Below, piece by piece: positions 1 through 64,000 of a DNA stretch of 64,000 nucleotides. Made by a program: the position numbers and the translations under genes. This stretch comes from Pseudomonas poae. Lineage in GTDB: Bacteria > Pseudomonadota > Gammaproteobacteria > Pseudomonadales > Pseudomonadaceae. How positions within the stretch are numbered: the first letter of the stretch is position 1; each line of letters begins with the position of its first letter. Location: assembly GCA_028869255.1 (NCBI GenBank), contig CP110972.1, positions 2,671,001 through 2,735,000 of the forward strand, given 5' to 3'. The notes under the pieces are model-generated. The model was not told where the DNA came from, ran no database searches, and worked only from the letters and a program-made list of their open reading frames with translations.

Positions 1-2002
1 TCTTCGGCTCTGACGGTTTCATGTTGCGACGTTCATCCGCGTCGGCAATGTGCACCTTCATGGCTTTCAATTGTTCAACGCTGCGGCCCGGAAACTCCTT
101 TTGCAGGTTCGCGATCGCCAGGTCCTGTCGAGTGGGCAGCGGCGCTTTGAACACCTTTAGCGCGTGAACAAGCTGTTCGTGCTGGGTGGCGAAGGCTTGC
201 GTAGCTTGCTGATAATGCTGCGGTGTATAGAGACCGTCTACCGGCTTGGTGTAAAGCCCCTGCATCAGGCCCCAATCCAACAGAATGTTGATCCCATAGT
301 TGTCCATCACAGCAGCCTCCTCAGTCGTGCGGGGTTCCAGACGGCTGAGGGCAATGATTTCCTGGTAACTCATGCTGCGCGAACACCCGGCGCCACCCAG
401 ACGCTCGGCGAGTGCAACCCCCAGCCGCAAGTCTGCCCACTCCGAAGAGCCCATGCGCAATGTCGAGGGAATCCCCCGTACCAGGAACTCAGGCGCTGCA
501 CTTGCGAGGAACAGGTGGGCCGCCAGTGGGGCGGCCCTGGGATCGAGCAGCGGGTTAAGCTTGAGATGAGCTTCAAGGTCCTCACGCACCTGCGCAAGGG
601 GCCGTCCGCTGTTGTTGGCCTGATACAGGTCATACCCGGCGACGGTCCCGGGGCGGCCAGGGGCATCAGGATCAATCTGCAACTTGATGGCGGCGATAAA
701 CCATTGCCTGCGCTCCTGATCCGACAGTTGTGGGGTACCCGATGCACCCACGAAGCGCCGATTGTTGGCGAAGGTATCGCCTAACAGCAGGGCCGTATCG
801 TCATGCAGCAACCGATCAAGAAAATGATCGGCAAGATGCCGCAATACTGCGGGGTTGTTCAGGCCCAGGATGCCCCCGGCGTCCAGCCGCCCCAACAGGT
901 GGAATGCGCTCGATTCGCTTGGAACGGCGTTATCGTTCAACGTGACCAAATCGGCTCTGTCGGCAGCAGACAAGACCCCCGGTGACCAATTGTCGGCTAA
1001 CAGGCCGGAATAATTGCCGTGGGGTGGTGGAGGCGGCAAGGATGCAGTGAGCCAGCGGACGGCATTGCGCAACTCGCCCACCGTCTTGGGTAGCGCCAAC
1101 CCGTGGGATTGCAGAGCATCCTCAATCGACACCGTGCCCCCTTCGCTGCCAACCAGCGCCGAGGTGCTGCTTACCTGCACTTGCAGATCGGACAGCGACA
1201 CTGCTTCCTCATCGGGTTTCTGGGCGATAAGTGGCGTAAGAACGCTTGCCAGATGGGCACGTTCATCCAACGCGTCAATGGCGGTTCTGGCGGTTTGCAC
1301 CCGGCTCTGAAGTTCGGTTTTTTTCTCGGGTGTCGGCGCAGACCAGTCGGTCGCCGACAGCTCCTGCCGGGCTCGTGTTACGTCGCCGTCGCCGGTGGGC
1401 GGTGTCACGCCATACCAGCGCAGGATCGCATTGCGCGAAAAGCTGTCGTCGCCAGGGCCCGCATACGGCAAGCCCTTGCCTTCGGAATCGAGGGCTCGCG
1501 CAGCCGCGCGTAACTTTGTACTGGCTTGCCACCAACCCGATGCATCGTTGGGGGTGAATGTTTTATTACTCGATGTACTGTAGTAACTGAATGTACCAGT
1601 GACCGAATCCGGCTTGACGACCACCGTCGATAATGCAACGCCCTGCGTCAAGAAGAACGCCTTCACTTCAGGCGCATTGATCGCACGTCGGTAGGCATCG
1701 TAGAGCGGGAAAATCGTCGTATTGGCCGGGACCTGGACTTTCTTGTCTGCCGCGCTCCCCAAGGCCACTGCGCCCAGCGTGGTTTGAAGTGCACGGTCAG
1801 CAGCTGAAGTCGTCTCAGCCGAAGGCGTGGTCAGGGGTGGGAGGGTCCATGAGGTTGTTTGCGTGGTTGCTGCCGGCGGTTCAGCGCTGCGCTTGGCGCG
1901 AACGGCAGCATCGGGTGCGGGGGTGGGGGCAAGTGCTTGTACAGACGACAGCACCGGTGGAGTGAACGTGTTGGCCCAATGGCCTGACGAGATATTCGAC
2001 AT
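1..2002 (-). CDS. Large protein of unknown function, C-terminus beyond the window
   Basis: An uninterrupted reading frame runs from an ATG at 2002 leftward through base 2, giving at least 667 residues. An AGGAAAT ribosome-binding sequence lies just upstream of the ATG. The protein begins MSNISSGHWANTF and has no signal peptide or membrane segment in the part visible. Residues 20-75 are rich in Pro, Ala and Thr and look disordered. From about residue 95 the sequence is a globular, mostly helical-looking domain (VPANTTIFPLYDAYRRAINA), with tyrosine- and tryptophan-rich stretches later on. I do not recognise a family. Pseudomonas species carry several very large proteins of this kind, some of them toxin-like, but nothing visible here establishes that role. 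The frame is real: it has no stop over 2 kb, an SD sequence, and normal codon use. Confidence 0.8.
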   Translation of the reverse strand, partial: MSNISSGHWANTFTPPVLSSVQALAPTPAPDAAVRAKRSAEPPAATTQTTSWTLPPLTTPSAETTSAADRALQTTLGAVALGSAADKKVQVPANTTIFPLYDAYRRAINAPEVKAFFLTQGVALSTVVVKPDSVTGTFSYYSTSSNKTFTPNDASGWWQASTKLRAAARALDSEGKGLPYAGPGDDSFSRNAILRWYGVTPPTGDGDVTRARQELSATDWSAPTPEKKTELQSRVQTARTAIDALDERAHLASVLTPLIAQKPDEEAVSLSDLQVQVSSTSALVGSEGGTVSIEDALQSHGLALPKTVGELRNAVRWLTASLPPPPPHGNYSGLLADNWSPGVLSAADRADLVTLNDNAVPSESSAFHLLGRLDAGGILGLNNPAVLRHLADHFLDRLLHDDTALLLGDTFANNRRFVGASGTPQLSDQERRQWFIAAIKLQIDPDAPGRPGTVAGYDLYQANNSGRPLAQVREDLEAHLKLNPLLDPRAAPLAAHLFLASAAPEFLVRGIPSTLRMGSSEWADLRLGVALAERLGGAGCSRSMSYQEIIALSRLEPRTTEEAAVMDNYGINILLDWGLMQGLYTKPVDGLYTPQHYQQATQAFATQHEQLVHALKVFKAPLPTRQDLAIANLQKEFPGRSVEQLKAMKVHIADADERRNMKPSEPK

Positions 2003-2152
2003 TTCTATTTCCTCTGTACCAGTAAGTGGCAAGAGTTCTCGTCCGTAAGAACTGTCGAGAGGAAATGTACGATCGTGGACCAGGCATCAGCATAAGCAAA
2101 CTCCCAAGACGCCGTAGGCTGCCAGAGCATTCACCCTGCAGCACACAACGAC

Positions 2153-3496
2153 TTACAAGATGCGGTAAAGCAACCGCTCAATCCGTACCCGGCTCACTCG
2201 CCGCAGGAACTTGCCGACCGCCTCCGGGTAATCCATCAGGGTCTGCAAGCCCTGATAGCGTTCGATGCGCGTGGTGTGCTGGAAGATTTGCGTCAGCTCC
2301 GTACGTCGCGGGCCCAGCCACTGGCCTTGAGGGTCATCGATCAGCAAGGCGTTTTCCAGGTCCAGGCGAAATGCCCTGGGGTTGAGGTTGTTGCCGGTGA
2401 GCAAGGTGTAGCGCTGGTCGACCCACATGCCTTTGAGGTGATAAGTGTTGTCACCGTCGCGCCACAGGTGCAGGTTCAATTGGCCGCTGTCGATCATCGG
2501 CTGATGGCGCTTGGCGAAGCGGCGCAGGCTGATTTCATACAAGTAAGGCAGGGCCGAGATCACCTTGAACGGCTCGCTGGGCGGGATGTAAAAATCATTG
2601 GCGGTCTTGTCGCCGACGACGATGTCGACCTTCACCCCACGCGCCAGGGCGCGGTTGATTTCCCGAGTCACCGGCAATGGCAGGTTGAAGTACGGCGTGC
2701 AGATCGTCAGTTGGTGCTGAGCGCTGGCAATCAGTTCAAGGATCACCCGGTTCAGCGGGTTGTTCTTGCCCACACCCAGTAACGGGCTCACTGAGAGGTG
2801 GCCGTTGGGCAACTGCCCCGCCGTGGTGTCGTAGGCCGCATGCTTCAAGCGGCTGCGCAGGTCGCCGATATCGTTGCGCAGGCTGCGGGTGGTCGGCGGG
2901 TTCGGCAGATCCAGGCGATGCACCGCCTTGGAGGTCACCAGGCCGTGTTCCACCAGGTGCTGCATCGAGTCCGCCAGCGGTTTACTGTGGATCAGGTGAT
3001 AGCGGTCAAAGCGGTACTTGTCGAACTTGTGCAAGTACACATTGTTCAGGCTGGCGCCGCTGTACAGCACGCTGTCATCAATCACAAAGCCCTTGAGGTG
3101 CAGCACACCGAACAGTTCGCGGGTTTGCACCGGCACGCCATACACCGGCACTTCGCTGCGGTGGCTTTGGGTCATGGCCTGGTACCACGCGCTGTTGCCC
3201 GGCTGCTTGCCGGCGCCGATCAGCCCGCGCTGGGCGCGCAGCCAGTCAACCACCACCACGATGTCCAGCTCCGGCCGTGCCAGCTTGGCGGCGTGCAGGG
3301 CGTCGTAGATCTCTTGCCCCGCCTCGTCCTGCTGCAAGTACAGCGCAACGATGTAGATACGCCGGGTAGCCTGGGGGATTTGCTCCAGCAGGCAGCGACG
3401 AAACGCATCGGCGCCGGCCAGCACGTCAATCGCGTCGGGAGTGAGGGGGAAACCGCGCAGCTTGGGCAACAGGGAGCGTTTGAAGAACGACGGCAT
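2153..3496 (-). CDS. pssA: CDP-diacylglycerol--serine O-phosphatidyltransferase (phospholipase D superfamily)
   Basis: This enzyme makes phosphatidylserine from CDP-diacylglycerol and serine, the first committed step to phosphatidylethanolamine. The 447-residue protein matches the E. coli-type PssA (451 residues) throughout. It has the N-terminal signature IVALYLQQDEAGQEI, a first PLD motif around HLKGFVIDDSVLYSGASLNN, the conserved LTICTPYFNLP and VGDKTANDFYIP blocks, and a second PLD motif around YHLKGMWVDQRYTLLTGNNLNPRAFRLD. It also ends like E. coli PssA (RIERLLYRIL). The frame stays open upstream, but the ATG at 3496 (MPSFFKRS) fits the family start. The enzyme associates peripherally with the membrane and ribosomes. 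It stands alone, divergent from the TetR gene. Confidence 0.95.
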   Translation of the reverse strand: MPSFFKRSLLPKLRGFPLTPDAIDVLAGADAFRRCLLEQIPQATRRIYIVALYLQQDEAGQEIYDALHAAKLARPELDIVVVVDWLRAQRGLIGAGKQPGNSAWYQAMTQSHRSEVPVYGVPVQTRELFGVLHLKGFVIDDSVLYSGASLNNVYLHKFDKYRFDRYHLIHSKPLADSMQHLVEHGLVTSKAVHRLDLPNPPTTRSLRNDIGDLRSRLKHAAYDTTAGQLPNGHLSVSPLLGVGKNNPLNRVILELIASAQHQLTICTPYFNLPLPVTREINRALARGVKVDIVVGDKTANDFYIPPSEPFKVISALPYLYEISLRRFAKRHQPMIDSGQLNLHLWRDGDNTYHLKGMWVDQRYTLLTGNNLNPRAFRLDLENALLIDDPQGQWLGPRRTELTQIFQHTTRIERYQGLQTLMDYPEAVGKFLRRVSRVRIERLLYRIL

Positions 3497-3585
3497 AAGG
3501 CTCGCAATGGGTCGAATCCGAAGAGGCCCCGAGCTTACACCATGGGGGTGCTCAGGTCTTGCTGTCACAGGTGGAAAAAATTTAA

Positions 3586-3614
3586 TTGACCAAGAAGAAC
3601 GATCGTTCTACTGT
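3586..3614 (+). promoter_or_regulatory. Sigma-70-like promoter of the TetR gene
   Basis: TTGACC at 3586-3591 and TACTGT at 3609-3614 are separated by 17 bases, a canonical sigma-70 arrangement. The predicted transcription start, about seven bases after the -10, falls at or next to the ATG at 3622, so the mRNA may be leaderless. The operator palindrome occupies the spacer. Confidence 0.55.
3596..3609. promoter_or_regulatory. Perfect 14-bp palindrome, probable TetR autoregulatory operator
   Basis: AGAACGATCGTTCT is a perfect inverted repeat between the -35 and -10 elements of the promoter upstream of the TetR gene. Position and symmetry are typical of a TetR-family operator, so autorepression of the regulator and the DUF1348 gene behind it is likely. 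That is inferred from position only. Confidence 0.6.
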
Positions 3615-3621
3615 TCGCAGC

Positions 3622-4185
3622 ATGAACGAAACCATCAGCAATGAAACCCGCGACATCATCCTCGACGTCACCGAAAAGTTGATCTATCGCCATGGCATTG
3701 CCGCCACCGGCATGGACTTCCTGGTGAAAACCGCCGGTGTCTCGCGCAAAAGTATTTACCGTTACTTCGCCAATAAAGATGAGTTGGTCATCGCCGCGTT
3801 GCAACGCCGCGACGCGCGCTGGATGCAGTGGCTGCGCACGGAAGTGGAACGCAACGACGGCAGCGGTGAACGCCTGTTGGCGTTGTTCAGCGCACTCAAG
3901 ACATGGTTCGGCTCGGCGGATTTTCGCGGCTGCGCGTTTATCAACACCAGCGGCGAAACCGGCGACCCGCAAGACCCGGTTCGCCTGTTGGCCAAGGCGC
4001 ATAAACAGAAACTGTTCGAGTACGCACTTGAGCTGTGTGAAGCCCATGGCACCCCCGACCCTGAACGGCAGGCCGCGCACCTGCTGATTCTGATCGACGG
4101 CGCCATTACCGTTGCCCTGGTAATGGGTGATGTAACCGCTGCCGATAACGCCCGATGCATGGCGCAAACGTTATTGGGGCTTTGA
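3622..4185 (+). CDS. TetR-family transcriptional regulator
   Basis: This 187-residue repressor-type regulator has an N-terminal helix-turn-helix (residues about 8-55, containing [31 protein letters not shown]) and a C-terminal ligand-binding domain containing the [12 protein letters not shown] block seen in the YcdC/NemR-like TetR group. The ATG at 3622 is preferred to an upstream TTG that lies inside the promoter. A perfect palindrome sits in that promoter, suggesting autoregulation. The DUF1348 gene follows 28 bases later on the same strand and is probably cotranscribed and controlled by it. The ligand is unknown; relatives respond to electrophiles or small organic compounds. Confidence 0.9.
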
Positions 4186-4213
4186 GCCATTTCGATTTAG
4201 CAGGAGTGAAGAA

Positions 4214-4693
4214 ATGTCATCTACCGCTGAAACACGCCCGCCGCTACCGCCTTTTACCCGTGAGTCGGCTATTCAAAAAGTACGCCTGGCCGAAGACGGC
4301 TGGAACTCCCGCGACCCAGAACGCGTGTCGTTGGCCTATACGCTGGACACAAAATGGCGCAACCGCGCCGAGTTCGCCCATAACCGCGAAGAAGCCAAGG
4401 GGTTTCTCACCCGCAAGTGGGCCAAGGAACTGGATTACCGGCTGATCAAGGAGCTGTGGGCCTTTACCGATAACCGCATCGCCGTGCGCTATGCCTATGA
4501 ATGGCACGACGATTCCGGCAACTGGTTCCGCTCTTATGGCAATGAGAATTGGGAATTCGACGAAAATGGCCTGATGGCCAACCGTTTTGCCTGCATCAAC
4601 GACCTGCCGATACAGGCGAGCGATCGCAAGTTCCACTGGCCGCTGGGCCGCCGCCCGGATGATCATCCGGGGTTGTCCGAGCTGGGGCTGTAG
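4214..4693 (+). CDS. DUF1348 / SnoaL-like NTF2-fold protein
   Basis: This 159-residue protein is of the DUF1348 family, a nuclear transport factor 2-like (SnoaL) cone fold. Recognisable blocks are the N-terminal [23 protein letters not shown], then [10 protein letters not shown], the tryptophan-rich [16 protein letters not shown], and [17 protein letters not shown]. Members of this family are small cytoplasmic proteins of unknown activity, commonly encoded next to TetR regulators, as here. It probably forms a two-gene operon with the TetR gene. An AGGAG sequence at 4201-4205 lies shortly before the ATG. Confidence 0.9.
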
Positions 4694-4699
4694 CTTGGA

Positions 4700-4743
4700 G
4701 CCGCGAGCTTGAAGCTTCAAGCTTCAAGCTTCAAGCTCGCGGC
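4700..4743. repeat. Long imperfect palindrome with AAGCTT repeats between convergent genes
   Basis: Eighteen-base perfect arms (GCCGCGAGCTTGAAGCTT and its complement) surround a short core that repeats CAAGCTT. The element lies between the convergent stops of the DUF1348 gene and the aldose dehydrogenase gene. It can form a hairpin on either strand and may work as a bidirectional terminator, although it lacks a clean T-run. Its sequence is unrelated to the REPINs elsewhere in the window. Confidence 0.7.
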
Positions 4744-4750
4744 TTGCGGC

Positions 4751-5899
4751 TTAATCCTGATTCAGGCCCACGCGATACAACACGCCATCATCCTCATCGG
4801 TCAACACATACAAATAGCCATCCGGCCCCTGCCGCACATCCCGAATCCGCGCCTTCAAACCGCCGAGCAAACGTTCTTCGTGAATCACCTTATCGCCATC
4901 GAATTGCAGGCGAATCAATTCCTGGCTGACCAAGGCGCCGATAAACACGTTGTGCTGCCAAGGCTTGAAGCGGTCGGCATCGTAAAACGCCATGCCGCTG
5001 ATGCCTGGAGACTTTTCCCAGACATGATGCGGCGCTACCGTGCCTTCCACGGTCTTGCCTTTAGCCTCTGGAATGGGTGTCAGCGAATAGTTGATGCCGT
5101 GGGTCGCCAGCGGCCAACCGTAGTTCTTGCCGCGCTCAATGATGTTGATTTCATCCCCGCCACGCGGCCCATGCTCGTTCTCCCAGATCGTGCCGCTCCA
5201 GGGGTTCAGTGCCAGCCCCTGCGGGTTGCGTTGGCCGTAAGACCAGATCTCGGGGCGCACGCCTTCCTGGCCGACAAAGGGGTTGTCATCAGGCACGCGG
5301 CCGTCCGGGTAGATGCGCACGACTTTGCCCTGCAACTTGTCCAGGTCCTGGGCAGTCGGGCGGTCATTGTTTTCACCCAGGGTCACGAACAGGTAGCCAT
5401 CGCGGTCAAACGCGAGGCGCGAGCCGAAGTGGTTGCCGGTGGAGAGTTTGGGCTCCTGGCGCAGGATCACTTTGAAATCGCTCAAGCCACTCAGGTCCGC
5501 CGCCAAACGGCCACGGCCGACAGCGGTCCCGGCCTTGCCGTCCTTGCCACCGCCTTCGGCGTACGACAGGTACACCATGCGGTCCTGCTTGAAGTCCGGC
5601 GACAGCACCACATCCAGCAAACCGCCCTGCCCTTTGGCCCACACTTCGGGCACACCGGTCAGCGGCGCAGAGAGCTTGCCGTCGGGGCTGACAAAGCGCA
5701 GGTGGCCGGGGCGCTCCGTGACCAGAAAGCCTTGCTTGTCCGGCAAAAACGCTACGGCCCATGGATGGTCAAGGCCCTTGGCGATCGGCGTGGCAGTGAT
5801 GCTGCCTTGCTCGCTGGGGAACTGCTGGGCATCGGCTGCGTAAACGGTGCTCATGGCCGTTGCACAAAGGGCGGCTAACAACGTTGTGCGTAGAAACAT
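4751..5899 (-). CDS. PQQ-dependent aldose sugar dehydrogenase (YliI/Asd type), secreted
   Basis: This 382-residue protein has a signal peptide (MFLRTTLLAALCATAMSTVYA). It is a six-bladed beta-propeller of the soluble glucose/sorbosone dehydrogenase family (GSDH). Family blocks are LDHPWAVAFLPD, GQGGLLDVVLSPDF, STGNHFGSRLAFDRDGYLF, YGQRNPQGLALNP, WENEHGPRGGDEINII, and RDVRQGPDGYLYVLTDE at the end. The likely role is PQQ-dependent oxidation of aldose sugars in the periplasm; the E. coli homologue YliI acts this way. The start 12 bases after the small secreted-protein gene suggests the two are cotranscribed. The exact substrate cannot be told from sequence. Confidence 0.9.
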   Translation of the reverse strand: MFLRTTLLAALCATAMSTVYAADAQQFPSEQGSITATPIAKGLDHPWAVAFLPDKQGFLVTERPGHLRFVSPDGKLSAPLTGVPEVWAKGQGGLLDVVLSPDFKQDRMVYLSYAEGGGKDGKAGTAVGRGRLAADLSGLSDFKVILRQEPKLSTGNHFGSRLAFDRDGYLFVTLGENNDRPTAQDLDKLQGKVVRIYPDGRVPDDNPFVGQEGVRPEIWSYGQRNPQGLALNPWSGTIWENEHGPRGGDEINIIERGKNYGWPLATHGINYSLTPIPEAKGKTVEGTVAPHHVWEKSPGISGMAFYDADRFKPWQHNVFIGALVSQELIRLQFDGDKVIHEERLLGGLKARIRDVRQGPDGYLYVLTDEDDGVLYRVGLNQD

Positions 5900-5911
5900 A
5901 GGGCGAAATCC

Positions 5912-6226
5912 TTACCGGCGATTGCCGTTGGCATCATAAGTGGGGGCTTTGGTTTCGGTGGCCGGACGGCTGGGGGCGGCATTGCGCTGGGGATAGCGAT
6001 TGCCGATGCCACCGTTTTCCAAGGTCGGTGTGCGCTGGGTCGGCCCGGTCTGAATACCACGGGTCGCAGGCGCAGTGGGCTGGGTGCCCTGCATGCTGTT
6101 GGGGTTGGCCCGGTGAATCGGGCCACTATCGGAATTGTTGCTGCCCGGCAAGTTCTGCGCCTGCACAAAGGGCACAAGGGCCAGGCCCAATACCAACGCT
6201 GCAACGTGACGCACACAGCTGTTCAT
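5912..6226 (-). CDS. Small secreted hypothetical protein, Pro/Asn/Thr-rich
   Basis: This is a 104-residue protein with a clear signal peptide (MNSCVRHVAALVLGLALVPFVQA, cleavage near AQA-QN). The mature part of about 80 residues is low-complexity and probably disordered, rich in Asn, Pro, Thr and Arg, and ends in DANGNRR. It has no recognisable domain. Its stop lies 12 bases before the start of the PQQ-type sugar dehydrogenase, so the two are likely an operon, and the small protein may act with that enzyme in the periplasm. It has no mature Cys. It is divergent from ku. Confidence 0.75.
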   Translation of the reverse strand: MNSCVRHVAALVLGLALVPFVQAQNLPGSNNSDSGPIHRANPNSMQGTQPTAPATRGIQTGPTQRTPTLENGGIGNRYPQRNAAPSRPATETKAPTYDANGNRR

Positions 6227-6409
6227 GACAAAGCCTCTGTGGGGTGAGGAGTACGTGCTTTCGATAACACGCTACGCCTTGGGTTCGGCTTTTGGCATTA
6301 AATAGTTTCTCATCAGGTGTAACACGATCTGTCCGCACATCTGTCGAGGGAAACTTTCGCACAGCCTCCCAGTCACCAGAAGACAGCCTCATCTCAAGGA
6401 GTCGCACTT

Positions 6410-7261
6410 ATGCCACGGGCAATCTGGAAAGGCGCCATCAGCTTTGGCTTGGTTCATATCCCGGTGTCGCTGGTCTCGGCCACCTCCGCCCAGGGCGTGG
6501 ATTTCGACTGGCTGGACAAACGCAGCATGGACCCGGTGGGCTACAAGCGCATCAACAAGACCACCGGCAAGGAGGTCACCAAGGAGAACATCGTCAAGGG
6601 TGTGGCCTTCGAAAAAGGCCGCTATGTAGTGCTCAGCGAAGACGAAATCCGCTCGGCCCATCCCAAATCGACCCAGACCATCGAAATCATTGCGTTTGTC
6701 GAGAGTGACCAGATCCCCCTGCAGAACATCGACACCCCCTATTTCCTGGCGCCGGATAAACGCGGCGGCAAGGTCTACGCGCTTTTACGCGAAACCTTGA
6801 AAAAAACCCGTAAGGTCGCGCTGGCCAATGTGGTGCTGCACACCAAACAGCACCTGGCGGCGCTGATGCCCCTGGACTCGGCGTTGGTGCTGGTGATGCT
6901 GCGCTGGCCCGCTGAAGTGCGCAGCCTGGATGAACTGGAGCTCGGCAGTGAGGTGACCAAACCCAGCCTGGCCAAGGGCGAGCTGGACATGGCCAAGCGC
7001 CTGGTGGAAGACATGAGCGCCGATTGGCAGCCTGAGAAATACCGCGACAGCTTCCAGGAGAAAATCATGGCGCTGGTGGCGAAGAAGGCCAAGGCCGGCA
7101 AGATCGAGGACGTGGAATCCAAGGAGGGCAGCGAGGAGCGCAAGTCGGCCGATGTGCTCGACCTGACCGAATTGCTCAAGCGCAGCCTGGCCGGCAAACC
7201 GGCGGCAAAAAAACCGGCGGCAAAAAAAATCCACAAAAAAAGCCTCTTGAGCCTGCCATAG
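6410..7261 (+). CDS. ku: Ku protein, non-homologous end joining
   Basis: This 283-residue bacterial Ku homodimerises around DNA double-strand ends and recruits LigD. It starts with the family signature MPRAIWKGAISFGLVHIPVSL, followed by GVDFDWLDKR, YKRINKTTGKEV and GRYVVLSEDEI. The C-terminal tail (about residues 240-283) is Lys/Ala-rich, as in many Ku proteins where it binds DNA, and is encoded by three A-runs of 7, 8 and 7 bases at 7207-7213, 7222-7229 and 7235-7241. An AAGGAG sequence precedes the ATG. ligD follows 13 bases downstream, so the two form one operon. Confidence 0.97.
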   Translation: MPRAIWKGAISFGLVHIPVSLVSATSAQGVDFDWLDKRSMDPVGYKRINKTTGKEVTKENIVKGVAFEKGRYVVLSEDEIRSAHPKSTQTIEIIAFVESDQIPLQNIDTPYFLAPDKRGGKVYALLRETLKKTRKVALANVVLHTKQHLAALMPLDSALVLVMLRWPAEVRSLDELELGSEVTKPSLAKGELDMAKRLVEDMSADWQPEKYRDSFQEKIMALVAKKAKAGKIEDVESKEGSEERKSADVLDLTELLKRSLAGKPAAKKPAAKKIHKKSLLSLP

Positions 7262-7274
7262 GCGGGAGAACGAC

Positions 7275-9743
7275 ATGGCAAAGCCCCTGAGCGAATACAA
7301 CCGTAAACGCGACTTCGAGATCACCGCCGAACCGGCCGGCAGCGCCCCCGCTGGCAAACGCAGGGCCTCGGCGCTGAGCTTTGTGATCCAGAAACACGAC
7401 GCACGCAACCTGCACTATGATTTTCGCCTGGAGCTGGGCGGCGTACTGCTGAGCTGGGCCGTGCCCAAGGGCCCAAGCCTGGACCCAAGCCAGAAACGCC
7501 TGGCCGTGCACGTTGAGGATCACCCCCTGAGCTACGGCAGCTTCGAGGGCAGCATCCCGGCCGGCCAATACGGCGCCGGGGAAGTGATTGTGTGGGACCG
7601 CGGCATCTGGCAACCCCACGACGACCCGCGCAAGGCCTACGCCGCCGGCAAACTCAAATTCACCCTGGTCGGCGAGAAGCTATCGGGTGATTGGGCGCTG
7701 GTGCGTACGCGCCTCAAGGGCAGCGGTGACAAGGAACAGTGGCTGCTGATCAAGGAGAAGGACCCACAAGCGCGCCCCGCCGCTGACTACGACATTGTTC
7801 AGGCCCAACCCAAAAGCGTACTCAGCGATGCATCGGTCGGTAAACCACGCGCCAAACCGAAGAAAGCCAGCGCCGCCCTTCCCGAGCGCTTCACACCGCA
7901 ACTGGCGACCCTGGTGGACCGTGCGCCGGAGGGCAATTGGCAATACGAAATCAAGTTTGACGGCTACCGCATGCTTGCGCGCGTCCGCGACGGCGAAGTG
8001 CGCCTGTTCACCCGCAACGGTCACGACTGGACCGAGCGCCTGCCGCGCCAGGCCAAGGCGCTGCGCGCCCTCAAGCTCAAGGACAGCTGGCTCGATGGCG
8101 AAGTGGTCAGTCTCAACGGCGACGGTTTGCCGGACTTCCAGGCGTTGCAAAACGCCTTTGATATCGGCCGCAGCCTGGACATTGTCTACTACCTGTTCGA
8201 CGCACCGTTCCTGGACGGCAGTGATCAGCGCCAGGCGCCCGTAGAGGAACGTCGGGCGGCACTCAAGGCGGCCCTGTCTGGCAGCCGCAGCAAACTGCTG
8301 CGCTACTCCGAAGCGTTTAACGCCAACCAGCGCGATATCTTCGAAAGCGCCTGCGACCTGGCGCTGGAAGGCGTGATCGGCAAGCGTCTCGGCAGCCCTT
8401 ATGTCTCCAGCCGCAGTACCGACTGGATCAAGCTCAAATGCCGGTTGCGCCAGGAGTTCGTGATTGTCGGCTACACCCGCCCCCAGGGTTCGCGCAGCGG
8501 CTTCGGCGCGCTGCTGCTGGCGGTCAATGATGACTCGGGGCTGGTGTATGCCGGGCGCGTGGGCACCGGGTTTGACCAGGCCGCGCTGAAAAATATCTAC
8601 GCCCAACTCACGCCCCTGGAGCGTAAGGCGTCGCCGCTGGCAAAACCGCTCACCAGCACCCAGGCGCGTGGCGTGCATTGGGTGGAGCCGAGCCTGGTCG
8701 GCGAGGTGCAATTTGCCGAATGGACCCGTGAAGGCGTGGTGCGCCAAGCCGCCTTTGTCGGGATGCGTACCGACAAGCCCGCCGCGCAGATCATCCACGA
8801 GCAGCCGCGTACGGCCAAATCCCTGAAAGCCTCCAAACCCGCGAAAAAAGCCGATGCCGGCGTAAGCATCAGCCACCCCGAACGCGTCATCGACCCGCAA
8901 AGCGGCACGACAAAACAGCAGCTGGCGCAGTTCTACCACAGCATCAACGAGTGGCTCCTGCCCTTTCTGCGTAAACGCCCCGTCGCTTTATTGAGGGCGC
9001 CGGAAGGCATCGAGGGCGAGCAGTTCTTCCAGAAGCATTCAGAGCGCCTGGCCATTCCCAACATCAAGCAACTGGACCCGGCACTGGACCCGGGCCATGC
9101 GCGCCTGATGGAGATCGACACGGCGAGCGCGCTGATCGGCGCCGTGCAAATGGGCAGCATTGAATTGCACACCTGGGGCGCCACGTCGGACAAAATCGAA
9201 ACCCCAGACCTGTTTGTGCTGGACCTCGACCCCGACCCGGCATTGCCCTGGAAGGCCATGCTGGAAGCGGCGCAACTGACCCTGTCGGTGCTCGATGAAC
9301 TGGGGCTTGAAGCCTTTATCAAGACCAGTGGCGGCAAGGGCTTGCACCTGGTCGTACCGCTGGCACGGCGCGATAGCTGGGACACGGTCAAAGCCTTTGC
9401 CAAAGCCATCGCCCAGTTCATGACCGCGCAACTACCCGAGCGTTTTACCGCCACCTCGGGGCCGAAAAACCGCATCGGCAAGATCTTTATCGACTACCTG
9501 CGCAATGCCCGCGGCGCCAGCACGGTGGCCGCCTACTCGGTGCGGGCACGGCCGGGGCTGCCGGTGTCGGTGCCGATCAGTCGCGAGGAGCTGCAAGGAT
9601 TGCGTGGCGCACAACAATGGACAGTGGCCAATCTGCAGGAGCGCCTGCGGGGCTTGAAGGCGGATCCGTGGGCCGGTTATGCCAACCGGCAAAAGATCAG
9701 CCGCAAGATGTGGGACAAGCTGGGCGCCACACCGCAGAAGTGA
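7275..9743 (+). CDS. ligD: ATP-dependent DNA ligase D, three-domain NHEJ enzyme
   Basis: The 822-residue protein has all three LigD modules in the Pseudomonas order. An N-terminal 3'-phosphoesterase spans about 30-155 (HDARNLHYDFRLE and HPLSYGSFEGSIPAGQYG). An ATP-dependent ligase spans about 205-500 (EIKFDGYR with adenylation Lys227, then DGEVV, EGVIGKR and DWIKLK). A C-terminal primase-type polymerase spans about 535-815 (VLDLDPDP with metal ligands Asp650 and Asp652, then SGGKGLHLVVPL). It processes, fills and seals the ends held by Ku, which is encoded immediately upstream. All catalytic residues that can be checked are present. Confidence 0.97.
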   Translation: MAKPLSEYNRKRDFEITAEPAGSAPAGKRRASALSFVIQKHDARNLHYDFRLELGGVLLSWAVPKGPSLDPSQKRLAVHVEDHPLSYGSFEGSIPAGQYGAGEVIVWDRGIWQPHDDPRKAYAAGKLKFTLVGEKLSGDWALVRTRLKGSGDKEQWLLIKEKDPQARPAADYDIVQAQPKSVLSDASVGKPRAKPKKASAALPERFTPQLATLVDRAPEGNWQYEIKFDGYRMLARVRDGEVRLFTRNGHDWTERLPRQAKALRALKLKDSWLDGEVVSLNGDGLPDFQALQNAFDIGRSLDIVYYLFDAPFLDGSDQRQAPVEERRAALKAALSGSRSKLLRYSEAFNANQRDIFESACDLALEGVIGKRLGSPYVSSRSTDWIKLKCRLRQEFVIVGYTRPQGSRSGFGALLLAVNDDSGLVYAGRVGTGFDQAALKNIYAQLTPLERKASPLAKPLTSTQARGVHWVEPSLVGEVQFAEWTREGVVRQAAFVGMRTDKPAAQIIHEQPRTAKSLKASKPAKKADAGVSISHPERVIDPQSGTTKQQLAQFYHSINEWLLPFLRKRPVALLRAPEGIEGEQFFQKHSERLAIPNIKQLDPALDPGHARLMEIDTASALIGAVQMGSIELHTWGATSDKIETPDLFVLDLDPDPALPWKAMLEAAQLTLSVLDELGLEAFIKTSGGKGLHLVVPLARRDSWDTVKAFAKAIAQFMTAQLPERFTATSGPKNRIGKIFIDYLRNARGASTVAAYSVRARPGLPVSVPISREELQGLRGAQQWTVANLQERLRGLKADPWAGYANRQKISRKMWDKLGATPQK

Positions 9744-9762
9744 TTCGCGCCCTGGCTGAGCC

Positions 9763-10662
9763 CTAGATAATCAGGAAAATCGCCGCCAACGCCGCGAAGA
9801 TCGCCCATTTTTCCAGGTAGTACCGCGTACGGTTGCGCTTTTTCAGCTCTTTGCCACGCAAACGGATCTTGTACAGGCGGGTAAAGGCGCGGTTCAACCC
9901 GCCGGTCTTGTCACTGGCATCGTTGGGCGAGCCAGCGGCCGCCATCACGTTGCGGCTGAACCAGCGGTTGAACGCCGCAGCCCAACGGTATTTCATCGGC
10001 CGCTCGATATCGCAGAACAAAATGATGCGGTTCTGCTGCGTGGTGTTCTCGGCGTAGTGAATATAGGTTTCGTCAAACATCACCGGCTCGCCATCGCGCC
10101 AGTAATAGTTTTCGCCGTCCACATTGATGTAGCAGCCAGGATCATTCGGAGTGTCCAGGCCCAAGTGGTAACGATAGGAGCCCGCATACGGGTCGCGGTG
10201 GCGCACCAGCTTCGAGCCCGGTGGCAGCTCGGCAAACATCGCCGCCTTGATCGAACCGATGCTCTGCACCAACTCGGTGGTGCGCGGGCACAGCTTCATC
10301 GCCGACGGGTGACTGTCGCCGTACCACTTCAGGTAAAAACGCTTCCAGCCCGATTTGAAAAACGAGTTGAAGCCCACGTCGTTGTATTGGTCGGAGCGCT
10401 TGATTTCACCGGCACGCATCAGGTTCTGACCTTCCTGGCGAATTTCTTCCCAGTGAGCCTGTAGCGGGCTCAGGTCGGGGAAATCGCTCGGCGACAGGTA
10501 AGGTCGGCTGGGCAGTTTGGAGAACAGATAAAGGAAGCAGTTGATCGGTGCCAGAAACGTCGAGTGATCACTGAGTTGGCGGCCCAGCTTGTGCCGCACC
10601 CGGCCACGCAGGTGTACATACGCGATGGAGGCAACGTAGAGAACAACAATAATGAGTTTCAA
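9763..10662 (-). CDS. lpxO: Lipid A 2-hydroxylase LpxO, aspartyl/asparaginyl hydroxylase fold
   Basis: This 299-residue Fe(II)/2-oxoglutarate dioxygenase hydroxylates the secondary acyl chain of lipid A. It has an N-terminal membrane segment (LIIVVLYVASIAYVHL) and the family sequence YVHLRGRVRHKLGRQLSDHSTF. The iron ligands His155 and Asp157 (HRDPYAGSYRYHLGL) and His202 (YIHYAENTTQQNR) are in place. A second hydrophobic stretch ends the protein. The start appears to be a TTG at 10662, since no in-frame ATG fits and MKLII is the usual beginning; no strong SD is visible. It stands alone, convergent with ligD. Confidence 0.93.
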   Translation of the reverse strand: MKLIIVVLYVASIAYVHLRGRVRHKLGRQLSDHSTFLAPINCFLYLFSKLPSRPYLSPSDFPDLSPLQAHWEEIRQEGQNLMRAGEIKRSDQYNDVGFNSFFKSGWKRFYLKWYGDSHPSAMKLCPRTTELVQSIGSIKAAMFAELPPGSKLVRHRDPYAGSYRYHLGLDTPNDPGCYINVDGENYYWRDGEPVMFDETYIHYAENTTQQNRIILFCDIERPMKYRWAAAFNRWFSRNVMAAAGSPNDASDKTGGLNRAFTRLYKIRLRGKELKKRNRTRYYLEKWAIFAALAAIFLII

Positions 10663-10964
10663 GGGATTTCGTCACACGTCAGAAGAGAACAGGCTGCTCC
10701 CTCCGTGCCCACAACGGCCGAGGATGAATAGCAGCACCTGAAATCACAATTCACACAAGTGGCACGAGCGGTTCGGTGGCGACCCGATTCATGACCATTG
10801 GCAGTTATTTAGCCACAGTTTGTAACCAAAAGTTAACTAAGAATTGTGAAAAGCTGTCTTCTGAATGTGCTGGGCGTGCGCTTCGCCTGGTGTGCTGGAT
10901 GGCTGGCCCGCGAGGCGTCTGTGCTGCATGATGGGCGCAATAAACGCCAACCCAAGGAATGTGT
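10663..10964. other. Intergenic region between lpxO and the TIGR03067-like gene
   Basis: About 300 bases separate these divergent genes and must hold both promoters. The part near 10800-10860 is AT-rich (TTGTAACCAAAAGTTAAC), which fits a promoter, but I could not assign clear -35/-10 pairs. A PhoP-type direct repeat was looked for on account of lpxO and was not found. No RNA gene or repeat was seen. Confidence 0.5.
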
Positions 10965-11351
10965 ATGCCCACCCTTTCAGACCCGGATTTCCAAGCCCTT
11001 CAAGGTGCCTGGGAGCAAACCTCGCTCGAGGACAGCGGCGTGCTCAACCCTGTGGATGCCCACACTGCCCCTGGCGCTATCACCACCATTGACGGTGACC
11101 GCTTCGACGTCAAGACAGTCGAGGGCGAGGTGTTATTGGCCGGGCGGTTTTCCCTGGACAGCAGCACCGTTCCCAAAAGCATTACCTGGGTGGACGCCAT
11201 GGGGGATGACGCCGGCAAACAACTGCCCGCCAGCTATCGCCTTGAAGGCGATGAGTTTGTGTTCATTGCAGCCGATGAAGGTATGCCCAGGCCGGTCGCA
11301 TTTCGTACCGGCCCAGGCCAAACCATGCGCACCTTTATTCGGCGCGCTTGA
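10965..11351 (+). CDS. TIGR03067-like small beta-rich hypothetical protein
   Basis: This 128-residue cytoplasmic protein begins MPTLSDPDFQALQGAWEQTS. It resembles the TIGR03067/lipocalin-like family: the opening LQGAW, a central strand-rich segment with TTIDGDRFDVKT and SITWVDAMG, then the yRLEGDEFVFIAADEGMPRPVAF block and a closing MRTFIRR. No enzymatic residues are evident and the function is unknown. Two ATGs are in frame. The second (10965) is chosen because the AAGGA at 10954-10958 lies six bases from it, whereas it abuts the first. Confidence 0.75.
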   Translation: MPTLSDPDFQALQGAWEQTSLEDSGVLNPVDAHTAPGAITTIDGDRFDVKTVEGEVLLAGRFSLDSSTVPKSITWVDAMGDDAGKQLPASYRLEGDEFVFIAADEGMPRPVAFRTGPGQTMRTFIRRA

Positions 11352-11443
11352 TACAGCGCCATCCGAATTTGCGACGGCATTTTCACAAAGCCTTCACTTT
11401 CCGGCCTATAGGGTGAAGCCTACCTACTCCAGTGAATCCCTTG

Positions 11444-11473
11444 GCCCGCCTCTCTTCTCGCGGGCTTTTTTTT
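11444..11473 (+). terminator. Rho-independent terminator
   Basis: GCCCGC (11444-11449) pairs with GCGGGC (11460-11465) and is followed by eight T. It terminates the upstream small hypothetical gene on the plus strand. It lies just beyond the 3' end of the convergent methyltransferase gene. Confidence 0.85.
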
Positions 11474-11491
11474 GCCTGGAGAAAAGCCTGC

Positions 11492-12304
11492 TCAGGCCTC
11501 ACGCTTAGTGGCGGTCAGGGTAAAGCACAGGGGCACCTGGGCCGCCTGATGCTCATACTGGTCGTAGAGTTCTTCGCGGTTGGAGTGGGCGTACTCCTGC
11601 AGATGGCTGATCTGCAATTGCGCGTCGACCGCTGCGGTCACCACATCCCCCAGCGTGTGCACATACCAATAGGAAGTCGGCCCGGCCACTTCGCCCTGGC
11701 CTTCGTACACAATCGATTCGTGCAACACAAAAGGCTCGCGGCGGAAATACGAGCTGGCAGGCAGCAGCGGGTTGTCGGCCCGAGGGTCGAACACTTCCAG
11801 AAACGGATGGGTTTCATACATCACCAATGTGCCGCCAGGCTTCAGCGTGCTGGCAACATGGCGCATGAACTGCACCACGTCCGGCATCCAGCCCAGCACG
11901 CCGATGGTCACCAAGGCGATATCAAAGCGCTCGTGCAAGCCTTGCGGCAGTTGGTGGATATCGCTTTCGATAAATTCAGGGCTGTGCGGCGAAACACTGG
12001 CCAGTTCACGCGCTTGTTGAAGAAACGCCCGAGATTGGTCCACACCCACCACCGAACGTGCGCCCAGGCCGTACAGCGACAGGCTTTCGCGGCCGTTGTT
12101 GCAGCACAGTTGCACCACGTCTTTGCCGGCCACGCCGATGTCGCGCAGCAAGCCAGAGAGGGTGGGGTCCAGGCAGGAAAAATCAGCATCGCCAACCCGG
12201 TTAAGGAGAGCGCTCCAAGTGTCAGTGGTTTTGTGCAGGTCAGCGGATTGGTCCCAGGCGTCCTTGTTGCAGGCAATCGCGTGTTGAGCTGAGGGCATGT
12301 CCAT
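11492..12304 (-). CDS. Class I SAM-dependent methyltransferase
   Basis: This 270-residue protein has the Rossmann-type SAM fold. Motif I is VVQLCCNNGRESLSL, an atypical version with CNNG where GxGxG is usual. It continues with VVGVDQSRAFLQQARE, ESDIHQLP, FDIALVTIGVLGWMPDVVQFMRHVASTLKPGGTLVMYE, and a C-terminal beta region rich in Tyr and His. The ATG at 12304 (MDMPSAQ) has GGAG upstream. Substrate unknown. It is divergent from the MFS gene with about 150 bases between them, but nothing indicates a shared function. Confidence 0.88.
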   Translation of the reverse strand: MDMPSAQHAIACNKDAWDQSADLHKTTDTWSALLNRVGDADFSCLDPTLSGLLRDIGVAGKDVVQLCCNNGRESLSLYGLGARSVVGVDQSRAFLQQARELASVSPHSPEFIESDIHQLPQGLHERFDIALVTIGVLGWMPDVVQFMRHVASTLKPGGTLVMYETHPFLEVFDPRADNPLLPASSYFRREPFVLHESIVYEGQGEVAGPTSYWYVHTLGDVVTAAVDAQLQISHLQEYAHSNREELYDQYEHQAAQVPLCFTLTATKREA

Positions 12305-12458
12305 TGCATCTCCAGATAATCGTTACAGCGGGGCTCAGAAAATAAGCCAAGCGCCCACAGATTAAAACCCGCCAAGCGTACGAAACTTAACGCAAAGGCG
12401 GCGGGTCACTAACGCAATGCGTGTTCAGCCGTTGAACGCCCCTCTCGAAGACTGCGCC

Positions 12459-13697
12459 ATGGCCAGACACTCCGACCTGCGTAATACCCTGTCCCTGGAC
12501 AGCCTGAACTTCTTCCTGGCGGATGTTCGCGACGGCCTTGGGCCGTACCTGGCCATCTATCTGCTGGCGGTGCACAAGTGGGACCCGGCGAGTATTGGCG
12601 TGGTCATGACCCTGGCCGGTATCGCCGCGCTGATCACCCAGGGCCCGGCGGGCGCATTGATCGACCGCACGCGCAGCAAGCGCGCCGTGGTGGCAGCGGC
12701 GGCGATTCTGGTGACCGTGAGTTGCCTGCTGCTGCCGTTTGTCAGCTCATTCAGCCTGGTGGCCTTGACCCAGGCGGCCAGCGCCATCGCCGCCTCGGTG
12801 TTTGCACCGGCAATTTCCGCGATCTCCCTGGGCATCACCGGCCCCCGCGCCTTTACGCGGCGCACCGGGCGTAACGAAACCTTCAACCATGCCGGCAACG
12901 CGGTCGCCGCCCTGCTGGCCGGTGGCCTGGCGTACCTGTTCGGACCGGTGGTGGTGTTCTACCTGATGGCCTTTATGGCGGCGGCCAGTATCGTCGCGGT
13001 CAGTTGCGTGTCGGCCAAGGCCATCGACCATGAGGTGGCGCGAGGCTTCGACCCGGCTCACGCCTGCGATCACGAACAGCCGTCCGGGGTGAAGGTGTTG
13101 CTCGCCAACCGGCCATTGTTAGTGTTCGCCGTCTGCTGCGCGCTGTTCCATCTGGCCAACGCCGCCATGCTGCCGCTGGTCAGCCAGACGCTGTCGCAGA
13201 TCAACCTGCAGATGGCCACGCCGCTGACCTCGGCCTGTATCGTCGCCGCCCAACTGGTGATGGTGCCGATGGCCTGGCTGGTGGGGGCCAAGGCCGATGT
13301 GTGGGGGCGCAAGCCGCTGTTGCTGGCCGGGTTCATGATTCTGCCGGTGCGCGGCGTGCTGTACACCTTGTCCAGTGACCCGTACTGGCTGGTGGCCGTG
13401 CAAATGCTCGACGGCATCGGCGCAGGGATCTTCGGCGCGCTGTTCCCGGTGATCGTCAAGGACCTGACCCAGGGCACCGGGCGGTTCAATGTGAGCCTGG
13501 GCGCGTTGTCCACGGCATTCGGCCTGGGCGCGGCACTGAGCAGCAGCCTGGCGGGCTTTGTGGTGCAGCAGGCGGGTTACAACGCGGCCTTCCTGACCCT
13601 GGCCGGCGTGGCGGCCGTGGCCCTGGCGCTGTTGTGGCTGGCGATGCCGGAGACGTTGATAAAACCATCTTTCGCCTGCCATACAACTGTCGCCTGA
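12459..13697 (+). CDS. MFS transporter
   Basis: A 412-residue polytopic inner-membrane protein with about twelve hydrophobic segments. The N-terminal SLDSLNFFLADVRDGLGPYLAIYL is typical of a Pseudomonas MFS subgroup. The cytoplasmic loop 2-3 motif appears as GALIDRTRSKR and its second-half counterpart as GAKADVWGRKPLLL. The in-frame ATG at 12417 is possible, but the ATG at 12459 (MARHSDLRNTL) gives the usual N-terminus; neither has a strong SD. The substrate cannot be inferred, and no neighbour suggests one. Confidence 0.85.
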   Translation: MARHSDLRNTLSLDSLNFFLADVRDGLGPYLAIYLLAVHKWDPASIGVVMTLAGIAALITQGPAGALIDRTRSKRAVVAAAAILVTVSCLLLPFVSSFSLVALTQAASAIAASVFAPAISAISLGITGPRAFTRRTGRNETFNHAGNAVAALLAGGLAYLFGPVVVFYLMAFMAAASIVAVSCVSAKAIDHEVARGFDPAHACDHEQPSGVKVLLANRPLLVFAVCCALFHLANAAMLPLVSQTLSQINLQMATPLTSACIVAAQLVMVPMAWLVGAKADVWGRKPLLLAGFMILPVRGVLYTLSSDPYWLVAVQMLDGIGAGIFGALFPVIVKDLTQGTGRFNVSLGALSTAFGLGAALSSSLAGFVVQQAGYNAAFLTLAGVAAVALALLWLAMPETLIKPSFACHTTVA

Positions 13698-13839
13698 CAT
13701 ATGCGACAATGCGCGCCAAATTCCAACACACATCCCCCATTTTTTGCTCAGCGACCGGGTTTCGCGCCTTGATGTCGCTGTTGATGCATGCCTGAAGGCT
13801 CCTGCCGCCACGCTCGCAACCCATTGATAGGTAAAGTAA

Positions 13840-15426
13840 TTGATCTCCACAGCTAACATCACCATGCAGTTCGGCGCCAAGCCGCTCTTCGAGAACGTCT
13901 CGGTCAAGTTCGGCGCCGGCAACCGTTATGGTTTGATCGGTGCCAACGGTTGCGGCAAGTCGACCTTCATGAAAATCCTCGGCGGCGACCTCGATCCGTC
14001 CGGCGGCCAGGTCATGCTGGAGCCTAACGTGCGCCTGGGTAAACTGCGCCAGGACCAGTTCGCCTACGAAGAATTCACCGTGCTCGACACCGTGATCATG
14101 GGCCACGAGGAGCTGTGGAAGGTCAAGGCCGAGCGCGACCGTATCTACTCGCTGCCGGAAATGAGCGAAGACGACGGTATGGCCGTGGCCGAGCTGGAAA
14201 CCGAATTCGCCGAGATGGACGGCTACACCGCCGAATCCCGCGCCGGTGAGCTGCTGCTGGGCCTGGGCATCCCCCTGGAACAGCATTTTGGCCCGATGAG
14301 CGAAGTCTCCCCAGGCTGGAAACTGCGTGTATTGCTGGCCCAGGCGTTGTTCTCTGACCCTGAAGTGCTGTTGCTCGACGAACCGACCAACCACTTGGAC
14401 ATCAACACCATCCGCTGGCTGGAAAACATCCTGACCCAGCGCTCCAGCCTGATGATCATCATCTCTCACGACCGTCACTTCCTGAACAGCGTGTGCACCC
14501 ACATGGCTGACCTGGACTACGGCGAGCTGCGCCTATTCCCAGGCAACTACGACGAGTACATGACCGTGGCGACCCAGTCCCGCGAGCAATTGCTGTCGGA
14601 CAACGCCAAGAAGAAGGCGCAGATCTCCGAGCTGCAATCGTTCGTCAGCCGCTTCTCGGCCAACGCCTCGAAAGCCAAGCAGGCGACGTCCCGTGCCAAG
14701 GCGATCGACAAGATCCAGCTGGCCGAGGTCAAGCCTTCGAGCCGCGTGAGCCCGTTCATCCGCTTCGAACAAACCAAGAAGCTGCACCGCCAGGCGGTCA
14801 TGGTCGAAAAGATGGCCAAAGGCTTCGACGGCAAGCCGTTGTTCAAGGATTTCAGCTTCCAGGTTGAAGCTGGCGAGCGCGTGGCGATCATCGGCCCGAA
14901 CGGTATCGGCAAGACCACCCTGCTGCGCACCCTGGTCAACGAGCTGACCCCGGACGCCGGTAGCATCAAGTGGACCGACGCCGCAGAACTGGGCTACTAC
15001 GCCCAGGACCATGCCCACGACTTCGAAGACGACATGAGCCTGTTCGACTGGATGGGCCAGTGGACCCAGGGCGAACAAGTGATCCGTGGCACCTTGGGCC
15101 GGATGCTGTTCTCCAACGACGAGATCCTCAAGTCGGTCAAAGTCATCTCCGGTGGTGAGCAAGGTCGCATGCTGTTCGGCAAGTTGATCCTGCAAAAGCC
15201 GAACGTGCTGATCATGGACGAACCGACCAACCACTTGGACATGGAATCCATCGAGGCACTCAACCTGGCGCTGGAAAACTACCCGGGCACGCTGATCTTC
15301 GTCAGCCACGACCGTGAGTTCGTATCGTCCCTGGCCACCCGCATCATCGAATTGAGCCCAAGCGGCGTGATCGACTTCAGCGGCACCTACGACGACTACC
15401 TGCGCAGCCAGGGCGTGGTGTTCTAA
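13840..15426 (+). CDS. ybiT: ABC-F family ATPase, YbiT type
   Basis: This 528-residue soluble protein has two ATP-binding cassettes and no membrane domain. It is very close to E. coli YbiT (about 530 residues): [25 protein letters not shown] matches MLVSSNVTMQFG. Walker A motifs are GANGCGKST and GPNGIGKTT, and both copies of the DEPTNHLD Walker B are present. The interdomain linker holds [29 protein letters not shown] proteins bind the ribosomal E site and regulate translation. The start is a TTG at 13840, in register with the E. coli N-terminus, with AGGTAAAG upstream. It is monocistronic, followed by a REPIN that holds its terminator. Confidence 0.95.
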
Positions 15427-15440
15427 GCACCCATTGAGTT

Positions 15441-15573
15441 GTGGCGAGCGGGCTTGCCCGCGTTGGGGTGCGAAGCAGCCCTAGAATCAAACACCGCGTT
15501 TCTGTCTGACAGAGCGCGGTGTTTTTTTATTGGGCCTGCTTCGCAGTCCAACGCGGGCAAGCCCGCTCGCCAC
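15441..15573. repeat. REPIN, GTGGCGAGCGGGC family, enclosing a terminator
   Basis: Two REP-like arms of 26 bases (GTGGCGAGCGGGCTTGCCCG onward, 15441-15466, and the exact complement at 15548-15573) flank a core of about 80 bases. The core contains a shorter GCGAAGCAG/CTGCTTCGC repeat and an intrinsic terminator. No RAYT transposase gene lies in this window. Confidence 0.85.
15491..15528 (+). terminator. Rho-independent terminator of ybiT
   Basis: ACACCGCG (15491-15498) pairs with CGCGGTGT (15515-15522), with an inner TCTGT/ACAGA stem, followed by a run of seven T ending at 15528. It lies inside the REPIN directly downstream of ybiT. Confidence 0.85.
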
Positions 15574-15705
15574 ACCAAGCCCGCTTACCCCACCAAGCCA
15601 GTCCACCCCAGGCAAACCTGTCATCAGACAAAGTACTTAGCCTGCTTTCCTTTCCCCCACGCCCTTGCCATCATGCCGTTACCGCCCGCCCGCGAACGAG
15701 TGACC

Positions 15706-16881
15706 ATGCCTGCCGCCGCCCCCAGCTCAATGTCGATCACTTTGCAGATCGTCTCTATCGTCTTCTACACCTTCATCGCGTTTATCTGCATCGGCCTGCC
15801 GATTGCGGTCATCCCAGGCTATGTGCATGAGCAACTGGGTTTCAGCGCGGTGGTGGCGGGGATCACCATCGGTTCGCAATACCTGGCCACCCTGCTCAGT
15901 CGGCCTATGGCTGGGCGCATGTCCGACAACGTCGGCACCAAGCGTGCGATTGTGCTGGGCCTGGCGGGTATTCTGGTGAGCGGCGTGCTGACGTTTTTCG
16001 CGACATTGGTTGAGAGCCTGCCGGCCTTGAGCCTGGGCATCCTGATCGTCGGCCGACTGCTGCTCGGCGTGGCTCAGGGCCTGATCGGCGTAGGCACCAT
16101 CAGTTGGTGCATGGGCGCAGTCGGCGCCGAACACACGGCGCGCTCGATTTCCTGGAACGGCATTGCCTCCTACGGCGCCATCGCCATCGGTGCGCCGCTG
16201 GGCGTGGTGATGGTCGCGCAATATGGCTACACCAGCCTCGGCATCGCCCTGACGGTATTGTCGGCGCTGGGCCTGGTGCTGATCCGCAATAAACCTTCGG
16301 TACCGGTGGTGCGCGGCGAGCGGCTACCGTTCTGGGCGGTGTTCGGGCGCATCGCGCCGTTTGGCGCCAGCTTGTGCCTGGCCTCAATCGGCTACGGCAC
16401 GCTCACCACGTTTATCACGCTGTACTACCTGAATCGCGGCTGGGCCGGCGCGGCGTACTGCCTCACGGTGTTTGGCGTGTGCTTTATCCTGTCGCGGCTG
16501 GTGTTTATCTCGGCCATCAGTCGCTTTGGCGGCTTTCGGGCGGCGATTGCCTGCATGACCATCGAGACCCTGGGCCTGACCCTGCTGTGGCTGGCGCCAT
16601 CCACCGGCATCGCCTTGATCGGTGCCGGGTTGACCGGCTTCGGCTTGTCGCTGGTGTACCCGGCGCTGGGCGTAGAGGCCATCAAGCAGGTGCCCAATAG
16701 CAGCCGGGGTGCGGGGCTGAGTGCATATGCGGTGTTTTTTGATTTGGCCCTGGCGATTGCCGGGCCATTGATGGGGGCCGTCGCGCTGAACCTCGGCTAC
16801 GGCTGGATTTTCTTCTGCGCCGCGCTGTTGTCGGTCACAGCGCTGGGCCTGACGTTGTTGCTCAAGCGGCGCGCTTACTGA
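15706..16881 (+). CDS. MFS transporter, YhhS/YfcJ-like
   Basis: This 391-residue inner-membrane transporter has about twelve membrane segments and resembles the E. coli YhhS/YfcJ family: IVSIVFYTFIAFICIGLPIAVIPGYVHEQLGFSA, then SQYLATLLSRPMAGRMSDNVGTKRAIVLGL, RSISWNGIASYGAIAIGAPLG, and FGLSLVYPALGVEAIKQVP. These are predicted efflux proteins (arabinose and drug export have been suggested for relatives). The ATG at 15706 matches the family N-terminus; an ATG at 15673 is also in frame. The 3' end overlaps the convergent hydrolase gene by seven bases. Confidence 0.88.
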   Translation: MPAAAPSSMSITLQIVSIVFYTFIAFICIGLPIAVIPGYVHEQLGFSAVVAGITIGSQYLATLLSRPMAGRMSDNVGTKRAIVLGLAGILVSGVLTFFATLVESLPALSLGILIVGRLLLGVAQGLIGVGTISWCMGAVGAEHTARSISWNGIASYGAIAIGAPLGVVMVAQYGYTSLGIALTVLSALGLVLIRNKPSVPVVRGERLPFWAVFGRIAPFGASLCLASIGYGTLTTFITLYYLNRGWAGAAYCLTVFGVCFILSRLVFISAISRFGGFRAAIACMTIETLGLTLLWLAPSTGIALIGAGLTGFGLSLVYPALGVEAIKQVPNSSRGAGLSAYAVFFDLALAIAGPLMGAVALNLGYGWIFFCAALLSVTALGLTLLLKRRAY

Positions 16882-17912
16882 TCGGCGGTCTGCAAGCCGG
16901 CACGGGTGGGTTGACCGAGGGTGTGGCTGAAAAAGCGCCCGGCCTCCGAGATCAGGTCACGGTGAATGCCTTCGCGGTCGACACCGTCGGCATCGGTGCA
17001 CATCGCCGGCATCGCCGCCAGCTGGTCGCTGTCGCATGGCGCCATGAACACGAAGTGCCCTGCCCCGGCCAGCAGCTTGAAGTCCGGCGGCTCCGGCAGT
17101 TTGCGCGCCAGGGCCGCGGCGTTTTTGTCCACGGCCACCAGTTTGTCGCCGTCACCGCTGTAAAGCAGCACCGGCACATGCACATCGGCCAAGGTGTGGC
17201 GGCCGAACATCAGGCTCAGCGGCGCCATCAGCATCAAGGCATGAATGCGCGGATCGGCTTGCGGCTGCAGGTCGTCACGGTCCACCACCAGCTCGCCTTT
17301 GGTGGTGCAGGCGTCGCGGTCTTCCGGGCGTTCCTGGCAATAGCGGCGCAGGCGGTCGAAATCCGGCTTGGCGCCCGCCAGGATCAACGCGGTTTCGCCA
17401 CCGGCCGAATAGCCGATAACCCCTACCTGATCCACGTTGACGAACGGCGACAGCATCGGATCGCCCAACGTGGCGGTGATCGCTTCGGAGATCTGGATCG
17501 GCCGGCCATACAGGTTACTGACCGTGCCCAGGCGGCTGTGGTCCTTATAGTTGTCGCCGGGGTGCAGCACCGCGACCACCACAAACCCTTTGCGCGCCAG
17601 GGACGTGGCCAGGTCATGCAGGCCCAGCGGCGTGCCGGTGTTGCCATGGGACAGCATCAGCATCGGGAAGCGGCCGATGGCAATCCTGGAATCTTCGGTG
17701 GCGGCGACGTGATAGGCGCCCAATTGCGTGGTGTGCTCGTCGCCGGTGGAGGGGTAAAAGGCCACGGCTTTCATCGGCTGCAGGTCCAGCGGGTCAAGAA
17801 AGGTCATGCGGTGGAAGCCCACACTCCAATGCGGGTGCGGCGCAGGCGCGGCGTGCACTGAAATCAGGCCGCCGAGCAGGGAAAGAACCATAACAGCACA
17901 AAGACGCATCAT
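16875..17912 (-). CDS. Secreted alpha/beta hydrolase, dienelactone-hydrolase/PAF-acetylhydrolase-like
   Basis: This 345-residue protein has a signal peptide (MMRLCAVMVLSLLGGLISVHA). The hydrolase fold shows FPMLMLSHGNTGT, the nucleophile elbow GYSAGGET (Ser), a long Cys-containing insertion (RYCQERPEDRDACTTKG), VHVPVLLYSGDGDKL for the acid, and GAGHFVFMAPC for the catalytic His. It resembles predicted dienelactone hydrolases of proteobacteria, periplasmic or exported. The ATG at 17912 has GGTGG eight bases upstream. An earlier in-frame ATG at 17978 would hide the signal peptide. Substrate unknown. Confidence 0.85.
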   Translation of the reverse strand: MMRLCAVMVLSLLGGLISVHAAPAPHPHWSVGFHRMTFLDPLDLQPMKAVAFYPSTGDEHTTQLGAYHVAATEDSRIAIGRFPMLMLSHGNTGTPLGLHDLATSLARKGFVVVAVLHPGDNYKDHSRLGTVSNLYGRPIQISEAITATLGDPMLSPFVNVDQVGVIGYSAGGETALILAGAKPDFDRLRRYCQERPEDRDACTTKGELVVDRDDLQPQADPRIHALMLMAPLSLMFGRHTLADVHVPVLLYSGDGDKLVAVDKNAAALARKLPEPPDFKLLAGAGHFVFMAPCDSDQLAAMPAMCTDADGVDREGIHRDLISEAGRFFSHTLGQPTRAGLQTADQ

Positions 17913-18107
17913 GAGGATGTCCACCTTTGCTGCGTGACCACGTACAACATCCGCGGCATGTCTATTTGAAAAGTCCATGGTTCAAGGTACTCGCACCGGG
18001 TGGTAAACCCATGTGTGCATAACCTGGGCCAAAGTAGTGACAGCGGGAAAACGAAAAAACTCCGTACTCCAGTCGTTTTCAGGCGGCCAGAATACAGAGT
18101 TTAGGCG

Positions 18108-18130
18108 CTCGGTTTCAGATTGAAACCGAG
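18108..18130. terminator. Strong hairpin downstream of azoR
   Basis: CTCGGTTTCA and TGAAACCGAG form a perfect ten-base stem with a three-base loop, 24 bases beyond the azoR stop. There is no T-run after it on the minus strand, so it may be a 3'-end stabiliser or a Rho-assisted terminator rather than an intrinsic one. Confidence 0.55.
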
Positions 18131-18153
18131 AGAAGGCGAACTTTACACAAGCC

Positions 18154-18765
18154 TTACGCGGCGGCGAACAATTGTTCGCTGATCAGCACGTTGGCGTCGC
18201 TCAGGGACTTGCTGCGCACTTCATCACCGTAGGCCAGGCCTTCGGCACGCACGATTTCAATGTCGGTGATACCAAGGAAGCCGAACAGCAGTTTCAGGTA
18301 GCCTTCATGCGCGGCGCCGGATGCTTGCCCAGCGTGCAGGCCACCGGCCGTCGACACGATGATAACTTTCTTGTTACCGCACAGGCCCTCAGGGCCGGCT
18401 TCGGTGTAACGGAAAGTCTGGCCAGCAACAGCGATGCGGTCGATCCAGGCTTTGAGCTGGGTTGGGATGGTGAAGTTGTACATTGGCGCGCCGATCACTA
18501 CGGCATCGGCGGCGAGGAATTCAGCCAGCGAGGATGCGCTGAGGTCGGCCTCATGCTTTTGCGCAGCATCGCGCAGTTCAGCGGCGGTGCCCAAGGCCCC
18601 CAGGGTGGCACCGGAGAAGTGGTTGATGCCTTCGCTGGCGAGATCACGGTAGGTCACTTCCACACCTGGCTCAGCCGCTTGCCAAGCCTTGACCACACCA
18701 GCGCTGAGCTGACGCGAAGCCGAGTTGTCGCCGAGGATGCTGGAATCGATATGCAACAGTTTCAT
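18154..18765 (-). CDS. azoR: FMN-dependent NADH:quinone oxidoreductase / azoreductase
   Basis: This 203-residue flavodoxin-like protein reduces quinones and azo compounds with NADH in the cytoplasm. It shows [21 protein letters not shown] for the FMN phosphate loop, the family block [20 protein letters not shown], and STAGGLH near the isoalloxazine. Length and sequence match AzoR. It is divergent from a LysR gene, with 124 bases between, an arrangement commonly found when the LysR protein controls the reductase. Pseudomonas species have several AzoR paralogues and I cannot tell which one this is. Confidence 0.93.
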
Positions 18766-18859
18766 GGGGAAGCTCCAATTAGAATCAGCGGTGTCGATAA
18801 GATGCTGGTAAGGCTACGCATGAAACCAATAGGCGATAAGACACCTGAAATGCGATAGT

Positions 18860-18879
18860 TTGTCCCATCAACGGGACAA
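18860..18879. promoter_or_regulatory. Inverted repeat in the azoR/LysR divergent region
   Basis: TTGTCCC (18860-18866) and GGGACAA (18873-18879) form perfect seven-base arms around six bases, ending ten bases before the LysR ATG. The position suits autoregulation by the LysR protein, possibly with control of azoR, but the arms do not show an obvious T-N11-A core. Confidence 0.45.
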
Positions 18880-18889
18880 TGGGCCGACC

Positions 18890-19798
18890 ATGCAAGACCT
18901 CAACGACCTCTACTACTTCGCCAAAGTCGTCGAAGCCGGCGGCTTTGCGGCGGCCGGACGGCTGCTGGGGATTCCCAAATCGCGGCTGTCGCGGCGCATT
19001 GCCGAATTGGAAGAACGCCTGGGCGCACGCCTGCTGCAACGCACCACACGCCAATTGACCCTCACCGCCGTCGGCGAACGCTACCTGCGCCATTGCCAGG
19101 CCATGCTGCTGGAAGCGGAAATGGCCGACGAGGCCGTGGCCAGTATGTCCAGCGAGCCGCGTGGGCGGCTGCGCGTCAGCTGCCCGATCGGCATGGCCCA
19201 GCACATTCTGCCCGAGGTAGTCGCAGGCTTTCTCGCCGCCCATCCCCAGGTGCAGCTGGAAATGACCCTGGTCAACCGCCGTGTCGACCTGGTGGCCGAA
19301 GGCATCGACGTGGCCCTGCGCGTACGCGAATCGGGTGATGAAGACCCGTTGCTGGTGACCAAGCGCCTGCGCCAGGCGCAGACCGTGCTGGTCGCCAGCC
19401 CGGCATTGATGCGCGAGCATCAGGTCAATTCCCTCGACGACCTTAAACAATTACCCATATTGGGCGCGCTCGAGGCCGATCGCATGGTGCATCAGCGGAT
19501 TCTCGACCCACAGGGCAACCCCCATGACTTGGTGATGGAAGCCCGGCTGGGCATCGATGATTTCATCGTGCGCAAGGCCAGCGCGATCATGGGGCTGGGC
19601 TTTACGGTGCTGCCGATGATGTACTGCGAAGAGGAGCTGGCCAGCGGCCACTTGGTGCAGCTGTTGCCGCAGTGGTCCTTGCCGGGCGGCTGGCTGCAGG
19701 CCGTGTACCCGCATCGGCGTGGCGTGCTGCCGGCGATTCGCGCCTGGATCGATTACCTGGAAGAAGGCTTCAAAAGCTGCGGAGATCGCTTGCTATGA
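18890..19798 (+). CDS. LysR-family transcriptional regulator, divergent from azoR
   Basis: This 302-residue regulator has an N-terminal winged helix (MQDLNDLYYFAKVVEAGGFAAAGRLLGIPKSRLSRRIAELEERLGARLL) and a periplasmic-binding-like effector domain from about residue 90. The end of the frame, GGWLQAVYPHRRGVLPAIRAWIDYL, is typical of the AaeR/QhpR-like group that often controls quinone- or aromatic-responsive genes. The start at 18890 aligns with the family; the open frame before it covers the inverted repeat. It is likely to regulate azoR. The next gene overlaps its stop (ATGA), so the two are translationally coupled. Confidence 0.92.
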   Translation: MQDLNDLYYFAKVVEAGGFAAAGRLLGIPKSRLSRRIAELEERLGARLLQRTTRQLTLTAVGERYLRHCQAMLLEAEMADEAVASMSSEPRGRLRVSCPIGMAQHILPEVVAGFLAAHPQVQLEMTLVNRRVDLVAEGIDVALRVRESGDEDPLLVTKRLRQAQTVLVASPALMREHQVNSLDDLKQLPILGALEADRMVHQRILDPQGNPHDLVMEARLGIDDFIVRKASAIMGLGFTVLPMMYCEEELASGHLVQLLPQWSLPGGWLQAVYPHRRGVLPAIRAWIDYLEEGFKSCGDRLL

Positions 19799-20151
19799 AC
19801 ATGACCGAAGCACAAGTCGCGAGCTTCTGCCTGAGCCTGCCCGGCGCACGGGAGGACTACAAGTGGGGTGGCGTGCGGGTATTTTCGATTGCCGGCAACA
19901 AGATGTTCGCCCTGCAAAACCTGCGCGGTGATTCGCTGGCGTTCAAGGTCGACAAGGAACTGTTCCTCGGCCACGTCGACCGCCCGGGCATCCACCCGGC
20001 GCCGTACCTGGCGCGGGCCCAGTGGGTGATCATGAATACGCCCTACCCGCTGGGCGCCGAGGAACTGCGTGGCTTGTTGCGGCGCTCCCACCAGTTGGTG
20101 GTGAGCAAACTGCCCAAGCGCACGCAGATCGGGCTGTTGCTAGAGGATTGA
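19795..20151 (+). CDS. MmcQ/YjbR family protein
   Basis: A 118-residue protein of the MmcQ/YjbR family (a CyaY-like fold): MTEAQVASFCLSLPGAREDYKWGGVRVFSIAGNKMFAL, then FKVDKELFLGHVDRPGIHPAPYLARAQWVIM and RRSHQLVVSKLPKR. The family binds DNA weakly or acts as small adaptors; its biological role is not settled. The ATG at 19795 overlaps the LysR stop codon by ATGA; a second ATG at 19801 is possible. The 3' end overlaps the convergent DUF1294 gene by 12 bases. Confidence 0.88.
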   Translation: MNMTEAQVASFCLSLPGAREDYKWGGVRVFSIAGNKMFALQNLRGDSLAFKVDKELFLGHVDRPGIHPAPYLARAQWVIMNTPYPLGAEELRGLLRRSHQLVVSKLPKRTQIGLLLED

Positions 20152-20523
20152 AAGCAGCGTGCCGCCGAGGAACAGCTGGTCCAGCCAGAACACCTGGTGC
20201 AGCAGCACAATCACCCAGAACAACACCTGATAAGACACCTTGCGCGTCTTGTGGCGAAACACCTGCTGGGCGATCAGCGCCCCCGGCCAGCCGCCCGCCA
20301 GTTCCACGGCGTGCAGGATATTTTCCGGGGTGCGCCAGCTGTCGGTGCGGGCCTTGCGCTTGTCGCTCCAGTACAGGAAAAACGCGATCACGCTGACCAC
20401 GCCATACGCCACCAGCGGGATCACCGTTTCGCCGCGATACCACAGCAACCCCGCGCCCAACAGCGGCGCCGCGCACAGCAGTACAAAGAGCGCCGCCTTG
20501 AGGCGCGGGTGCTGGATCATCAT
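20140..20523 (-). CDS. DUF1294 membrane protein
   Basis: A 127-residue protein with three to four hydrophobic segments ([38 protein letters not shown], and [22 protein letters not shown]) and the DUF1294 signature [47 protein letters not shown]. It is shorter than relatives that carry a cold-shock domain in front. The ATG overlaps the uppP stop as ATGA, so it is coupled to uppP. Function unknown; the linkage suggests an envelope role. Confidence 0.88.
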
Positions 20524-21350
20524 GCCTTGGCCGCTGCCCAGTCGATCCAGCCGAACTGCCAGGTCGCCAGGATCAGCAAGCCGAACGCAATGCGGTACCA
20601 GGCAAACGCCGCATAACTGTGGCTGGCAATAAACTTCAACAGGCCCTTGACCGCAATCATCGCAAAGATGAACGAGGTGACAAACCCGATGGCAAACACC
20701 GGCAGGTCCGCCGGCTGGAACAGGTCGCGGTACTTGTAGCCCGAGTACACCGCGGCACCGACCATGGTCGGCATCGCCAGGAAGAACGAGAACTCGGTAG
20801 CGGTCTTGCGCGACAGGCCGAACAGCAGGCCACCGATGATGGTCGAACCCGAGCGCGAAGTGCCCGGAATCATCGCCAGGCACTGGGCGAAGCCGACCTT
20901 GAGCGCGTCCTTCCAGGTGATGTCATCCACGGTTTCGGCATGCACTTCGTGTTCGCGGCGCTCGGCCCACAACATAATGACGCCGCCCACCACCAAGGCC
21001 GTGGCCACGGTGATCGGGTTGAACAGGTAATGGTGAATCAGGTCGGCGAAAATCACGCCCAGCACCACGGCCGGCAGGAAGGCAATCAACAGGTTGACGG
21101 TAAAGCGCTGGGCCTTGCGCTGCGTCGGCAGGCCGGTGACCACCTCGAGGATCTTGCCGCGAAACTCCCAGACCACCGCCAGGATGGCGCCCAGCTGGAT
21201 GATGATATTGAACGCGTTGAAGCGGTCGCCGCTGAAGTCCAGCAAGTCGGCGACAATGATCTGGTGGCCGGTGCTGGAGATCGGCAAAAACTCCGTCAGC
21301 CCTTCCACGACGCCCAGAATCACTGCCTGAATGGCGGTCCACAAATCCAT
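20520..21350 (-). CDS. uppP: Undecaprenyl-diphosphate phosphatase
   Basis: This 276-residue polytopic inner-membrane enzyme (BacA/UppP) dephosphorylates undecaprenyl diphosphate, recycling the lipid carrier for peptidoglycan and O-antigen. The two active-site repeats are present: [17 protein letters not shown] near the N-terminus and the second block [27 protein letters not shown] with its conserved Ser and Arg. The ATG at 21350 ([10 protein letters not shown]) has GGGGGA upstream and matches the family start; the open frame extends ten codons further. The DUF1294 gene follows with overlapping codons. Confidence 0.96.
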
Positions 21351-21574
21351 ACTTCCCCCAAAGGTCATGCTCAACGGCATGCCTTGTTTATCTTTTGATG
21401 TTCACTGACGAGCACACTCAAGGCCCGATGTTGATTTTCAACGCCGGCCTGCAAAAATTCCGTGAAAAATCAGACAGTACTCAGGTTTTGCGATTACAGG
21501 CCGAAAGCCTATCAGACAAGGCGTAAAAGTCGATGCGACGCCCACAATTATAAAAAGCCAGGAGTGACAGGACG

Positions 21575-23209
21575 ATGAACAGTTTGCGCAATATGTCGAT
21601 CAGCCGACGTCTCTGGCTGATCCTGATAGTCGCCGTGTTAATGCTGCTGGCCTTGGGTTTACTGATGCTCAAGCAGATTAACGACGACCTTTACCAGGCC
21701 AAGCGCCAGCAGACCCAACACGTAGTACAGACCGCCAGCGGGATTCTGACGTTTTATCACAGCCTCGAAACCACCGGCGTGATGACCCGTGAAGCGGCCC
21801 AGAAACAGGCCCTCAGCGCAGTGCGTGGTTTGCGCTACGACCATGACGACTATTTCTGGATCAACGACCTCACGCCCGTGATGATCATGCATCCGGCCAA
21901 CCCCAAGCTGGACGGCCAGAACCTCTCGGCCATCCGCGACCCTGACGGGTTTGCCGTCTTCAATGAGTTCGTGGCCCTGGCCAAGGCCAAGGGCGCCGGC
22001 ATCGTCAACTACCGCTGGCCGAAGCCGGGTGCCGACGCGCCGGTGGCGAAAACCTCGTATATCCAGCTGTTCGAGCCCTGGGGCTGGATCCTCGGTTCCG
22101 GGGTGTACGTGGATGACGTGCAGGCCGAATTCAAAGGCCAGGTGTGGAAAGCCTCGCTGATCGGCCTGGGGATTGCACTGGCGATGGCCCTGCTGGTCAC
22201 GTTGATCGCCCGCAGCATCGTGCACCCGCTGCAGGCGGCCGTGAACGCCATGGGCAATATCGCCAGCGGCGAAAGCGACCTGACCCGAACACTCGACACC
22301 CATGGCCGCGACGAAATCACCCAGCTGTCGCAGCACTTCAACACCTTCACCGCCAAGCTGCGCCAGGTTGTCGGCCAATTGCAGGTGTGCGCCGATGCGC
22401 TGGGCCAGTCCTCCACGGAGCTGGGCAGCAACGCCACCCAGGCCCATGACCGCAGCCAGCAGCAGTCCCAGCAAATGGAGCTGGTGGCCACCGCGATCAA
22501 TGAGGTCACCTACGGCGTGCAGGACGTGGCCAAGAACGCCGAACACGCCGCCAGTGAAATGCGCGACGCCCAGGCCCAGGCGCAGCAGGGGCAGGTCAAT
22601 ATCGACGGCAGCCTGCAACAGATCGATCAGCTTTCCAGCACCATCAGCCAGGCGGTGGAAGTGATCCGCACCCTGTCCAGCGAAAGCACGCAGATCGGTG
22701 GCGTGCTGGAGGTGATCCGCTCGATTGCCGACCAGACCAACCTGCTGGCACTGAACGCGGCGATTGAAGCCGCACGCGCCGGCGAACAGGGTCGCGGCTT
22801 TGCCGTGGTGGCCGACGAGGTGCGCCTGCTGGCCCAGCGCACGCAAAAATCCACCGCTGAAATCCAAGTGATGATCGAACGCCTGCAAGGCCATTCCGAA
22901 GCAGCGGTGAAGGTGATCAGCGACAGCCACAGCGCCTCGCAACTGACCATCGAGCAAGCCGGTCAGGCCGGCGCCAGCCTGACCGCCATCGGCCAGGCTC
23001 TGCGCAACCTCAATGGCCTGAATGCCTCGATTGCCAGCGCCACCCTGCAACAGGCCCACGTGGTGGAAGACATCAACCAGAACGTCACCCAAGCCGCCGG
23101 GTTGTCCCACAGCACTGCATTGGCGGCGGAACAGTCCAGCCTGGCCAGCGTGCATTTACGCGGGCTCAGCGAGCAACTCGATGGGCTGTTGCGCCAGTTC
23201 AAAGTCTGA
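21575..23209 (+). CDS. Methyl-accepting chemotaxis protein with single Cache domain
   Basis: This 544-residue receptor has a first membrane segment (residues about 13-32), then a periplasmic single Cache (sCache_2) domain at about 35-190 with the hallmark [31 protein letters not shown] and [18 protein letters not shown] second membrane segment follows (about 192-212), then HAMP and a signalling domain with the conserved tip [32 protein letters not shown]. sCache_2 receptors in Pseudomonas commonly sense small carboxylates such as acetate, propionate, lactate or malate, which is the best guess here. No CheR-binding pentapeptide is visible at the C-terminus. It is a single gene away from the che cluster. 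Confidence 0.93.
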
Positions 23210-23218
23210 CGCCCCCGC

Positions 23219-23278
23219 AGGAGCCGGCTTGCCGGCGATGAAGCCCTTGAGGCCGCCATCGCCGGCAAGCCGGCTCCT
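23219..23278. repeat. REPIN, GGAGCCGGCTTGCCGGCGATG family
   Basis: Complementary arms GAGCCGGCTTGCCGGCGATG (23221-23240) and its exact complement (23257-23276), each extended by two or three bases, are separated by 16 bases. The element lies between the chemoreceptor gene and pnuC. It may terminate the former but has no T-run. Confidence 0.85.
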
Positions 23279-23336
23279 ACAAAGGATGATCTTTGGTTAC
23301 AATCCCCGCCCTCTCCCACTTTCCCAAGGAACTGCC

Positions 23337-23900
23337 ATGTCCGGGCTTGAACTGTTCGCCGCTGCCCTGGGGGTGATCGCCGTGTGGCTGACGGTCAAGC
23401 AGAACCCCTGGTGCTGGCCCATCGGCCTGGTGATGGTGCTGCTCTACACCTGGGTGTTCTTCGACGTGAAGCTCTATTCCGACATGCTGCTGCAAGTGGT
23501 CTACGCCGCGCTGCAACTCTATGGCTGGTGGCAGTGGACCCGCGCCGGCGCGGTCAAGCAGGGGCGCCAGGTCACCAGCCTGGGCGTTCCGGCGATCATG
23601 GCCAGCCTGGCCGTAGGTGCCGCCGGCAGCCTGTTGCTCGGCGCCGCCATGGCCCACTGGACCGACGCGGCCCAGCCCTGGCTTGACGCCGCCCTCACCG
23701 GCTTCAGCCTGGTGGCGCAAATGTGGATGGCGCAGAAACGCGTGCAGTGCTGGCCGTTGTGGATTGCCGTGGATGTGATTTTCGTCGGTCTGTTCCTCTA
23801 CAAAGGGCTGTACCTGACCGCTGCGCTTTACGCGCTGTTCACCGTGATCGCCGTACAAGGCTGGCGCGAATGGCGCACCGACCCGGCGTTGCACGCATGA
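23337..23900 (+). CDS. pnuC: PnuC-family nicotinamide riboside/mononucleotide transporter
   Basis: This 187-residue inner-membrane protein has about seven short hydrophobic segments and many Trp residues. Family features are VTVKQNPWCWPIGLVMVLLYTWVFFDVKLYSDMLLQVVYAALQLYGWWQW and the second-repeat VQCWPLWIAVDVIFVGLFLYKGLYLTAALYALF. PnuC proteins facilitate diffusion of nicotinamide riboside, trapped by phosphorylation; a NadR-like kinase gene follows with overlapping codons (ATGA), which supports this over the thiamine (PnuT) or riboflavin relatives. The ATG at 23337 has AAGGA upstream. The frame is open earlier, but without a start that fits. Confidence 0.9.
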   Translation: MSGLELFAAALGVIAVWLTVKQNPWCWPIGLVMVLLYTWVFFDVKLYSDMLLQVVYAALQLYGWWQWTRAGAVKQGRQVTSLGVPAIMASLAVGAAGSLLLGAAMAHWTDAAQPWLDAALTGFSLVAQMWMAQKRVQCWPLWIAVDVIFVGLFLYKGLYLTAALYALFTVIAVQGWREWRTDPALHA

Positions 23901-24421
23901 AGGTGGTGGTTCTGGCCGGGCCCGAGTCCAGCGGCAAAAGCTGGCTGGCGTCTGAGCTGCACGCGCACTTCGGTGGCCTGATGGTGGGTGAGTACGTGCG
24001 CTACTTCATCGACCATCACCAGCCTGAAACCAGCCTGGCGGATATCCCGGCGATTGCCCGTGGCCAACTGGCCTGGGAAGACGCCGCCCGCGCCGAACAG
24101 CCAGCGTTGCTGATCCTCGACACCCACCTGCTGGCCAACCAGCTGTGGAGCCAGACCCTGTTCGGCGACTGCCCGGCGTGGCTCGACGAGGAACTGCAGG
24201 CACGGCATTACGACCTGCACCTGCTGCTGTCCCCGGATGACGTGGAATGGACTGCCGACGGTCAGCGTTGCCAGCCGCAACTGGCGGACCGCCAAGCGTT
24301 TTTCCAGGACAGCCTGGCGTGGCTGCACCAGCATCGACAGCCGATGGTGGTGATTCGCGGGGATTGGGAGACGCGCCGCAAGGCGGCGTTTTCAGCGGTG
24401 GAACAACTGCTTAAGCCCTAA
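23897..24421 (+). CDS. AAA-type ATPase, NadR-like ribosylnicotinamide kinase
   Basis: This 174-residue P-loop protein resembles the C-terminal ribosylnicotinamide kinase domain of NadR. The Walker A is GPESSGKS, followed by GEYVRYFIDHH, IARGQLAWEDAA, ILDTHLLANQLWSQTLFG, and DLHLLLSPDDVEWTADGQR. It would phosphorylate nicotinamide riboside brought in by PnuC, whose stop codon it overlaps. It lacks the NMN adenylyltransferase and DNA-binding domains of full NadR. The function is inferred from homology and the tight pairing. Confidence 0.88.
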   Translation: MKVVVLAGPESSGKSWLASELHAHFGGLMVGEYVRYFIDHHQPETSLADIPAIARGQLAWEDAARAEQPALLILDTHLLANQLWSQTLFGDCPAWLDEELQARHYDLHLLLSPDDVEWTADGQRCQPQLADRQAFFQDSLAWLHQHRQPMVVIRGDWETRRKAAFSAVEQLLKP

Positions 24422-24435
24422 CACTGCCCTTAAAT

Positions 24436-24522
24436 GTGGGAGCGGGCTTGCTCGCGAATACGGTGTGTCAGCAACACATTGATTGACTGACACACCGTAT
24501 TCGCGAGCAAGCCCGCTCCCAC
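24436..24522. repeat. REPIN, GTGGGAGCGGGC family
   Basis: Near-perfect 36-base arms: GTGGGAGCGGGCTTGCTCGC onward through GTGTGTCAG at the left and the complement ending CCGCTCCCAC at the right, separated by 15 bases. It lies between two convergent genes (kinase and ggt) and may serve as a bidirectional barrier. Confidence 0.88.
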
Positions 24523-24543
24523 CGTTTTACACCGCGTCAGGCG

Positions 24544-26268
24544 TTAGTAGCCCAGCGACAGCCCGGTATTGCGGCGTGGGTCGTTCGCGCCATAAAACCG
24601 GTTGTTACCCACCGGCTTCCCACCCAGAGACGGCGCCCCGACCAGGATGGCCGCCAAGTGGTTGGCGTCCTGTGGCCCGGCAAACTTATGGCCCCAGCTT
24701 TCGAGGATCTTCTGCGTATCCGGGCTGACCGCGAAGGTCTCCAGGTTAGTGGTCTCAGGCATCCACTGCTGATGGAAGCGCGGCGCGTCCACGGCTTCCT
24801 GGATGTTCATCTTGTAGTCGATCACATTCAGGATCGTCAGCAAGGTGGCAGTAATGATACGGCTACCGCCCGGCGTACCGACCACCATCACCGCCTTGCC
24901 ATCCTTGGTCACGATGGTCGGGCTCATCGACGACAGCGGCGCCTTGCCCGGTGCGATGGCGTTGGCTTCGCCCTGGACCAGCCCGTACATGTTCGGCACG
25001 CCGACCTTGACGGTGAAGTCGTCCATTTCATCGTTGAGGATCACCCCGGTCTTGCTCGCCATCACGCCGGCACCGAACCAGTCGTTGAGGGTGTAGGTGA
25101 CCGACACCGCGTTACCCCACTTGTCGACGATGGAATAGTGGGTGGTGTTGTTGCCTTCATGGGGCGACACACCCGGTTTGATCGCCTGGGAGTCCCCGGC
25201 TTTTTGCGGGTCGATGGCAGCGCGCAGCTTGGCCGCGTAGTCCTTGTCCAGCAGATGGGCGATCGGGTTCTTCACGAAATCCGGGTCGCCGAGGTAGCTG
25301 TTACGGTCCACGTAGGCGTGGCGCATTGCTTCGATCTGATAGTGCAGGCCCTGGGCCGAATGATAGCCCAGGTCGGCCATCGGGTAGCCTTCGAGGATGT
25401 TCATGATCTGGCAGATCACCACACCGCCCGAGCTTGGCGGCGGTGCCGAGACTACGTGGTAGCCACGGTAGTCGCACTCGATGGGCGCCAGTTCGCGGGT
25501 CTTGTAGGTGTCGAGGTCGGCCTGGGTGATGATGCCCTTGCCGGCCTGGCTGGAATCCACCAGGGCCTTGGCCACCCACCCTTTATAGAAGCCGTCGCGG
25601 CCCTTGGCGGAGATTTCCTTGAGGGTCTTGGCCAGGTCTTTCTGTACCAGTTTCTGGCCGACCTGCAGCGGTTGGCCGTTGTGCAGGAAGATCCCGCGCA
25701 TGTCCTGGTCTTTTTCGAACTCGCCGGTGGCGGTGTGCAGCAGGTCGATATCACCCTGCTCCAGGGCGAAGCCGTTTTCCGCCAGCTTGATCGCCGGGGC
25801 AATCACCTGGGCACGCTTGAGGGTGCCGTACTTGCTCAGGGCCAGCTCCATGCCGGACACGGTGCCGGGTACACCAACGGCCAGGTGGCCCTTGGCACTC
25901 AGGCCCTCGACCACATTGCCGGCCTTGTCCAGGTACATGTCGGCGGTGGCCGCCAACGGGGCTTTTTCGCGGAAGTCGAGGAAGGTCTTGCGCCCATCGG
26001 CCAGTTGCACGGTCATGAACCCGCCGCCGCCGAGGTTGCCCGCCGCCGGGTACACCACTGCCAGCGCGTAGCCCACGGCCACGGCCGCATCCACCGCGTT
26101 GCCGCCGGCCTTGAGTACATCCACGCCCACATGAGTTGCCAAATGCTGGGCCGTCACCACCATGCCATTTTCACCGGCCACCGGGGCCTGTGACGCGGCG
26201 TGTACACCGCTGACTGTCAACACCAAGGCAGTGGCAATCAAGGTACGGCTGAAGGGTTGGTATTTCAT
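24544..26268 (-). CDS. ggt: Gamma-glutamyltranspeptidase, periplasmic
   Basis: This 574-residue precursor has a signal peptide (residues 1-24, ending GVHA) and self-cleaves into large and small subunits. It hydrolyses glutathione and transfers the gamma-glutamyl group in the periplasm. The autocatalytic nucleophile is Thr375 in EGNNTTHYSIVDKWGNAVSVTYTLN. Other family blocks are GGNAVDAAVAVGYALAVVYPAAGNLGGGGFM, DFREKAP, SAPPPSSGGVVICQIMNILEGYP, and PLSSMSPTIVTKDGK with GTPGGSRII. Length is normal. It is transcribed away from the nicS-like gene. Confidence 0.95.
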   Translation of the reverse strand: MKYQPFSRTLIATALVLTVSGVHAASQAPVAGENGMVVTAQHLATHVGVDVLKAGGNAVDAAVAVGYALAVVYPAAGNLGGGGFMTVQLADGRKTFLDFREKAPLAATADMYLDKAGNVVEGLSAKGHLAVGVPGTVSGMELALSKYGTLKRAQVIAPAIKLAENGFALEQGDIDLLHTATGEFEKDQDMRGIFLHNGQPLQVGQKLVQKDLAKTLKEISAKGRDGFYKGWVAKALVDSSQAGKGIITQADLDTYKTRELAPIECDYRGYHVVSAPPPSSGGVVICQIMNILEGYPMADLGYHSAQGLHYQIEAMRHAYVDRNSYLGDPDFVKNPIAHLLDKDYAAKLRAAIDPQKAGDSQAIKPGVSPHEGNNTTHYSIVDKWGNAVSVTYTLNDWFGAGVMASKTGVILNDEMDDFTVKVGVPNMYGLVQGEANAIAPGKAPLSSMSPTIVTKDGKAVMVVGTPGGSRIITATLLTILNVIDYKMNIQEAVDAPRFHQQWMPETTNLETFAVSPDTQKILESWGHKFAGPQDANHLAAILVGAPSLGGKPVGNNRFYGANDPRRNTGLSLGY

Positions 26269-26427
26269 CCATGGCTACTCTAGTTATTGAGACGCACCAA
26301 AATAGCCCGACTCGGATTTAATCCCCAGCGCAATGGCGTTTTTATTACAGAACTTGTCGGTCACAGAACGGCCGCAAAAAAGCCCATGCTATATTTCGCG
26401 CCCAGACTGGCTGCAAGGCGCGTTGAG

Positions 26428-27063
26428 ATGGTGATCAAGAAGACCGGTATTCGGGCCCAACAGGCCGACCAGACGCGTGCGCGCATCTTGCAGGCGGCGG
26501 TCAAGGTGTTTACCCGCGACGGGTATTCCGGTGGGCGGGTCGACACCATCTCCAAGGAAGCCGACTCCAACGACCGCATGCTTTATTACTATTTCGGCAG
26601 CAAGGAACACCTGTTCGTCTGCGTGCTGGAACACATTTACGAGCAATTCAACAAGGCCGAAAGCAAGCTCAAGCTGGACCTGAACTCACCCGTGCAGGCC
26701 CTGCACGAGCTGGTGGCGTTTATCTGGAACTACTACGTCAAGCACCCCGAATTCGTGGCGATCCTGAGCATCGAGAACCTGCACCAGGGCAAACACGCCC
26801 AGCAGTCCGGCGAACTGCGCAGGCTGTCGGGGGAAGCGGTCGGCGTGCTGCGGCCGATCATCGAAGCGGGTCAAGCCCAGGGCGTGTTCCGCCAGGATCT
26901 GGACCTCAAGCACGTGTACTTGATGATCGCCTCGCTGTGCTACTTCTATAACTCCAACCGCCATACCCTCAGCTCGTTCCTGGGGGAAAACCTCGCGGAT
27001 AAAGGGCTGCAGCAGGATTGGCTGGGGTTTATCAGCGATCTGGTGTTGCGCGGCGTCCGGTAA
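26428..27063 (+). CDS. nicS: TetR-family regulator, probable NicS repressor of nicAB
   Basis: This 211-residue TetR protein has a helix-turn-helix at about 15-60 (TRARILQAAVKVFTRDGYSGGRVDTISKEADSNDRMLYYYFGSKEHLF) and a helical effector domain. It lies immediately beyond nicB, convergent with it. In P. putida KT2440 the TetR-type NicS, which represses nicAB and responds to nicotinate and 6-hydroxynicotinate, belongs to the same locus. The name is therefore inferred from family and position. The ATG at 26428 is chosen because it starts a normal TetR N-terminus; the frame is open 47 codons further. A 22-base palindrome upstream of nicA is a candidate target. Confidence 0.75.
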   Translation: MVIKKTGIRAQQADQTRARILQAAVKVFTRDGYSGGRVDTISKEADSNDRMLYYYFGSKEHLFVCVLEHIYEQFNKAESKLKLDLNSPVQALHELVAFIWNYYVKHPEFVAILSIENLHQGKHAQQSGELRRLSGEAVGVLRPIIEAGQAQGVFRQDLDLKHVYLMIASLCYFYNSNRHTLSSFLGENLADKGLQQDWLGFISDLVLRGVR

Positions 27064-27078
27064 AAATGCGATCCAAAT

Positions 27079-27166
27079 GTGGGAGCGGGCTTGCTCGCGA
27101 ATGCGCGGGTTCAGTTGGCATATTGGGTGAATGACACACCGCATTCGCGAGCAAGCCCGCTCCCAC
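27079..27166. repeat. REPIN, GTGGGAGCGGGC family
   Basis: Arms GTGGGAGCGGGCTTGCTCGC onward and the complement ending CCGCTCCCAC, of the same family as the elements at 24436, 31906 and 36944. It separates the convergent nicS and nicB genes. Confidence 0.87.
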
Positions 27167-27181
27167 TTTGACCGCGTTGCA

Positions 27182-30100
27182 TCAATGGGTGCCGGGGTTG
27201 GCGCGCAAGTGTGCGACCTTCTGCTCCAACCCCTTCCAAGCCGACGCATTCGGCGCGAATTGCCCGCGCAGGTACGCCACCAGATCCGCCACTTGAGTGT
27301 TGGAGAGGCTGTCCTTGAACCCCGGCATATAGCCCAGGTCCTTGGTCGCCGGGGTGTTGATACCCTGCAAAATCACCTTGATCAAGTTGTCCGGCTGATC
27401 GCTGTGCACATTGGTATTGGTGGCCAGTGACGGGCTGACGCCAAACAGTGTCGGCCCCTGCCCATCGGCATGGCAGGCCCTGCACGAGCCTTCGAATACG
27501 CGTCGGCCGTTGGGGTTCGGCACCGTGATCGCCGCTGCCACCTGAGCCTCAGCCGCAGCCTCGCCATTGAGCGATGCCAGGTACACCGCCATGGCACGGA
27601 TATCCGCCGTGGGCAGTTTCGACAATTCACTCACCACCGGCCCCATGGGGCCCGCCGCCACGCCATGCGCATCCGAATAACCGGTGCTCAAATAGGTGAA
27701 CAGCTGATCTTCGGTCCATGGCGTCGGCGCCTTGGACAAGCCCGTCAGTGGCGGCGCCTCCCAGCCATCGACCTTGCCACCGGCCAGGAAGGATTTACCG
27801 CCCTTCTCAGCGCCCATCCAGTTACGTGGCGAATGGCACGCGGCGCAGTGGCCCAAACCGTTCACCAGATAATTCCCGCGATTCCACTGCGCACTGCGCT
27901 CAGGCTGCAGCGTGATTTCGCCGCGCCTTAAATTCAGGGCATTCCACCCTGCCATCAATGGCCGGATATTGAACGGGAACCGCATGGCATTCGGTGTCGG
28001 CGCCTGGCTGACCGGCGCCTGGGACATCAGGTAGGCATACAGCGCCTGCATATCCGCATCGTTGATATTGCGAAACGCCGTGTAGGGAAACGCCGGGTAC
28101 AGGTTGCGCCCATCGCGGCCAATCCCGTCGCGCATTGCTCGTTCAAACGCGGGGTACGACCAGGCGCCGATGCCGGTCTGCACATCCGGGGTGATATTGC
28201 TGCTGTACAGCGTGCCGAACGGCGTCTGCATCGCCAACCCGCCGGCATTGGCTGCGCCACCGGGCGCGGTATGGCACACCGCGCAGTCACCCACGGCCGC
28301 CAGCAAGCGCCCGCGTTCCAGGGTGGCCTTGGACCAGGTGCCCGCGCTGGGCGGCGCGATCGGTGCGATTTCAGCGTGAAATGGCCAGGCCGTGGCCAAC
28401 AGCGCGCCCAAGGTGGCAAACAGCGCACCGAACCACCCTGTGCGGCGCTTTTGCGGCGACTTGGCTGGCTCGCGCAAGGTGCTGGCGTTCAGCGCCGCCA
28501 GCACGCGCTCCGGGGTGATCGGCAACTCGCGAAAGCGAATCCCGGTGGCGTCATAGATCGCATTGGCAATCGCCGCCGCGCTCGGCACCGACGCCGACTC
28601 ACCGGCGCCCATGGGCGGCTGATCCTGGCGCGGCATCATCATTACGTCGATCTTGGGCACTTCGGGAAAGGTCAGGATCGGGTAACCGCCCCACTCCTTG
28701 CTCGCCACCGTCGACTCTTCAAAGGTCACGCGCTCCTTGAGCACGCGGCTGGTGGACTGGATCACGTTGCCGTGGATCTGATGCTGCACCCCCGCCGGGT
28801 TGATCATCATCCCCGAATCATGGCCGATCACCACCCGCGTCACCGACACATCGCCGGTCTGTTTGTCGATGGCCACGTCCGCCACCCAGGCCGCCCACGC
28901 CGCGCCGAAACCGGGGAACTTGCTGTGGATGTAACGCGCATAGGCAAAGCCGCGGCCGCGCAGCAGGTGGTCTTCGTTGGCGGTTTGCATCGGCGCGGTG
29001 CGCGGTACCCAGTTGGCACGTTCGGCAGTGGATTTCACCAGGTCGATGGCGCGCTCATCCTTCAAATAACGCAGGCGGTATTCCACCGGATCGACCCCGG
29101 CGGCAAACGCCAGCTCGTCGATATAGGACTCATGCGCAAAGGTGTTGGGCAACGCCGAGACGCCACGCATCCATGAGGCGCGCACGATGGGCGCCATGTC
29201 GTTGATGGTCACGCGCAGGTTGTCGATGGCATAAGGCGGGATCGAGGTGCGGTCGCCCATCTCGAACATCGCCGCCACCGGCTCGACACGGCCGGTGAGC
29301 AACAGCGCCAGGGTCGGCGCGCCATTGGACGGGTAGCTGGTTGCAAAATCGTAGGCGGCAATACTGCCGTCGGCGTTGAGGCCGCCGTCGACCTCCATCA
29401 ATTGCGCGGTGCCCTTGGGCTCCCACAGGTGCTCCTGTTCGCGGCTCAGTTGCACCCGCACCGGCTTGCCCACGGCGCGCGACAGCAGCAACGCGTCGGC
29501 ACACACATCGTCGGCGCAATTGCGCCCGTAACAGCCGGAGGCTTCCATGCGGATCACATCGATCAGCGCTTCATCACATTCCAGCAACCAGGCAAGGTCG
29601 GCGCGCAGCAGATGCGGGTTCTGGCTGCCGGACCATACGCGGCTACCCGCTTCCTGGTAATCCGCCACGCCACAGGACGGGCCGATCGAACCATGCATCT
29701 GATACGGCCACAAATAACTGCGCGGCATGCGCTGGCTGGCACCGGCCAGGGCTTCGTCGACCGTGCCCTGGTCGAGCACGGTGCGGCGTACCCGTGGGTT
29801 GTCGCGGATCGCCTGCGCCACATCGCTCAGGTCCGGCAAGGCGTTGTTCCAGGGTTTCCAGTGCACCTGCAACGCGTGGGCGGCCTTGATCGCCTGCTCT
29901 TCGCGCAGCGCCACCACGCCGACAAAATCGCGAATCACCACCACCGCGACAACCCCCGGGATATGCGCGATGGACGCCTCATCCACACTCAGCAGGCTAT
30001 TGCCGACAAAATCCCCGCAATCCAGCCCCGCATACGGTGGGCGCACCACCCGGCCATGAAGCATGTCGGGCACGCGCATATCGTGCACGTAGGTCAACTC

Positions 30101-30703
30101 GCCGGTGGCCTTGCCGGGGATATCCACGCGTGCGGCGCCCTTGCCCACCAGGCGGTAATCCTCGATGGCTTTTAACGGCGCATCGCCGCTGATGCGCAAC
30201 TGGTCGTGCTGCCCGCTGACCAGCTCGCCGTAGGTTGTGGTGCGCCCGTCCGGCGCCTGCACAACGCCGGCTTCAACCTTAAGCCCGGCAGTACTCACGC
30301 CCCAGCGTCCCGCCGCCCGCGCCAGCAGAAAGCGCCGCGCTTCGGCGGCCGCATTGCGCAGGGGGATCGCCGAAATCTGCAAGGTCGCGCTGGCAATGGT
30401 CGCGCCCTGGTTCGGCACGCGCTCGGTGTCGCCCAGGACCATCTTGATCTGGTCCATCGTCAGGTCCAGCTCTTCGGCCACAATCTGCGCCAGCGAGGTG
30501 CGAATGCCGGTGCCCAGGTCCACATGCCCGTTGAACGCGTAGACCAACCCATCATCGTTCACCGCGATAAACAGCCCCAGCTCCTTGGGCTTCACCGTCG
30601 GCGTACCGCCCTTGGCCACCGGGCCGGAAGGCGGCAGCACATCATCGACGATCAACAACACGCCGGCCTTGGCCAGCCACTGGTCACGGGAAATATCGGT
30701 CAT
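27182..30703 (-). CDS. nicB: Nicotinate hydroxylase large subunit: molybdopterin domain fused to three cytochromes c
   Basis: This 1173-residue subunit of the two-component nicotinate hydroxylase converts nicotinate to 6-hydroxynicotinate. Residues about 1-740 form the xanthine-oxidase-type molybdenum domain (GHVDLGTGIRTSLAQIVAEEL, GATIASATLQ, PMGAGESASVPSAAAIANAIYDATG). A hydrophobic anchor follows near residue 760 (WFGALFATLGALLATAWPF), then three cytochrome c domains with haem motifs CAVCH (about 808), CAACH (about 953) and CRACH (about 1076). Electrons thus leave through cytochromes to the respiratory chain rather than through FAD, as in P. putida NicB. The ATG at 30703 overlaps the nicA stop (ATGA); the open frame upstream is not coding. 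Confidence 0.95.
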   Translation of the reverse strand: MTDISRDQWLAKAGVLLIVDDVLPPSGPVAKGGTPTVKPKELGLFIAVNDDGLVYAFNGHVDLGTGIRTSLAQIVAEELDLTMDQIKMVLGDTERVPNQGATIASATLQISAIPLRNAAAEARRFLLARAAGRWGVSTAGLKVEAGVVQAPDGRTTTYGELVSGQHDQLRISGDAPLKAIEDYRLVGKGAARVDIPGKATGELTYVHDMRVPDMLHGRVVRPPYAGLDCGDFVGNSLLSVDEASIAHIPGVVAVVVIRDFVGVVALREEQAIKAAHALQVHWKPWNNALPDLSDVAQAIRDNPRVRRTVLDQGTVDEALAGASQRMPRSYLWPYQMHGSIGPSCGVADYQEAGSRVWSGSQNPHLLRADLAWLLECDEALIDVIRMEASGCYGRNCADDVCADALLLSRAVGKPVRVQLSREQEHLWEPKGTAQLMEVDGGLNADGSIAAYDFATSYPSNGAPTLALLLTGRVEPVAAMFEMGDRTSIPPYAIDNLRVTINDMAPIVRASWMRGVSALPNTFAHESYIDELAFAAGVDPVEYRLRYLKDERAIDLVKSTAERANWVPRTAPMQTANEDHLLRGRGFAYARYIHSKFPGFGAAWAAWVADVAIDKQTGDVSVTRVVIGHDSGMMINPAGVQHQIHGNVIQSTSRVLKERVTFEESTVASKEWGGYPILTFPEVPKIDVMMMPRQDQPPMGAGESASVPSAAAIANAIYDATGIRFRELPITPERVLAALNASTLREPAKSPQKRRTGWFGALFATLGALLATAWPFHAEIAPIAPPSAGTWSKATLERGRLLAAVGDCAVCHTAPGGAANAGGLAMQTPFGTLYSSNITPDVQTGIGAWSYPAFERAMRDGIGRDGRNLYPAFPYTAFRNINDADMQALYAYLMSQAPVSQAPTPNAMRFPFNIRPLMAGWNALNLRRGEITLQPERSAQWNRGNYLVNGLGHCAACHSPRNWMGAEKGGKSFLAGGKVDGWEAPPLTGLSKAPTPWTEDQLFTYLSTGYSDAHGVAAGPMGPVVSELSKLPTADIRAMAVYLASLNGEAAAEAQVAAAITVPNPNGRRVFEGSCRACHADGQGPTLFGVSPSLATNTNVHSDQPDNLIKVILQGINTPATKDLGYMPGFKDSLSNTQVADLVAYLRGQFAPNASAWKGLEQKVAHLRANPGTH

Positions 30704-31191
30704 GGTCGGCCATCCACGGTCAGGAGTTGAGCGGCGCGCAGCACTGCACGCAGGATTTCGATATGGGTGCCGCAACGGCAAAGGTTGCCTGACAGTTCGG
30801 CGCGCACCTCGGCTTCGCTGGGGTTGGGGTTGCGGTCGAGCAACGCCTTGGCGGTCATGATCATGCCGTTGAGGCAATAGCCGCATTGCGCGGCCTGCTC
30901 ATCGATAAAGGCTTGCTGTACCGGGTGCGGCGCCTGGCGTGTGCCCAAGCCTTCGAGGGTGGCGATCGCGCGCCCCGCAGCGCCCGCCAACGGGAACACG
31001 CAGGAGCGTGCGGCGACGCCATCGATGATGACCGTGCAGGCGCCACACTCCCCCAAGCCGCAGCCGTATTTGGGGCCGTTGAGCGCCAGGTCATTGCGCA
31101 ACACCAGCAACAGCGGGGTATCCGCCATGGCGCTGACTTCGCAGGTGTTGCCATTGACCTCAAGCGTTACCGTGATGTTCTGGCTGATCAT
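30700..31191 (-). CDS. nicA: Nicotinate hydroxylase small subunit, 2Fe-2S protein
   Basis: This 163-residue protein has a plant-type ferredoxin domain (CGLGECGACTVIIDG plus a fourth Cys in ARSCVFPL) and a helical second cluster domain (CGYCLNGMIM and NLCRCGTH), the standard small subunit of molybdenum hydroxylases. It passes electrons from the molybdenum centre in NicB to the NicB cytochromes. nicB overlaps its stop codon. The promoter must lie in 31192-31377, where a 22-base palindrome is the likely repressor site. Confidence 0.95.
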   Translation of the reverse strand: MISQNITVTLEVNGNTCEVSAMADTPLLLVLRNDLALNGPKYGCGLGECGACTVIIDGVAARSCVFPLAGAAGRAIATLEGLGTRQAPHPVQQAFIDEQAAQCGYCLNGMIMTAKALLDRNPNPSEAEVRAELSGNLCRCGTHIEILRAVLRAAQLLTVDGRP

Positions 31192-31281
31192 TCGCTTCGC
31201 CTGTAACAGTTGGTGAAGCAGGCACTACATGAAACAGCCAAAAAAAGCATCGCGGACCTGGGGTCTCGCGACACACTTGAC

Positions 31282-31303
31282 TGATGAAGTGACTACTACA
31301 TCA
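31282..31303. promoter_or_regulatory. 22-bp imperfect palindrome upstream of nicAB, candidate NicS operator
   Basis: Half-sites TGATGAAGT (31282-31290) and ACTACATCA (31295-31303) are complementary at eight of nine positions around GACT. It lies about 90 bases upstream of the nicA ATG, in the only region that can hold the nicAB promoter. Length and symmetry fit a TetR-family site. Assignment to NicS is inference. Confidence 0.5.
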
Positions 31304-31344
31304 ACTCAGAGCAAAAACGATGCCAGAAGCCGCACAGAAACTCC

Positions 31345-31372
31345 GTGGCGAGGGAGCTTGCTCCCTCGCCAC
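31345..31372. repeat. Single REP hairpin between nicA and nicR
   Basis: GTGGCGAGGGAGC and GCTCCCTCGCCAC pair around a two-base centre. It is a solitary REP unit five bases beyond the nicR stop codon and may protect or terminate the nicR transcript. The nicAB promoter region lies on its other side. Confidence 0.8.
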
Positions 31373-31377
31373 AGGGG

Positions 31378-31848
31378 TCAGTCTTGCGGATCGTCGATCA
31401 TCTTGCGCAACAGAAACAGCACCGCCACGCGCTCGGCGGGGTTGAGGTTGCTCATGGTCAGCTCACTGATCTGCGCTGCACGGGGCGCCGTCTGGGCGAC
31501 CAGTTCGGCGCCGCAAGCAGACAAGTCCACCACCACCTTGCGCTTGTCCTGCGGGTCCGGCTCCAGCGTGATCAGTTCCTTGGCCTTGAGCCGCTCGACG
31601 ATACCGCGAATGGTCGCCTGGTCCACCGCCGTGGCCTTGACCAGTTCGGTGAGCGAACTTGCACCGTGATCGCGCAGGGCGCACAGGGTGACGAACTGCA
31701 CGGCAGTAAGCTGCGAGTCGCCGACATTCTGCTGAAAGATCGCCAGATGGCGCTGGTAGGCCTTGCGCAACAGGTGGCCAACTTGTTCAGAAAAGACATA
31801 GGAATCAGGCACGGCGGGCTCAGTGGGTGATGTGCGATGGGGTGGCAT
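31378..31848 (-). CDS. nicR: MarR-family repressor NicR
   Basis: This 156-residue MarR-type winged-helix regulator shows SYVFSEQVGHLLRKAYQRHLAIFQQ, then the recognition region SLTELVKATAVDQATIRGIVERLKAKELI and the wing LEPDPQDKRKVVVDLS. In P. putida NicR represses the nicXR and nicCDEFTP operons, with 6-hydroxynicotinate as inducer. Here it lies downstream of nicX on the same strand, as there, but with a REPIN between. The ATG at 31848 (MPPHRTS) is preferred; no strong SD is visible, and the open frame runs 18 codons further upstream. Confidence 0.9.
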   Translation of the reverse strand: MPPHRTSPTEPAVPDSYVFSEQVGHLLRKAYQRHLAIFQQNVGDSQLTAVQFVTLCALRDHGASSLTELVKATAVDQATIRGIVERLKAKELITLEPDPQDKRKVVVDLSACGAELVAQTAPRAAQISELTMSNLNPAERVAVLFLLRKMIDDPQD

Positions 31849-31905
31849 GATGGCGGGGATAGGCGAATGACTCAAGGATATTGCTGAAGAAACACCGCTC
31901 AAAAT

Positions 31906-31993
31906 GTGGGAGCGGGCTCGCTCGCGAATGCAGCGGTTCAGTCGACATCTTCAGTGACTGATACACCGCATTCGCGAGCAAGCCCGCTCCCAC
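31906..31993. repeat. REPIN, GTGGGAGCGGGC family, between nicX and nicR
   Basis: Arms GTGGGAGCGGGCTCGCTCGC onward and the complement ending CCGCTCCCAC, with one mismatch in the left arm (CTCG for CTTG). It lies inside the expected nicXR transcript. Confidence 0.87.
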
Positions 31994-32003
31994 ACTTGGA
32001 TCT

Positions 32004-33056
32004 TCAGCGAGCCAGGGAGGCTGCTGGCGCAACCACATCACCGGCGATCACCACCGCCTCATCATCCAGGTACACATCACAATTGCGCAGCGGAATATCC
32101 ATATGGCACGGGGTCTTGCGCGTGCCGCCCACCTCGGTATTGGGCCCGGTGGAGAACAGGAAATTGCCGTAGAACGCCCGCGCATCCATGCACATCCCGT
32201 CGTTCTTGTCGTGCAAACCCATGGCCGTCCACTGCGCTCTGGGCTGCAAGCCCCAGCCGATATGGGAGATGCCGTACACCTCAGGGTCGTTGAAATACTT
32301 CATGTAGTCGCGCAGGTATTCGGCCTCGAACCCCCCGTGGATCCTGGTGATAAAGCCCTTCTCGATCTCCAGGGTGATCTTCTCGCGGGTGTAGGTCTTG
32401 AACGGCAACAGGATGTCGCCGATGTCCAGTACCAGCACGCCCTCGGCGGTTTCTTCATTCGGCCAGGAGAACAGGAACCCGCTCGGCCAGTGGTCCCAAC
32501 GCCCCGGCTCATCGGCAAACCCATACTCGGTCACCGACGGGTACTGCCCCAATGCAGCGCGAAAATCGCTGCCGGCACGGGACTTCACATGGATCGAACG
32601 CGCCTTCTTCAGCAGCTGTTCGGCGGCCAGCACGCGCACTTTGTCTGCTTCGGTGGGCAGCATGCGCGCCAGCACTTCCGGCGGTTCCACGGCCAGCAGG
32701 ATGCGCGTGCCGGTCTTGAGGATCTGCTCCTGCTCCGGCGAATGCAGCAGCATCATGGTATCGACGATCAGGTCAGCCGCCTCCAAGGCGCGCTGGGCCG
32801 CAAGATTGCCGGTGAGCGCGGTGTCGCCGCAGTAAGCGGTCATGTCATTGCCCATCGCCCGTGGATGGTTGAACGACGGCAACTCCACCGCATACACCTT
32901 GGCCCCCAAGCGCTGCGCCGCATCCATCGCGGCGCGCACGGTGCGTGGGTCGGAGTAATGGCTCTTGAGCACGGCGACGCTCTGGGTCGGGTCGACCTTC
33001 GAGAGCTTCAGCACGTGTTCAAACATCTGGGTCAGTTCGCAATCGCTTACCGGCAT
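32004..33056 (-). CDS. nicX: 2,5-dihydroxypyridine 5,6-dioxygenase
   Basis: This 350-residue, iron-dependent extradiol-like dioxygenase opens the ring of 2,5-dihydroxypyridine to N-formylmaleamate. It belongs to the leucine-aminopeptidase-like (M29-like) fold of NicX, not to classic extradiol families. The iron ligands known for P. putida NicX, His265, His318 and Asp320, fall at exactly these positions (SHIGWG and CHMD), and the length is identical. An AGGAGACAGGAA sequence precedes the ATG at 33056. It diverges from nicC across a region that holds two shared operator-like sequences. Confidence 0.95.
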   Translation of the reverse strand: MPVSDCELTQMFEHVLKLSKVDPTQSVAVLKSHYSDPRTVRAAMDAAQRLGAKVYAVELPSFNHPRAMGNDMTAYCGDTALTGNLAAQRALEAADLIVDTMMLLHSPEQEQILKTGTRILLAVEPPEVLARMLPTEADKVRVLAAEQLLKKARSIHVKSRAGSDFRAALGQYPSVTEYGFADEPGRWDHWPSGFLFSWPNEETAEGVLVLDIGDILLPFKTYTREKITLEIEKGFITRIHGGFEAEYLRDYMKYFNDPEVYGISHIGWGLQPRAQWTAMGLHDKNDGMCMDARAFYGNFLFSTGPNTEVGGTRKTPCHMDIPLRNCDVYLDDEAVVIAGDVVAPAASLAR

Positions 33057-33120
33057 TTTCCTGTCTCCTGTGGGGCTGCACCAAGTTCAGGCAACGCGCT
33101 TCACTCTAGTGCATTTTTAT

Positions 33121-33132
33121 AGCGTATACGCC
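33121..33132. promoter_or_regulatory. Candidate NicR operator, nicX side
   Basis: GCGTATACGC (33122-33131) is a perfect ten-base palindrome about 65 bases upstream of the nicX start. The nine bases AGCGTATAC recur at 33295-33303 upstream of nicC. Repetition before both divergent operons suggests the NicR target. Confidence 0.55.
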
Positions 33133-33294
33133 AATTAATAACGATAAGACCTTATTTGCAGGCGGACTGCAAGCATCGCACCAAAACGTTACCTATCGAA
33201 ACATAGCCAGCTTTTGTTGGGAATTTAACGTTACACAGGATAAATACGGCCAAAAAATAAATTTATAAAAGCAGGCTTCCCATTTTAAAAAATG

Positions 33295-33305
33295 AGCGTA
33301 TACAC
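33295..33305. promoter_or_regulatory. Candidate NicR operator, nicC side
   Basis: AGCGTATACAC shares AGCGTATAC with the palindrome on the nicX side and lies about 57 bases upstream of the nicC ATG. The second half-site is less symmetric (ACAC instead of ACGC). Confidence 0.5.
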
Positions 33306-33355
33306 TTTAAAAACCTTACGGACAGATGCCGCCGAAAAATCAACACAGAGGATAA

Positions 33356-35292
<1,937 letters not shown>

Positions 35293-35302
35293 GGAGACCC
35301 CC

Positions 35303-36055
35303 ATGCAGCAGCTCTACCGCATCGGCCAGATCGTGCCGAGCTCCAACACCACCATGGAAACCGAGATTCCGGCGATGCTCACCGCGCGCCAGGCGATTCG
35401 CCCCGAGCGCTTCACTTTCCACTCCAGCCGCATGCGTATGAAGCAAGTGCGCAAGGAAGAACTGGCAGCCATGGACGGCGAGTCCGACCGCTGCGCCGTC
35501 GAGTTGTCCGATGCCAAGGTCGACGTGCTGGGTTATGCATGCCTGGTGGCGATCATGGCCATGGGGCTGGGCTATCACCGCAACTCCGAACAACGCCTGC
35601 GCAAGGCCACCGCCGACAACGATGCCAACGCCCCGGTGATCACCAGCGCCGGTGCGCTGATCGAGGGCCTGAAAGTGATGGGCGCCAAGCGCATCGCGAT
35701 CGTCGCGCCGTACATGAAACCGTTGACCGAACTGGTGGTGAACTACATCCGCGAAGAAGGTTTTGAGGTGGTGGACTGGCGCGCCCTGGAGATCCCCGAC
35801 AACCTTGAAGTCGCCCGCCACGACCCGGCCAACCTGCCGGCCATCGTCGCCGGGATGAACCTGGAAGGTGTCGATGTGATCGTGCTCTCGGCCTGCGTGC
35901 AGATGCAGTCGCTGCCGGTGGTGGCCAAGGTCGAGGCACAAACCGGCAAGCCGGTACTCACCGCCGCCATCGCCACCACTTACGCGATGCTCAAGGCCCT
36001 GGACCTGGAGCCTATCGTTCCCGGCGCCGGCGCCCTGCTCTCTGGCGCTTACTAA
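35303..36055 (+). CDS. nicE: Maleate cis-trans isomerase
   Basis: This 250-residue Asp/Glu-racemase-superfamily enzyme converts maleate to fumarate. The two active-site cysteines expected of the family are Cys80 (LGYACLVAIM) and Cys198 (VLSACVQMQ), and the N-terminal substrate loop IGQIVPSSNTTMETE is intact. An AAGGAG sequence precedes the ATG. It follows nicD closely; nicF follows after a REPIN. Fumarate enters the TCA cycle. Confidence 0.95.
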   Translation: MQQLYRIGQIVPSSNTTMETEIPAMLTARQAIRPERFTFHSSRMRMKQVRKEELAAMDGESDRCAVELSDAKVDVLGYACLVAIMAMGLGYHRNSEQRLRKATADNDANAPVITSAGALIEGLKVMGAKRIAIVAPYMKPLTELVVNYIREEGFEVVDWRALEIPDNLEVARHDPANLPAIVAGMNLEGVDVIVLSACVQMQSLPVVAKVEAQTGKPVLTAAIATTYAMLKALDLEPIVPGAGALLSGAY

Positions 36056-36087
36056 GGCCGGCAGAATGGGCCTCTGTGGCGAACAGG

Positions 36088-36190
36088 CTTCTGTGGCGAG
36101 CGAGCTTGCTCGCGTTGGAGTGCGTAGCGCTCCCGCTTTTTTTGGGGCCGCTACGCAGCCCAACGCGAGCAAGCTCGCTCGCCACAGAAG
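36088..36190. repeat. REPIN, GTGGCGAGCG family, within the nicCDEF operon
   Basis: Arms CTTCTGTGGCGAGCGAGCTT onward and its complement ending GCTCGCCACAGAAG flank a core with an inner GTAGCG/CGCTAC stem and a seven-T run in the loop. It lies between nicE and nicF, so the transcript must read through a large hairpin to reach nicF. Confidence 0.87.
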
Positions 36191-36235
36191 CGCTCGCCAC
36201 GGGGTAGGTGTAATGCATAAAAGAGGACTTGAAGA

Positions 36236-36868
36236 ATGAGCGAACAATCCGCCGACGCCAACTACCAGGGTGTATGGGGCAATCGTATCGGCTTTGGCAA
36301 AAAAGCCGCGCTGTTGATGATCGACTTTATGCAGGGCTACACCACCGAAGGCGCGCCGCTGTTTGCGCCTGGCGTAGTCAGCGCCGTAAGCGAGAGTGTC
36401 GAGCTGCTGGCCAGTGCCCGCGAACATGGGATTGCGGTGGTGCACACCAATATCCGCTACCATCCCGGCCATTTCGTGGATGGCGGGATCTGGGTCAAGA
36501 AAGCCCCGGTGATGAAGGACATGGTCGAGGGCAACCCACTCGCGGCGTTCTGCGCCGACGTGCTGCCCCGGGCCGATGAGGTGGTGATTACCAAACAGTA
36601 CGCCAGCGCATTTTTCGGCAGCAGCCTGGCCCCGATGCTGCACGCGCAAGGAATCGACACCGTGGTACTGGCCGGCTGCTCCACCAGCGGCTGCATTCGT
36701 GCCACGGCGGTGGATGCGGTGCAACACGGGTTTCGCACCATCGTCGTGCGTGAGTGCGTCGGCGACCGACACCCCGCGCCCCATGAAGCCAACCTGTTCG
36801 ATATCGACAGCAAATATGGCGACGTGGTGAGCAAGCAGGAGGCAATGAGCAAATTCAGGGAGCAATAA
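36236..36868 (+). CDS. nicF: Maleamate amidohydrolase
   Basis: This 210-residue isochorismatase-family (cysteine hydrolase) enzyme turns maleamate into maleate and ammonia. The family's Asp-Lys-Cys triad appears as Asp30 (LMIDFMQGY), Lys120 (VITKQYASAF) and Cys153 (GCSTSGCIRAT). It begins SEQSADANYQGVWGNRIGFGKKAALL. In the pathway it acts after NicD and before NicE, although it is encoded last of the four. A REPIN separates it from nicE. Confidence 0.95.
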   Translation: MSEQSADANYQGVWGNRIGFGKKAALLMIDFMQGYTTEGAPLFAPGVVSAVSESVELLASAREHGIAVVHTNIRYHPGHFVDGGIWVKKAPVMKDMVEGNPLAAFCADVLPRADEVVITKQYASAFFGSSLAPMLHAQGIDTVVLAGCSTSGCIRATAVDAVQHGFRTIVVRECVGDRHPAPHEANLFDIDSKYGDVVSKQEAMSKFREQ

Positions 36869-36943
36869 GGATTCACCAGGAACCACGCCAAAGAGCCTGG
36901 TCCGGAAAAAGCTGAGCGCCTCCCCTTTGGAATGCAATCGAAT

Positions 36944-37030
36944 GTGGGAGCGGGCTTGCTCGCGAAAGCGGTGTATCAGGTGTCATCTATATGACTGACA
37001 CATCGCTTTCGCGAGCAAGCCCGCTCCCAC
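36944..37030. repeat. REPIN, GTGGGAGCGGGC family, between nicF and nicT
   Basis: Arms GTGGGAGCGGGCTTGCTCGC onward and the complement ending CCGCTCCCAC. It fills most of the 293-base gap between nicF and nicT, so nicT may need its own promoter in 37031-37161. Confidence 0.87.
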
Positions 37031-37161
37031 ACTAGATCACCTCCAACAGGGAAGTCTCATTCTTCTGACACTGCCTTTGGAAGTCGCTTCTACAGCACTC
37101 CGAAGTGCTGGAACAAAAGCGGCTGTATAAAAACCATAAGTCACCGCCAGGAGACACCCCG

Positions 37162-38472
37162 ATGCCCATTGCGAATGCAGCGCCCGCGACCACGGTCGCC
37201 GACCCCGTCAACACGCTCTACCACAAGATCACCTGGAAGCTGATTCCGTTCCTGTGTTTCTGCTACCTGGCCGCCTACCTCGACCGCATCAACATCGGCT
37301 TCGCCAAGCTGCAGATGCTCGACCAGCTGCATTTCAGCGAGACCGCGTTCGGCCTCGGCGCCGGCTTGTTCTTTGTCGGTTATATCCTCTTTGAAGTACC
37401 CAGCAACCTGGTGCTGGAACGGGTCGGCGCGAAGATCTGGATCGCCCGCATCATGATCACCTGGGGCCTGCTCTCGGCCTGCACCATGCTGGTCACCTCC
37501 ACCACTCAGTTCTACATCCTGCGCTTTTTGCTTGGCGCCGCCGAGGCGGGCTTTTTGCCGGGCGTGCTGTATTACCTGACCACCTGGTTCCCGACCCATC
37601 GGCGCGGGCGCATCATTGCGCTGTTCATGATCGGCCTGCCGCTGTCCAGTGTGATCGGCGGCCCGTTGTCCGGCTGGATCATGGGCCACTTCGACCATAT
37701 GGGCGGCCTGCGCGGCTGGCAGTGGCTGTTCCTGATCGAAGCGGTGCCCAGCGTGTTGCTCGGCGTGCTGACCTTCTGGGCGCTGCCCAATACCTTCCAG
37801 CAGGCCAAATGGCTGTCGGACGACGAAAAGGCCCTGCTGGAAAGCGAACTGCGCAAGGACGAAGCCGGCGCCACCGCCAGCAAACACAGCTTTCGCGATG
37901 GTTTCTTCAACCTCAAAGTATGGATGCTCGGCGGTATCGATTTCTCGATCCTGCTCAGCGCCTATGCCATGGGTTTCTGGATGCCGACCTTTATCCGCAA
38001 CGCCGGGGTCACCGACACCTTCCATATCGGCGTGCTCACCGCACTGCCGAGTGTCGCCGCGCTGCTCGGCATGCTGTTGATCGGCGCCAGTTCCGACAAA
38101 CGCCGTGAACGCCGCTGGCACATCATCGTGCCGTTTTTTATCGGCGCAGCGGCAATGGCTACCAGCACCTTCTTTACCCATAACGTGGCGGCTACCGTGG
38201 CGCTGTTTGCGATAGCCTCGGCCGCGATCATCGGCGCGGTGCCGGTGTTTTTCAGCCTGCCGGCGACCTTTCTCAAGGGCACTGCAGCAGCCACCGGGTT
38301 CGCCCTGGCCTGTTCGCTGGCGAATATCGCGGGGCTGGTCAGTAACTCGTTGATGGGGGTTGCGATCGACGTCACCGGCAGCAGCGCGGGTGCCTTGTGG
38401 TTTTTCGCCGGCTGCCTGATCCTCAGCAGCTTCCTGGTCATCGCCTTGCCGGCGAAACTGGTGAACCGTTAA
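37162..38472 (+). CDS. nicT: MFS transporter, probable nicotinate permease
   Basis: This 436-residue transporter of the anion:cation symporter (ACS) family has twelve membrane segments. Signatures are RINIGFAKLQMLDQLHFSETAFGLGAGLFFVGYILFEVPSNLVLERVGAKIWIARI near the start and FLLGAAEAGFLPGVLYYLTTWFP in segment 4-5, as in P. putida NicT. The expected role is uptake of nicotinate or 6-hydroxynicotinate. The ATG at 37162 has AGGAG about nine bases upstream. The P. putida porin NicP has no counterpart here. Confidence 0.9.
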   Translation: MPIANAAPATTVADPVNTLYHKITWKLIPFLCFCYLAAYLDRINIGFAKLQMLDQLHFSETAFGLGAGLFFVGYILFEVPSNLVLERVGAKIWIARIMITWGLLSACTMLVTSTTQFYILRFLLGAAEAGFLPGVLYYLTTWFPTHRRGRIIALFMIGLPLSSVIGGPLSGWIMGHFDHMGGLRGWQWLFLIEAVPSVLLGVLTFWALPNTFQQAKWLSDDEKALLESELRKDEAGATASKHSFRDGFFNLKVWMLGGIDFSILLSAYAMGFWMPTFIRNAGVTDTFHIGVLTALPSVAALLGMLLIGASSDKRRERRWHIIVPFFIGAAAMATSTFFTHNVAATVALFAIASAAIIGAVPVFFSLPATFLKGTAAATGFALACSLANIAGLVSNSLMGVAIDVTGSSAGALWFFAGCLILSSFLVIALPAKLVNR

Positions 38473-38500
38473 CAACAACAATTTCTGCGGATGAATCACC

Positions 38501-39577
38501 ATGCACGTTTTTTTCAAAAGCTGCGCGCTGCTGGTCGCGGTCGGCCTGTGTGCCGGCACCGCGCAGGCGGCGGACAAGGTCATTTTCGACACCGATTTCA
38601 ACGTGCTCAACGATGACGGCCAAGCCTTTATCATGCTCGCCCAGTTGCACGCGCAAAAACGCATCGACCTGCTGGGCATGACCCTGGTCAGCGGTAACGC
38701 CAGGGTCGACCAGGAACAGGTCGACGCCCTCAAGGCAGTGGAACGCATGGGCGTAGAGAAAGAAATCGGCGTCTACTCGGGCGCCGCCTACCCGCTGCTG
38801 CATGACTACGCCACCTATGAGGCAGAAAAAGCCCTGTTCGGCTCGGGCTGGCCGGGGGCATTCAAGCACCCGCGCCCGACGTCGGCGGCGCAGTTGGTCG
38901 CGCCACCGGATGGCCTGGCCACTCACACCCAACTGCGCAAGGAGACCGCCGCGCAATTTATCGTCGACAGCGTACGCGCCAACCCGCACCAGGTGACCAT
39001 TCTTGCCGTCGGCCCGCTCACCAACGTCGCCCTGGCGATCCGCTCCGCACCGGATATCGTGCCGCTGATCAAGCGCATCGTGTACATGGGCGGCGCCCTG
39101 GAGATCCCGGGCAACACCACGCCGGCGGCGGAATTCAACTGGTGGTTCGACCCGGAGGCCGCGAAGATCGTATTGCGCTCGCCGATCGAACACGTGATTT
39201 TCCCGAATGACGTGTGCGAGAAAGTCACCTTCGACAAAGCGGTGTACCAGCGGGTGATTGCACAAAAAGGCGCGATTGCCGATTTGTACAAACATGAGTT
39301 CGGGCCGCGGTTCGACAAAGACCCGAGCTACCACAGCTTCACCTGGGACAGCCTGCCGGCGCTGTACCTGGTCCGCCCAGAGATCGTCACCGAATCCCGC
39401 GAATTGTGGGTGGATGTGGACGCGACCTTCGGCGCCGACTACGGCCGCGCACTGGGTTACAAGCAAGACGCACCAGTGGGTACGCAAAAGGCCACGGTGG
39501 TGTTCGGCGTCGACCAGCAGAAATTCTGGGACGGCTACGTCAACCTCGTGACGCTGCCGACGCCGGTCAAGCACTGA
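38501..39577 (+). CDS. Periplasmic nucleoside hydrolase
   Basis: This 358-residue member of the inosine-uridine nucleoside hydrolase family has a signal peptide (MHVFFKSCALLVAVGLCAGTAQA), so it acts in the periplasm. The calcium-binding N-terminal motif reads FDTDFNVLNDDGQAFIML, a variant of DTDxGxDDxxA with a longer loop. Others are VTILAVGPLTNVALAIR, KRIVYMGGALEIPGNTTPAAEFNWWFDPEAAKIVL, and a second metal site near HSFTWD. It starts 28 bases after nicT and is probably cotranscribed, suggesting that it releases nicotinate or nicotinamide from ribosides outside the cytoplasm. That substrate is inferred. Confidence 0.88.
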   Translation: MHVFFKSCALLVAVGLCAGTAQAADKVIFDTDFNVLNDDGQAFIMLAQLHAQKRIDLLGMTLVSGNARVDQEQVDALKAVERMGVEKEIGVYSGAAYPLLHDYATYEAEKALFGSGWPGAFKHPRPTSAAQLVAPPDGLATHTQLRKETAAQFIVDSVRANPHQVTILAVGPLTNVALAIRSAPDIVPLIKRIVYMGGALEIPGNTTPAAEFNWWFDPEAAKIVLRSPIEHVIFPNDVCEKVTFDKAVYQRVIAQKGAIADLYKHEFGPRFDKDPSYHSFTWDSLPALYLVRPEIVTESRELWVDVDATFGADYGRALGYKQDAPVGTQKATVVFGVDQQKFWDGYVNLVTLPTPVKH

Positions 39578-39584
39578 TCAGTGA

Positions 39585-39611
39585 ATCGCTCCCACGCACT
39601 GTGGGAGCGAT
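39585..39611. terminator. Bidirectional hairpin between convergent genes
   Basis: ATCGCTCCCAC (39585-39595) and GTGGGAGCGAT (39601-39611) pair perfectly around five bases. It sits between the stops of the nucleoside hydrolase and the rhodanese-fusion gene. It resembles half of a GTGGGAGCGGGC-family REP. T-runs are lacking. Confidence 0.65.
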
Positions 39612-39614
39612 CAC

Positions 39615-42314
39615 TTAGCCCGCTACCGCAAACCCGCGCTGCAGATCTTCGATCAGCGCCGCCACATCCTCCAGGCCGATATGCAGGCGCACCACCGGGT
39701 TCAGCTCGCGATCCACCGCGCTTTCACGGTCGCGGGTATCGGCCACGGTGACCAGGCTTTCGTAGCCGCCCCACGAAGCGCCCAGCCCGAACAGCTGTAA
39801 ACCATCAATAAAGCGCTCGACATAACCCGGATCGGCATACGCCAGCTCAAACGACAACAAACCATTGCTGCCGCTGAAGTCCCGACGCCACAGCGCATGG
39901 CCGGGGTGCTCGGGCAATGCCGGGTGGAACACGCGCTTGACCTGAGGCTGCGCCTGCAACCATTGGGCAATGTCCAGCGCCTGGCGCTCATGCACATCCA
40001 GGCGTGAGGCCAGGGTGCGTGCGCCGCGCAGGATCAGGTAGGCATCGTCGGCACTCACCGCATTGCCGAAGGTGTCGCTCATTTTGCCCAGCGCCGGCCA
40101 GACCGCCTCGGTGGTGCACACGCTGCCCATCATCACGTCGCTGTGGCCGCCCAGGTATTTGGTCAGGGCCATGATCGAGATATCCGCCCCCAATGCCAGC
40201 GGCCGGTACAGATAGCCCGAGCCCCAGGTGTTATCGACCGCCAGCAGGATATTGCGCGGTTTGCACAACGCCGCAAGCGCCGGCAGGTCGCACAGCTCAT
40301 ACAGCAGCGAACCGGGCACTTCGGCATAGACCAGCTTGGTGTTGGCTTGCAGTTGCGCTTCCAGGCACTTTGCATCCGGCGCAAAGTAGCTGACCTCGAT
40401 GCCGAACGGCTGCAAAAACTCGCGAGCCAGTTTGCGCACCGGCGAATACACCGCATCGGTGATCAGCACATGGTCGCCGGGGCGCAGGTAGGCCAGAAAC
40501 ACCTGCGCCGCAGCCGCCAGCCCCGTGCCATAGAGCCGCGTGCGATAGCCGCCCTCAAGCTCGCTGACCAGGTCTTCCAAGGCGTGGGAGGTCGGGTTGC
40601 CGCGTGCGCCGTAGGTCAGCACGCGCTCACTGTCGCGACGGGCACGCGCGTCACGCATCTGCGCCAGGTTGTCGAACAGCACCGTGCTCAAGCGCGTAAT
40701 CGGCACATTGACCGCACGGCCGCCGTGGCCCTTTTCGGTGCGGGCGGCGTGGATCAAGCGGGTGCGCACGCGTGACGGCGGCGCCAGCGGCTTGAGGCTG
40801 GCGATTTCTGCGGCGCTCATCTGTGCCAACAGGCCAATTTCCCAGGCCAGGTACTGGCGCGCCGCATCCTTGTTGCCGCTGTGGCGGTCGTGGGTGAAAA
40901 ACAGGAAGTCGATGCACTCTGCATCGGCTGGGGTGTGCGGGTCTTCGCAAACCGGCAGGCCCGCGTCGGCCCAGGCGTTGAGACCACCGTCGAGCAATCG
41001 GGCCGGCAGCCCCTCGGCGGCAAATGCGGCCAGCGCAGGGTCATCCGCCACCAGCACCAACGGGCGGTGATCGGCCTTCAACAGCGAGCGAATCGACCAC
41101 TGCGAGCCGGCAATATGCCCCTTGCGGTACACCATGCTCGGGCGCAGGTCGATCAGGTTTACATCGTTCAATTCCAGCGCCAACGCCTGAGCACTGATCA
41201 ACGGCAAGGGCTCGTAGGCCACCGGCTGCAGCACCGACAACGCCAGGCCACTGGCGATGCCGCCACGCAATACATAGGCCTCATGTCCCAACTGACGCAG
41301 CCAACTGGCGACAATCGGCGCACGCACGCCATCGCTGTCCACCAGCACAATGCGCGCCTGGCGCACGCCGATATACAGGTCGGTGGACTGGATCAACTGC
41401 CCGCCCGGCGTATGTTGCGCGCCGGGCAAACTGCCGAGGGCAAATTCCTCGGCGGTGCGCACATCACACAGGAACAGGCTGCGCTGCGCGTCATCCGCCC
41501 ATTGGCGAACCTGATCCGCAGACACCTCAACCACCCCTGCCCGCTCCGCCAGTTGCCGTGCAGCCTGACGCTGCCGGGTCAGGTCACTGCTGACCGGCTC
41601 GGCATACCGCCGCGTGCTGCCGTGCTCCAGTTGCAAATCTTCCAGGTACCAGCCCTGGGTGCCGTTTTCCAAGGCGAAGATCGGGTTCTTCAGGCCCAGG
41701 TTGATCAGGGTTTGCGCGCCGATAATGCTGCGGGTGCGCCCGGCGCAGTTGACCACGATCGGTGTGCGCTCGTCCGGCACCAGGTCATGCACGCGGTAGC
41801 CCAGCTCACCATTCGGGCAGCAGATGGAACCGGGAATGGTCATCTTGCGGTACTCCTCGAACGGCCGACCGTCGAGCACCACCAGCGGCTCGCCACGTGC
41901 CTGCCACTCAGCCAATTGCCGGGCGGTGACGTGGGGCGTATGGCTGGCCTCCTCGACCAGTTCACCAAACGCCTTGGACGGCACATGCACACCGGCAAAC
42001 AGCTGCAAACCTGCGGCCTGCCAGCCATCGGCGCCACCTTCCAGCACCTGCACACGGGTGTAGCCCAATGCGTGCAAACGTGCCGCCGTACGCGCCGCCA
42101 CTGCACCGCCATTCTGGTCGTAGATCACCAGGCGCACCTGCGGGTTGGGCGCCAGCCGGCGTACCTCCAGCTCCAGGCGGCTATAGGGCAGGTTCACCCC
42201 ATGGAACAGGTGGGCTTCGCCGTATTGCCCGTGCTCGCGCACGTCGAACACGGCGATTTCCTGCCCGTCGAACAGCCATTGCTGCAGTTGACTTGGGGTG
42301 ATGGTCTGGCTCAT
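39615..42314 (-). CDS. Four-rhodanese / PLP-dependent C-S lyase fusion protein
   Basis: This 899-residue cytoplasmic protein holds four rhodanese domains at about 5-105, 125-232, 262-360 and 372-455, then a cystathionine gamma-synthase/beta-lyase-type PLP domain at about 515-895. Only the second rhodanese keeps the catalytic Cys (Cys190 in VNCAGRTRS); the first (IYDQNGG), third (LVDSDGV) and fourth (VADDPAL) have lost it. The PLP domain has the cofactor Lys719 (SIMALTKYLGGHSDVMMG) and the LYGTGLAA and DNTWGSGYLY blocks. The likely activity is C-S cleavage of a sulfur amino acid, with the released sulfur taken as a persulfide by Cys190. It is the last gene of the ten-gene run from 50185. Confidence 0.92.
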   Translation of the reverse strand: MSQTITPSQLQQWLFDGQEIAVFDVREHGQYGEAHLFHGVNLPYSRLELEVRRLAPNPQVRLVIYDQNGGAVAARTAARLHALGYTRVQVLEGGADGWQAAGLQLFAGVHVPSKAFGELVEEASHTPHVTARQLAEWQARGEPLVVLDGRPFEEYRKMTIPGSICCPNGELGYRVHDLVPDERTPIVVNCAGRTRSIIGAQTLINLGLKNPIFALENGTQGWYLEDLQLEHGSTRRYAEPVSSDLTRQRQAARQLAERAGVVEVSADQVRQWADDAQRSLFLCDVRTAEEFALGSLPGAQHTPGGQLIQSTDLYIGVRQARIVLVDSDGVRAPIVASWLRQLGHEAYVLRGGIASGLALSVLQPVAYEPLPLISAQALALELNDVNLIDLRPSMVYRKGHIAGSQWSIRSLLKADHRPLVLVADDPALAAFAAEGLPARLLDGGLNAWADAGLPVCEDPHTPADAECIDFLFFTHDRHSGNKDAARQYLAWEIGLLAQMSAAEIASLKPLAPPSRVRTRLIHAARTEKGHGGRAVNVPITRLSTVLFDNLAQMRDARARRDSERVLTYGARGNPTSHALEDLVSELEGGYRTRLYGTGLAAAAQVFLAYLRPGDHVLITDAVYSPVRKLAREFLQPFGIEVSYFAPDAKCLEAQLQANTKLVYAEVPGSLLYELCDLPALAALCKPRNILLAVDNTWGSGYLYRPLALGADISIMALTKYLGGHSDVMMGSVCTTEAVWPALGKMSDTFGNAVSADDAYLILRGARTLASRLDVHERQALDIAQWLQAQPQVKRVFHPALPEHPGHALWRRDFSGSNGLLSFELAYADPGYVERFIDGLQLFGLGASWGGYESLVTVADTRDRESAVDRELNPVVRLHIGLEDVAALIEDLQRGFAVAG

Positions 42315-42341
42315 GGAAGTCCCAACAAAGTAAGAAAAGAG

Positions 42342-42989
42342 TTACTGCAACGCCAACGAACGCTCGCCCGGTGCTACTTCGCGACCCTTGGCATAGGCAC
42401 GCTGCACCGCCGGCCGCGCTTTGATGCGCAAGCGCCAGGCCTGGATATGCGGGTAGTCCGTCAAGGCCTGGCCCTGACGCAACGGCTGGATCCACGGGAA
42501 GATCGCCATATCGGCCACCGAGTATTCACCGGCCACAAACGGCACTTCGCCCAGGCGCTGTTCCAGCACGCGATACAGGCGCGTGGCTTCGGCATTCAGC
42601 AGGTCGAGGGCGAATGGAATCGGCTCCGGCGCCTTCTCCTTGAACACCTGCAGCTGGCTCAAGTACGGGGTGATATGCCCGACTTGCCAGAACAGCCACT
42701 CCTGCACCTTTTGCCGCTCGGCAGTGCCGGCCGGCGGCAGGAATTGCCCGGCGCCGTCGGCCAGGTAATTCAGGATCGCACCGGACTCGAACAGGCTCAG
42801 CGGGGTGTCGGGGCGATGGTCGACAATCGCCGGAATCCGCGCATTGGCGCTGATGCGCTGGAAGCTCGCTTGCTGCTGCTCACCTTCGCGGATATTCACC
42901 GGCAGCAGGCGGTATTCAAGCCCAAGCTCTTCGAGCAGGATGCCGACTTTCAGGCCGTTGCCCGTAGGCCAGTAATACAGGTCAATCAT
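42342..42989 (-). CDS. Glutathione S-transferase family protein, YfcG-like
   Basis: A 215-residue protein with a thioredoxin-like N-terminal domain (MIDLYYWPTGNGLKVGILLEELGLEYRLLPVNI) and an all-helical C-terminal domain (LFWQVGHITPYLSQL, YSVADMAIFPWI). It matches the nu-class YfcG/YghU group, which binds two glutathiones and has disulfide reductase activity; the Thr-Asn pair in PTGNG fits that group. Conserved NARIPAIVDH and LFESGAILNYLA are intact. The ATG at 42989 starts the canonical N-terminus. The gene follows the cupin gene after a REPIN and precedes the rhodanese fusion by 27 bases, consistent with a thiol or persulfide role. Confidence 0.92.
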   Translation of the reverse strand: MIDLYYWPTGNGLKVGILLEELGLEYRLLPVNIREGEQQQASFQRISANARIPAIVDHRPDTPLSLFESGAILNYLADGAGQFLPPAGTAERQKVQEWLFWQVGHITPYLSQLQVFKEKAPEPIPFALDLLNAEATRLYRVLEQRLGEVPFVAGEYSVADMAIFPWIQPLRQGQALTDYPHIQAWRLRIKARPAVQRAYAKGREVAPGERSLALQ

Positions 42990-43018
42990 AAAAACCTCTG
43001 GATGAACGCGGTCAACAG

Positions 43019-43105
43019 GTGGGAGCTGGCTTGCCTGCGATAGCGGCAGTACAGGCAGCCATGATGTGACTGACAGACCGCCATCGCAGGCAAGCCAGCT
43101 CCCAC
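43019..43105. repeat. REPIN, GTGGGAGCTGGC family, within the sulfur gene run
   Basis: Arms GTGGGAGCTGGCTTGCCTGC onward and the complement ending CCAGCTCCCAC, a variant of the common family. It lies between the cupin and GST genes and interrupts an otherwise tightly packed minus-strand gene run. Confidence 0.85.
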
Positions 43106-43122
43106 ATTGCAAAGGTGTTGTG

Positions 43123-43722
43123 TCAGGCATAGGCCTTAATCGACGGCGCCATGTGCGAGGCGTTGTAGTTGAGGATGCGCCCGTCGGCTTCCACGCCGTA
43201 ACGGCCATTCAGCGATTCAAGCGGCAAGCCGTAGAGGTGGAAATGCAGGGTCGCCTGCTCGCCTTCAACCTTGATGCCGTGCAGGTCTTCGCCGAGAAAC
43301 GAAATCGAGGTGCCTGGCTGCACGATCACTTCTTTTTCCAGGCTCAGGGTGGTGAAGCCCGGCTCGCGGCCTTCATCGCTGCGTGCATACACGTAGTTGA
43401 TTTCCTGGCCTTCGACCGCGCTGATGATCGCCCAGGTTTCGTGGTTGTGCGCGATTGTGCTTTTACCCGGCAACAGCGAGTTGAGGTACAGGGTCGGGGT
43501 GTCGCCGTCGTCATTCAGGCGATAGCGGAACGCAGTGCTGCCCTGCCCCGGTACAGGCGCGGGGAATGCGTCGAAGTTGAACAGGTCGCGACGTTCGGCC
43601 AGTTGCTCGAGCAAGCCGACGATTTCCACCAGCGCCGCACGGTCTACGCCGCGCTGGTTGATGACGCGGATCTGCTGCAAAAACGTTTCGATAACGGCGG
43701 CACGGCTTTCGATACTCATCAC
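43123..43722 (-). CDS. Cysteine dioxygenase-like cupin (thiol dioxygenase)
   Basis: This 199-residue cupin resembles type I cysteine dioxygenases and 3-mercaptopropionate dioxygenases. The iron triad appears as His92 and His94 (IAHNHETWAII) and His148 (EDLHGI), with a spacing like that of mammalian CDO (86/88/140). The expected reaction is oxygenation of a free thiol to a sulfinate. The substrate may be cysteine, 3-mercaptopropionate or another small thiol; sequence alone does not decide. It lies directly downstream of the ABC ATPase gene, 13 bases apart, and upstream of the GST and rhodanese-fusion genes. Confidence 0.85.
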   Translation of the reverse strand: MMSIESRAAVIETFLQQIRVINQRGVDRAALVEIVGLLEQLAERRDLFNFDAFPAPVPGQGSTAFRYRLNDDGDTPTLYLNSLLPGKSTIAHNHETWAIISAVEGQEINYVYARSDEGREPGFTTLSLEKEVIVQPGTSISFLGEDLHGIKVEGEQATLHFHLYGLPLESLNGRYGVEADGRILNYNASHMAPSIKAYA

Positions 43723-43735
43723 GAATTTCCTCTTA

Positions 43736-44560
43736 TCAGACAGACAGGCTGTAACGGCTCAAATTGGTCAACAGGTACGGGTCATGGGCGATAGGGCCGC
43801 GGCGCCCCGAATCGCCCAGGGCATGGCGCAAGAACGACTGGGTGCGTTCGCTGGCCGGGTTCTGGAAGATCTGCGCGGCGCTGCCATGCTCCACAATCAC
43901 GCCGTTTTCGGTGAAGTACACGACATCGCTGATCTCTTCGGCGAAACGCATTTCATGGGTGACCAGCACACAGGTCATGCCCTCTTCGGTCAGCTCGCGG
44001 ATCACCGTCAGCACTTCGCCAACGGTTTCCGGGTCGAGCGCTGAGGTCACTTCATCGAACAGAATCAACTCCGGGCGCATCGCCAGGGCACGCGCAATCG
44101 CCACGCGTTGCTGCTGGCCGCCGGACAGTTGGCCAGGATAGGCATCGGCCTTGTGTTCCATGCGCACTTTGGCCAACAGTGCCCGGGCGTCTTTTTCCGC
44201 CTCGGCGCGGTTGCGCCCCAGCACCTTGCGTGGGGCGATCACCAGGTTTTCCAGCACCGACAAGTGCGGGAACAGGTTGTATTGCTGGAACACAAACCCC
44301 ACACGCTTACGCAGTTCAATGCGCTGGGCTTCCTGGGCCAGGGTGTCGACCTGGGTCTGGCCCACGCGAATGCTGCCGCGCTGGGGCTGCAACAGCCCGG
44401 TGATGCAGCGCAGGATCGTGGATTTGCCCGAGCCCGACGGGCCGATGATCGACACCGCCTGGCCGCGCAGCACATCGAGGTCGATGCCCTTGAGCACCGG
44501 GTTGGTGCCGAACGACAGGTGCACATCCCGCAGGCTCACCAGGGGTTCAATAGAAGGCAT
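43736..44560 (-). CDS. Amino-acid ABC transporter ATP-binding protein
   Basis: A 274-residue ATPase of the polar amino acid uptake (PAAT) family: Walker A GPSGSGKST, Q-loop FVFQQYNLFPHLSVLEN, signature LSGGQQQRVAIARAL, Walker B LILFDEVTSALDPETV, and the H-loop LVTHEMRFAEEISDVVYF. These features match GlnQ/HisP-type ATPases. About 25 residues are appended after the usual end (residues about 250-274). It energises the two permeases encoded upstream; the ATG at 44560 overlaps the permease stop by 14 bases. Confidence 0.95.
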   Translation of the reverse strand: MPSIEPLVSLRDVHLSFGTNPVLKGIDLDVLRGQAVSIIGPSGSGKSTILRCITGLLQPQRGSIRVGQTQVDTLAQEAQRIELRKRVGFVFQQYNLFPHLSVLENLVIAPRKVLGRNRAEAEKDARALLAKVRMEHKADAYPGQLSGGQQQRVAIARALAMRPELILFDEVTSALDPETVGEVLTVIRELTEEGMTCVLVTHEMRFAEEISDVVYFTENGVIVEHGSAAQIFQNPASERTQSFLRHALGDSGRRGPIAHDPYLLTNLSRYSLSV

Positions 44561-45230
44561 AACGGCGCTCCAGGTGTTGGGTGAGACGGGAAATCGGGTA
44601 GCAGTAAGCAAAGAACAGCACCAGCAGGCTCAGGTAGATCACCACGGTGAAGCCGGTCAGGTTCACGGTGTTGCTGGCGATCTGCGCGGTGTCGATCACG
44701 TCATGCACGCCCACCAGGGAGGCCAGCGCGGTGCCCATGGTGACCACTGCGTAGAGGTTCATCCACGGCGGCAACATGCGCTTGAAGCACTGCGGCAGGA
44801 TGATCGAACGGAATAATTGGCCCCGGGTAAACGCCAGCGAACGCGCCGCCTCCCATTGGGTGCTGGGGATCGAGCCGATGGCGCCCCGGAAGATCTCCGC
44901 CACGTTCGCGCTGGCCGGCAAGGCCAGGCCGATCGTGACCTTGACCCAGTCCGGAAACGCCACATAGCTGTTGCCGATCTGGATCTCGAACGGGAACACG
45001 TAGGTGGTGAAATAAATCAGCACCAGCCACGGCGCATTGCGAAACACCTGCACCCACAGCCGCGCCACCACGCCCAGCGGCGATAACGCCAGTGCGCCGA
45101 TCAACAGTCCCAGCACCGAGCCGATGGCAATCGCCAACAGGCTGATCAGGATGTTCTGGCCAAAACCGGCCACCAGTGCCGGCGACCATTGCAGCAACGC
45201 CGACAACACCGGGAATGAATCAATGTCCAT
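44547..45230 (-). CDS. Amino-acid ABC transporter permease
   Basis: A 227-residue membrane protein with about five hydrophobic segments, of the HisM/GlnP type: GFGQNILISLLAIAIGSVLGLLIGALAL, VFRNAPWLVLIYFTTYVFPF, and the EAA loop AARSLAFTRGQLFRSIILPQCFKRMLPPWMN. It overlaps the gene on either side. With the other permease it forms the heterodimeric channel of the transporter. Confidence 0.94.
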   Translation of the reverse strand: MDIDSFPVLSALLQWSPALVAGFGQNILISLLAIAIGSVLGLLIGALALSPLGVVARLWVQVFRNAPWLVLIYFTTYVFPFEIQIGNSYVAFPDWVKVTIGLALPASANVAEIFRGAIGSIPSTQWEAARSLAFTRGQLFRSIILPQCFKRMLPPWMNLYAVVTMGTALASLVGVHDVIDTAQIASNTVNLTGFTVVIYLSLLVLFFAYCYPISRLTQHLERRYAFY

Positions 45231-45945
45231 AGCCAGGCATCCTCAGGCGCGCTTCCAGCCAGCGCCCCACACAATTGACGATAAAACTCAGCAAGCCGAA
45301 AAAGCTCAGGATCAGGATCATCAGTTCCAGCACGTTGTCGCTTTGCGTCCAGATCATGATCGCGGCGTAGGTGATATCCCCTACGGCAATCGCGGAAGCC
45401 ACGGCGGTCATCTTCACCAGATCGATCAGGTTATTGATCAGCGAGGGCAAGGCAAAACGCAGCGCCAGCGGCAACTGCACATTCCACAGCAATTGACGGC
45501 TGCTGAACGCCAGGGAGCTGGCGGCTTCCAGCGTCACGGCGGGCACCGCTTCGATCCCGGCGCGCAACGCCTCGGCATGGAACGCGCCCTTGTGCAGGGA
45601 AATCACGATCACCACCCAGGCAAACGGCGTAAGCGGGTTGGCCGCGCCGACGGCTTGGGTCAGCAGCATGTTCAACACCAGGAACGCGCAGTACAGCTGC
45701 ACCAGCGTCGGGGTATTGCGCGTGACCTCCACAAACACCCGGGCCGGCCTGGCCAGCCAGGGGTTGCCCGAGGTCAGCATCGCCGCCAGGGTGATCCCCG
45801 CCAGCAGACTGCCGATGATGGTGAACAGGCACAGCAGGCCGGTGGTCAATGCGCCCTGGACCAGGCTGCCGCGCTGGTAGGCATCCAGCAGGAAGTTGTA
45901 GTTCAGGCCAAAACCGGCGGCCCAGTGCACGAACGCCTCCATCAT
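45220..45945 (-). CDS. Amino-acid ABC transporter permease
   Basis: A 241-residue HisQ/GlnP-type permease: GALTTGLLCLFTIIGSLLAGITLAAML, VFVEVTRNTPTLVQLYCAFLVLNMLL, then the EAA loop AASSLAFSSRQLLWNVQLPLALRFALPSLINNLIDLVKMTAVASAIAV. The ATG at 45945 overlaps the aminotransferase stop (ATGA), which fixes the start; the longer open frame is the aminotransferase 3' end in another frame. Two different permeases indicate a heteromeric PAAT transporter. Confidence 0.94.
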   Translation of the reverse strand: MMEAFVHWAAGFGLNYNFLLDAYQRGSLVQGALTTGLLCLFTIIGSLLAGITLAAMLTSGNPWLARPARVFVEVTRNTPTLVQLYCAFLVLNMLLTQAVGAANPLTPFAWVVIVISLHKGAFHAEALRAGIEAVPAVTLEAASSLAFSSRQLLWNVQLPLALRFALPSLINNLIDLVKMTAVASAIAVGDITYAAIMIWTQSDNVLELMILILSFFGLLSFIVNCVGRWLEARLRMPGYGH

Positions 45946-47144
45946 CGCAACTTCCCACAGGCTGCCGCGATACGCCGTCCGGCCTCTGCGACGCTGGCGG
46001 TCGCGGTGGCAATCGACAGGCGAAACCACGGCGACAGCCCGTAGGCACTGCCCGCCACGCCGGCCACGCCCTCCTCCAGCAGCCAGGCGACCACATCCGC
46101 ATCGCTGTCGATGCGCTGGCCGTCCGGGCGCACACGCCCCAGCAGCCCGGCGCAGCGCACAAAAACGAAGAAGCCGCCCTGGGGTTCAAGGACGTCCAGG
46201 CCGTCGACGCTTTTCAGCGCCGCAACCAACCTATCGCGCCGCAGTTGATAAGCCGCCACCTGCTCCGCCAAAAATCCCAACCCGCCGGTATACGCCGCCA
46301 ACGCTGCGGCCTGGCCCACCGATGAGGCGCCGGAGGTGGATTGCGACTGCACCACGGCCATTGCATCGGTCAGGGTGCTCGGCCCCGCGCCAAAGCCGAT
46401 GCGCCAGCCGGTCATGGCGTAGGTCTTGGACACGCCGCCCACCAGCAGGCAACGCGCTTGCAGGTCCGGCGCAACGTTCAGCAGGCTCTGGGCCGGACGG
46501 CCGTCGAAGCGGATGTGTTCGTACAGCTCATCCAGCAGGATCAGCACCTGCGGATGGCGGCGCAGCACCTCGGCCAGCGCGCCCAGTTCGGCTGCGCTGT
46601 ACACCGCGCCACTGGGGTTGCCCGGACCATTGAGGATCAGCCAGCGCGTACGCTCGGTGATGTGTTGATCCAACTGCGCCGGCAGCAACTTGCAGCCCTG
46701 CGCCAGCTCGCACTCGATAAACACCGGTTCGCCGCCATTGAAGCGCACGCTGTCGGGAAATGACGGCCAGTACGGCGTCGGCACCAGCACTTGATCACCG
46801 TCGTCCAGAGTGGCGGCGAAGGCATTGAAGATAATCTGCTTGGCGCCATTGGCAATCACAATCGAGGCCAGTGGATAGTCCAGCTGATTTTCCTCGGCCA
46901 GCTTGCGCTGCACTGCAACCCGCAAGGCTTTTACACCGGGGGTCGGCGTGTACTTGGTCACACCGGCGGCAATCGCCGCGTAAGCCGCATGCTTGATGTG
47001 CTGCGGGGTGTCGAAATCCGGCTCGCCGGTGGTGAGATCAAGAATATCGCGACCGGCATCACGCAACTCGGTGGCGCGGGATTTGGCCGCAGCATTGGCC
47101 GACAGCGACACCCGCTGCACGCGCTGGGACAGGCGAACAGTCAT
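45942..47144 (-). CDS. Class I/II PLP-dependent aminotransferase
   Basis: A 400-residue aspartate-aminotransferase-like enzyme of fold type I: MTVRLSQRVQRVSLSANAAAKSRATELRDAGRDILDLTTGEPDFDTPQHIK at the start, NGAKQIIFNAF, LNGPGNPSGAVYS, LLDELYEHIRFDG, and the PLP lysine in GGVSKTYAMTGWRIGFGAG, with a C-terminal Arg-containing FRLSIATA for the carboxylate. It is placed between the permease and dehydrogenase genes with overlapping codons. It probably exchanges the amino group of the imported compound or of a product. Confidence 0.94.
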   Translation of the reverse strand: MTVRLSQRVQRVSLSANAAAKSRATELRDAGRDILDLTTGEPDFDTPQHIKHAAYAAIAAGVTKYTPTPGVKALRVAVQRKLAEENQLDYPLASIVIANGAKQIIFNAFAATLDDGDQVLVPTPYWPSFPDSVRFNGGEPVFIECELAQGCKLLPAQLDQHITERTRWLILNGPGNPSGAVYSAAELGALAEVLRRHPQVLILLDELYEHIRFDGRPAQSLLNVAPDLQARCLLVGGVSKTYAMTGWRIGFGAGPSTLTDAMAVVQSQSTSGASSVGQAAALAAYTGGLGFLAEQVAAYQLRRDRLVAALKSVDGLDVLEPQGGFFVFVRCAGLLGRVRPDGQRIDSDADVVAWLLEEGVAGVAGSAYGLSPWFRLSIATATASVAEAGRRIAAACGKLR

Positions 47145-48562
47145 GGCTGCACCTCAAGGACTCTGCCGGGGTTGAGCAGATTGTGCGGGTCCAGCGCCTG
47201 CTTGATGCGGCGCATCAGGTCCAGCTCTACCGGGCTTTTATAACGCGCAAGCATGCCGACCTTGCGCTGGCCGATGCCATGCTCGGCACTGATCGAACCG
47301 CCATGGGCGTGGGCGCTGTCATGCACCAGTACGCTCAGCTCGGCGTACTGGGCCATGTGCGCGTCGACTGTCGAATCCAGCGGATGGGCCACGTTGTAAT
47401 GCAGGTTGCCGTCGCCCAGGTGGCCGAAGGTGAAGTTACGCACGCCGGGGAAATGCTGCTGGAGCAGCGCATCGGTGTGCGCGACAAACGCCACCACCTG
47501 GGAAATCGGCACCGAGATATCGTGCTTCATATTGCGCCCGGCGCGCTTTTGCGCCTCGCTCATGTTCTCGCGCAGCAACCACAGTGCCTCGCTTTGCGCC
47601 AAGCTCTCGGCGATCAGTGCGTCAGCGATCAAGGCCTGCTCGAAGGCTTCGCCGAGTACGTGCTCGAAAGCCTCACGCGCATGGCGTTCACCGTGATTGT
47701 CGGAGAGTTCGATCAGCGCAAACCAGGGTTGGCTGGCAGCCTTGAACGGCTGCGGGCCGTCCGGAAACTGATCGCGCAGCAAGGCCAGGCAATCGGCGCT
47801 GAGCAATTCGAAAGCCGTCAAACTGGCGCCAAAACCGGCGCGGGCGTGGGACAAAAACGCCACCGCCTGGGCCAGCTCATCAAAGGCCAACAGCGCTGTA
47901 GCCTGGGCCTTGGGCAACGGAAACAGCTTCAAGGTGGCAGCGGTGATAATCCCCAGCGTGCCCTCACTGCCGATGTACAGATCGCGCAGGTCGTAGCCGC
48001 TGTTGTCCTTGCGCAAACCGCGCAGGCCGTGCCAGATCTCGCCTTCGGCGGTCACCACTTCCAGGCCGAGGGTCAGCTCGCGGGTGTTGCCGTAACGCAA
48101 AACAGCAGTGCCGCCGGCATTGGTGCCCAGGTTGCCGCCAATCGTGCAACTGCCCTGCGCGCCCAGGCTCAGCGGGAACAGGCGATCAGCCTCTCGCGCC
48201 ACTTCCTGAATGTGCTGCAGGATGCAGCCGGCTTCCACGGTCAGGGTGTCGTTGTCGGTATCGATGTTGCGTATGCGGTTCATGCGGTCGAGCAACAGCA
48301 ACACCGAGCGCCCACTGGCATCCGGCGTAGCGCCCGCCATCAGGCCGGTGTTGCCGCCCTGCACCACGATTGGCGCCTTCAGTGCCACGCAGGCGCGCAC
48401 CACCGCCGCCACTTCTTCAGTGTTGGCAGGGTGTACGACCGCAATCACCCGCCCGGTGTAGCGGCCCTGCTTGTCGGTGAGGCGGTGCGCCGCCTCCTCG
48501 CTGGTGTGTACATGGGCCGCGCCGAGCAGTTGTTGCAAGGTGGCGAACAACGCATCACTCAT
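47141..48562 (-). CDS. FAD-binding 2-hydroxyacid dehydrogenase (GlcD/D-2-HGDH type)
   Basis: A 473-residue flavoprotein of the vanillyl-alcohol-oxidase fold. FAD domain: IAVVHPANTEEVAAVVRACVALKAPIVVQGGNTGLMAGATP, SLGAQGSCTIGGNLGTNAGGTAVLRYGNTRELTLGLEVV and GYDLRDLYIGSEGTLGIITAATLKLFP. Substrate domain: HDISVPIS, GHLGDGNLHYNVAHP and SAEHGIGQRKVGML, with catalytic His residues. The family oxidises D-2-hydroxyacids such as lactate, 2-hydroxyglutarate or glycolate. It overlaps the binding-protein gene before it and the aminotransferase after it. In this context it may interconvert a hydroxyacid and the keto acid used by the aminotransferase. Confidence 0.92.
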   Translation of the reverse strand: MSDALFATLQQLLGAAHVHTSEEAAHRLTDKQGRYTGRVIAVVHPANTEEVAAVVRACVALKAPIVVQGGNTGLMAGATPDASGRSVLLLLDRMNRIRNIDTDNDTLTVEAGCILQHIQEVAREADRLFPLSLGAQGSCTIGGNLGTNAGGTAVLRYGNTRELTLGLEVVTAEGEIWHGLRGLRKDNSGYDLRDLYIGSEGTLGIITAATLKLFPLPKAQATALLAFDELAQAVAFLSHARAGFGASLTAFELLSADCLALLRDQFPDGPQPFKAASQPWFALIELSDNHGERHAREAFEHVLGEAFEQALIADALIAESLAQSEALWLLRENMSEAQKRAGRNMKHDISVPISQVVAFVAHTDALLQQHFPGVRNFTFGHLGDGNLHYNVAHPLDSTVDAHMAQYAELSVLVHDSAHAHGGSISAEHGIGQRKVGMLARYKSPVELDLMRRIKQALDPHNLLNPGRVLEVQP

Positions 48563-49361
48563 GGCTGTATTGCTCATGCAGATCGCGCAGGGCTTGGGAG
48601 GGCGCCATGCCGGTGCGCTCACCGAGCGCGATCAGGAAACCGCTTTTATGCCACTCGCGCACAATCGCATCGAGCCTGGCCTGGGTGTCGTGTTCGCCCT
48701 TGCGGATCCAGATCACCGATTTCGACGGGATCAGGTCGCCCGGCAACGGAATTTCATACCCGGCCCATTCGGCATCACTGAGCAAGGCATGCATGGTCGG
48801 GCTGACGTGTACCGCCGCCATGCAGCCATTGCCGCGCAGCGACAGCAACGATTCGGACTGGCTGCGGAACGCCTTGATCTGCGCGCCGTAGGTCTCCTGC
48901 AGCGGTTTGATAAAGTTGCTGCCCTGGGACACGCACACCGGCTTGTCCTTGAGGTCGGCCCACTGGGTGATGCCCGCGCCCTTGCGAATCAAGGCCGCGC
49001 CGCCGACTTCTTCATACGGCGTAGGCACGTAGTCGAGGATCTCGGCGCGCTCTTCGGTGAACTGCATATTGGCGATCAGCACATCGACCTTGCCCTGTTG
49101 CAGGAACTGCACGCGATTGGGCGCCAGCACCGAGACCGTCTTGGTCTCGACCCCCAGCGCCTGGCCGATGCCCTTGGCCAACTCGACGTTGTAGCCCAGG
49201 TGCTCGCCGGTCTTGGGGTCAATAGTGCCGAACGGCGGGCCGCTGAGGATTACGCCGACGCTGATGGCGTGGCGTTGCTGGATCTTGTCGAGGGTCGCGT
49301 CAGCCTGGGCGAAGCCGGCGCACAGGGTCAGGCCAAGTGCGGCGAGGGTTTTCAGCTGCAT
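48555..49361 (-). CDS. Amino-acid ABC transporter substrate-binding protein 2
   Basis: This 268-residue periplasmic binding protein of the PAAT type (SBP_bac_3) has a short signal peptide (MQLKTLAALGLTLCAGFAQA). The mature start ADATLDKIQQRHAISVGVILSGPPFGTIDPKTGEHLGYNVELAKGIGQ and the block VQFLQQGKVDVLIANMQFTEERAEILDYVPTPY are shared with the upstream paralogue. It has a pair of cysteines (KPVCVSQG and GNGCMAAV). It starts two bases after the stop of the paralogue. Confidence 0.93.
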   Translation of the reverse strand: MQLKTLAALGLTLCAGFAQADATLDKIQQRHAISVGVILSGPPFGTIDPKTGEHLGYNVELAKGIGQALGVETKTVSVLAPNRVQFLQQGKVDVLIANMQFTEERAEILDYVPTPYEEVGGAALIRKGAGITQWADLKDKPVCVSQGSNFIKPLQETYGAQIKAFRSQSESLLSLRGNGCMAAVHVSPTMHALLSDAEWAGYEIPLPGDLIPSKSVIWIRKGEHDTQARLDAIVREWHKSGFLIALGERTGMAPSQALRDLHEQYSHE

Positions 49362-49363
49362 GC

Positions 49364-50185
49364 TCAGGCGCCCTTGAACTGTTGTTGCAATTCGACCAAC
49401 GCGGGCGATGCCGGGCTGATGCGGTTGCGGGTCTGGGCTTCGATCAGCCAGCCGCTGCGGTGCAGCTCCTTGACGATCGGGTCGAGTTTGGCCTGAGTGT
49501 CGCTTTCGCCGCGACGGGTCCAGATCACCGACGGTGCCGGGTTGAGTTCCGGGCGGATCACGCGGTAGTCCTTCCATTCGGCGCTGTCGTTGAGCAGCGG
49601 GTTGATCAGGGTAGAGTCGTGTACCGCCGCCACGCAGTTGTTGCCACGCAGGGCCAACAGGGATTCGGAGGAGCTTTTGAACGCCTTGATCTGCGCGCCG
49701 AACTCGGTCAACGGCTTAACGTAGCTGCTGCCCTGGGAGGTGCATACCGGCTGGTCCTTGAGGTCTTCCCAGCGCGCGATCTTGCTGTCCTTGAGCACAG
49801 CCGCAGCGCCGCCGATGCGGTAGAACGGGGTCGGCACAAAGCCGAGAATCTCACCGCGCTCGGCGGTCCACTCCATGTTCGCAATCAGCAGGTCGACCTT
49901 GCCTTGCTGCAGGAACTGCACGCGGTTGGCCGGTAACACCGGCACCAGCTGCACCTGGGCCTGGAGTTGACGCCCCAGCTCGTTGGCCAGGTCCACGTTC
50001 AAGCCCTTGGGCTGCTGCGTGGCCGGGTCGATACTGCCGAACGGCCCACCGGACAACAACACGCCGACCACCAGCACATGGCGCTGCTCGATCTTGTCCA
50101 GGGTCGCATCGGCCTGCGCCGCCACACTGCCGCCCAGGGCGATCATCGACCCCAGGGCCACCGGCAACCATTTCTTGAACATCAT
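49364..50185 (-). CDS. Amino-acid ABC transporter substrate-binding protein 1
   Basis: This 273-residue periplasmic binding protein has a signal peptide (MMFKKWLPVALGSMIALGGSVAAQA). It is closely related to the next gene: ADATLDKIEQRHVLVVGVLLSGGPFGSIDPATQQPKGLNVDLANELGRQL, then NRVQFLQQGKVDLLIANMEWTAERGEILGFVPTPFY and KDQPVCTSQGSSYVKPL. It heads the minus-strand run and is divergent from the LysR gene. Two paralogous binding proteins for one transporter suggest two related ligands. Confidence 0.93.
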   Translation of the reverse strand: MMFKKWLPVALGSMIALGGSVAAQADATLDKIEQRHVLVVGVLLSGGPFGSIDPATQQPKGLNVDLANELGRQLQAQVQLVPVLPANRVQFLQQGKVDLLIANMEWTAERGEILGFVPTPFYRIGGAAAVLKDSKIARWEDLKDQPVCTSQGSSYVKPLTEFGAQIKAFKSSSESLLALRGNNCVAAVHDSTLINPLLNDSAEWKDYRVIRPELNPAPSVIWTRRGESDTQAKLDPIVKELHRSGWLIEAQTRNRISPASPALVELQQQFKGA

Positions 50186-50309
50186 TGGACTTCCCCCTGG
50201 CGAATGATCGGCGTACCCCGACCTGATGGAGGGGCATGCTAGGGAGAGTACGGGGGCAACGGAAATGCAAATATCTCATATCGTTATAACTTGCCGTATC
50301 AGCACGACC

Positions 50310-50325
50310 TTATGTTTAGGCATAA
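50310..50325. promoter_or_regulatory. Inverted repeat between the binding-protein gene and the LysR gene
   Basis: TTATG (50310-50314) and CATAA (50321-50325) flank six bases, in the middle of a 237-base AT-rich divergent region (50186-50422). It is a possible LysR binding site controlling the transporter operon. The arms are short, so this is tentative. Confidence 0.35.
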
Positions 50326-50422
50326 CCCCTGATTTGCTGGCCCGCACAAAAAACACCTTCAGAAAAACATAAATATCTGTAATGTTTAACTTCACACCCT
50401 TGATATAAAACCGCCCCTGGAA

Positions 50423-51280
50423 ATGGCCATGTCGACCCTCGACCTTGAACTCCTGCGCACCTTTATCGCCGTGGTCGACCACCACAGCTTCGCCGAAGCC
50501 GGCACGCACCTGGCACGCACCCAGTCGTCTGTGACCCAGCATATGCAACGTCTGGAGCAGCAAGTGGGGGTCAGCCTGTTCGAAAAACGCGGCCGGCAAA
50601 AACAGCTGACCGAGCCCGGCATGCAGCTGCTGCGGCATGCCCGCCAGATGCTATCGCTGAATGATGACGCCTTGAATTCCCTGCGTGAGAGCAGCCTGAG
50701 CGGCGTGTTGCGCATCGGTTCGCCCCACGATATCGCCGACACTATCCTGCCGCCGATCCTCAGCCATATCGCCCGCTCCGCGCCGCGCCTGCGCCTGGAG
50801 ATAGACGTAGGGCGCAGCCCGTTCCTGATGGATGACCTGCACCGCGGCAAGGTCGACATGGTGATTTCCACCCGCTCCGATCCACACCTGGAAGGCTTTG
50901 CGCTACGTACATCGCCGGTGTGGTGGATCTGTTCGGCGCAGTACATCCACTCGCCGAGCGAGCCGCTGCCGCTGATCCTGGTGGATGAACCGAGCATCTA
51001 CCGGCGCTATGCGCTGGAGGCGCTGGAGCGGGCAAATATTCCCTGGCGCCAGGCGTACCTGGCGTCGAACCTGATCGGCATCAAGGCCGCCACCCGTGCA
51101 GGCTTGGGCGTGACGCCGCGCAGCATGGAAATGCTCGGGCCGGACATGCGCGTGCTGGGCGAGACGGATGGCTTGCCGCGCCTGCCCGAAGTCACCTATT
51201 ACCTGTGGATCCGGCCGAATACGGCGAACCCGATTGCGCGCAAGGCGTATGACTTGATTCGCGCCAGCCAGGGTTTGTGA
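50423..51280 (+). CDS. LysR-family transcriptional regulator of the adjacent sulfur/amino-acid operon
   Basis: This 285-residue regulator has an N-terminal winged helix (STLDLELLRTFIAVVDHHSFAEAGTHLARTQSSVTQHMQRLEQQVGVSLFEKRG) and an effector domain (SGVLRIGSPHDIADTILPPIL, then KVDMVISTRSDPHLEGF). The N-terminal part resembles the LrhA/PecT-like group. It is divergent from the binding-protein, dehydrogenase, aminotransferase and transporter genes and is the obvious candidate to control them. The ATG at 50423 is used; a second ATG lies two codons later. The ligand is unknown. Confidence 0.9.
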   Translation: MAMSTLDLELLRTFIAVVDHHSFAEAGTHLARTQSSVTQHMQRLEQQVGVSLFEKRGRQKQLTEPGMQLLRHARQMLSLNDDALNSLRESSLSGVLRIGSPHDIADTILPPILSHIARSAPRLRLEIDVGRSPFLMDDLHRGKVDMVISTRSDPHLEGFALRTSPVWWICSAQYIHSPSEPLPLILVDEPSIYRRYALEALERANIPWRQAYLASNLIGIKAATRAGLGVTPRSMEMLGPDMRVLGETDGLPRLPEVTYYLWIRPNTANPIARKAYDLIRASQGL

Positions 51281-51541
51281 GGCCGTACTGGGCGGGTGTA
51301 CCGCCCTTAAGCCTAAACCCTACTCCCGCAATCGCTCCCCGGCATTCACGCAACAACCGGCCAGGCTCTTGAATCACGGCACGTAAACGTCTTTAGCTGA
51401 TCAATCGATCAAGACTTGGCAAGCCAAAAATCGCCTGAACCTCTTATGACCAAAAATACGGATTAAGGGTTGTCCTTATACTGACATCATTACGCCATCG
51501 CTATCATCCGCCGAACTGACACCCTGCAATGGAAGCTGGAG

Positions 51542-52630
51542 ATGCGAATTTACCTTGGGGCCTGGTTCGGCCTGGCATTGGCGGCCATCGGGTGGGTTGC
51601 GCCCGTCCACCTGTTAACCCCTGCGGGGCTGTTGCTCAGCGGTCTCGCCCTGCTCGCCTTGCGCCCTTTAAAAACCGTCGACACCGCCAGCGCCACGCCG
51701 ATTGCGATCGAGCCCTCAGCCACCCAGGCAAACACCCGCGACTGGCAGCTGATCGAGGTGGTTGCCCCCAGCTGGCGCGACAGCCTGGGGCACACCCGCG
51801 CACTGCTGCAAAGCAATATCGGCGAATTATTCCAGCGCTTTCACAATATCGCCCAGCGCCTCGAACAGAGCCTGAACAACTCCAGTGATGTACTCGGCAA
51901 CGGCGGCGTCGGCGAAAGCCTGCGCGATGCCAACGAGCGGCTGCACCAGGTCACTCAATCCTTTCGCGACAGCAGCCGGCGCCAGCATGCCTTGCTCGAC
52001 ACCATCAGCCACCTGGACGATTACGCCAGCCAGTTGCAGCACATGGCCAGGCGGGTGCAGGAAATTGCCAAGCAGACCAACTTGCTGGCGCTGAACGCCG
52101 CAATCGAAGCCGCGCGGGCCGGCGAATATGGCCGGGGCTTCTCGGTCGTCGCCGATGAAGTGCGCAAGCTTTCCACTCTGTCCGCCGAGACCGGCCTGGC
52201 GATGGACGAGAAAGTCAGCGAGATCACCCACGCGATCCAGACCACCATCGCGGCGGCAACCGAACTGGGCGCCAGCGAACAAAGCAACCTGGATTTCCTC
52301 AACCAGTCGGTGAGCGGTGTGATGAGCCGTCTGGGCGATAACCTCAACCAGCTGTCCGACGCCTCCCACGCACTGCAGCACGATGCCCGCGAAACCCAAC
52401 ACGACATCCAGGCCATCATGGTCAGCCTGCAGTTCCAGGACCGCACCGACCAAATGCTCGAACACGTCCAGACCGACCTGCAGCACCTGCTCGACGCCAT
52501 CGTCGCCAACCACCCGAGCCTGCACGACGCCCCTGCGTGGCTGGACCGTTTACGTCAGCGCTTTACCACTGATGAAGAACGCCATGGCCAGCCCAAAACC
52601 CTATCCAGCGCCGACGTCACGTTTTTCTGA
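51542..52630 (+). CDS. Membrane-anchored methyl-accepting protein with a C-terminal CheZ-like motif
   Basis: A 362-residue receptor-like protein without a periplasmic sensor domain. Two close hydrophobic segments (residues about 4-42) anchor it. A short receptor signalling domain follows, with its tip at about 174-210 ([38 protein letters not shown]). After it come a helix with [11 protein letters not shown] (Asp300 and Gln304), a linker, and a C-terminal SSADVTFF. The QFQDxTxQ sequence resembles the CheZ active site (Asp and Gln separated by three residues in FQDLTGQ), and a short acidic-aromatic tail recalls the CheY-binding end of CheZ. The CheY gene is next in the operon. The phosphatase role is inference. 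Confidence 0.88.
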
Positions 52631-52673
52631 GGCGGCGACTTTCCAGGTAATTTCACTTTCGAGGGAGCCGAAC

Positions 52674-53039
52674 ATGGCCAAGACCATTCTGATCGTCGAT
52701 GACTCGCAGTCCATGCGCCAACTGGTAAAAATGACCCTGACCGGTGCCGGCCACCAAGTACTTGAAGCCTGCGACGGCCGCGATGCGCTGAACAAGCTGA
52801 CCGGGCAAAAGATCAACTTGATCATCAGCGACGTGAACATGCCGAACCTCGACGGCATCGGGCTGGTCAAGGCGGTCAAGGCGCGCAACGAATACCGCTT
52901 CACGCCGATCATCATGCTCACCACCGAAAGCGAGCAGTCAAAAAAAGCCGAAGGCCAGGCGGCGGGCGCCAGGGCCTGGATCGTCAAGCCGTTCCAGCCG
53001 CAGAACCTGCTGGCCGCCGTCGAAAAGTTGATGGGCTGA
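52674..53039 (+). CDS. cheY: CheY-type single-domain response regulator
   Basis: A 121-residue receiver with all key residues: the acidic pair Asp9-Asp10 (LIVDDSQSMRQ), phospho-acceptor Asp53 (IISDVNMPNLDG), a switch Thr in MLTTESEQSK, and Lys in IVKPFQPQNL. It is close to the CheY proteins of alternative chemosensory clusters. The start has GAGGGAG upstream. It lies between the receptor with the CheZ-like tail and the STAS gene. Confidence 0.95.
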   Translation: MAKTILIVDDSQSMRQLVKMTLTGAGHQVLEACDGRDALNKLTGQKINLIISDVNMPNLDGIGLVKAVKARNEYRFTPIIMLTTESEQSKKAEGQAAGARAWIVKPFQPQNLLAAVEKLMG

Positions 53040-53043
53040 GCCC

Positions 53044-53361
53044 ATGTTCACCCTCACCCCTTCCGCTTTCGGCGGCCCGACGCGCCTGCGTATCGACGGT
53101 GACCTGAGCATTTACCAGGCCAGCGCTGTGCGTGATGCCTTTGTCGCGCTGTTGCCGCTGCACGCCGATGCCTGGCAGCTCGACCTTGGCTGCATCGACG
53201 ATTTCGACAGCGCAGGCCTGCAGCTGCTGCTGGTGATACAGCGCACGCTGTGCCAGGGCGGCAGCCCGGTGACGGTGGTCGACGCCGCCCCGGCGGTGCG
53301 CGAAACCATCGCATTGCTGCGCCTGGAATCACTGTTTCCCAACGCACGGATCGAGGACTGA
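53044..53361 (+). CDS. STAS-domain protein of the chemosensory operon
   Basis: A 105-residue STAS (anti-sigma-factor-antagonist-like) domain: RLRIDGDLSIYQASAVRDAFVALLP, then the phosphorylation loop DDFDSAGLQLLL with conserved Ser56, and TVVDAAPAVRETIALLRLESLF. Such proteins are found in some rhizobial and other chemotaxis operons (the S. meliloti CheS type), where they affect phosphate flow through CheA and CheY. It begins five bases after cheY and ends four bases before cheA, so it is an integral part of the operon. Confidence 0.9.
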   Translation: MFTLTPSAFGGPTRLRIDGDLSIYQASAVRDAFVALLPLHADAWQLDLGCIDDFDSAGLQLLLVIQRTLCQGGSPVTVVDAAPAVRETIALLRLESLFPNARIED

Positions 53362-53364
53362 ACA

Positions 53365-55344
53365 ATGCTCAGTGGCGAACAGTGGACCCAACTGCTCCAG
53401 GGCTTTCTGAGCGAAGGGCGGGACTTGCTCAAGGATGCCGAAGACCACCTGCTGCAATTGGAAAGCGCACCCGCTGACAGCGACGCGGTGAATGGCCTGT
53501 TCCGTGCCGTGCACACGCTGAAGGGCTCGGCGGGGATTTTTTCGCTGACGCCCCTGGTCAACCTGACGCATCACCTCGAGAGCCTGCTGATGCAAGTGCG
53601 CGACGGCCAGCGCACACTCAACGAAGACCTCACCTCCTTGATGCTGCGGTGCATGGACGAGCTTCGGGTGATGCTTGAAGCCGTCGACCCCGACACCGGC
53701 GAGCTGCACACCGACCTGGCCCAGCAAGCCTTGTTGCTCGAAGCGCTGGCCCTGGCACGCGGCGTGAACCAAAACCCGCCGTGCGTCGACACACCGCCGG
53801 ACGCGCCCGCCCTCAGTGCTGAAGCGCAGTTGTGGCAGATCTCCATCGACTTCAGCGAAGCCTTGCTGCGTAACGGTTTCGACCCGGCGGCCTTCTTGCG
53901 CTACCTCAAGCGCCTGGGCGAAATCATCACCCTGCAGACCCGTACCGAGCGCTTGCCAGGCCTGGACACCTTCGACCCCGAAGCCTGTTACCTGGGGTTT
54001 GCCCTGACCCTGCGCAGCGCCGCGAGCCGGCAGGAGATCGTCGATGTCTTCGAGTTTATACTCGACTTCTGCACCCTCACCGTAGAACCCCTTACCGAGG
54101 CTGCGCCAAGCCTGAGCGTGTCAGCGGAAAAACCTGTGGTGGCCCGCGAGCACCGCCCCCAAGACACCAGCCTGGTCAAGGTCGCGGCGCACAAGCTCGA
54201 TGAGCTGATCAACCTGGTCGGCGAGCTGGTCATCAGCACCGCGGGCGCACAGATGCAGGCCAAACGCACGGGCGACAACGCCTGCATCGAAAGCGCACTA
54301 GCGGTGCATCAGCACGTGGAGCACATTCGTGAAAGCGCGTTGAAACTGCGCATGGTCGAGGTCGGTGACACGTTCAACCGTTTCCACCGCGTGGTCCGCG
54401 ATGTGAGCAAGCAACTGGACAAGCACATCCAGTTGAGCATCCAGGGCGGCGACACCGAACTGGACAAGTCGGTGATCGACAAGATCGCCGACCCGCTCAC
54501 GCACCTGGTGCGCAACGCCATCGACCATGGCATCGAGTCAGCCGCTGAACGCCTCGCGCTCGGCAAACCCGCCGAGGGCAACCTGCAGCTCAACGCGTAC
54601 CACGACTCGGGCATGATCGTACTGGAAATCAGCGACGACGGCCGTGGGCTCAATACCGCACGCATTCGTGAAAAAGCCGTAGGCAAAGGCATGATCGAGG
54701 CCGACGCGGCGCTGAGCGACCCGGCGATTCATTTGCTGATTTTCGAAGCCGGTTTTTCCACCGCCGAACAGGTCTCCGACCTCTCCGGGCGCGGCGTGGG
54801 CATGGACGTGGTGCGCAGCGCCATCGAGCAACTGCGCGGCAGCATCGAGATCGAATCGCAGCAAGGCGCGGGCTGCACGTTCCGGATTCGCCTGCCGCTG
54901 ACCCTGGCCATCATCGACGGTTTCCATGTGGGCGTTGGCCAGGACAGCTTTGTTATCCCGCTGGACATGGTCACCGAATGCATGGAGGCCAGCGACGCGT
55001 TGCTCAGCAACCCTTGCGGCTACCTCAACCTGCGCGGCACGCCGTTGCCGTGCATTGCCCTCGACAAGCACTTCGGGCTGCCCGCCAGCACGGCCCGGCG
55101 GCGCAATATCGTGGTGGTCAGCCAGGGCCGGCAACAAGCCGGGCTGATTGTCGACCACTTGCTCGGTGAGCTGCAAACCGTGATCAAACCGCTCGGCCAG
55201 ATGTTCCGCCACCTGCGCGGCATCAGCGGCTCGACCATCCTGGGCTCCGGGCAGGTGGCGCTGATACTGGATGTGCCCAGCCTGTTCCGCCAGCTACAGG
55301 CCCCGGCCGAGACCGACGCCCCCCTTTTAGAACCCCTTGCCTAG
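53365..55344 (+). CDS. cheA: Chemotaxis histidine kinase CheA
   Basis: A 659-residue kinase. The HPt domain (about 1-110) has phospho-acceptor His50 ([12 protein letters not shown]). A segment at about 150-250 is a possible CheY/P2 docking domain. The dimerisation helices at about 270-340 include [21 protein letters not shown]. The ATPase domain follows (N-box [14 protein letters not shown]1 [10 protein letters not shown]2 [13 protein letters not shown]), and a CheW-like domain occupies about 520-650. There is no fused receiver. It phosphorylates the CheY and CheB encoded in the same operon. All catalytic motifs are intact. Confidence 0.96.
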
Positions 55345-55363
55345 CCTTTTCAGGAGAAACCGC

Positions 55364-56998
55364 ATGCAATTTGTTCGCAACATGAAGATAGGCATCCGAC
55401 TCACCGCCGGTTTTCTGGTGGTCGTCGCGTTGACCGCGATCATCGGGTTTATCGGCATCCGCAACCTGGAACAGGTCAATAGCCTGTCCGACCGCATGTA
55501 CGAGCTGGATGTGACGGGCTTGAGCACCCTGCAAGAAGCCAATATCCAGCTGATCGTGGCCGGCCGCTCGATGCGCCAAAGCCTGCTGTCGACCAACCAC
55601 GCGGCGCGCGAACAGGCGGCGAACCAGGCCAAAGCGGCCCTGGACAGAACCCGCACGTTAATCAGCAAGGCACGCGCCAGCTTTATCACCCCGGAAGGCC
55701 TGGCCCAGGTCGACCAGTTGGAAACCCCGCTCAAGGACTATGAAAACCTGGTGCACCAGGTGCTGACCCTGCACCAGCAGTCCAGCCAGTTGCAGGAGGC
55801 CAGCGACGTCACCGAGTTGCTGCCTAAAGCAGTGGTCAGCGGCGAGCAGATCGACCGTCTGATCGGCGAAGTCAGTCGCAACAAGCAGGAGCGCGCCAAA
55901 GAAGCCAACCAGCAAATCTCCGAAATCGCCGACCGCTCGCGCCTGCAAATGATCGCGCTGGTCATCGCCGCCACCTTGCTCGGCGTGGTGATTGGCGCGC
56001 TGGTGACCCGCAGCATCACCAAGCCGTTGAACGGCGCCGTGGCCGCTGCCAATCGTATGGCCGCCGGGGATTTGAGCCAGGACTTGCCGATCAACAGCCG
56101 CGATGAAACCGGCCAGTTGCTCGCCGCCATGCAAAACATGACCGAGCGCCTGCGCAGCATTCTGGGAGACGTTCGCAGCTCGGCCGACTCACTCTCGTCG
56201 GCCTCCGAACAAGTCAGCTCCACGTCGCAGTCGCTGAGCCAGGCCGCCAATGAACAAGCCGCCAGCGTCGAGCAAACCAGCGCCTCGGTCGAGGAAATGT
56301 CGGCGTCTATCGCACAGAACACCGAAAGCGCAAAAATCACCGACGGTATTGCCGGTAAAGCCGCCAACGACGCGGTGCAAGGCGGCGGCGCGGTCAGCGA
56401 TACGGTGCTGGCCATGAAGCAAATCGCCGACAAGATCAGCATCATCGACGACATTGCCTACCAGACCAATCTGCTCGCCCTCAACGCCGCCATCGAAGCG
56501 GCCCGAGCCGGCGAACACGGCAAAGGCTTCGCAGTGGTTGCCGCCGAAGTGCGCAAACTGGCCGAGCGCAGCCAGGTCGCGGCACAGGAGATTGGCCAGG
56601 TCGCGTCCAGCAGTGTGCACCTGGCCGAACAGGCCGGTCGCCTGCTCAACGAGATTGTGCCGAATATCCAGAAAACCTCAGACCTGGTGCAGGAAATCAC
56701 CGCCGCCTCGCAAGAACAAAGCGGCGCCGCCGGGCAGATCAACATTGCCATGGGCCAGATGAACCAGATCACCCAGCAAAACGCCGCAGCGTCGGAAGAG
56801 CTGGCCGCCACCGCCGAAGAAATGAACGCCCAGGCCGGGCAATTGCAGGAGTTGATCGGCTTCTTTCGGTTCGAGCAGGACACTCCACCGCTCAAGCGCA
56901 GCCAGCCGCGCAGCCAGGACAATTACCCCAGCGCCTCGCAAAGCTGGTCCAAGGGCAGGACGACGGCCGATGAAAGCCAGTTCGTCAGTTTCAGTTGA
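55364..56998 (+). CDS. Methyl-accepting chemotaxis protein with four-helix-bundle sensor
   Basis: A 544-residue receptor with a first membrane segment at about 10-32 ([22 protein letters not shown]), a helical periplasmic domain of the 4HB_MCP type at about 33-190, a second segment near 195-218 ([21 protein letters not shown]), a HAMP domain ([26 protein letters not shown]), and a signalling domain with tip [43 protein letters not shown]. Glutamine/glutamate-rich methylation helices flank the tip. The end (ESQFVSFS) is not a CheR-binding pentapeptide. An AGGAGA sequence precedes the ATG at 55364. It is presumably the dedicated sensor of this pathway; its ligand is unknown. Confidence 0.95.
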
Positions 56999-57009
56999 GT
57001 ACTGCGCCC

Positions 57010-57537
57010 ATGACTTCTCTCGCCAACCACCGCTTTCAAAGCACCGATGCAGCGGTCGAGCCCCTGAGTATCCAGCACTTGTCGTTCCGGGTGCGTGAGG
57101 CGGACTACGCGTTGCCAATCGAACTGGTGCGCGAAATCATCGAGTACGCACAGGTGACTGCCGTGCCGATGATGCCGGCGTTTATCCATGGCGTTATCAA
57201 CCTGCGCGGCAATGTGGTGCCGGTGCTTGATCTGGCGGCGCGCTTCGGTTTCGAGCTGACCCAGGCGGGTAACCGCACCTGCATCGTCATCATCGAGCTG
57301 GCCTTGAGCGACACCACCCAGCCCATCGGCCTGGTGGTGGATGCCGTGGATGCAGTGCTCGATATCGACCCTCAGCAGGTGGTGGCGCCGCCGCCTTTCG
57401 GGGCAGGGATTCGCACCGACTTCATCGCGGGCATGGCGCGCAATGAACAGGCGTTCACGATTATTCTCGATATCGCCCAGGTGTTGTCGCTCGATGACAT
57501 CGAGCAATTGAGCCTCGCCGTAAAGAACGGACTCTGA
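57010..57537 (+). CDS. cheW: Chemotaxis coupling protein CheW
   Basis: A 175-residue CheW domain protein: LSFRVREADYALPIELVREIIEYAQVTAVPMMPAFIHGVINLRGNVVPVLDLAARFGF, then GLVVDAVDAVLDIDPQQVV and FIAGMARNEQAFTIILDIAQVL. It links the receptors to CheA. The ATG at 57010 is used. A TTG at 56995 overlapping the receptor stop codon would add five residues and cannot be excluded. The cheR gene follows directly after its stop. Confidence 0.95.
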   Translation: MTSLANHRFQSTDAAVEPLSIQHLSFRVREADYALPIELVREIIEYAQVTAVPMMPAFIHGVINLRGNVVPVLDLAARFGFELTQAGNRTCIVIIELALSDTTQPIGLVVDAVDAVLDIDPQQVVAPPPFGAGIRTDFIAGMARNEQAFTIILDIAQVLSLDDIEQLSLAVKNGL

Positions 57538-58350
57538 ATGTCCGCCCTTTTAAAACTGCCGAAACTCGCGGACTACGAGTTTCGTCGCCTGCAAAAACTC
57601 ATGGCCGAGGCATCGGGCATTCAGTTGGCGCCGAACAAGCGCCCGCTGGTGGCCGGGCGCCTGATGAAGCGCCTGCGCCATTACCGCCTGGACAGCTACG
57701 CCGATTACTTGCAGTTACTCGACAACCCGTTGTTCATCAATGAGCGGCGGCTGGTGGTGGATTTACTGACCACCAACGAGACGTACTTTTTCCGCGAGCA
57801 TCCGCACTTTGATTTCTTTGCCGAATGGCTGGCCGGGCAGCGCGGGCCGCTGAGGATCTGGAGTGCCGCCTGCTCTTCCGGCGAAGAGCCATACAGCCTG
57901 GCGATGGTCGCCAGCGAAAGCGCACGCACCCAGGACTGGTCCATCGTGGCCAGCGACCTGAGCCAAAGCATGCTTGCCCGGGCCCACGAGGGCATCTATG
58001 ACATGGCCCAGGCCAAGTATTTCCCCGAAGGCTGGCTCAAACGCCATTGCCTGAATGGCATCGGCGACATGCACGGGCGGTTCCGCGTGCAGGCAGCCCT
58101 GCGCGAGCGCGTGAGCCTGCGCGAGATCAACATCACCCAACCGTTGCCGGAGGCGCTCGGGCCCTTCGACGTGATTTTTTTGCGCAACGTGCTGATTTAT
58201 TTTAACCACGAAGAGAAACAGCGAATCGTGCGGCGCCTGATCACCCAGCTGCGCGTCGGCGGGCTGCTGTTTATCGGGCATGCGGAAAGCGTTCACGGGT
58301 TTGATCTGCCCATGCGCCTGGTCTGCCCCTCGGTTTACGAGCTTTTATGA
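57538..58350 (+). CDS. cheR: Chemoreceptor methyltransferase CheR
   Basis: A 270-residue enzyme that methylates receptor glutamates using SAM. The N-terminal helical domain includes YEFRRLQKLMAEASGIQLAPNKRPLVAGRLMKRL; the catalytic domain has LTTNETYFFREHPHFDFF, the SAM motif IWSAACSSGEEPYSLAM, and FDVIFLRNVLIYFNHEEKQRIVRRL. Starts immediately after cheW and overlaps cheD (ATGA). Confidence 0.96.
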   Translation: MSALLKLPKLADYEFRRLQKLMAEASGIQLAPNKRPLVAGRLMKRLRHYRLDSYADYLQLLDNPLFINERRLVVDLLTTNETYFFREHPHFDFFAEWLAGQRGPLRIWSAACSSGEEPYSLAMVASESARTQDWSIVASDLSQSMLARAHEGIYDMAQAKYFPEGWLKRHCLNGIGDMHGRFRVQAALRERVSLREINITQPLPEALGPFDVIFLRNVLIYFNHEEKQRIVRRLITQLRVGGLLFIGHAESVHGFDLPMRLVCPSVYELL

Positions 58351-58834
58351 AACCATCGATATTCCTGAACCCCGGCGATTACTTTTTCGGCACTCACGAC
58401 GGCGTGGTCACCACGTTGCTCGGCAGTTGTGTCGCAATCGTGGTGTGGCACCCGCGCCGGCAGTTGCTGGCCGTCTCGCACTTCCTGCTGCCGAACGATC
58501 CGGGCGCTGGCAGCCGGCTCGACACCCGTTACGGCGAGGCGGTGTTCCAACGCATCCACGCCGATATGGCCCGCCATGGCACACAGCCCGAGGAGTACCG
58601 CAAAGGTATTTTCGGCGGTGGCAGCCTGGTGCGTTTCGAGGGCAACCCACGGCGCCGAGTCGGCGACGGCAACAGCGCCTTTGCCCGCGAGCAGTTCAGC
58701 CTGCGCAACTGGTCGGTCGACGCCTGCGACCTGAACGGCGAGCACTACCGGCGCTTGCAGGTCAACGGCCGCAGTGGCGCGATTGAGTGCTTGCGCAACG
58801 GCGGGCCGTCAATGCCGGTGCGGAGCCTGTTCTG

Positions 58835-58835
<1 letters not shown>
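58347..58835 (+). CDS. cheD: Chemoreceptor glutamine deamidase CheD
   Basis: A 162-residue deamidase: [45 protein letters not shown], with the catalytic Cys in LLGSCVAIV and His in VSHFLLP, then the FGGGSLV block. It converts receptor glutamines to glutamates before methylation. It overlaps cheR at its start and the cheB start at its end (TGATG). Confidence 0.95.
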
Positions 58836-59888
<1,053 letters not shown>

Positions 59889-60005
59889 AAAGTATTCGCA
59901 TGTTACAAAGCGCGCGTTAACCCATGTAGTCACGGACACTGCCCAATAAATTACTGCAGCGTGTTCAACGCTGCCTCATGTTCTCTGCGATTTTGGCTGA
60001 AGCCT

Positions 60006-60662
60006 ATGCGTTGTCGAATCCTTGTAGCTAATGTATATCCACTGTTACGTGCCGGCCTGCGCGCATTACTGGAGCAAAAAGAGCAATACGAAGTGATTGC
60101 AGAAGCCGACCATGAAAGTACCACCCTCGAACTAGCGTCGCGCCTGCAGCCGGACATTATTCTGTTCGACATGGACATAGAACGTGTGGCCTGCATCAAA
60201 CTTCTCAAAAGCCTCTCGATCAACGCCCCGCATAGTCGAATCCTGATGATATCGATACACAAGGACTCGAGCTTCGTGATGCAGTGCCTGCAACTTGGCA
60301 CCAAAGGGTATCTGTTAAAAAGCGCCAGCGTACTGGAGCTTGAACTGGCGCTGGAGGCCCTGCAAGGCGGCGGCCAGTACCTGTCAGTTCCAGTAGTCTC
60401 ATTGGTGGTCAATCAGGCGGTGAAGCAAACGCGTGAAGAAGCGAAATACCTATCGCATTCAAAATTGACTGTGCGGCAACTCGAAATACTCAGGTTGATC
60501 GCCCGCGGGGAGACAACGCGCAATATTGCGCAAGGGCTGAGGTTGAGTATCAAAACGATCGAGGCACATCGTTCGCAGATTATGCATCGCCTGCACATTC
60601 ACGATGTCGCAAGCCTGGTGATGTTTGCGGTACGCGAAGGCATCGTACAAATAAACGACTGA
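60006..60662 (+). CDS. LuxR/NarL-type response regulator with degenerate receiver
   Basis: A 218-residue protein with an N-terminal receiver-like domain (about 1-120) and a C-terminal LuxR helix-turn-helix (about 150-210: LTVRQLEILRLIARGETTRNIAQGLRLSIKTIEAHRSQIMHRLHIHD). The phospho-acceptor Asp55 is present (ILFDMDIE) and the Lys of the GYLLKSAS block too. But the acidic pair that binds magnesium, normally ADDHP, reads ANVYP (Asn9, Val10), so classical phosphorylation is doubtful. The ATG at 60006 is chosen; the frame opens 15 codons earlier. No partner kinase is adjacent. Its targets are unknown; the PhoPQ-family lipoprotein gene lies just downstream. Confidence 0.9.
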   Translation: MRCRILVANVYPLLRAGLRALLEQKEQYEVIAEADHESTTLELASRLQPDIILFDMDIERVACIKLLKSLSINAPHSRILMISIHKDSSFVMQCLQLGTKGYLLKSASVLELELALEALQGGGQYLSVPVVSLVVNQAVKQTREEAKYLSHSKLTVRQLEILRLIARGETTRNIAQGLRLSIKTIEAHRSQIMHRLHIHDVASLVMFAVREGIVQIND

Positions 60663-60790
60663 CCTGGTTGATCACGTGCGGCGCGGGTTAACCTTTCCAG
60701 TCGTCTGTACCTGTCAGACTTGACAGTAGCGCAGAGCGATTTCCACGCATTAAATGGCCACTTCCCGGTTAACCGCAAGGAAGTGCAACC

Positions 60791-62269
60791 ATGTCATTCC
60801 CTCCGTACCGCCTCCTCAGGTTGTCAGCCATGCTGGGCACGCTGGTGCTGATCAACGCCTGTAGGACCCCTGCCGATGTCACGTCTGACGCCATGGCGTG
60901 CTTCCAACAAAACAGAGAAAACTTCAGCGAAGTCCTGGGCTGCTATAAAAAAGCCCACGCACTGATCCCTCTTAACTACAAGGCAGAAGGCGTTGAACAG
61001 GTTGGCGACGTGCAAATCAGGCGTTACCGACTCATCTCCCAGGATTGGGGGCGCAACGGCGCCATCGCCCCCGCCGTCTGGAACCATCGGGTAGAGATCT
61101 ACGTTGCGCAGGATGTGTCACGCGACAAACCCGCGATATTGGTGGTCAACGACGGCGTCAATCACCCTTTGCCGGGCTCCGCTCCTGGCGCACCGAACAA
61201 CTTCACCCGCGACAGCCTGCTGCGCATCGCCCGCGAAACCCGATCCAGCGTGGTGGTGGTCGATGATGCGCCCAACCAATACCTGACCTACAACAACGAT
61301 GGCAAACCTCGTACGGAAGACGACAGCGTTGCCCACAGCTGGAAGCTTTTCATGCAGGCCCCCGCCGCCGACCCTTTCATGGCCTTGAACGTGCCGGTGA
61401 TGGAAGCCATCATCAAGACCATGGACCTGGCGGATCGAGAACTGCCGGTAAAAACTTCCGGCTACATCCTGACTGGCGCTTCAAAACGCGCCTGGGCCGT
61501 GTGGCTGGCAACGCTGGTGGACACGCGCGTCACCGCAATCGCACCGGTAGTCATCGAGACACTCAGCGGCAAACTCGCCTTTGAACACGCCTACCAGGTG
61601 TATGGTCATAGCTGGCCGCTGGCATTTATCGACTATTACCGCGAGGGTGTCACGGCGCAGCTCAATACCGAGGGTTTTGACAAGCTTATGCAGGTCATCG
61701 ACCCGCTGCGCTATCTGGACACCGCGTATGCCCACCGACTGCGCACGCCTAAATACATCGTGAATGCCAGCGGCGACGACTTTTTTACGCCGGACAGCAG
61801 TCGCAACTATTACGACAGCTTGCCAGGCCAGAAAACCCTGAGGTCCCTGCCCAATAGCGCCCATGACATTCGCGCCTATTTGCCCGATACCCTGATTCCT
61901 TTCTTCAAGCGGATCCGTGAAGGTCGGCCTTTGCCGAGCGTTAATCCGGTTGCAGGAGGCGGCTTCAAGCTTTCAGAAGTCCCCAGCCGCGTGGTTCGCT
62001 GGGACGCCCACAACCCGGCCGCCAGGGACTTTCGCTTCAATTGCAACATTCGTTATGTGCCAACCCAACTGCCTGCCTCGCAAACAGTCGCGCCAACCGG
62101 CACCGCGCCCAAGGCAGGCTGGCACGCATCGTTCGTCGAAGCGACATTTGAGGATGGCATGATCGCCACCAGCCAGGTGCAGATAACGCCCGACACATAC
62201 CCCTCCCAACCACCCGCACCGGGCGGGCCTTTTTGCCAAACGTTGCAGGAGCGAGTGCCCTCTGAGTGA
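60791..62269 (+). CDS. PhoPQ-activated pathogenicity-related (PqaA-like) lipoprotein
   Basis: A 492-residue exported protein of the PhoPQ-activated pathogenicity-related family, which has an alpha/beta-hydrolase fold. The N-terminus (RLSAMLGTLVLINAC) is a lipoprotein-like signal with Cys24 as the probable lipid site, although Asn at -2 is unusual. The family nucleophile block is LTGASKRAWAVWLATLVDTRVTAIAPVVIETL, with a catalytic region NASGDDFFTPDSSRNYYDSLPG and a His-containing PNSAHDIRAY. The C-terminal 100 residues form an extra beta domain. The molecular function of the family is not established; Salmonella PqaA relates to antimicrobial-peptide resistance. Confidence 0.85.
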   Translation: MSFPPYRLLRLSAMLGTLVLINACRTPADVTSDAMACFQQNRENFSEVLGCYKKAHALIPLNYKAEGVEQVGDVQIRRYRLISQDWGRNGAIAPAVWNHRVEIYVAQDVSRDKPAILVVNDGVNHPLPGSAPGAPNNFTRDSLLRIARETRSSVVVVDDAPNQYLTYNNDGKPRTEDDSVAHSWKLFMQAPAADPFMALNVPVMEAIIKTMDLADRELPVKTSGYILTGASKRAWAVWLATLVDTRVTAIAPVVIETLSGKLAFEHAYQVYGHSWPLAFIDYYREGVTAQLNTEGFDKLMQVIDPLRYLDTAYAHRLRTPKYIVNASGDDFFTPDSSRNYYDSLPGQKTLRSLPNSAHDIRAYLPDTLIPFFKRIREGRPLPSVNPVAGGGFKLSEVPSRVVRWDAHNPAARDFRFNCNIRYVPTQLPASQTVAPTGTAPKAGWHASFVEATFEDGMIATSQVQITPDTYPSQPPAPGGPFCQTLQERVPSE

Positions 62270-62355
62270 GGCGCGGTTTGCCGGGGCTGGTATCTGGATT
62301 TTATCGGGTTAGAATCATCGGCATTTCCTGCCTGCTTCATTGATACGAGCCCCCC

Positions 62356-63501
62356 ATGAGCTTTGATTTCGACACGATCCACCCACGCCTCGGCACCGGC
62401 AGCACCAAGTGGAACCGTTACCCGCAGGACGTTCTGCCAATGTGGATCGCCGACATGGATATCGCCGCGCCGCCCGCCGTGTTGCAAGCTCTGCACCAGC
62501 GCCTCGACCAGCAGATTCTCGGCTACAGCGTGGCCGGCCCGGATGTGCGCGAAGCCATCATCGACGACCTGTGGGCCAAGTACGCCTGGCGCGTGCAGCC
62601 TGAAGACCTGCTGTTTCTGCCGGGTGTCGAACCCGGCTTCAATATGGCGCTGCACGGGTTTGTGCAGCCCGGCCAACCGGTGGTGTTGCAAACGCCCAAC
62701 TATCGGCCGATCCGCCTGGCGCCCGGCCACTGGAACCTGCCGCGTATCGAAGTGCCGTTCGAGCTGATCAACGGTGAATACCTCACGCCGCTGCCGGCCC
62801 TGCACCAGGCCTTGACCGGCGCCGGTGCGCTGCTGTTGAGCAACCCGCACAACCCGATGGGCAAAGTCTTCCCACGCGAAGAATTGCTGGCCGTGGCCAA
62901 CGCCTGCCTGGAACACGGCGCGCTGATCATCAGCGACGAAATCCACGCCGAACTGTGCTTCGACGGCCGCCGCCACATCCCCACCGCCAGCCTCAGCCCC
63001 GCCATCGCCCAGCGCACCATCACGCTGATGTCGGCCAGCAAGGCTTACAACGTAGCAGGCCTCAAGACCTGTTTTGCGGTGGTGCAGAACGCCGAGGTCC
63101 GCGAGCGCTTCAACCAGGCCCGCTGCGGCATGGTCGACAGCGTGAGCCCCCTGGGCCTGGAGGCCACTCGCGCGGCCTACAGCCAGTGCGGCGAATGGCT
63201 GGAGGCGCTGGTGCAGTACCTGCAAGCCAACCGCGACTACCTGCTTGACGCCGTGCAAACGCGCTTGCCTGGCGTGGTGATGCACGTGCCGCAGGGCACC
63301 TACCTAGCCTGGCTGGACTGCAGCGCTTTGGGCCTGGACGACCCGCAGCAGTTCTTCCTGGAGCAGGCCAAGGTCGGTTTGAGCGCGGGGATCGAATTCG
63401 GCGACGACAGCCAGCAGTTCGTACGTCTGAACTTCGGCTGCCCACGGGCCATGCTGGAAGAAGGTTTGCAGCGTATGGAGCGCAGCCTGCAAAACCGCTG
63501 A
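62356..63501 (+). CDS. MalY/PatB-type cystathionine beta-lyase
   Basis: A 381-residue PLP enzyme of the MalY/PatB aminotransferase-like group: SFDFDTIHPRLGTGSTKWNRYPQDVLPMWIADMDIAAPPAVLQAL at the start, LLFLPGVEPGFNMALHGF, LSNPHNPMGKVFPREEL, IISDEIHAELCFDG, and the PLP Lys in TLMSASKAYNVAGLKTCFAVV. These enzymes cleave C-S bonds in cystathionine and cysteine conjugates. It is a different fold subgroup from the PLP part of the rhodanese fusion, and is a single gene here. Confidence 0.92.
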   Translation: MSFDFDTIHPRLGTGSTKWNRYPQDVLPMWIADMDIAAPPAVLQALHQRLDQQILGYSVAGPDVREAIIDDLWAKYAWRVQPEDLLFLPGVEPGFNMALHGFVQPGQPVVLQTPNYRPIRLAPGHWNLPRIEVPFELINGEYLTPLPALHQALTGAGALLLSNPHNPMGKVFPREELLAVANACLEHGALIISDEIHAELCFDGRRHIPTASLSPAIAQRTITLMSASKAYNVAGLKTCFAVVQNAEVRERFNQARCGMVDSVSPLGLEATRAAYSQCGEWLEALVQYLQANRDYLLDAVQTRLPGVVMHVPQGTYLAWLDCSALGLDDPQQFFLEQAKVGLSAGIEFGDDSQQFVRLNFGCPRAMLEEGLQRMERSLQNR

Positions 63502-63506
63502 AAAGA

Positions 63507-63529
63507 ACTGGCACCTTCGCGGTGCCAGT
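63507..63529. terminator. Bidirectional terminator hairpin
   Basis: ACTGGCACC (63507-63515) and GGTGCCAGT (63521-63529) pair perfectly around five bases. On the minus strand the hairpin is followed by TCTTTT, so it best serves the right-edge gene. It lies 5 bases after the malY-type stop and 15 bases from the right-edge gene's stop. Confidence 0.75.
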
Positions 63530-63544
63530 CAACTTGCTCTGGGG

Positions 63545-64000
63545 TTAGTTTGGTGGTTTCTGAACGTCAACTTTCATGCTGCTCACCTGCGGAAAACGAC
63601 TGAAGTTCCCGCCTTGGTGTGAAGCGCTGACCGTCAGCAACGTACCGTCGCTGGTGATGAAAGTTGGCAGTGCTTGCTCGCCGTTCACGCCCTTGGGAAA
63701 CGCATGTTTGATCACCAGTTTCTGTAGTTCCCGCCCCGTTTCACCCATCAGGTTCACCGACAGATCCCCCGAGGGCGAAACCCTCCAGCCCTCCAGTTGA
63801 TCGGCGCGATAGTCCAGCCTGACGATACTTTTAACAGGATCCGTGATGGTCACCCCCTGATCGCCCTTGTTGATCACGTAGGTGTTGAAGCCGCCTTCGC
63901 CGTATAGATCGGCGCCGCCATTGACCACGACAATGTTCGCGCCTTTGCCGGTGTAAGCCACATCGTTATCACCATTGAGGGTGATCAGATTGTTTTCGTC
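63545..64000 (-). CDS. C-terminal end of an RTX-like repeat protein, start beyond the window
   Basis: The frame is open to the last base and ends at 63545, giving 151 residues of the C-terminus. The first 45 residues are Gly/Asn/Asp-rich (LITLNGDNDVAYTGKGANIVVVNGGADLYGEGGFNTYVI), like degenerate RTX nonapeptide or beta-roll calcium-binding repeats. The rest is a beta-rich tail (IVRLDYRADQLEGWRVSPSGDLSVNLM, ITSDGTLLTVSA) ending in KVDVQKPPN. Such ends occur in type I-secreted proteins and large toxins or adhesins, but the family cannot be told from this fragment. A terminator hairpin follows. Confidence 0.8.
   Translation of the reverse strand, partial: DENNLITLNGDNDVAYTGKGANIVVVNGGADLYGEGGFNTYVINKGDQGVTITDPVKSIVRLDYRADQLEGWRVSPSGDLSVNLMGETGRELQKLVIKHAFPKGVNGEQALPTFITSDGTLLTVSASHQGGNFSRFPQVSSMKVDVQKPPN

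What the first reader, a model, noticed from the sequence alone, without database searches (positions are those of the whole stretch)
39615..42314. Four tandem rhodanese domains fused to a C-S-lyase-type PLP enzyme, three of them catalytically dead
Seen: four rhodanese-like units, only the second with the catalytic Cys (Cys190), then a complete cystathionine-lyase-type domain with PLP Lys719. Known: rhodaneses accept sulfane sulfur on the loop Cys, and PLP lyases of this class release thiols, H2S or persulfides. Inference: the PLP domain makes a reactive sulfur that passes within the chain to Cys190; the inactive copies may be scaffolds or binding surfaces.
Basis: partly seen in the sequence, partly recalled or inferred. 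Interest (0 to 1): 0.75.

Follow-up and report, generated by a model that had tools for sequence, protein, structure and literature searches.

The report
Rhodanese array fused to C–S lyase
A Pseudomonas makes one protein that joins a four-part sulfur-carrier enzyme to a carbon–sulfur bond-cutting enzyme; relatives suggest that the two work with an iron-dependent thiol-oxidising enzyme to break down sulfur-containing amino acids, though the exact substrate is still unknown.

Summary
Window 42314..39615 (minus strand) encodes one 899-aa protein: four rhodanese domains (only domain 2 has the loop Cys, Cys190) joined end to end to a cystathionine-beta-lyase-type PLP domain (Lys719). It is no artefact: 35 of 199 genomes of its genus carry it full length, and 120 of 120 listed proteins keep Cys190 and Lys719. 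One CAGRTRS loop, in domain 2, is also the make-up of the closest solved protein, 1yt8, and of unfused kin. The operon adds a LysR regulator, an amino-acid ABC transporter and a cupin whose only PDB relative is mercaptosuccinate dioxygenase. Elsewhere the same parts are separate neighbours; an unfused Advenella set is in print. In 30 unfused array loci a thiol-dioxygenase gene is nearby in 23, a lyase in 4; 20 of 80 cupin loci hold a dioxygenase fused to an array. Best reading: the lyase frees a thiol from an imported S-substituted cysteine, the dioxygenase oxidises it to a sulfinate that sheds sulfite, Cys190 makes thiosulfate. Substrate unproven.

The parts
39615..42314 (-). fused gene: four-rhodanese array + cystathionine-beta-lyase-type PLP domain, 899 aa
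42012..42299 (-). rhodanese domain 1 (residues 6-101), loop position Asp66, no Cys
   Evidence: Pfam best stretch
41619..41930 (-). rhodanese domain 2 (about residues 129-232), loop CAGRTRS with Cys190 (41745-41747); limits read from the model's secondary structure
41241..41531 (-). rhodanese domain 3 (about residues 262-358), loop position Asp326, no Cys; limits approximate
40947..41198 (-). rhodanese domain 4 (about residues 373-456), loop position Ala423, no Cys; limits approximate
39618..40778 (-). cystathionine-beta-lyase-type PLP domain (residues 513-899), PLP Lys719 (40158-40160)
42342..42992 (-). GST-family gene, closest solved relatives include disulfide-bond oxidoreductase YfcG; found in 6 of 13 longer Pseudomonas loci with the gene
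43123..43722 (-). Msdo-like cupin, predicted thiol dioxygenase (199 aa)
   Evidence: only PDB relative at E 0.001 is mercaptosuccinate dioxygenase 8vni, E 1e-34; invariant His pattern in A1
43736..44611 (-). ABC transporter ATPase, polar amino acid type (best NCBIfam hit cystine TcyN, below cut-off)
44547..45230 (-). ABC transporter permease
45220..46029 (-). ABC transporter permease (open frame; true start probably downstream)
45942..47144 (-). class I aminotransferase, nearest solved relative aspartate aminotransferase B (6f35)
47141..48562 (-). FAD-linked 2-hydroxy-acid dehydrogenase (relatives 3pm9, D-2-hydroxyglutarate dehydrogenase 6lpn)
48555..49367 (-). periplasmic amino-acid-binding protein 2 (start chosen by eye)
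49364..50185 (-). periplasmic amino-acid-binding protein 1
50423..51280 (+). divergent LysR regulator; 55% and 59% identical to the LysR genes beside the cupin in Variovorax L009 and Cupriavidus L010

Best explanation
The protein is a bifunctional enzyme of an operon that imports and breaks down an S-substituted cysteine. Step 1 (inferred): the ABC transporter imports it. Step 2 (fold and catalytic residues shown, activity inferred): the PLP domain does a beta-elimination, giving pyruvate, ammonia and a thiol. Step 3 (inferred from kinship): the operon's Msdo-like iron dioxygenase oxidises that thiol to a sulfinate, which releases sulfite. Step 4 (Cys190 shown, reaction inferred): the rhodanese array carries a sulfane sulfur on Cys190 and passes it to sulfite, giving thiosulfate; domains 1, 3 and 4 are scaffold. 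My leading substrate is an S-carboxyalkyl cysteine such as S-(2-succino)cysteine, whose thiol product would be mercaptosuccinate, the substrate of the characterised dioxygenase relatives. In the sequences compared the fusion has one origin, within Pseudomonas, by end-to-end joining of two neighbouring genes.
For: Gene content: in the 13 longer Pseudomonas loci L034-L046 the ABC transporter and cupin precede the array and lyase in 13 of 13, LysR is seen in 12 (L043 ends before it), GST in 6 and the aminotransferase in 9; the gene is broken in L034. Separate cupin, lyase and array neighbours stand in Caballeronia, Aminobacter and others. Of 80 cupin loci, lyase in 70, array in 65, both in 59. 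Advenella has LysR - Msdo - lyase - rhodanese - PAAT transporter; deleting Msdo restricted, and deleting LysR suppressed, growth on mercaptosuccinate (PMC5373536, section 25). The Variovorax cupin of L009 matches 8vni at 383 bits over its whole length, with array and lyase near it. Array-dioxygenase link: 23 of 30 unfused loci against 4 of 30 with a lyase; 0 of 11 lyase-only control loci hold such a dioxygenase (8 of the 11 are of the window's genus); 20 cupin-array fusions in 80 loci plus L062. In this genome too the unfused array overlaps a 3-mercaptopropionate-dioxygenase-type gene. One origin: the 15 Pseudomonas cluster lyases compared form one clade, 99/95. Not an E. coli-type cystathionine site: R58 is Ala in 12 of 12 fused sequences; D116 is Lys, Arg or Gln; R58 contacts the distal carboxylate of cystathionine in E. 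coli CBL (PMC5025676 passages).
Against: The window cupin is only 39% identical to the Variovorax Msdo and groups outside the Msdo clade (quick tree, modest support), so its thiol may differ. One genome, G391, carries both cupin types (L047 and L077). The paper that reports the unfused clusters suggests a different job for the rhodanese protein: help in making the cofactor of a molybdopterin sulfite oxidoreductase, not thiosulfate formation (PMC5373536 passages). I see no sulfane donor for step 4 in the operon unless the lyase makes one. The TauE-type exporter of L012 was found in none of the other clusters searched (0 of 80, 0 of 30, 0 of 13; controls 0 of 11). 6 of 30 unfused array loci have neither partner, and L051 has a lyase but no dioxygenase. 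11 of 80 cupin loci have a lyase but no array, 6 an array but no lyase. D116 varies in other lyases too. The aspartate-type aminotransferase and FAD dehydrogenase have no clear role in this scheme. No activity has been measured.
Confidence: 0.48

Rival explanations
1. First reader's channel in its strongest form, a cystine route. The PLP domain splits imported cystine into pyruvate, ammonia and thiocysteine; Cys190 takes the sulfane sulfur and frees cysteine; the cupin oxidises cysteine to its sulfinate; the aspartate-type aminotransferase turns that into pyruvate and sulfite; Cys190 persulfide plus sulfite gives thiosulfate.
For: Uses lyase, rhodanese, cupin and aminotransferase and needs no outside sulfane donor. 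Cystine-system models are the best NCBIfam hit for the ATPase and for one permease, second for one binding protein, third for the other permease and fifth for the other binding protein, all below cut-off. The aminotransferase is aspartate-type. The GST is YfcG-like, a disulfide oxidoreductase family.
Against: Array and dioxygenase go together mostly without a lyase. R58 and D116 are changed in the fused lyases, though cystine resembles cystathionine in shape (the shape argument is mine). C. diphtheriae C-S lyase and several CBLs use cystine poorly (PMC3784150 passages). The aminotransferase is missing from 4 of 13 fusion loci (L036, L037, L039, L040).
Confidence: 0.22
2. The rhodanese array serves sulfite removal indirectly, by supplying sulfur for the molybdenum cofactor of a sulfite-oxidising enzyme, as the Advenella paper proposes for Variovorax; the lyase and dioxygenase act as in the best explanation.
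For: Proposed in print (PMC5373536 passages); NCBIfam MoeB and MoeZ models, which include rhodanese parts, are among the below-cut-off hits of the unfused array.
Against: I saw no molybdenum-cofactor or sulfite-oxidase gene in the window operon; it gives no reason for fusing the array to a lyase or to the dioxygenase.
Confidence: 0.08
3. The PLP domain releases thiosulfate from S-sulfocysteine and the rhodanese runs from thiosulfate to a thiol acceptor.
For: Thiosulfate is the textbook rhodanese donor (recalled); loss of the acidic residue at D116 would suit an anionic S-substituent; 1yt8 is deposited as a thiosulfate sulfurtransferase.
Against: Gives the cupin no thiol substrate, though the array goes with such cupins.
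Confidence: 0.08
4. An ordinary methionine-biosynthesis cystathionine beta-lyase with a passenger rhodanese.
For: TIGR01324 score above its cut-off.
Against: The fused lyases lie with other cluster lyases and 7 solo Pseudomonas lyases in a 48-row group apart from the E. coli MetC group, 100/99, although one cluster lyase, Aminobacter L013 (a long branch), falls on the MetC side; R58 and D116 are changed; the operon carries uptake and thiol-oxidation genes; the genome holds at least five other relatives of the PLP domain.
Confidence: 0.05

Closest known systems
Four-rhodanese 'thiosulfate sulfurtransferase' of P. aeruginosa, PDB 1yt8 (with its unfused paralogue L025 in this genome, overlapping a 3-mercaptopropionate-dioxygenase-type gene)
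   Different: No PLP domain; the L025 array is in another clade of the array tree; domain-4 loop position is Cys, here Ala
Cystathionine beta-lyase, E. coli MetC (1cl1)
   Same: Fold, PLP Lys, Y56, Y111, D185, S339, W340, R372
   Different: R58 to Ala, D116 to Lys; separate group in the tree; carries four rhodanese domains
Msdo gene clusters of Variovorax paradoxus B4 and Advenella mimigardefordensis (in Advenella: LysR, Msdo, lyase, rhodanese, PAAT transporter)
   Same: Same set of parts; as described in PMC5373536
   Different: There rhodanese and lyase are two genes; here fused. The cupin here is 39% identical to the Msdo of Variovorax L009 and outside that clade. The B4 and Advenella sequences themselves were not compared, apart from 8vni
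Persulfide-dioxygenase-rhodanese fusions such as BpPRF and CstB (recalled; not compared here)
   Same: A sulfite-producing dioxygenase joined to a rhodanese parallels the cupin-array fusions
   Different: By recall that dioxygenase is of the ETHE1 metallo-beta-lactamase fold, not a cupin, and no PLP lyase is involved

Membership tests
Cystathionine beta-lyase (TIGR01324 / MetC) | Score above curated cut-off, PLP lysine and catalytic residues | tested here: met
   405.8 against 365.9; residues
Cystathionine beta-lyase (TIGR01324 / MetC) | E. coli MetC substrate-end residues R58 and D116 | tested here: not met
   Ala and Lys in P0001; R58 is Ala in 12 of 12 fused sequences compared. D116 also varies in other lyases of that table
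Cystathionine beta-lyase (TIGR01324 / MetC) | Groups with MetC in a tree | tested here: not met
   P0001 lies in a 48-row group of cluster and solo Pseudomonas lyases, apart from the 7-row group that holds E. coli MetC (100/99; root drawn at midpoint). The cluster lyase of Aminobacter, L013, a long branch, falls in the MetC-side group
Cystathionine beta-lyase (TIGR01324 / MetC) | Cleaves cystathionine | not testable with these tools
   needs enzyme assay
Four-rhodanese protein of the 1yt8 kind | Four rhodanese folds, single CAGRTRS loop in domain 2 | tested here: met
Four-rhodanese protein of the 1yt8 kind | Thiosulfate sulfurtransferase activity | not testable with these tools
   needs enzyme assay
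Msdo-type gene cluster | LysR, thiol-dioxygenase cupin, lyase, four-rhodanese array and amino-acid ABC transporter together | tested here: met
   window genes; description of the Advenella cluster
Msdo-type gene cluster | The cupin is a mercaptosuccinate dioxygenase | tested here: inconclusive
   8vni is the only PDB relative, but 39% identity to the Variovorax L009 Msdo and a place outside the Msdo clade

The most novel reading that the evidence does not exclude
The lyase, Msdo-type dioxygenase and four-rhodanese array form an unrecognised route for S-(2-succino)cysteine and like S-carboxyalkyl cysteines: beta-elimination to mercaptosuccinate, dioxygenation to succinate and sulfite, sulfuration to thiosulfate. 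This would be a 2SC breakdown route without acetylation and would give mercaptosuccinate dioxygenase a natural source of substrate. In Pseudomonas the first and last steps sit on one chain.
Probability: 0.25. Interest if true: 0.7.

Novelty: new variant of a known kind. Interest (0 to 1): 0.45.

Why it matters
Two kinds of natural fusion (array with lyase in Pseudomonas; dioxygenase with array in 20 of 80 cupin loci and in L062) tie three enzymes, annotated apart as cystathionine beta-lyase, rhodanese and 'cysteine dioxygenase', into one probable pathway. That questions the 'cystathionine beta-lyase' name that the fused proteins carry in databases and gives a testable job to the four-rhodanese proteins, for which a search for PA2603 with rhodanese found no paper. 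If the substrate proves to be S-(2-succino)cysteine, it adds a new exit for a fumarate-damage product.

Tried and rejected
Frame artefact or chance fusion: rejected. Fusion outside Pseudomonas: in 398 genomes of the phylum the only full-length single-frame matches in the list shown were G000 and G083, both of the window's genus (only weaker matches were cut from the list). That list gave one open-frame length for array and lyase of G391, which looked like a fusion; two stop codons lie between them, so it is none (L047). Viral contigs: 3 stretches matched a pattern, none encodes a relative. The nine plasmid records with at least 80% cover each hold two pieces; in the five that I fetched, array and lyase are separate frames. 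Conserved sulfite exporter beside the clusters: not found. Promoters and terminators: no more than in shuffles. Whether the PLP site and Cys190 face each other: not tested, as no coordinates are given and the enzyme is probably a tetramer (recalled). VIA rows 13 onwards often give ranges such as 119..899; I read those as lyase matches with stray aligned residues, not as a fold across the linker. Cupin and array trees are 'quick' with no bootstrap, and the 3MDO row is very long. In the lyase tree the Aminobacter cluster lyase L013 does not join the other cluster lyases.

Print searches: 0 papers each; listings;'s 12 papers I read passages and one section of PMC5373536 alone. Only open-licence PMC papers are held, so absence in print is not shown. 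The Variovorax papers (PMC4215256, PMC3019817) are not held and were not read.

Dropped or partial: the 30 unfused array loci are 28 of the 36 array-type places visible (left out: the G000 and G083 paralogues, G188, G168, G526, G233, G575, G308) plus 2; places below the list's end were not seen. The 80 cupin loci are the best 80 of 581 confirmed, by similarity to a Paraburkholderia cupin, so they lean to Burkholderiales; some are cut by contig ends, and one record with a cupin-array fusion (L111) is titled Pantoea. The 7 array-lyase fusions are all Pseudomonas and include L154 (broken frame) and L159 (short lyase part); an eighth Pseudomonas locus, L161, shows an array without a lyase. One cupin-array fusion (L132) is cut by its contig end. 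The 120 proteins are P0001 and the next 119 of 7381 matches, so close relatives. L045 was dropped from the alignment after a frame error.

Full report

Live and dead sites. Cys190, Arg193 and Arg195 of the CAGRTRS loop, Asp66, Asp326, Ala423, Lys719, Asp694, Tyr568, Tyr623 and Trp848 are the same in 120 of 120 listed proteins, P0001 included. The one CAGRTRS loop in domain 2 is also found in the unfused arrays compared and in 1yt8. The domain-4 position is not always dead: 1yt8, the unfused paralogue L025 and two distant fusions (L037, L040) have Cys there. In the lyase, the E. coli MetC positions Y56, Y111, D185, K210, S339, W340 and R372 are kept, while R58 is Ala in all 12 fused sequences, in the Msdo-cluster lyases L009, L010 and L047 and in the seven Pseudomonas solo lyases L027-L033; D116 is Lys, Arg or Gln in the fusions, but it also varies in other lyases. 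[quoted passage not shown] coli (PMC5025676, passages); the role of D116 is recalled from Lodha et al. 2010, of which I saw only the title in a reference list. I take this as mild evidence against cystathionine or cystine and for an anionic S-substituent.

Neighbourhood. Upstream on the same strand lie a YfcG-like GST, a cupin, an ABC ATPase, two permeases, an aminotransferase, an FAD hydroxy-acid dehydrogenase and two binding proteins, with a divergent LysR gene. In relatives the core is LysR, binding protein, permeases, ATPase, cupin and fusion; GST, aminotransferase, dehydrogenase and second binding protein come and go (L036, L037, L039 and L040 show none of the four). The window cupin matches no Pfam or NCBIfam family at E 0.001 and one PDB sequence, mercaptosuccinate dioxygenase 8vni. 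In Variovorax L009 the order is LysR | Msdo - array - a periplasmic binding protein that I take, from recall, for the TctC type - lyase, with a cupin matching 8vni over its whole length (383 bits).

What the relatives say. In 80 loci with cupins of this kind, 70 have the lyase, 65 the array and 59 both within about 9 kb; 4 have neither. Twenty carry a cupin-array fusion, and each of the twenty also has a stand-alone cupin, seven a stand-alone array; 7 carry an array-lyase fusion, all Pseudomonas, two of these not intact. I read one cupin-array fusion in full, L062, 734 codons with stop. In 30 unfused array loci a thiol-dioxygenase gene lies in the stretch in 23, within 500 bases in 17; a lyase in 4; neither in 6. 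In 11 lyase-only loci used as control there is no such dioxygenase. The array therefore goes with thiol dioxygenases in general (3MDO type or Msdo type), and the lyase with the Msdo-like type. The 3MDO label of the reference used rests on its PDB matches (289 bits to 3-mercaptopropionate dioxygenase). A lyase tree puts 48 cluster and solo Pseudomonas lyases in one group apart from the E. coli MetC group (100/99), with Aminobacter L013 as the exception, and the 15 Pseudomonas cluster lyases in one clade (99/95), next to solo Pseudomonas lyases and then to the Msdo-cluster lyases. The cupin of the window, in contrast, groups with the Paraburkholderia type rather than with Msdo, so the operon looks like a mosaic.

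How it most likely works. Shown: the fold, the residues, the operon and its repeated assembly, the fusions. Inferred: transport, beta-elimination, thiol oxidation, sulfite formation and its capture by the Cys190 sulfane sulfur. The link to sulfite rests on the characterised Msdo enzymes, which give sulfinosuccinate that falls apart into succinate and sulfite (PMC5373536, passages and section 25). The same paper connects a rhodanese protein of Variovorax to sulfite removal, but through cofactor synthesis for a molybdopterin enzyme; thiosulfate formation is my reading. The step that connects the lyase to Msdo is also my proposal: an S-(2-succino)cysteine-type substrate would yield mercaptosuccinate. 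Two 2SC routes are in print, one by a monooxygenase and one by a succino lyase, both through acetylation (PMC9706529, abstract and start of introduction); no held paper contains both 'mercaptosuccinate' and '2-succino'. The strongest rival is the cystine route, which uses the aminotransferase too and needs no outside sulfane donor.

Verdict. A real, conserved two-part protein, seen only in Pseudomonas in what I sampled. The parts and their clustering as separate genes are in print for Advenella and Variovorax; I found the fusion itself in none of the searches. It is a new variant of a known kind, with a moderately interesting and easily tested pathway prediction.

Noticed in passing
window 27182-39577: A run of genes that reads like a nicotinic-acid degradation set: xanthine-dehydrogenase/cytochrome-like 27182-30886 (-), 32004-33056 (-), FAD hydroxylase-like 33362-34495, hydrolase-like 34492-35292, maleate-isomerase-like 35303-36055, isochorismatase-like 36236-36868, MFS 37105-38472 (Pfam only for the MFS and the nucleoside hydrolase; the rest read by eye, names recalled). 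It ends with a nucleoside hydrolase with a signal-peptide-like start, 38501-39577, perhaps to free nicotinate from a riboside.
   Followed up: no
L062:8040-10241 (-): Msdo-like cupin fused in frame to a four-rhodanese array (734 codons with stop); similar fusions in 20 of 80 cupin loci, each with a stand-alone cupin too and seven with a stand-alone array.
   Followed up: partly
L047 and L077 (both from genome G391): One genome holds both an Msdo-type cluster and a second-type cupin cluster with lyase, aminotransferase and dehydrogenase, which suggests the two cupin types act on different thiols.
   Followed up: partly
L034 (G080) and L154 (Pseudomonas californiensis): The fused gene is broken into several frames. 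In L034 the ATPase and dehydrogenase genes are broken too, which looks like a noisy assembly; in L154 the break lies within the array. Described only.
   Followed up: no
L027-L033: Some Pseudomonas carry a solo lyase that is sister to the fused lyases, with R58 also Ala, and no thiol dioxygenase or array in the stretch; a GST gene about 39% identical to the window's lies close by in L027, L029, L030, L031 and L033.
   Followed up: partly
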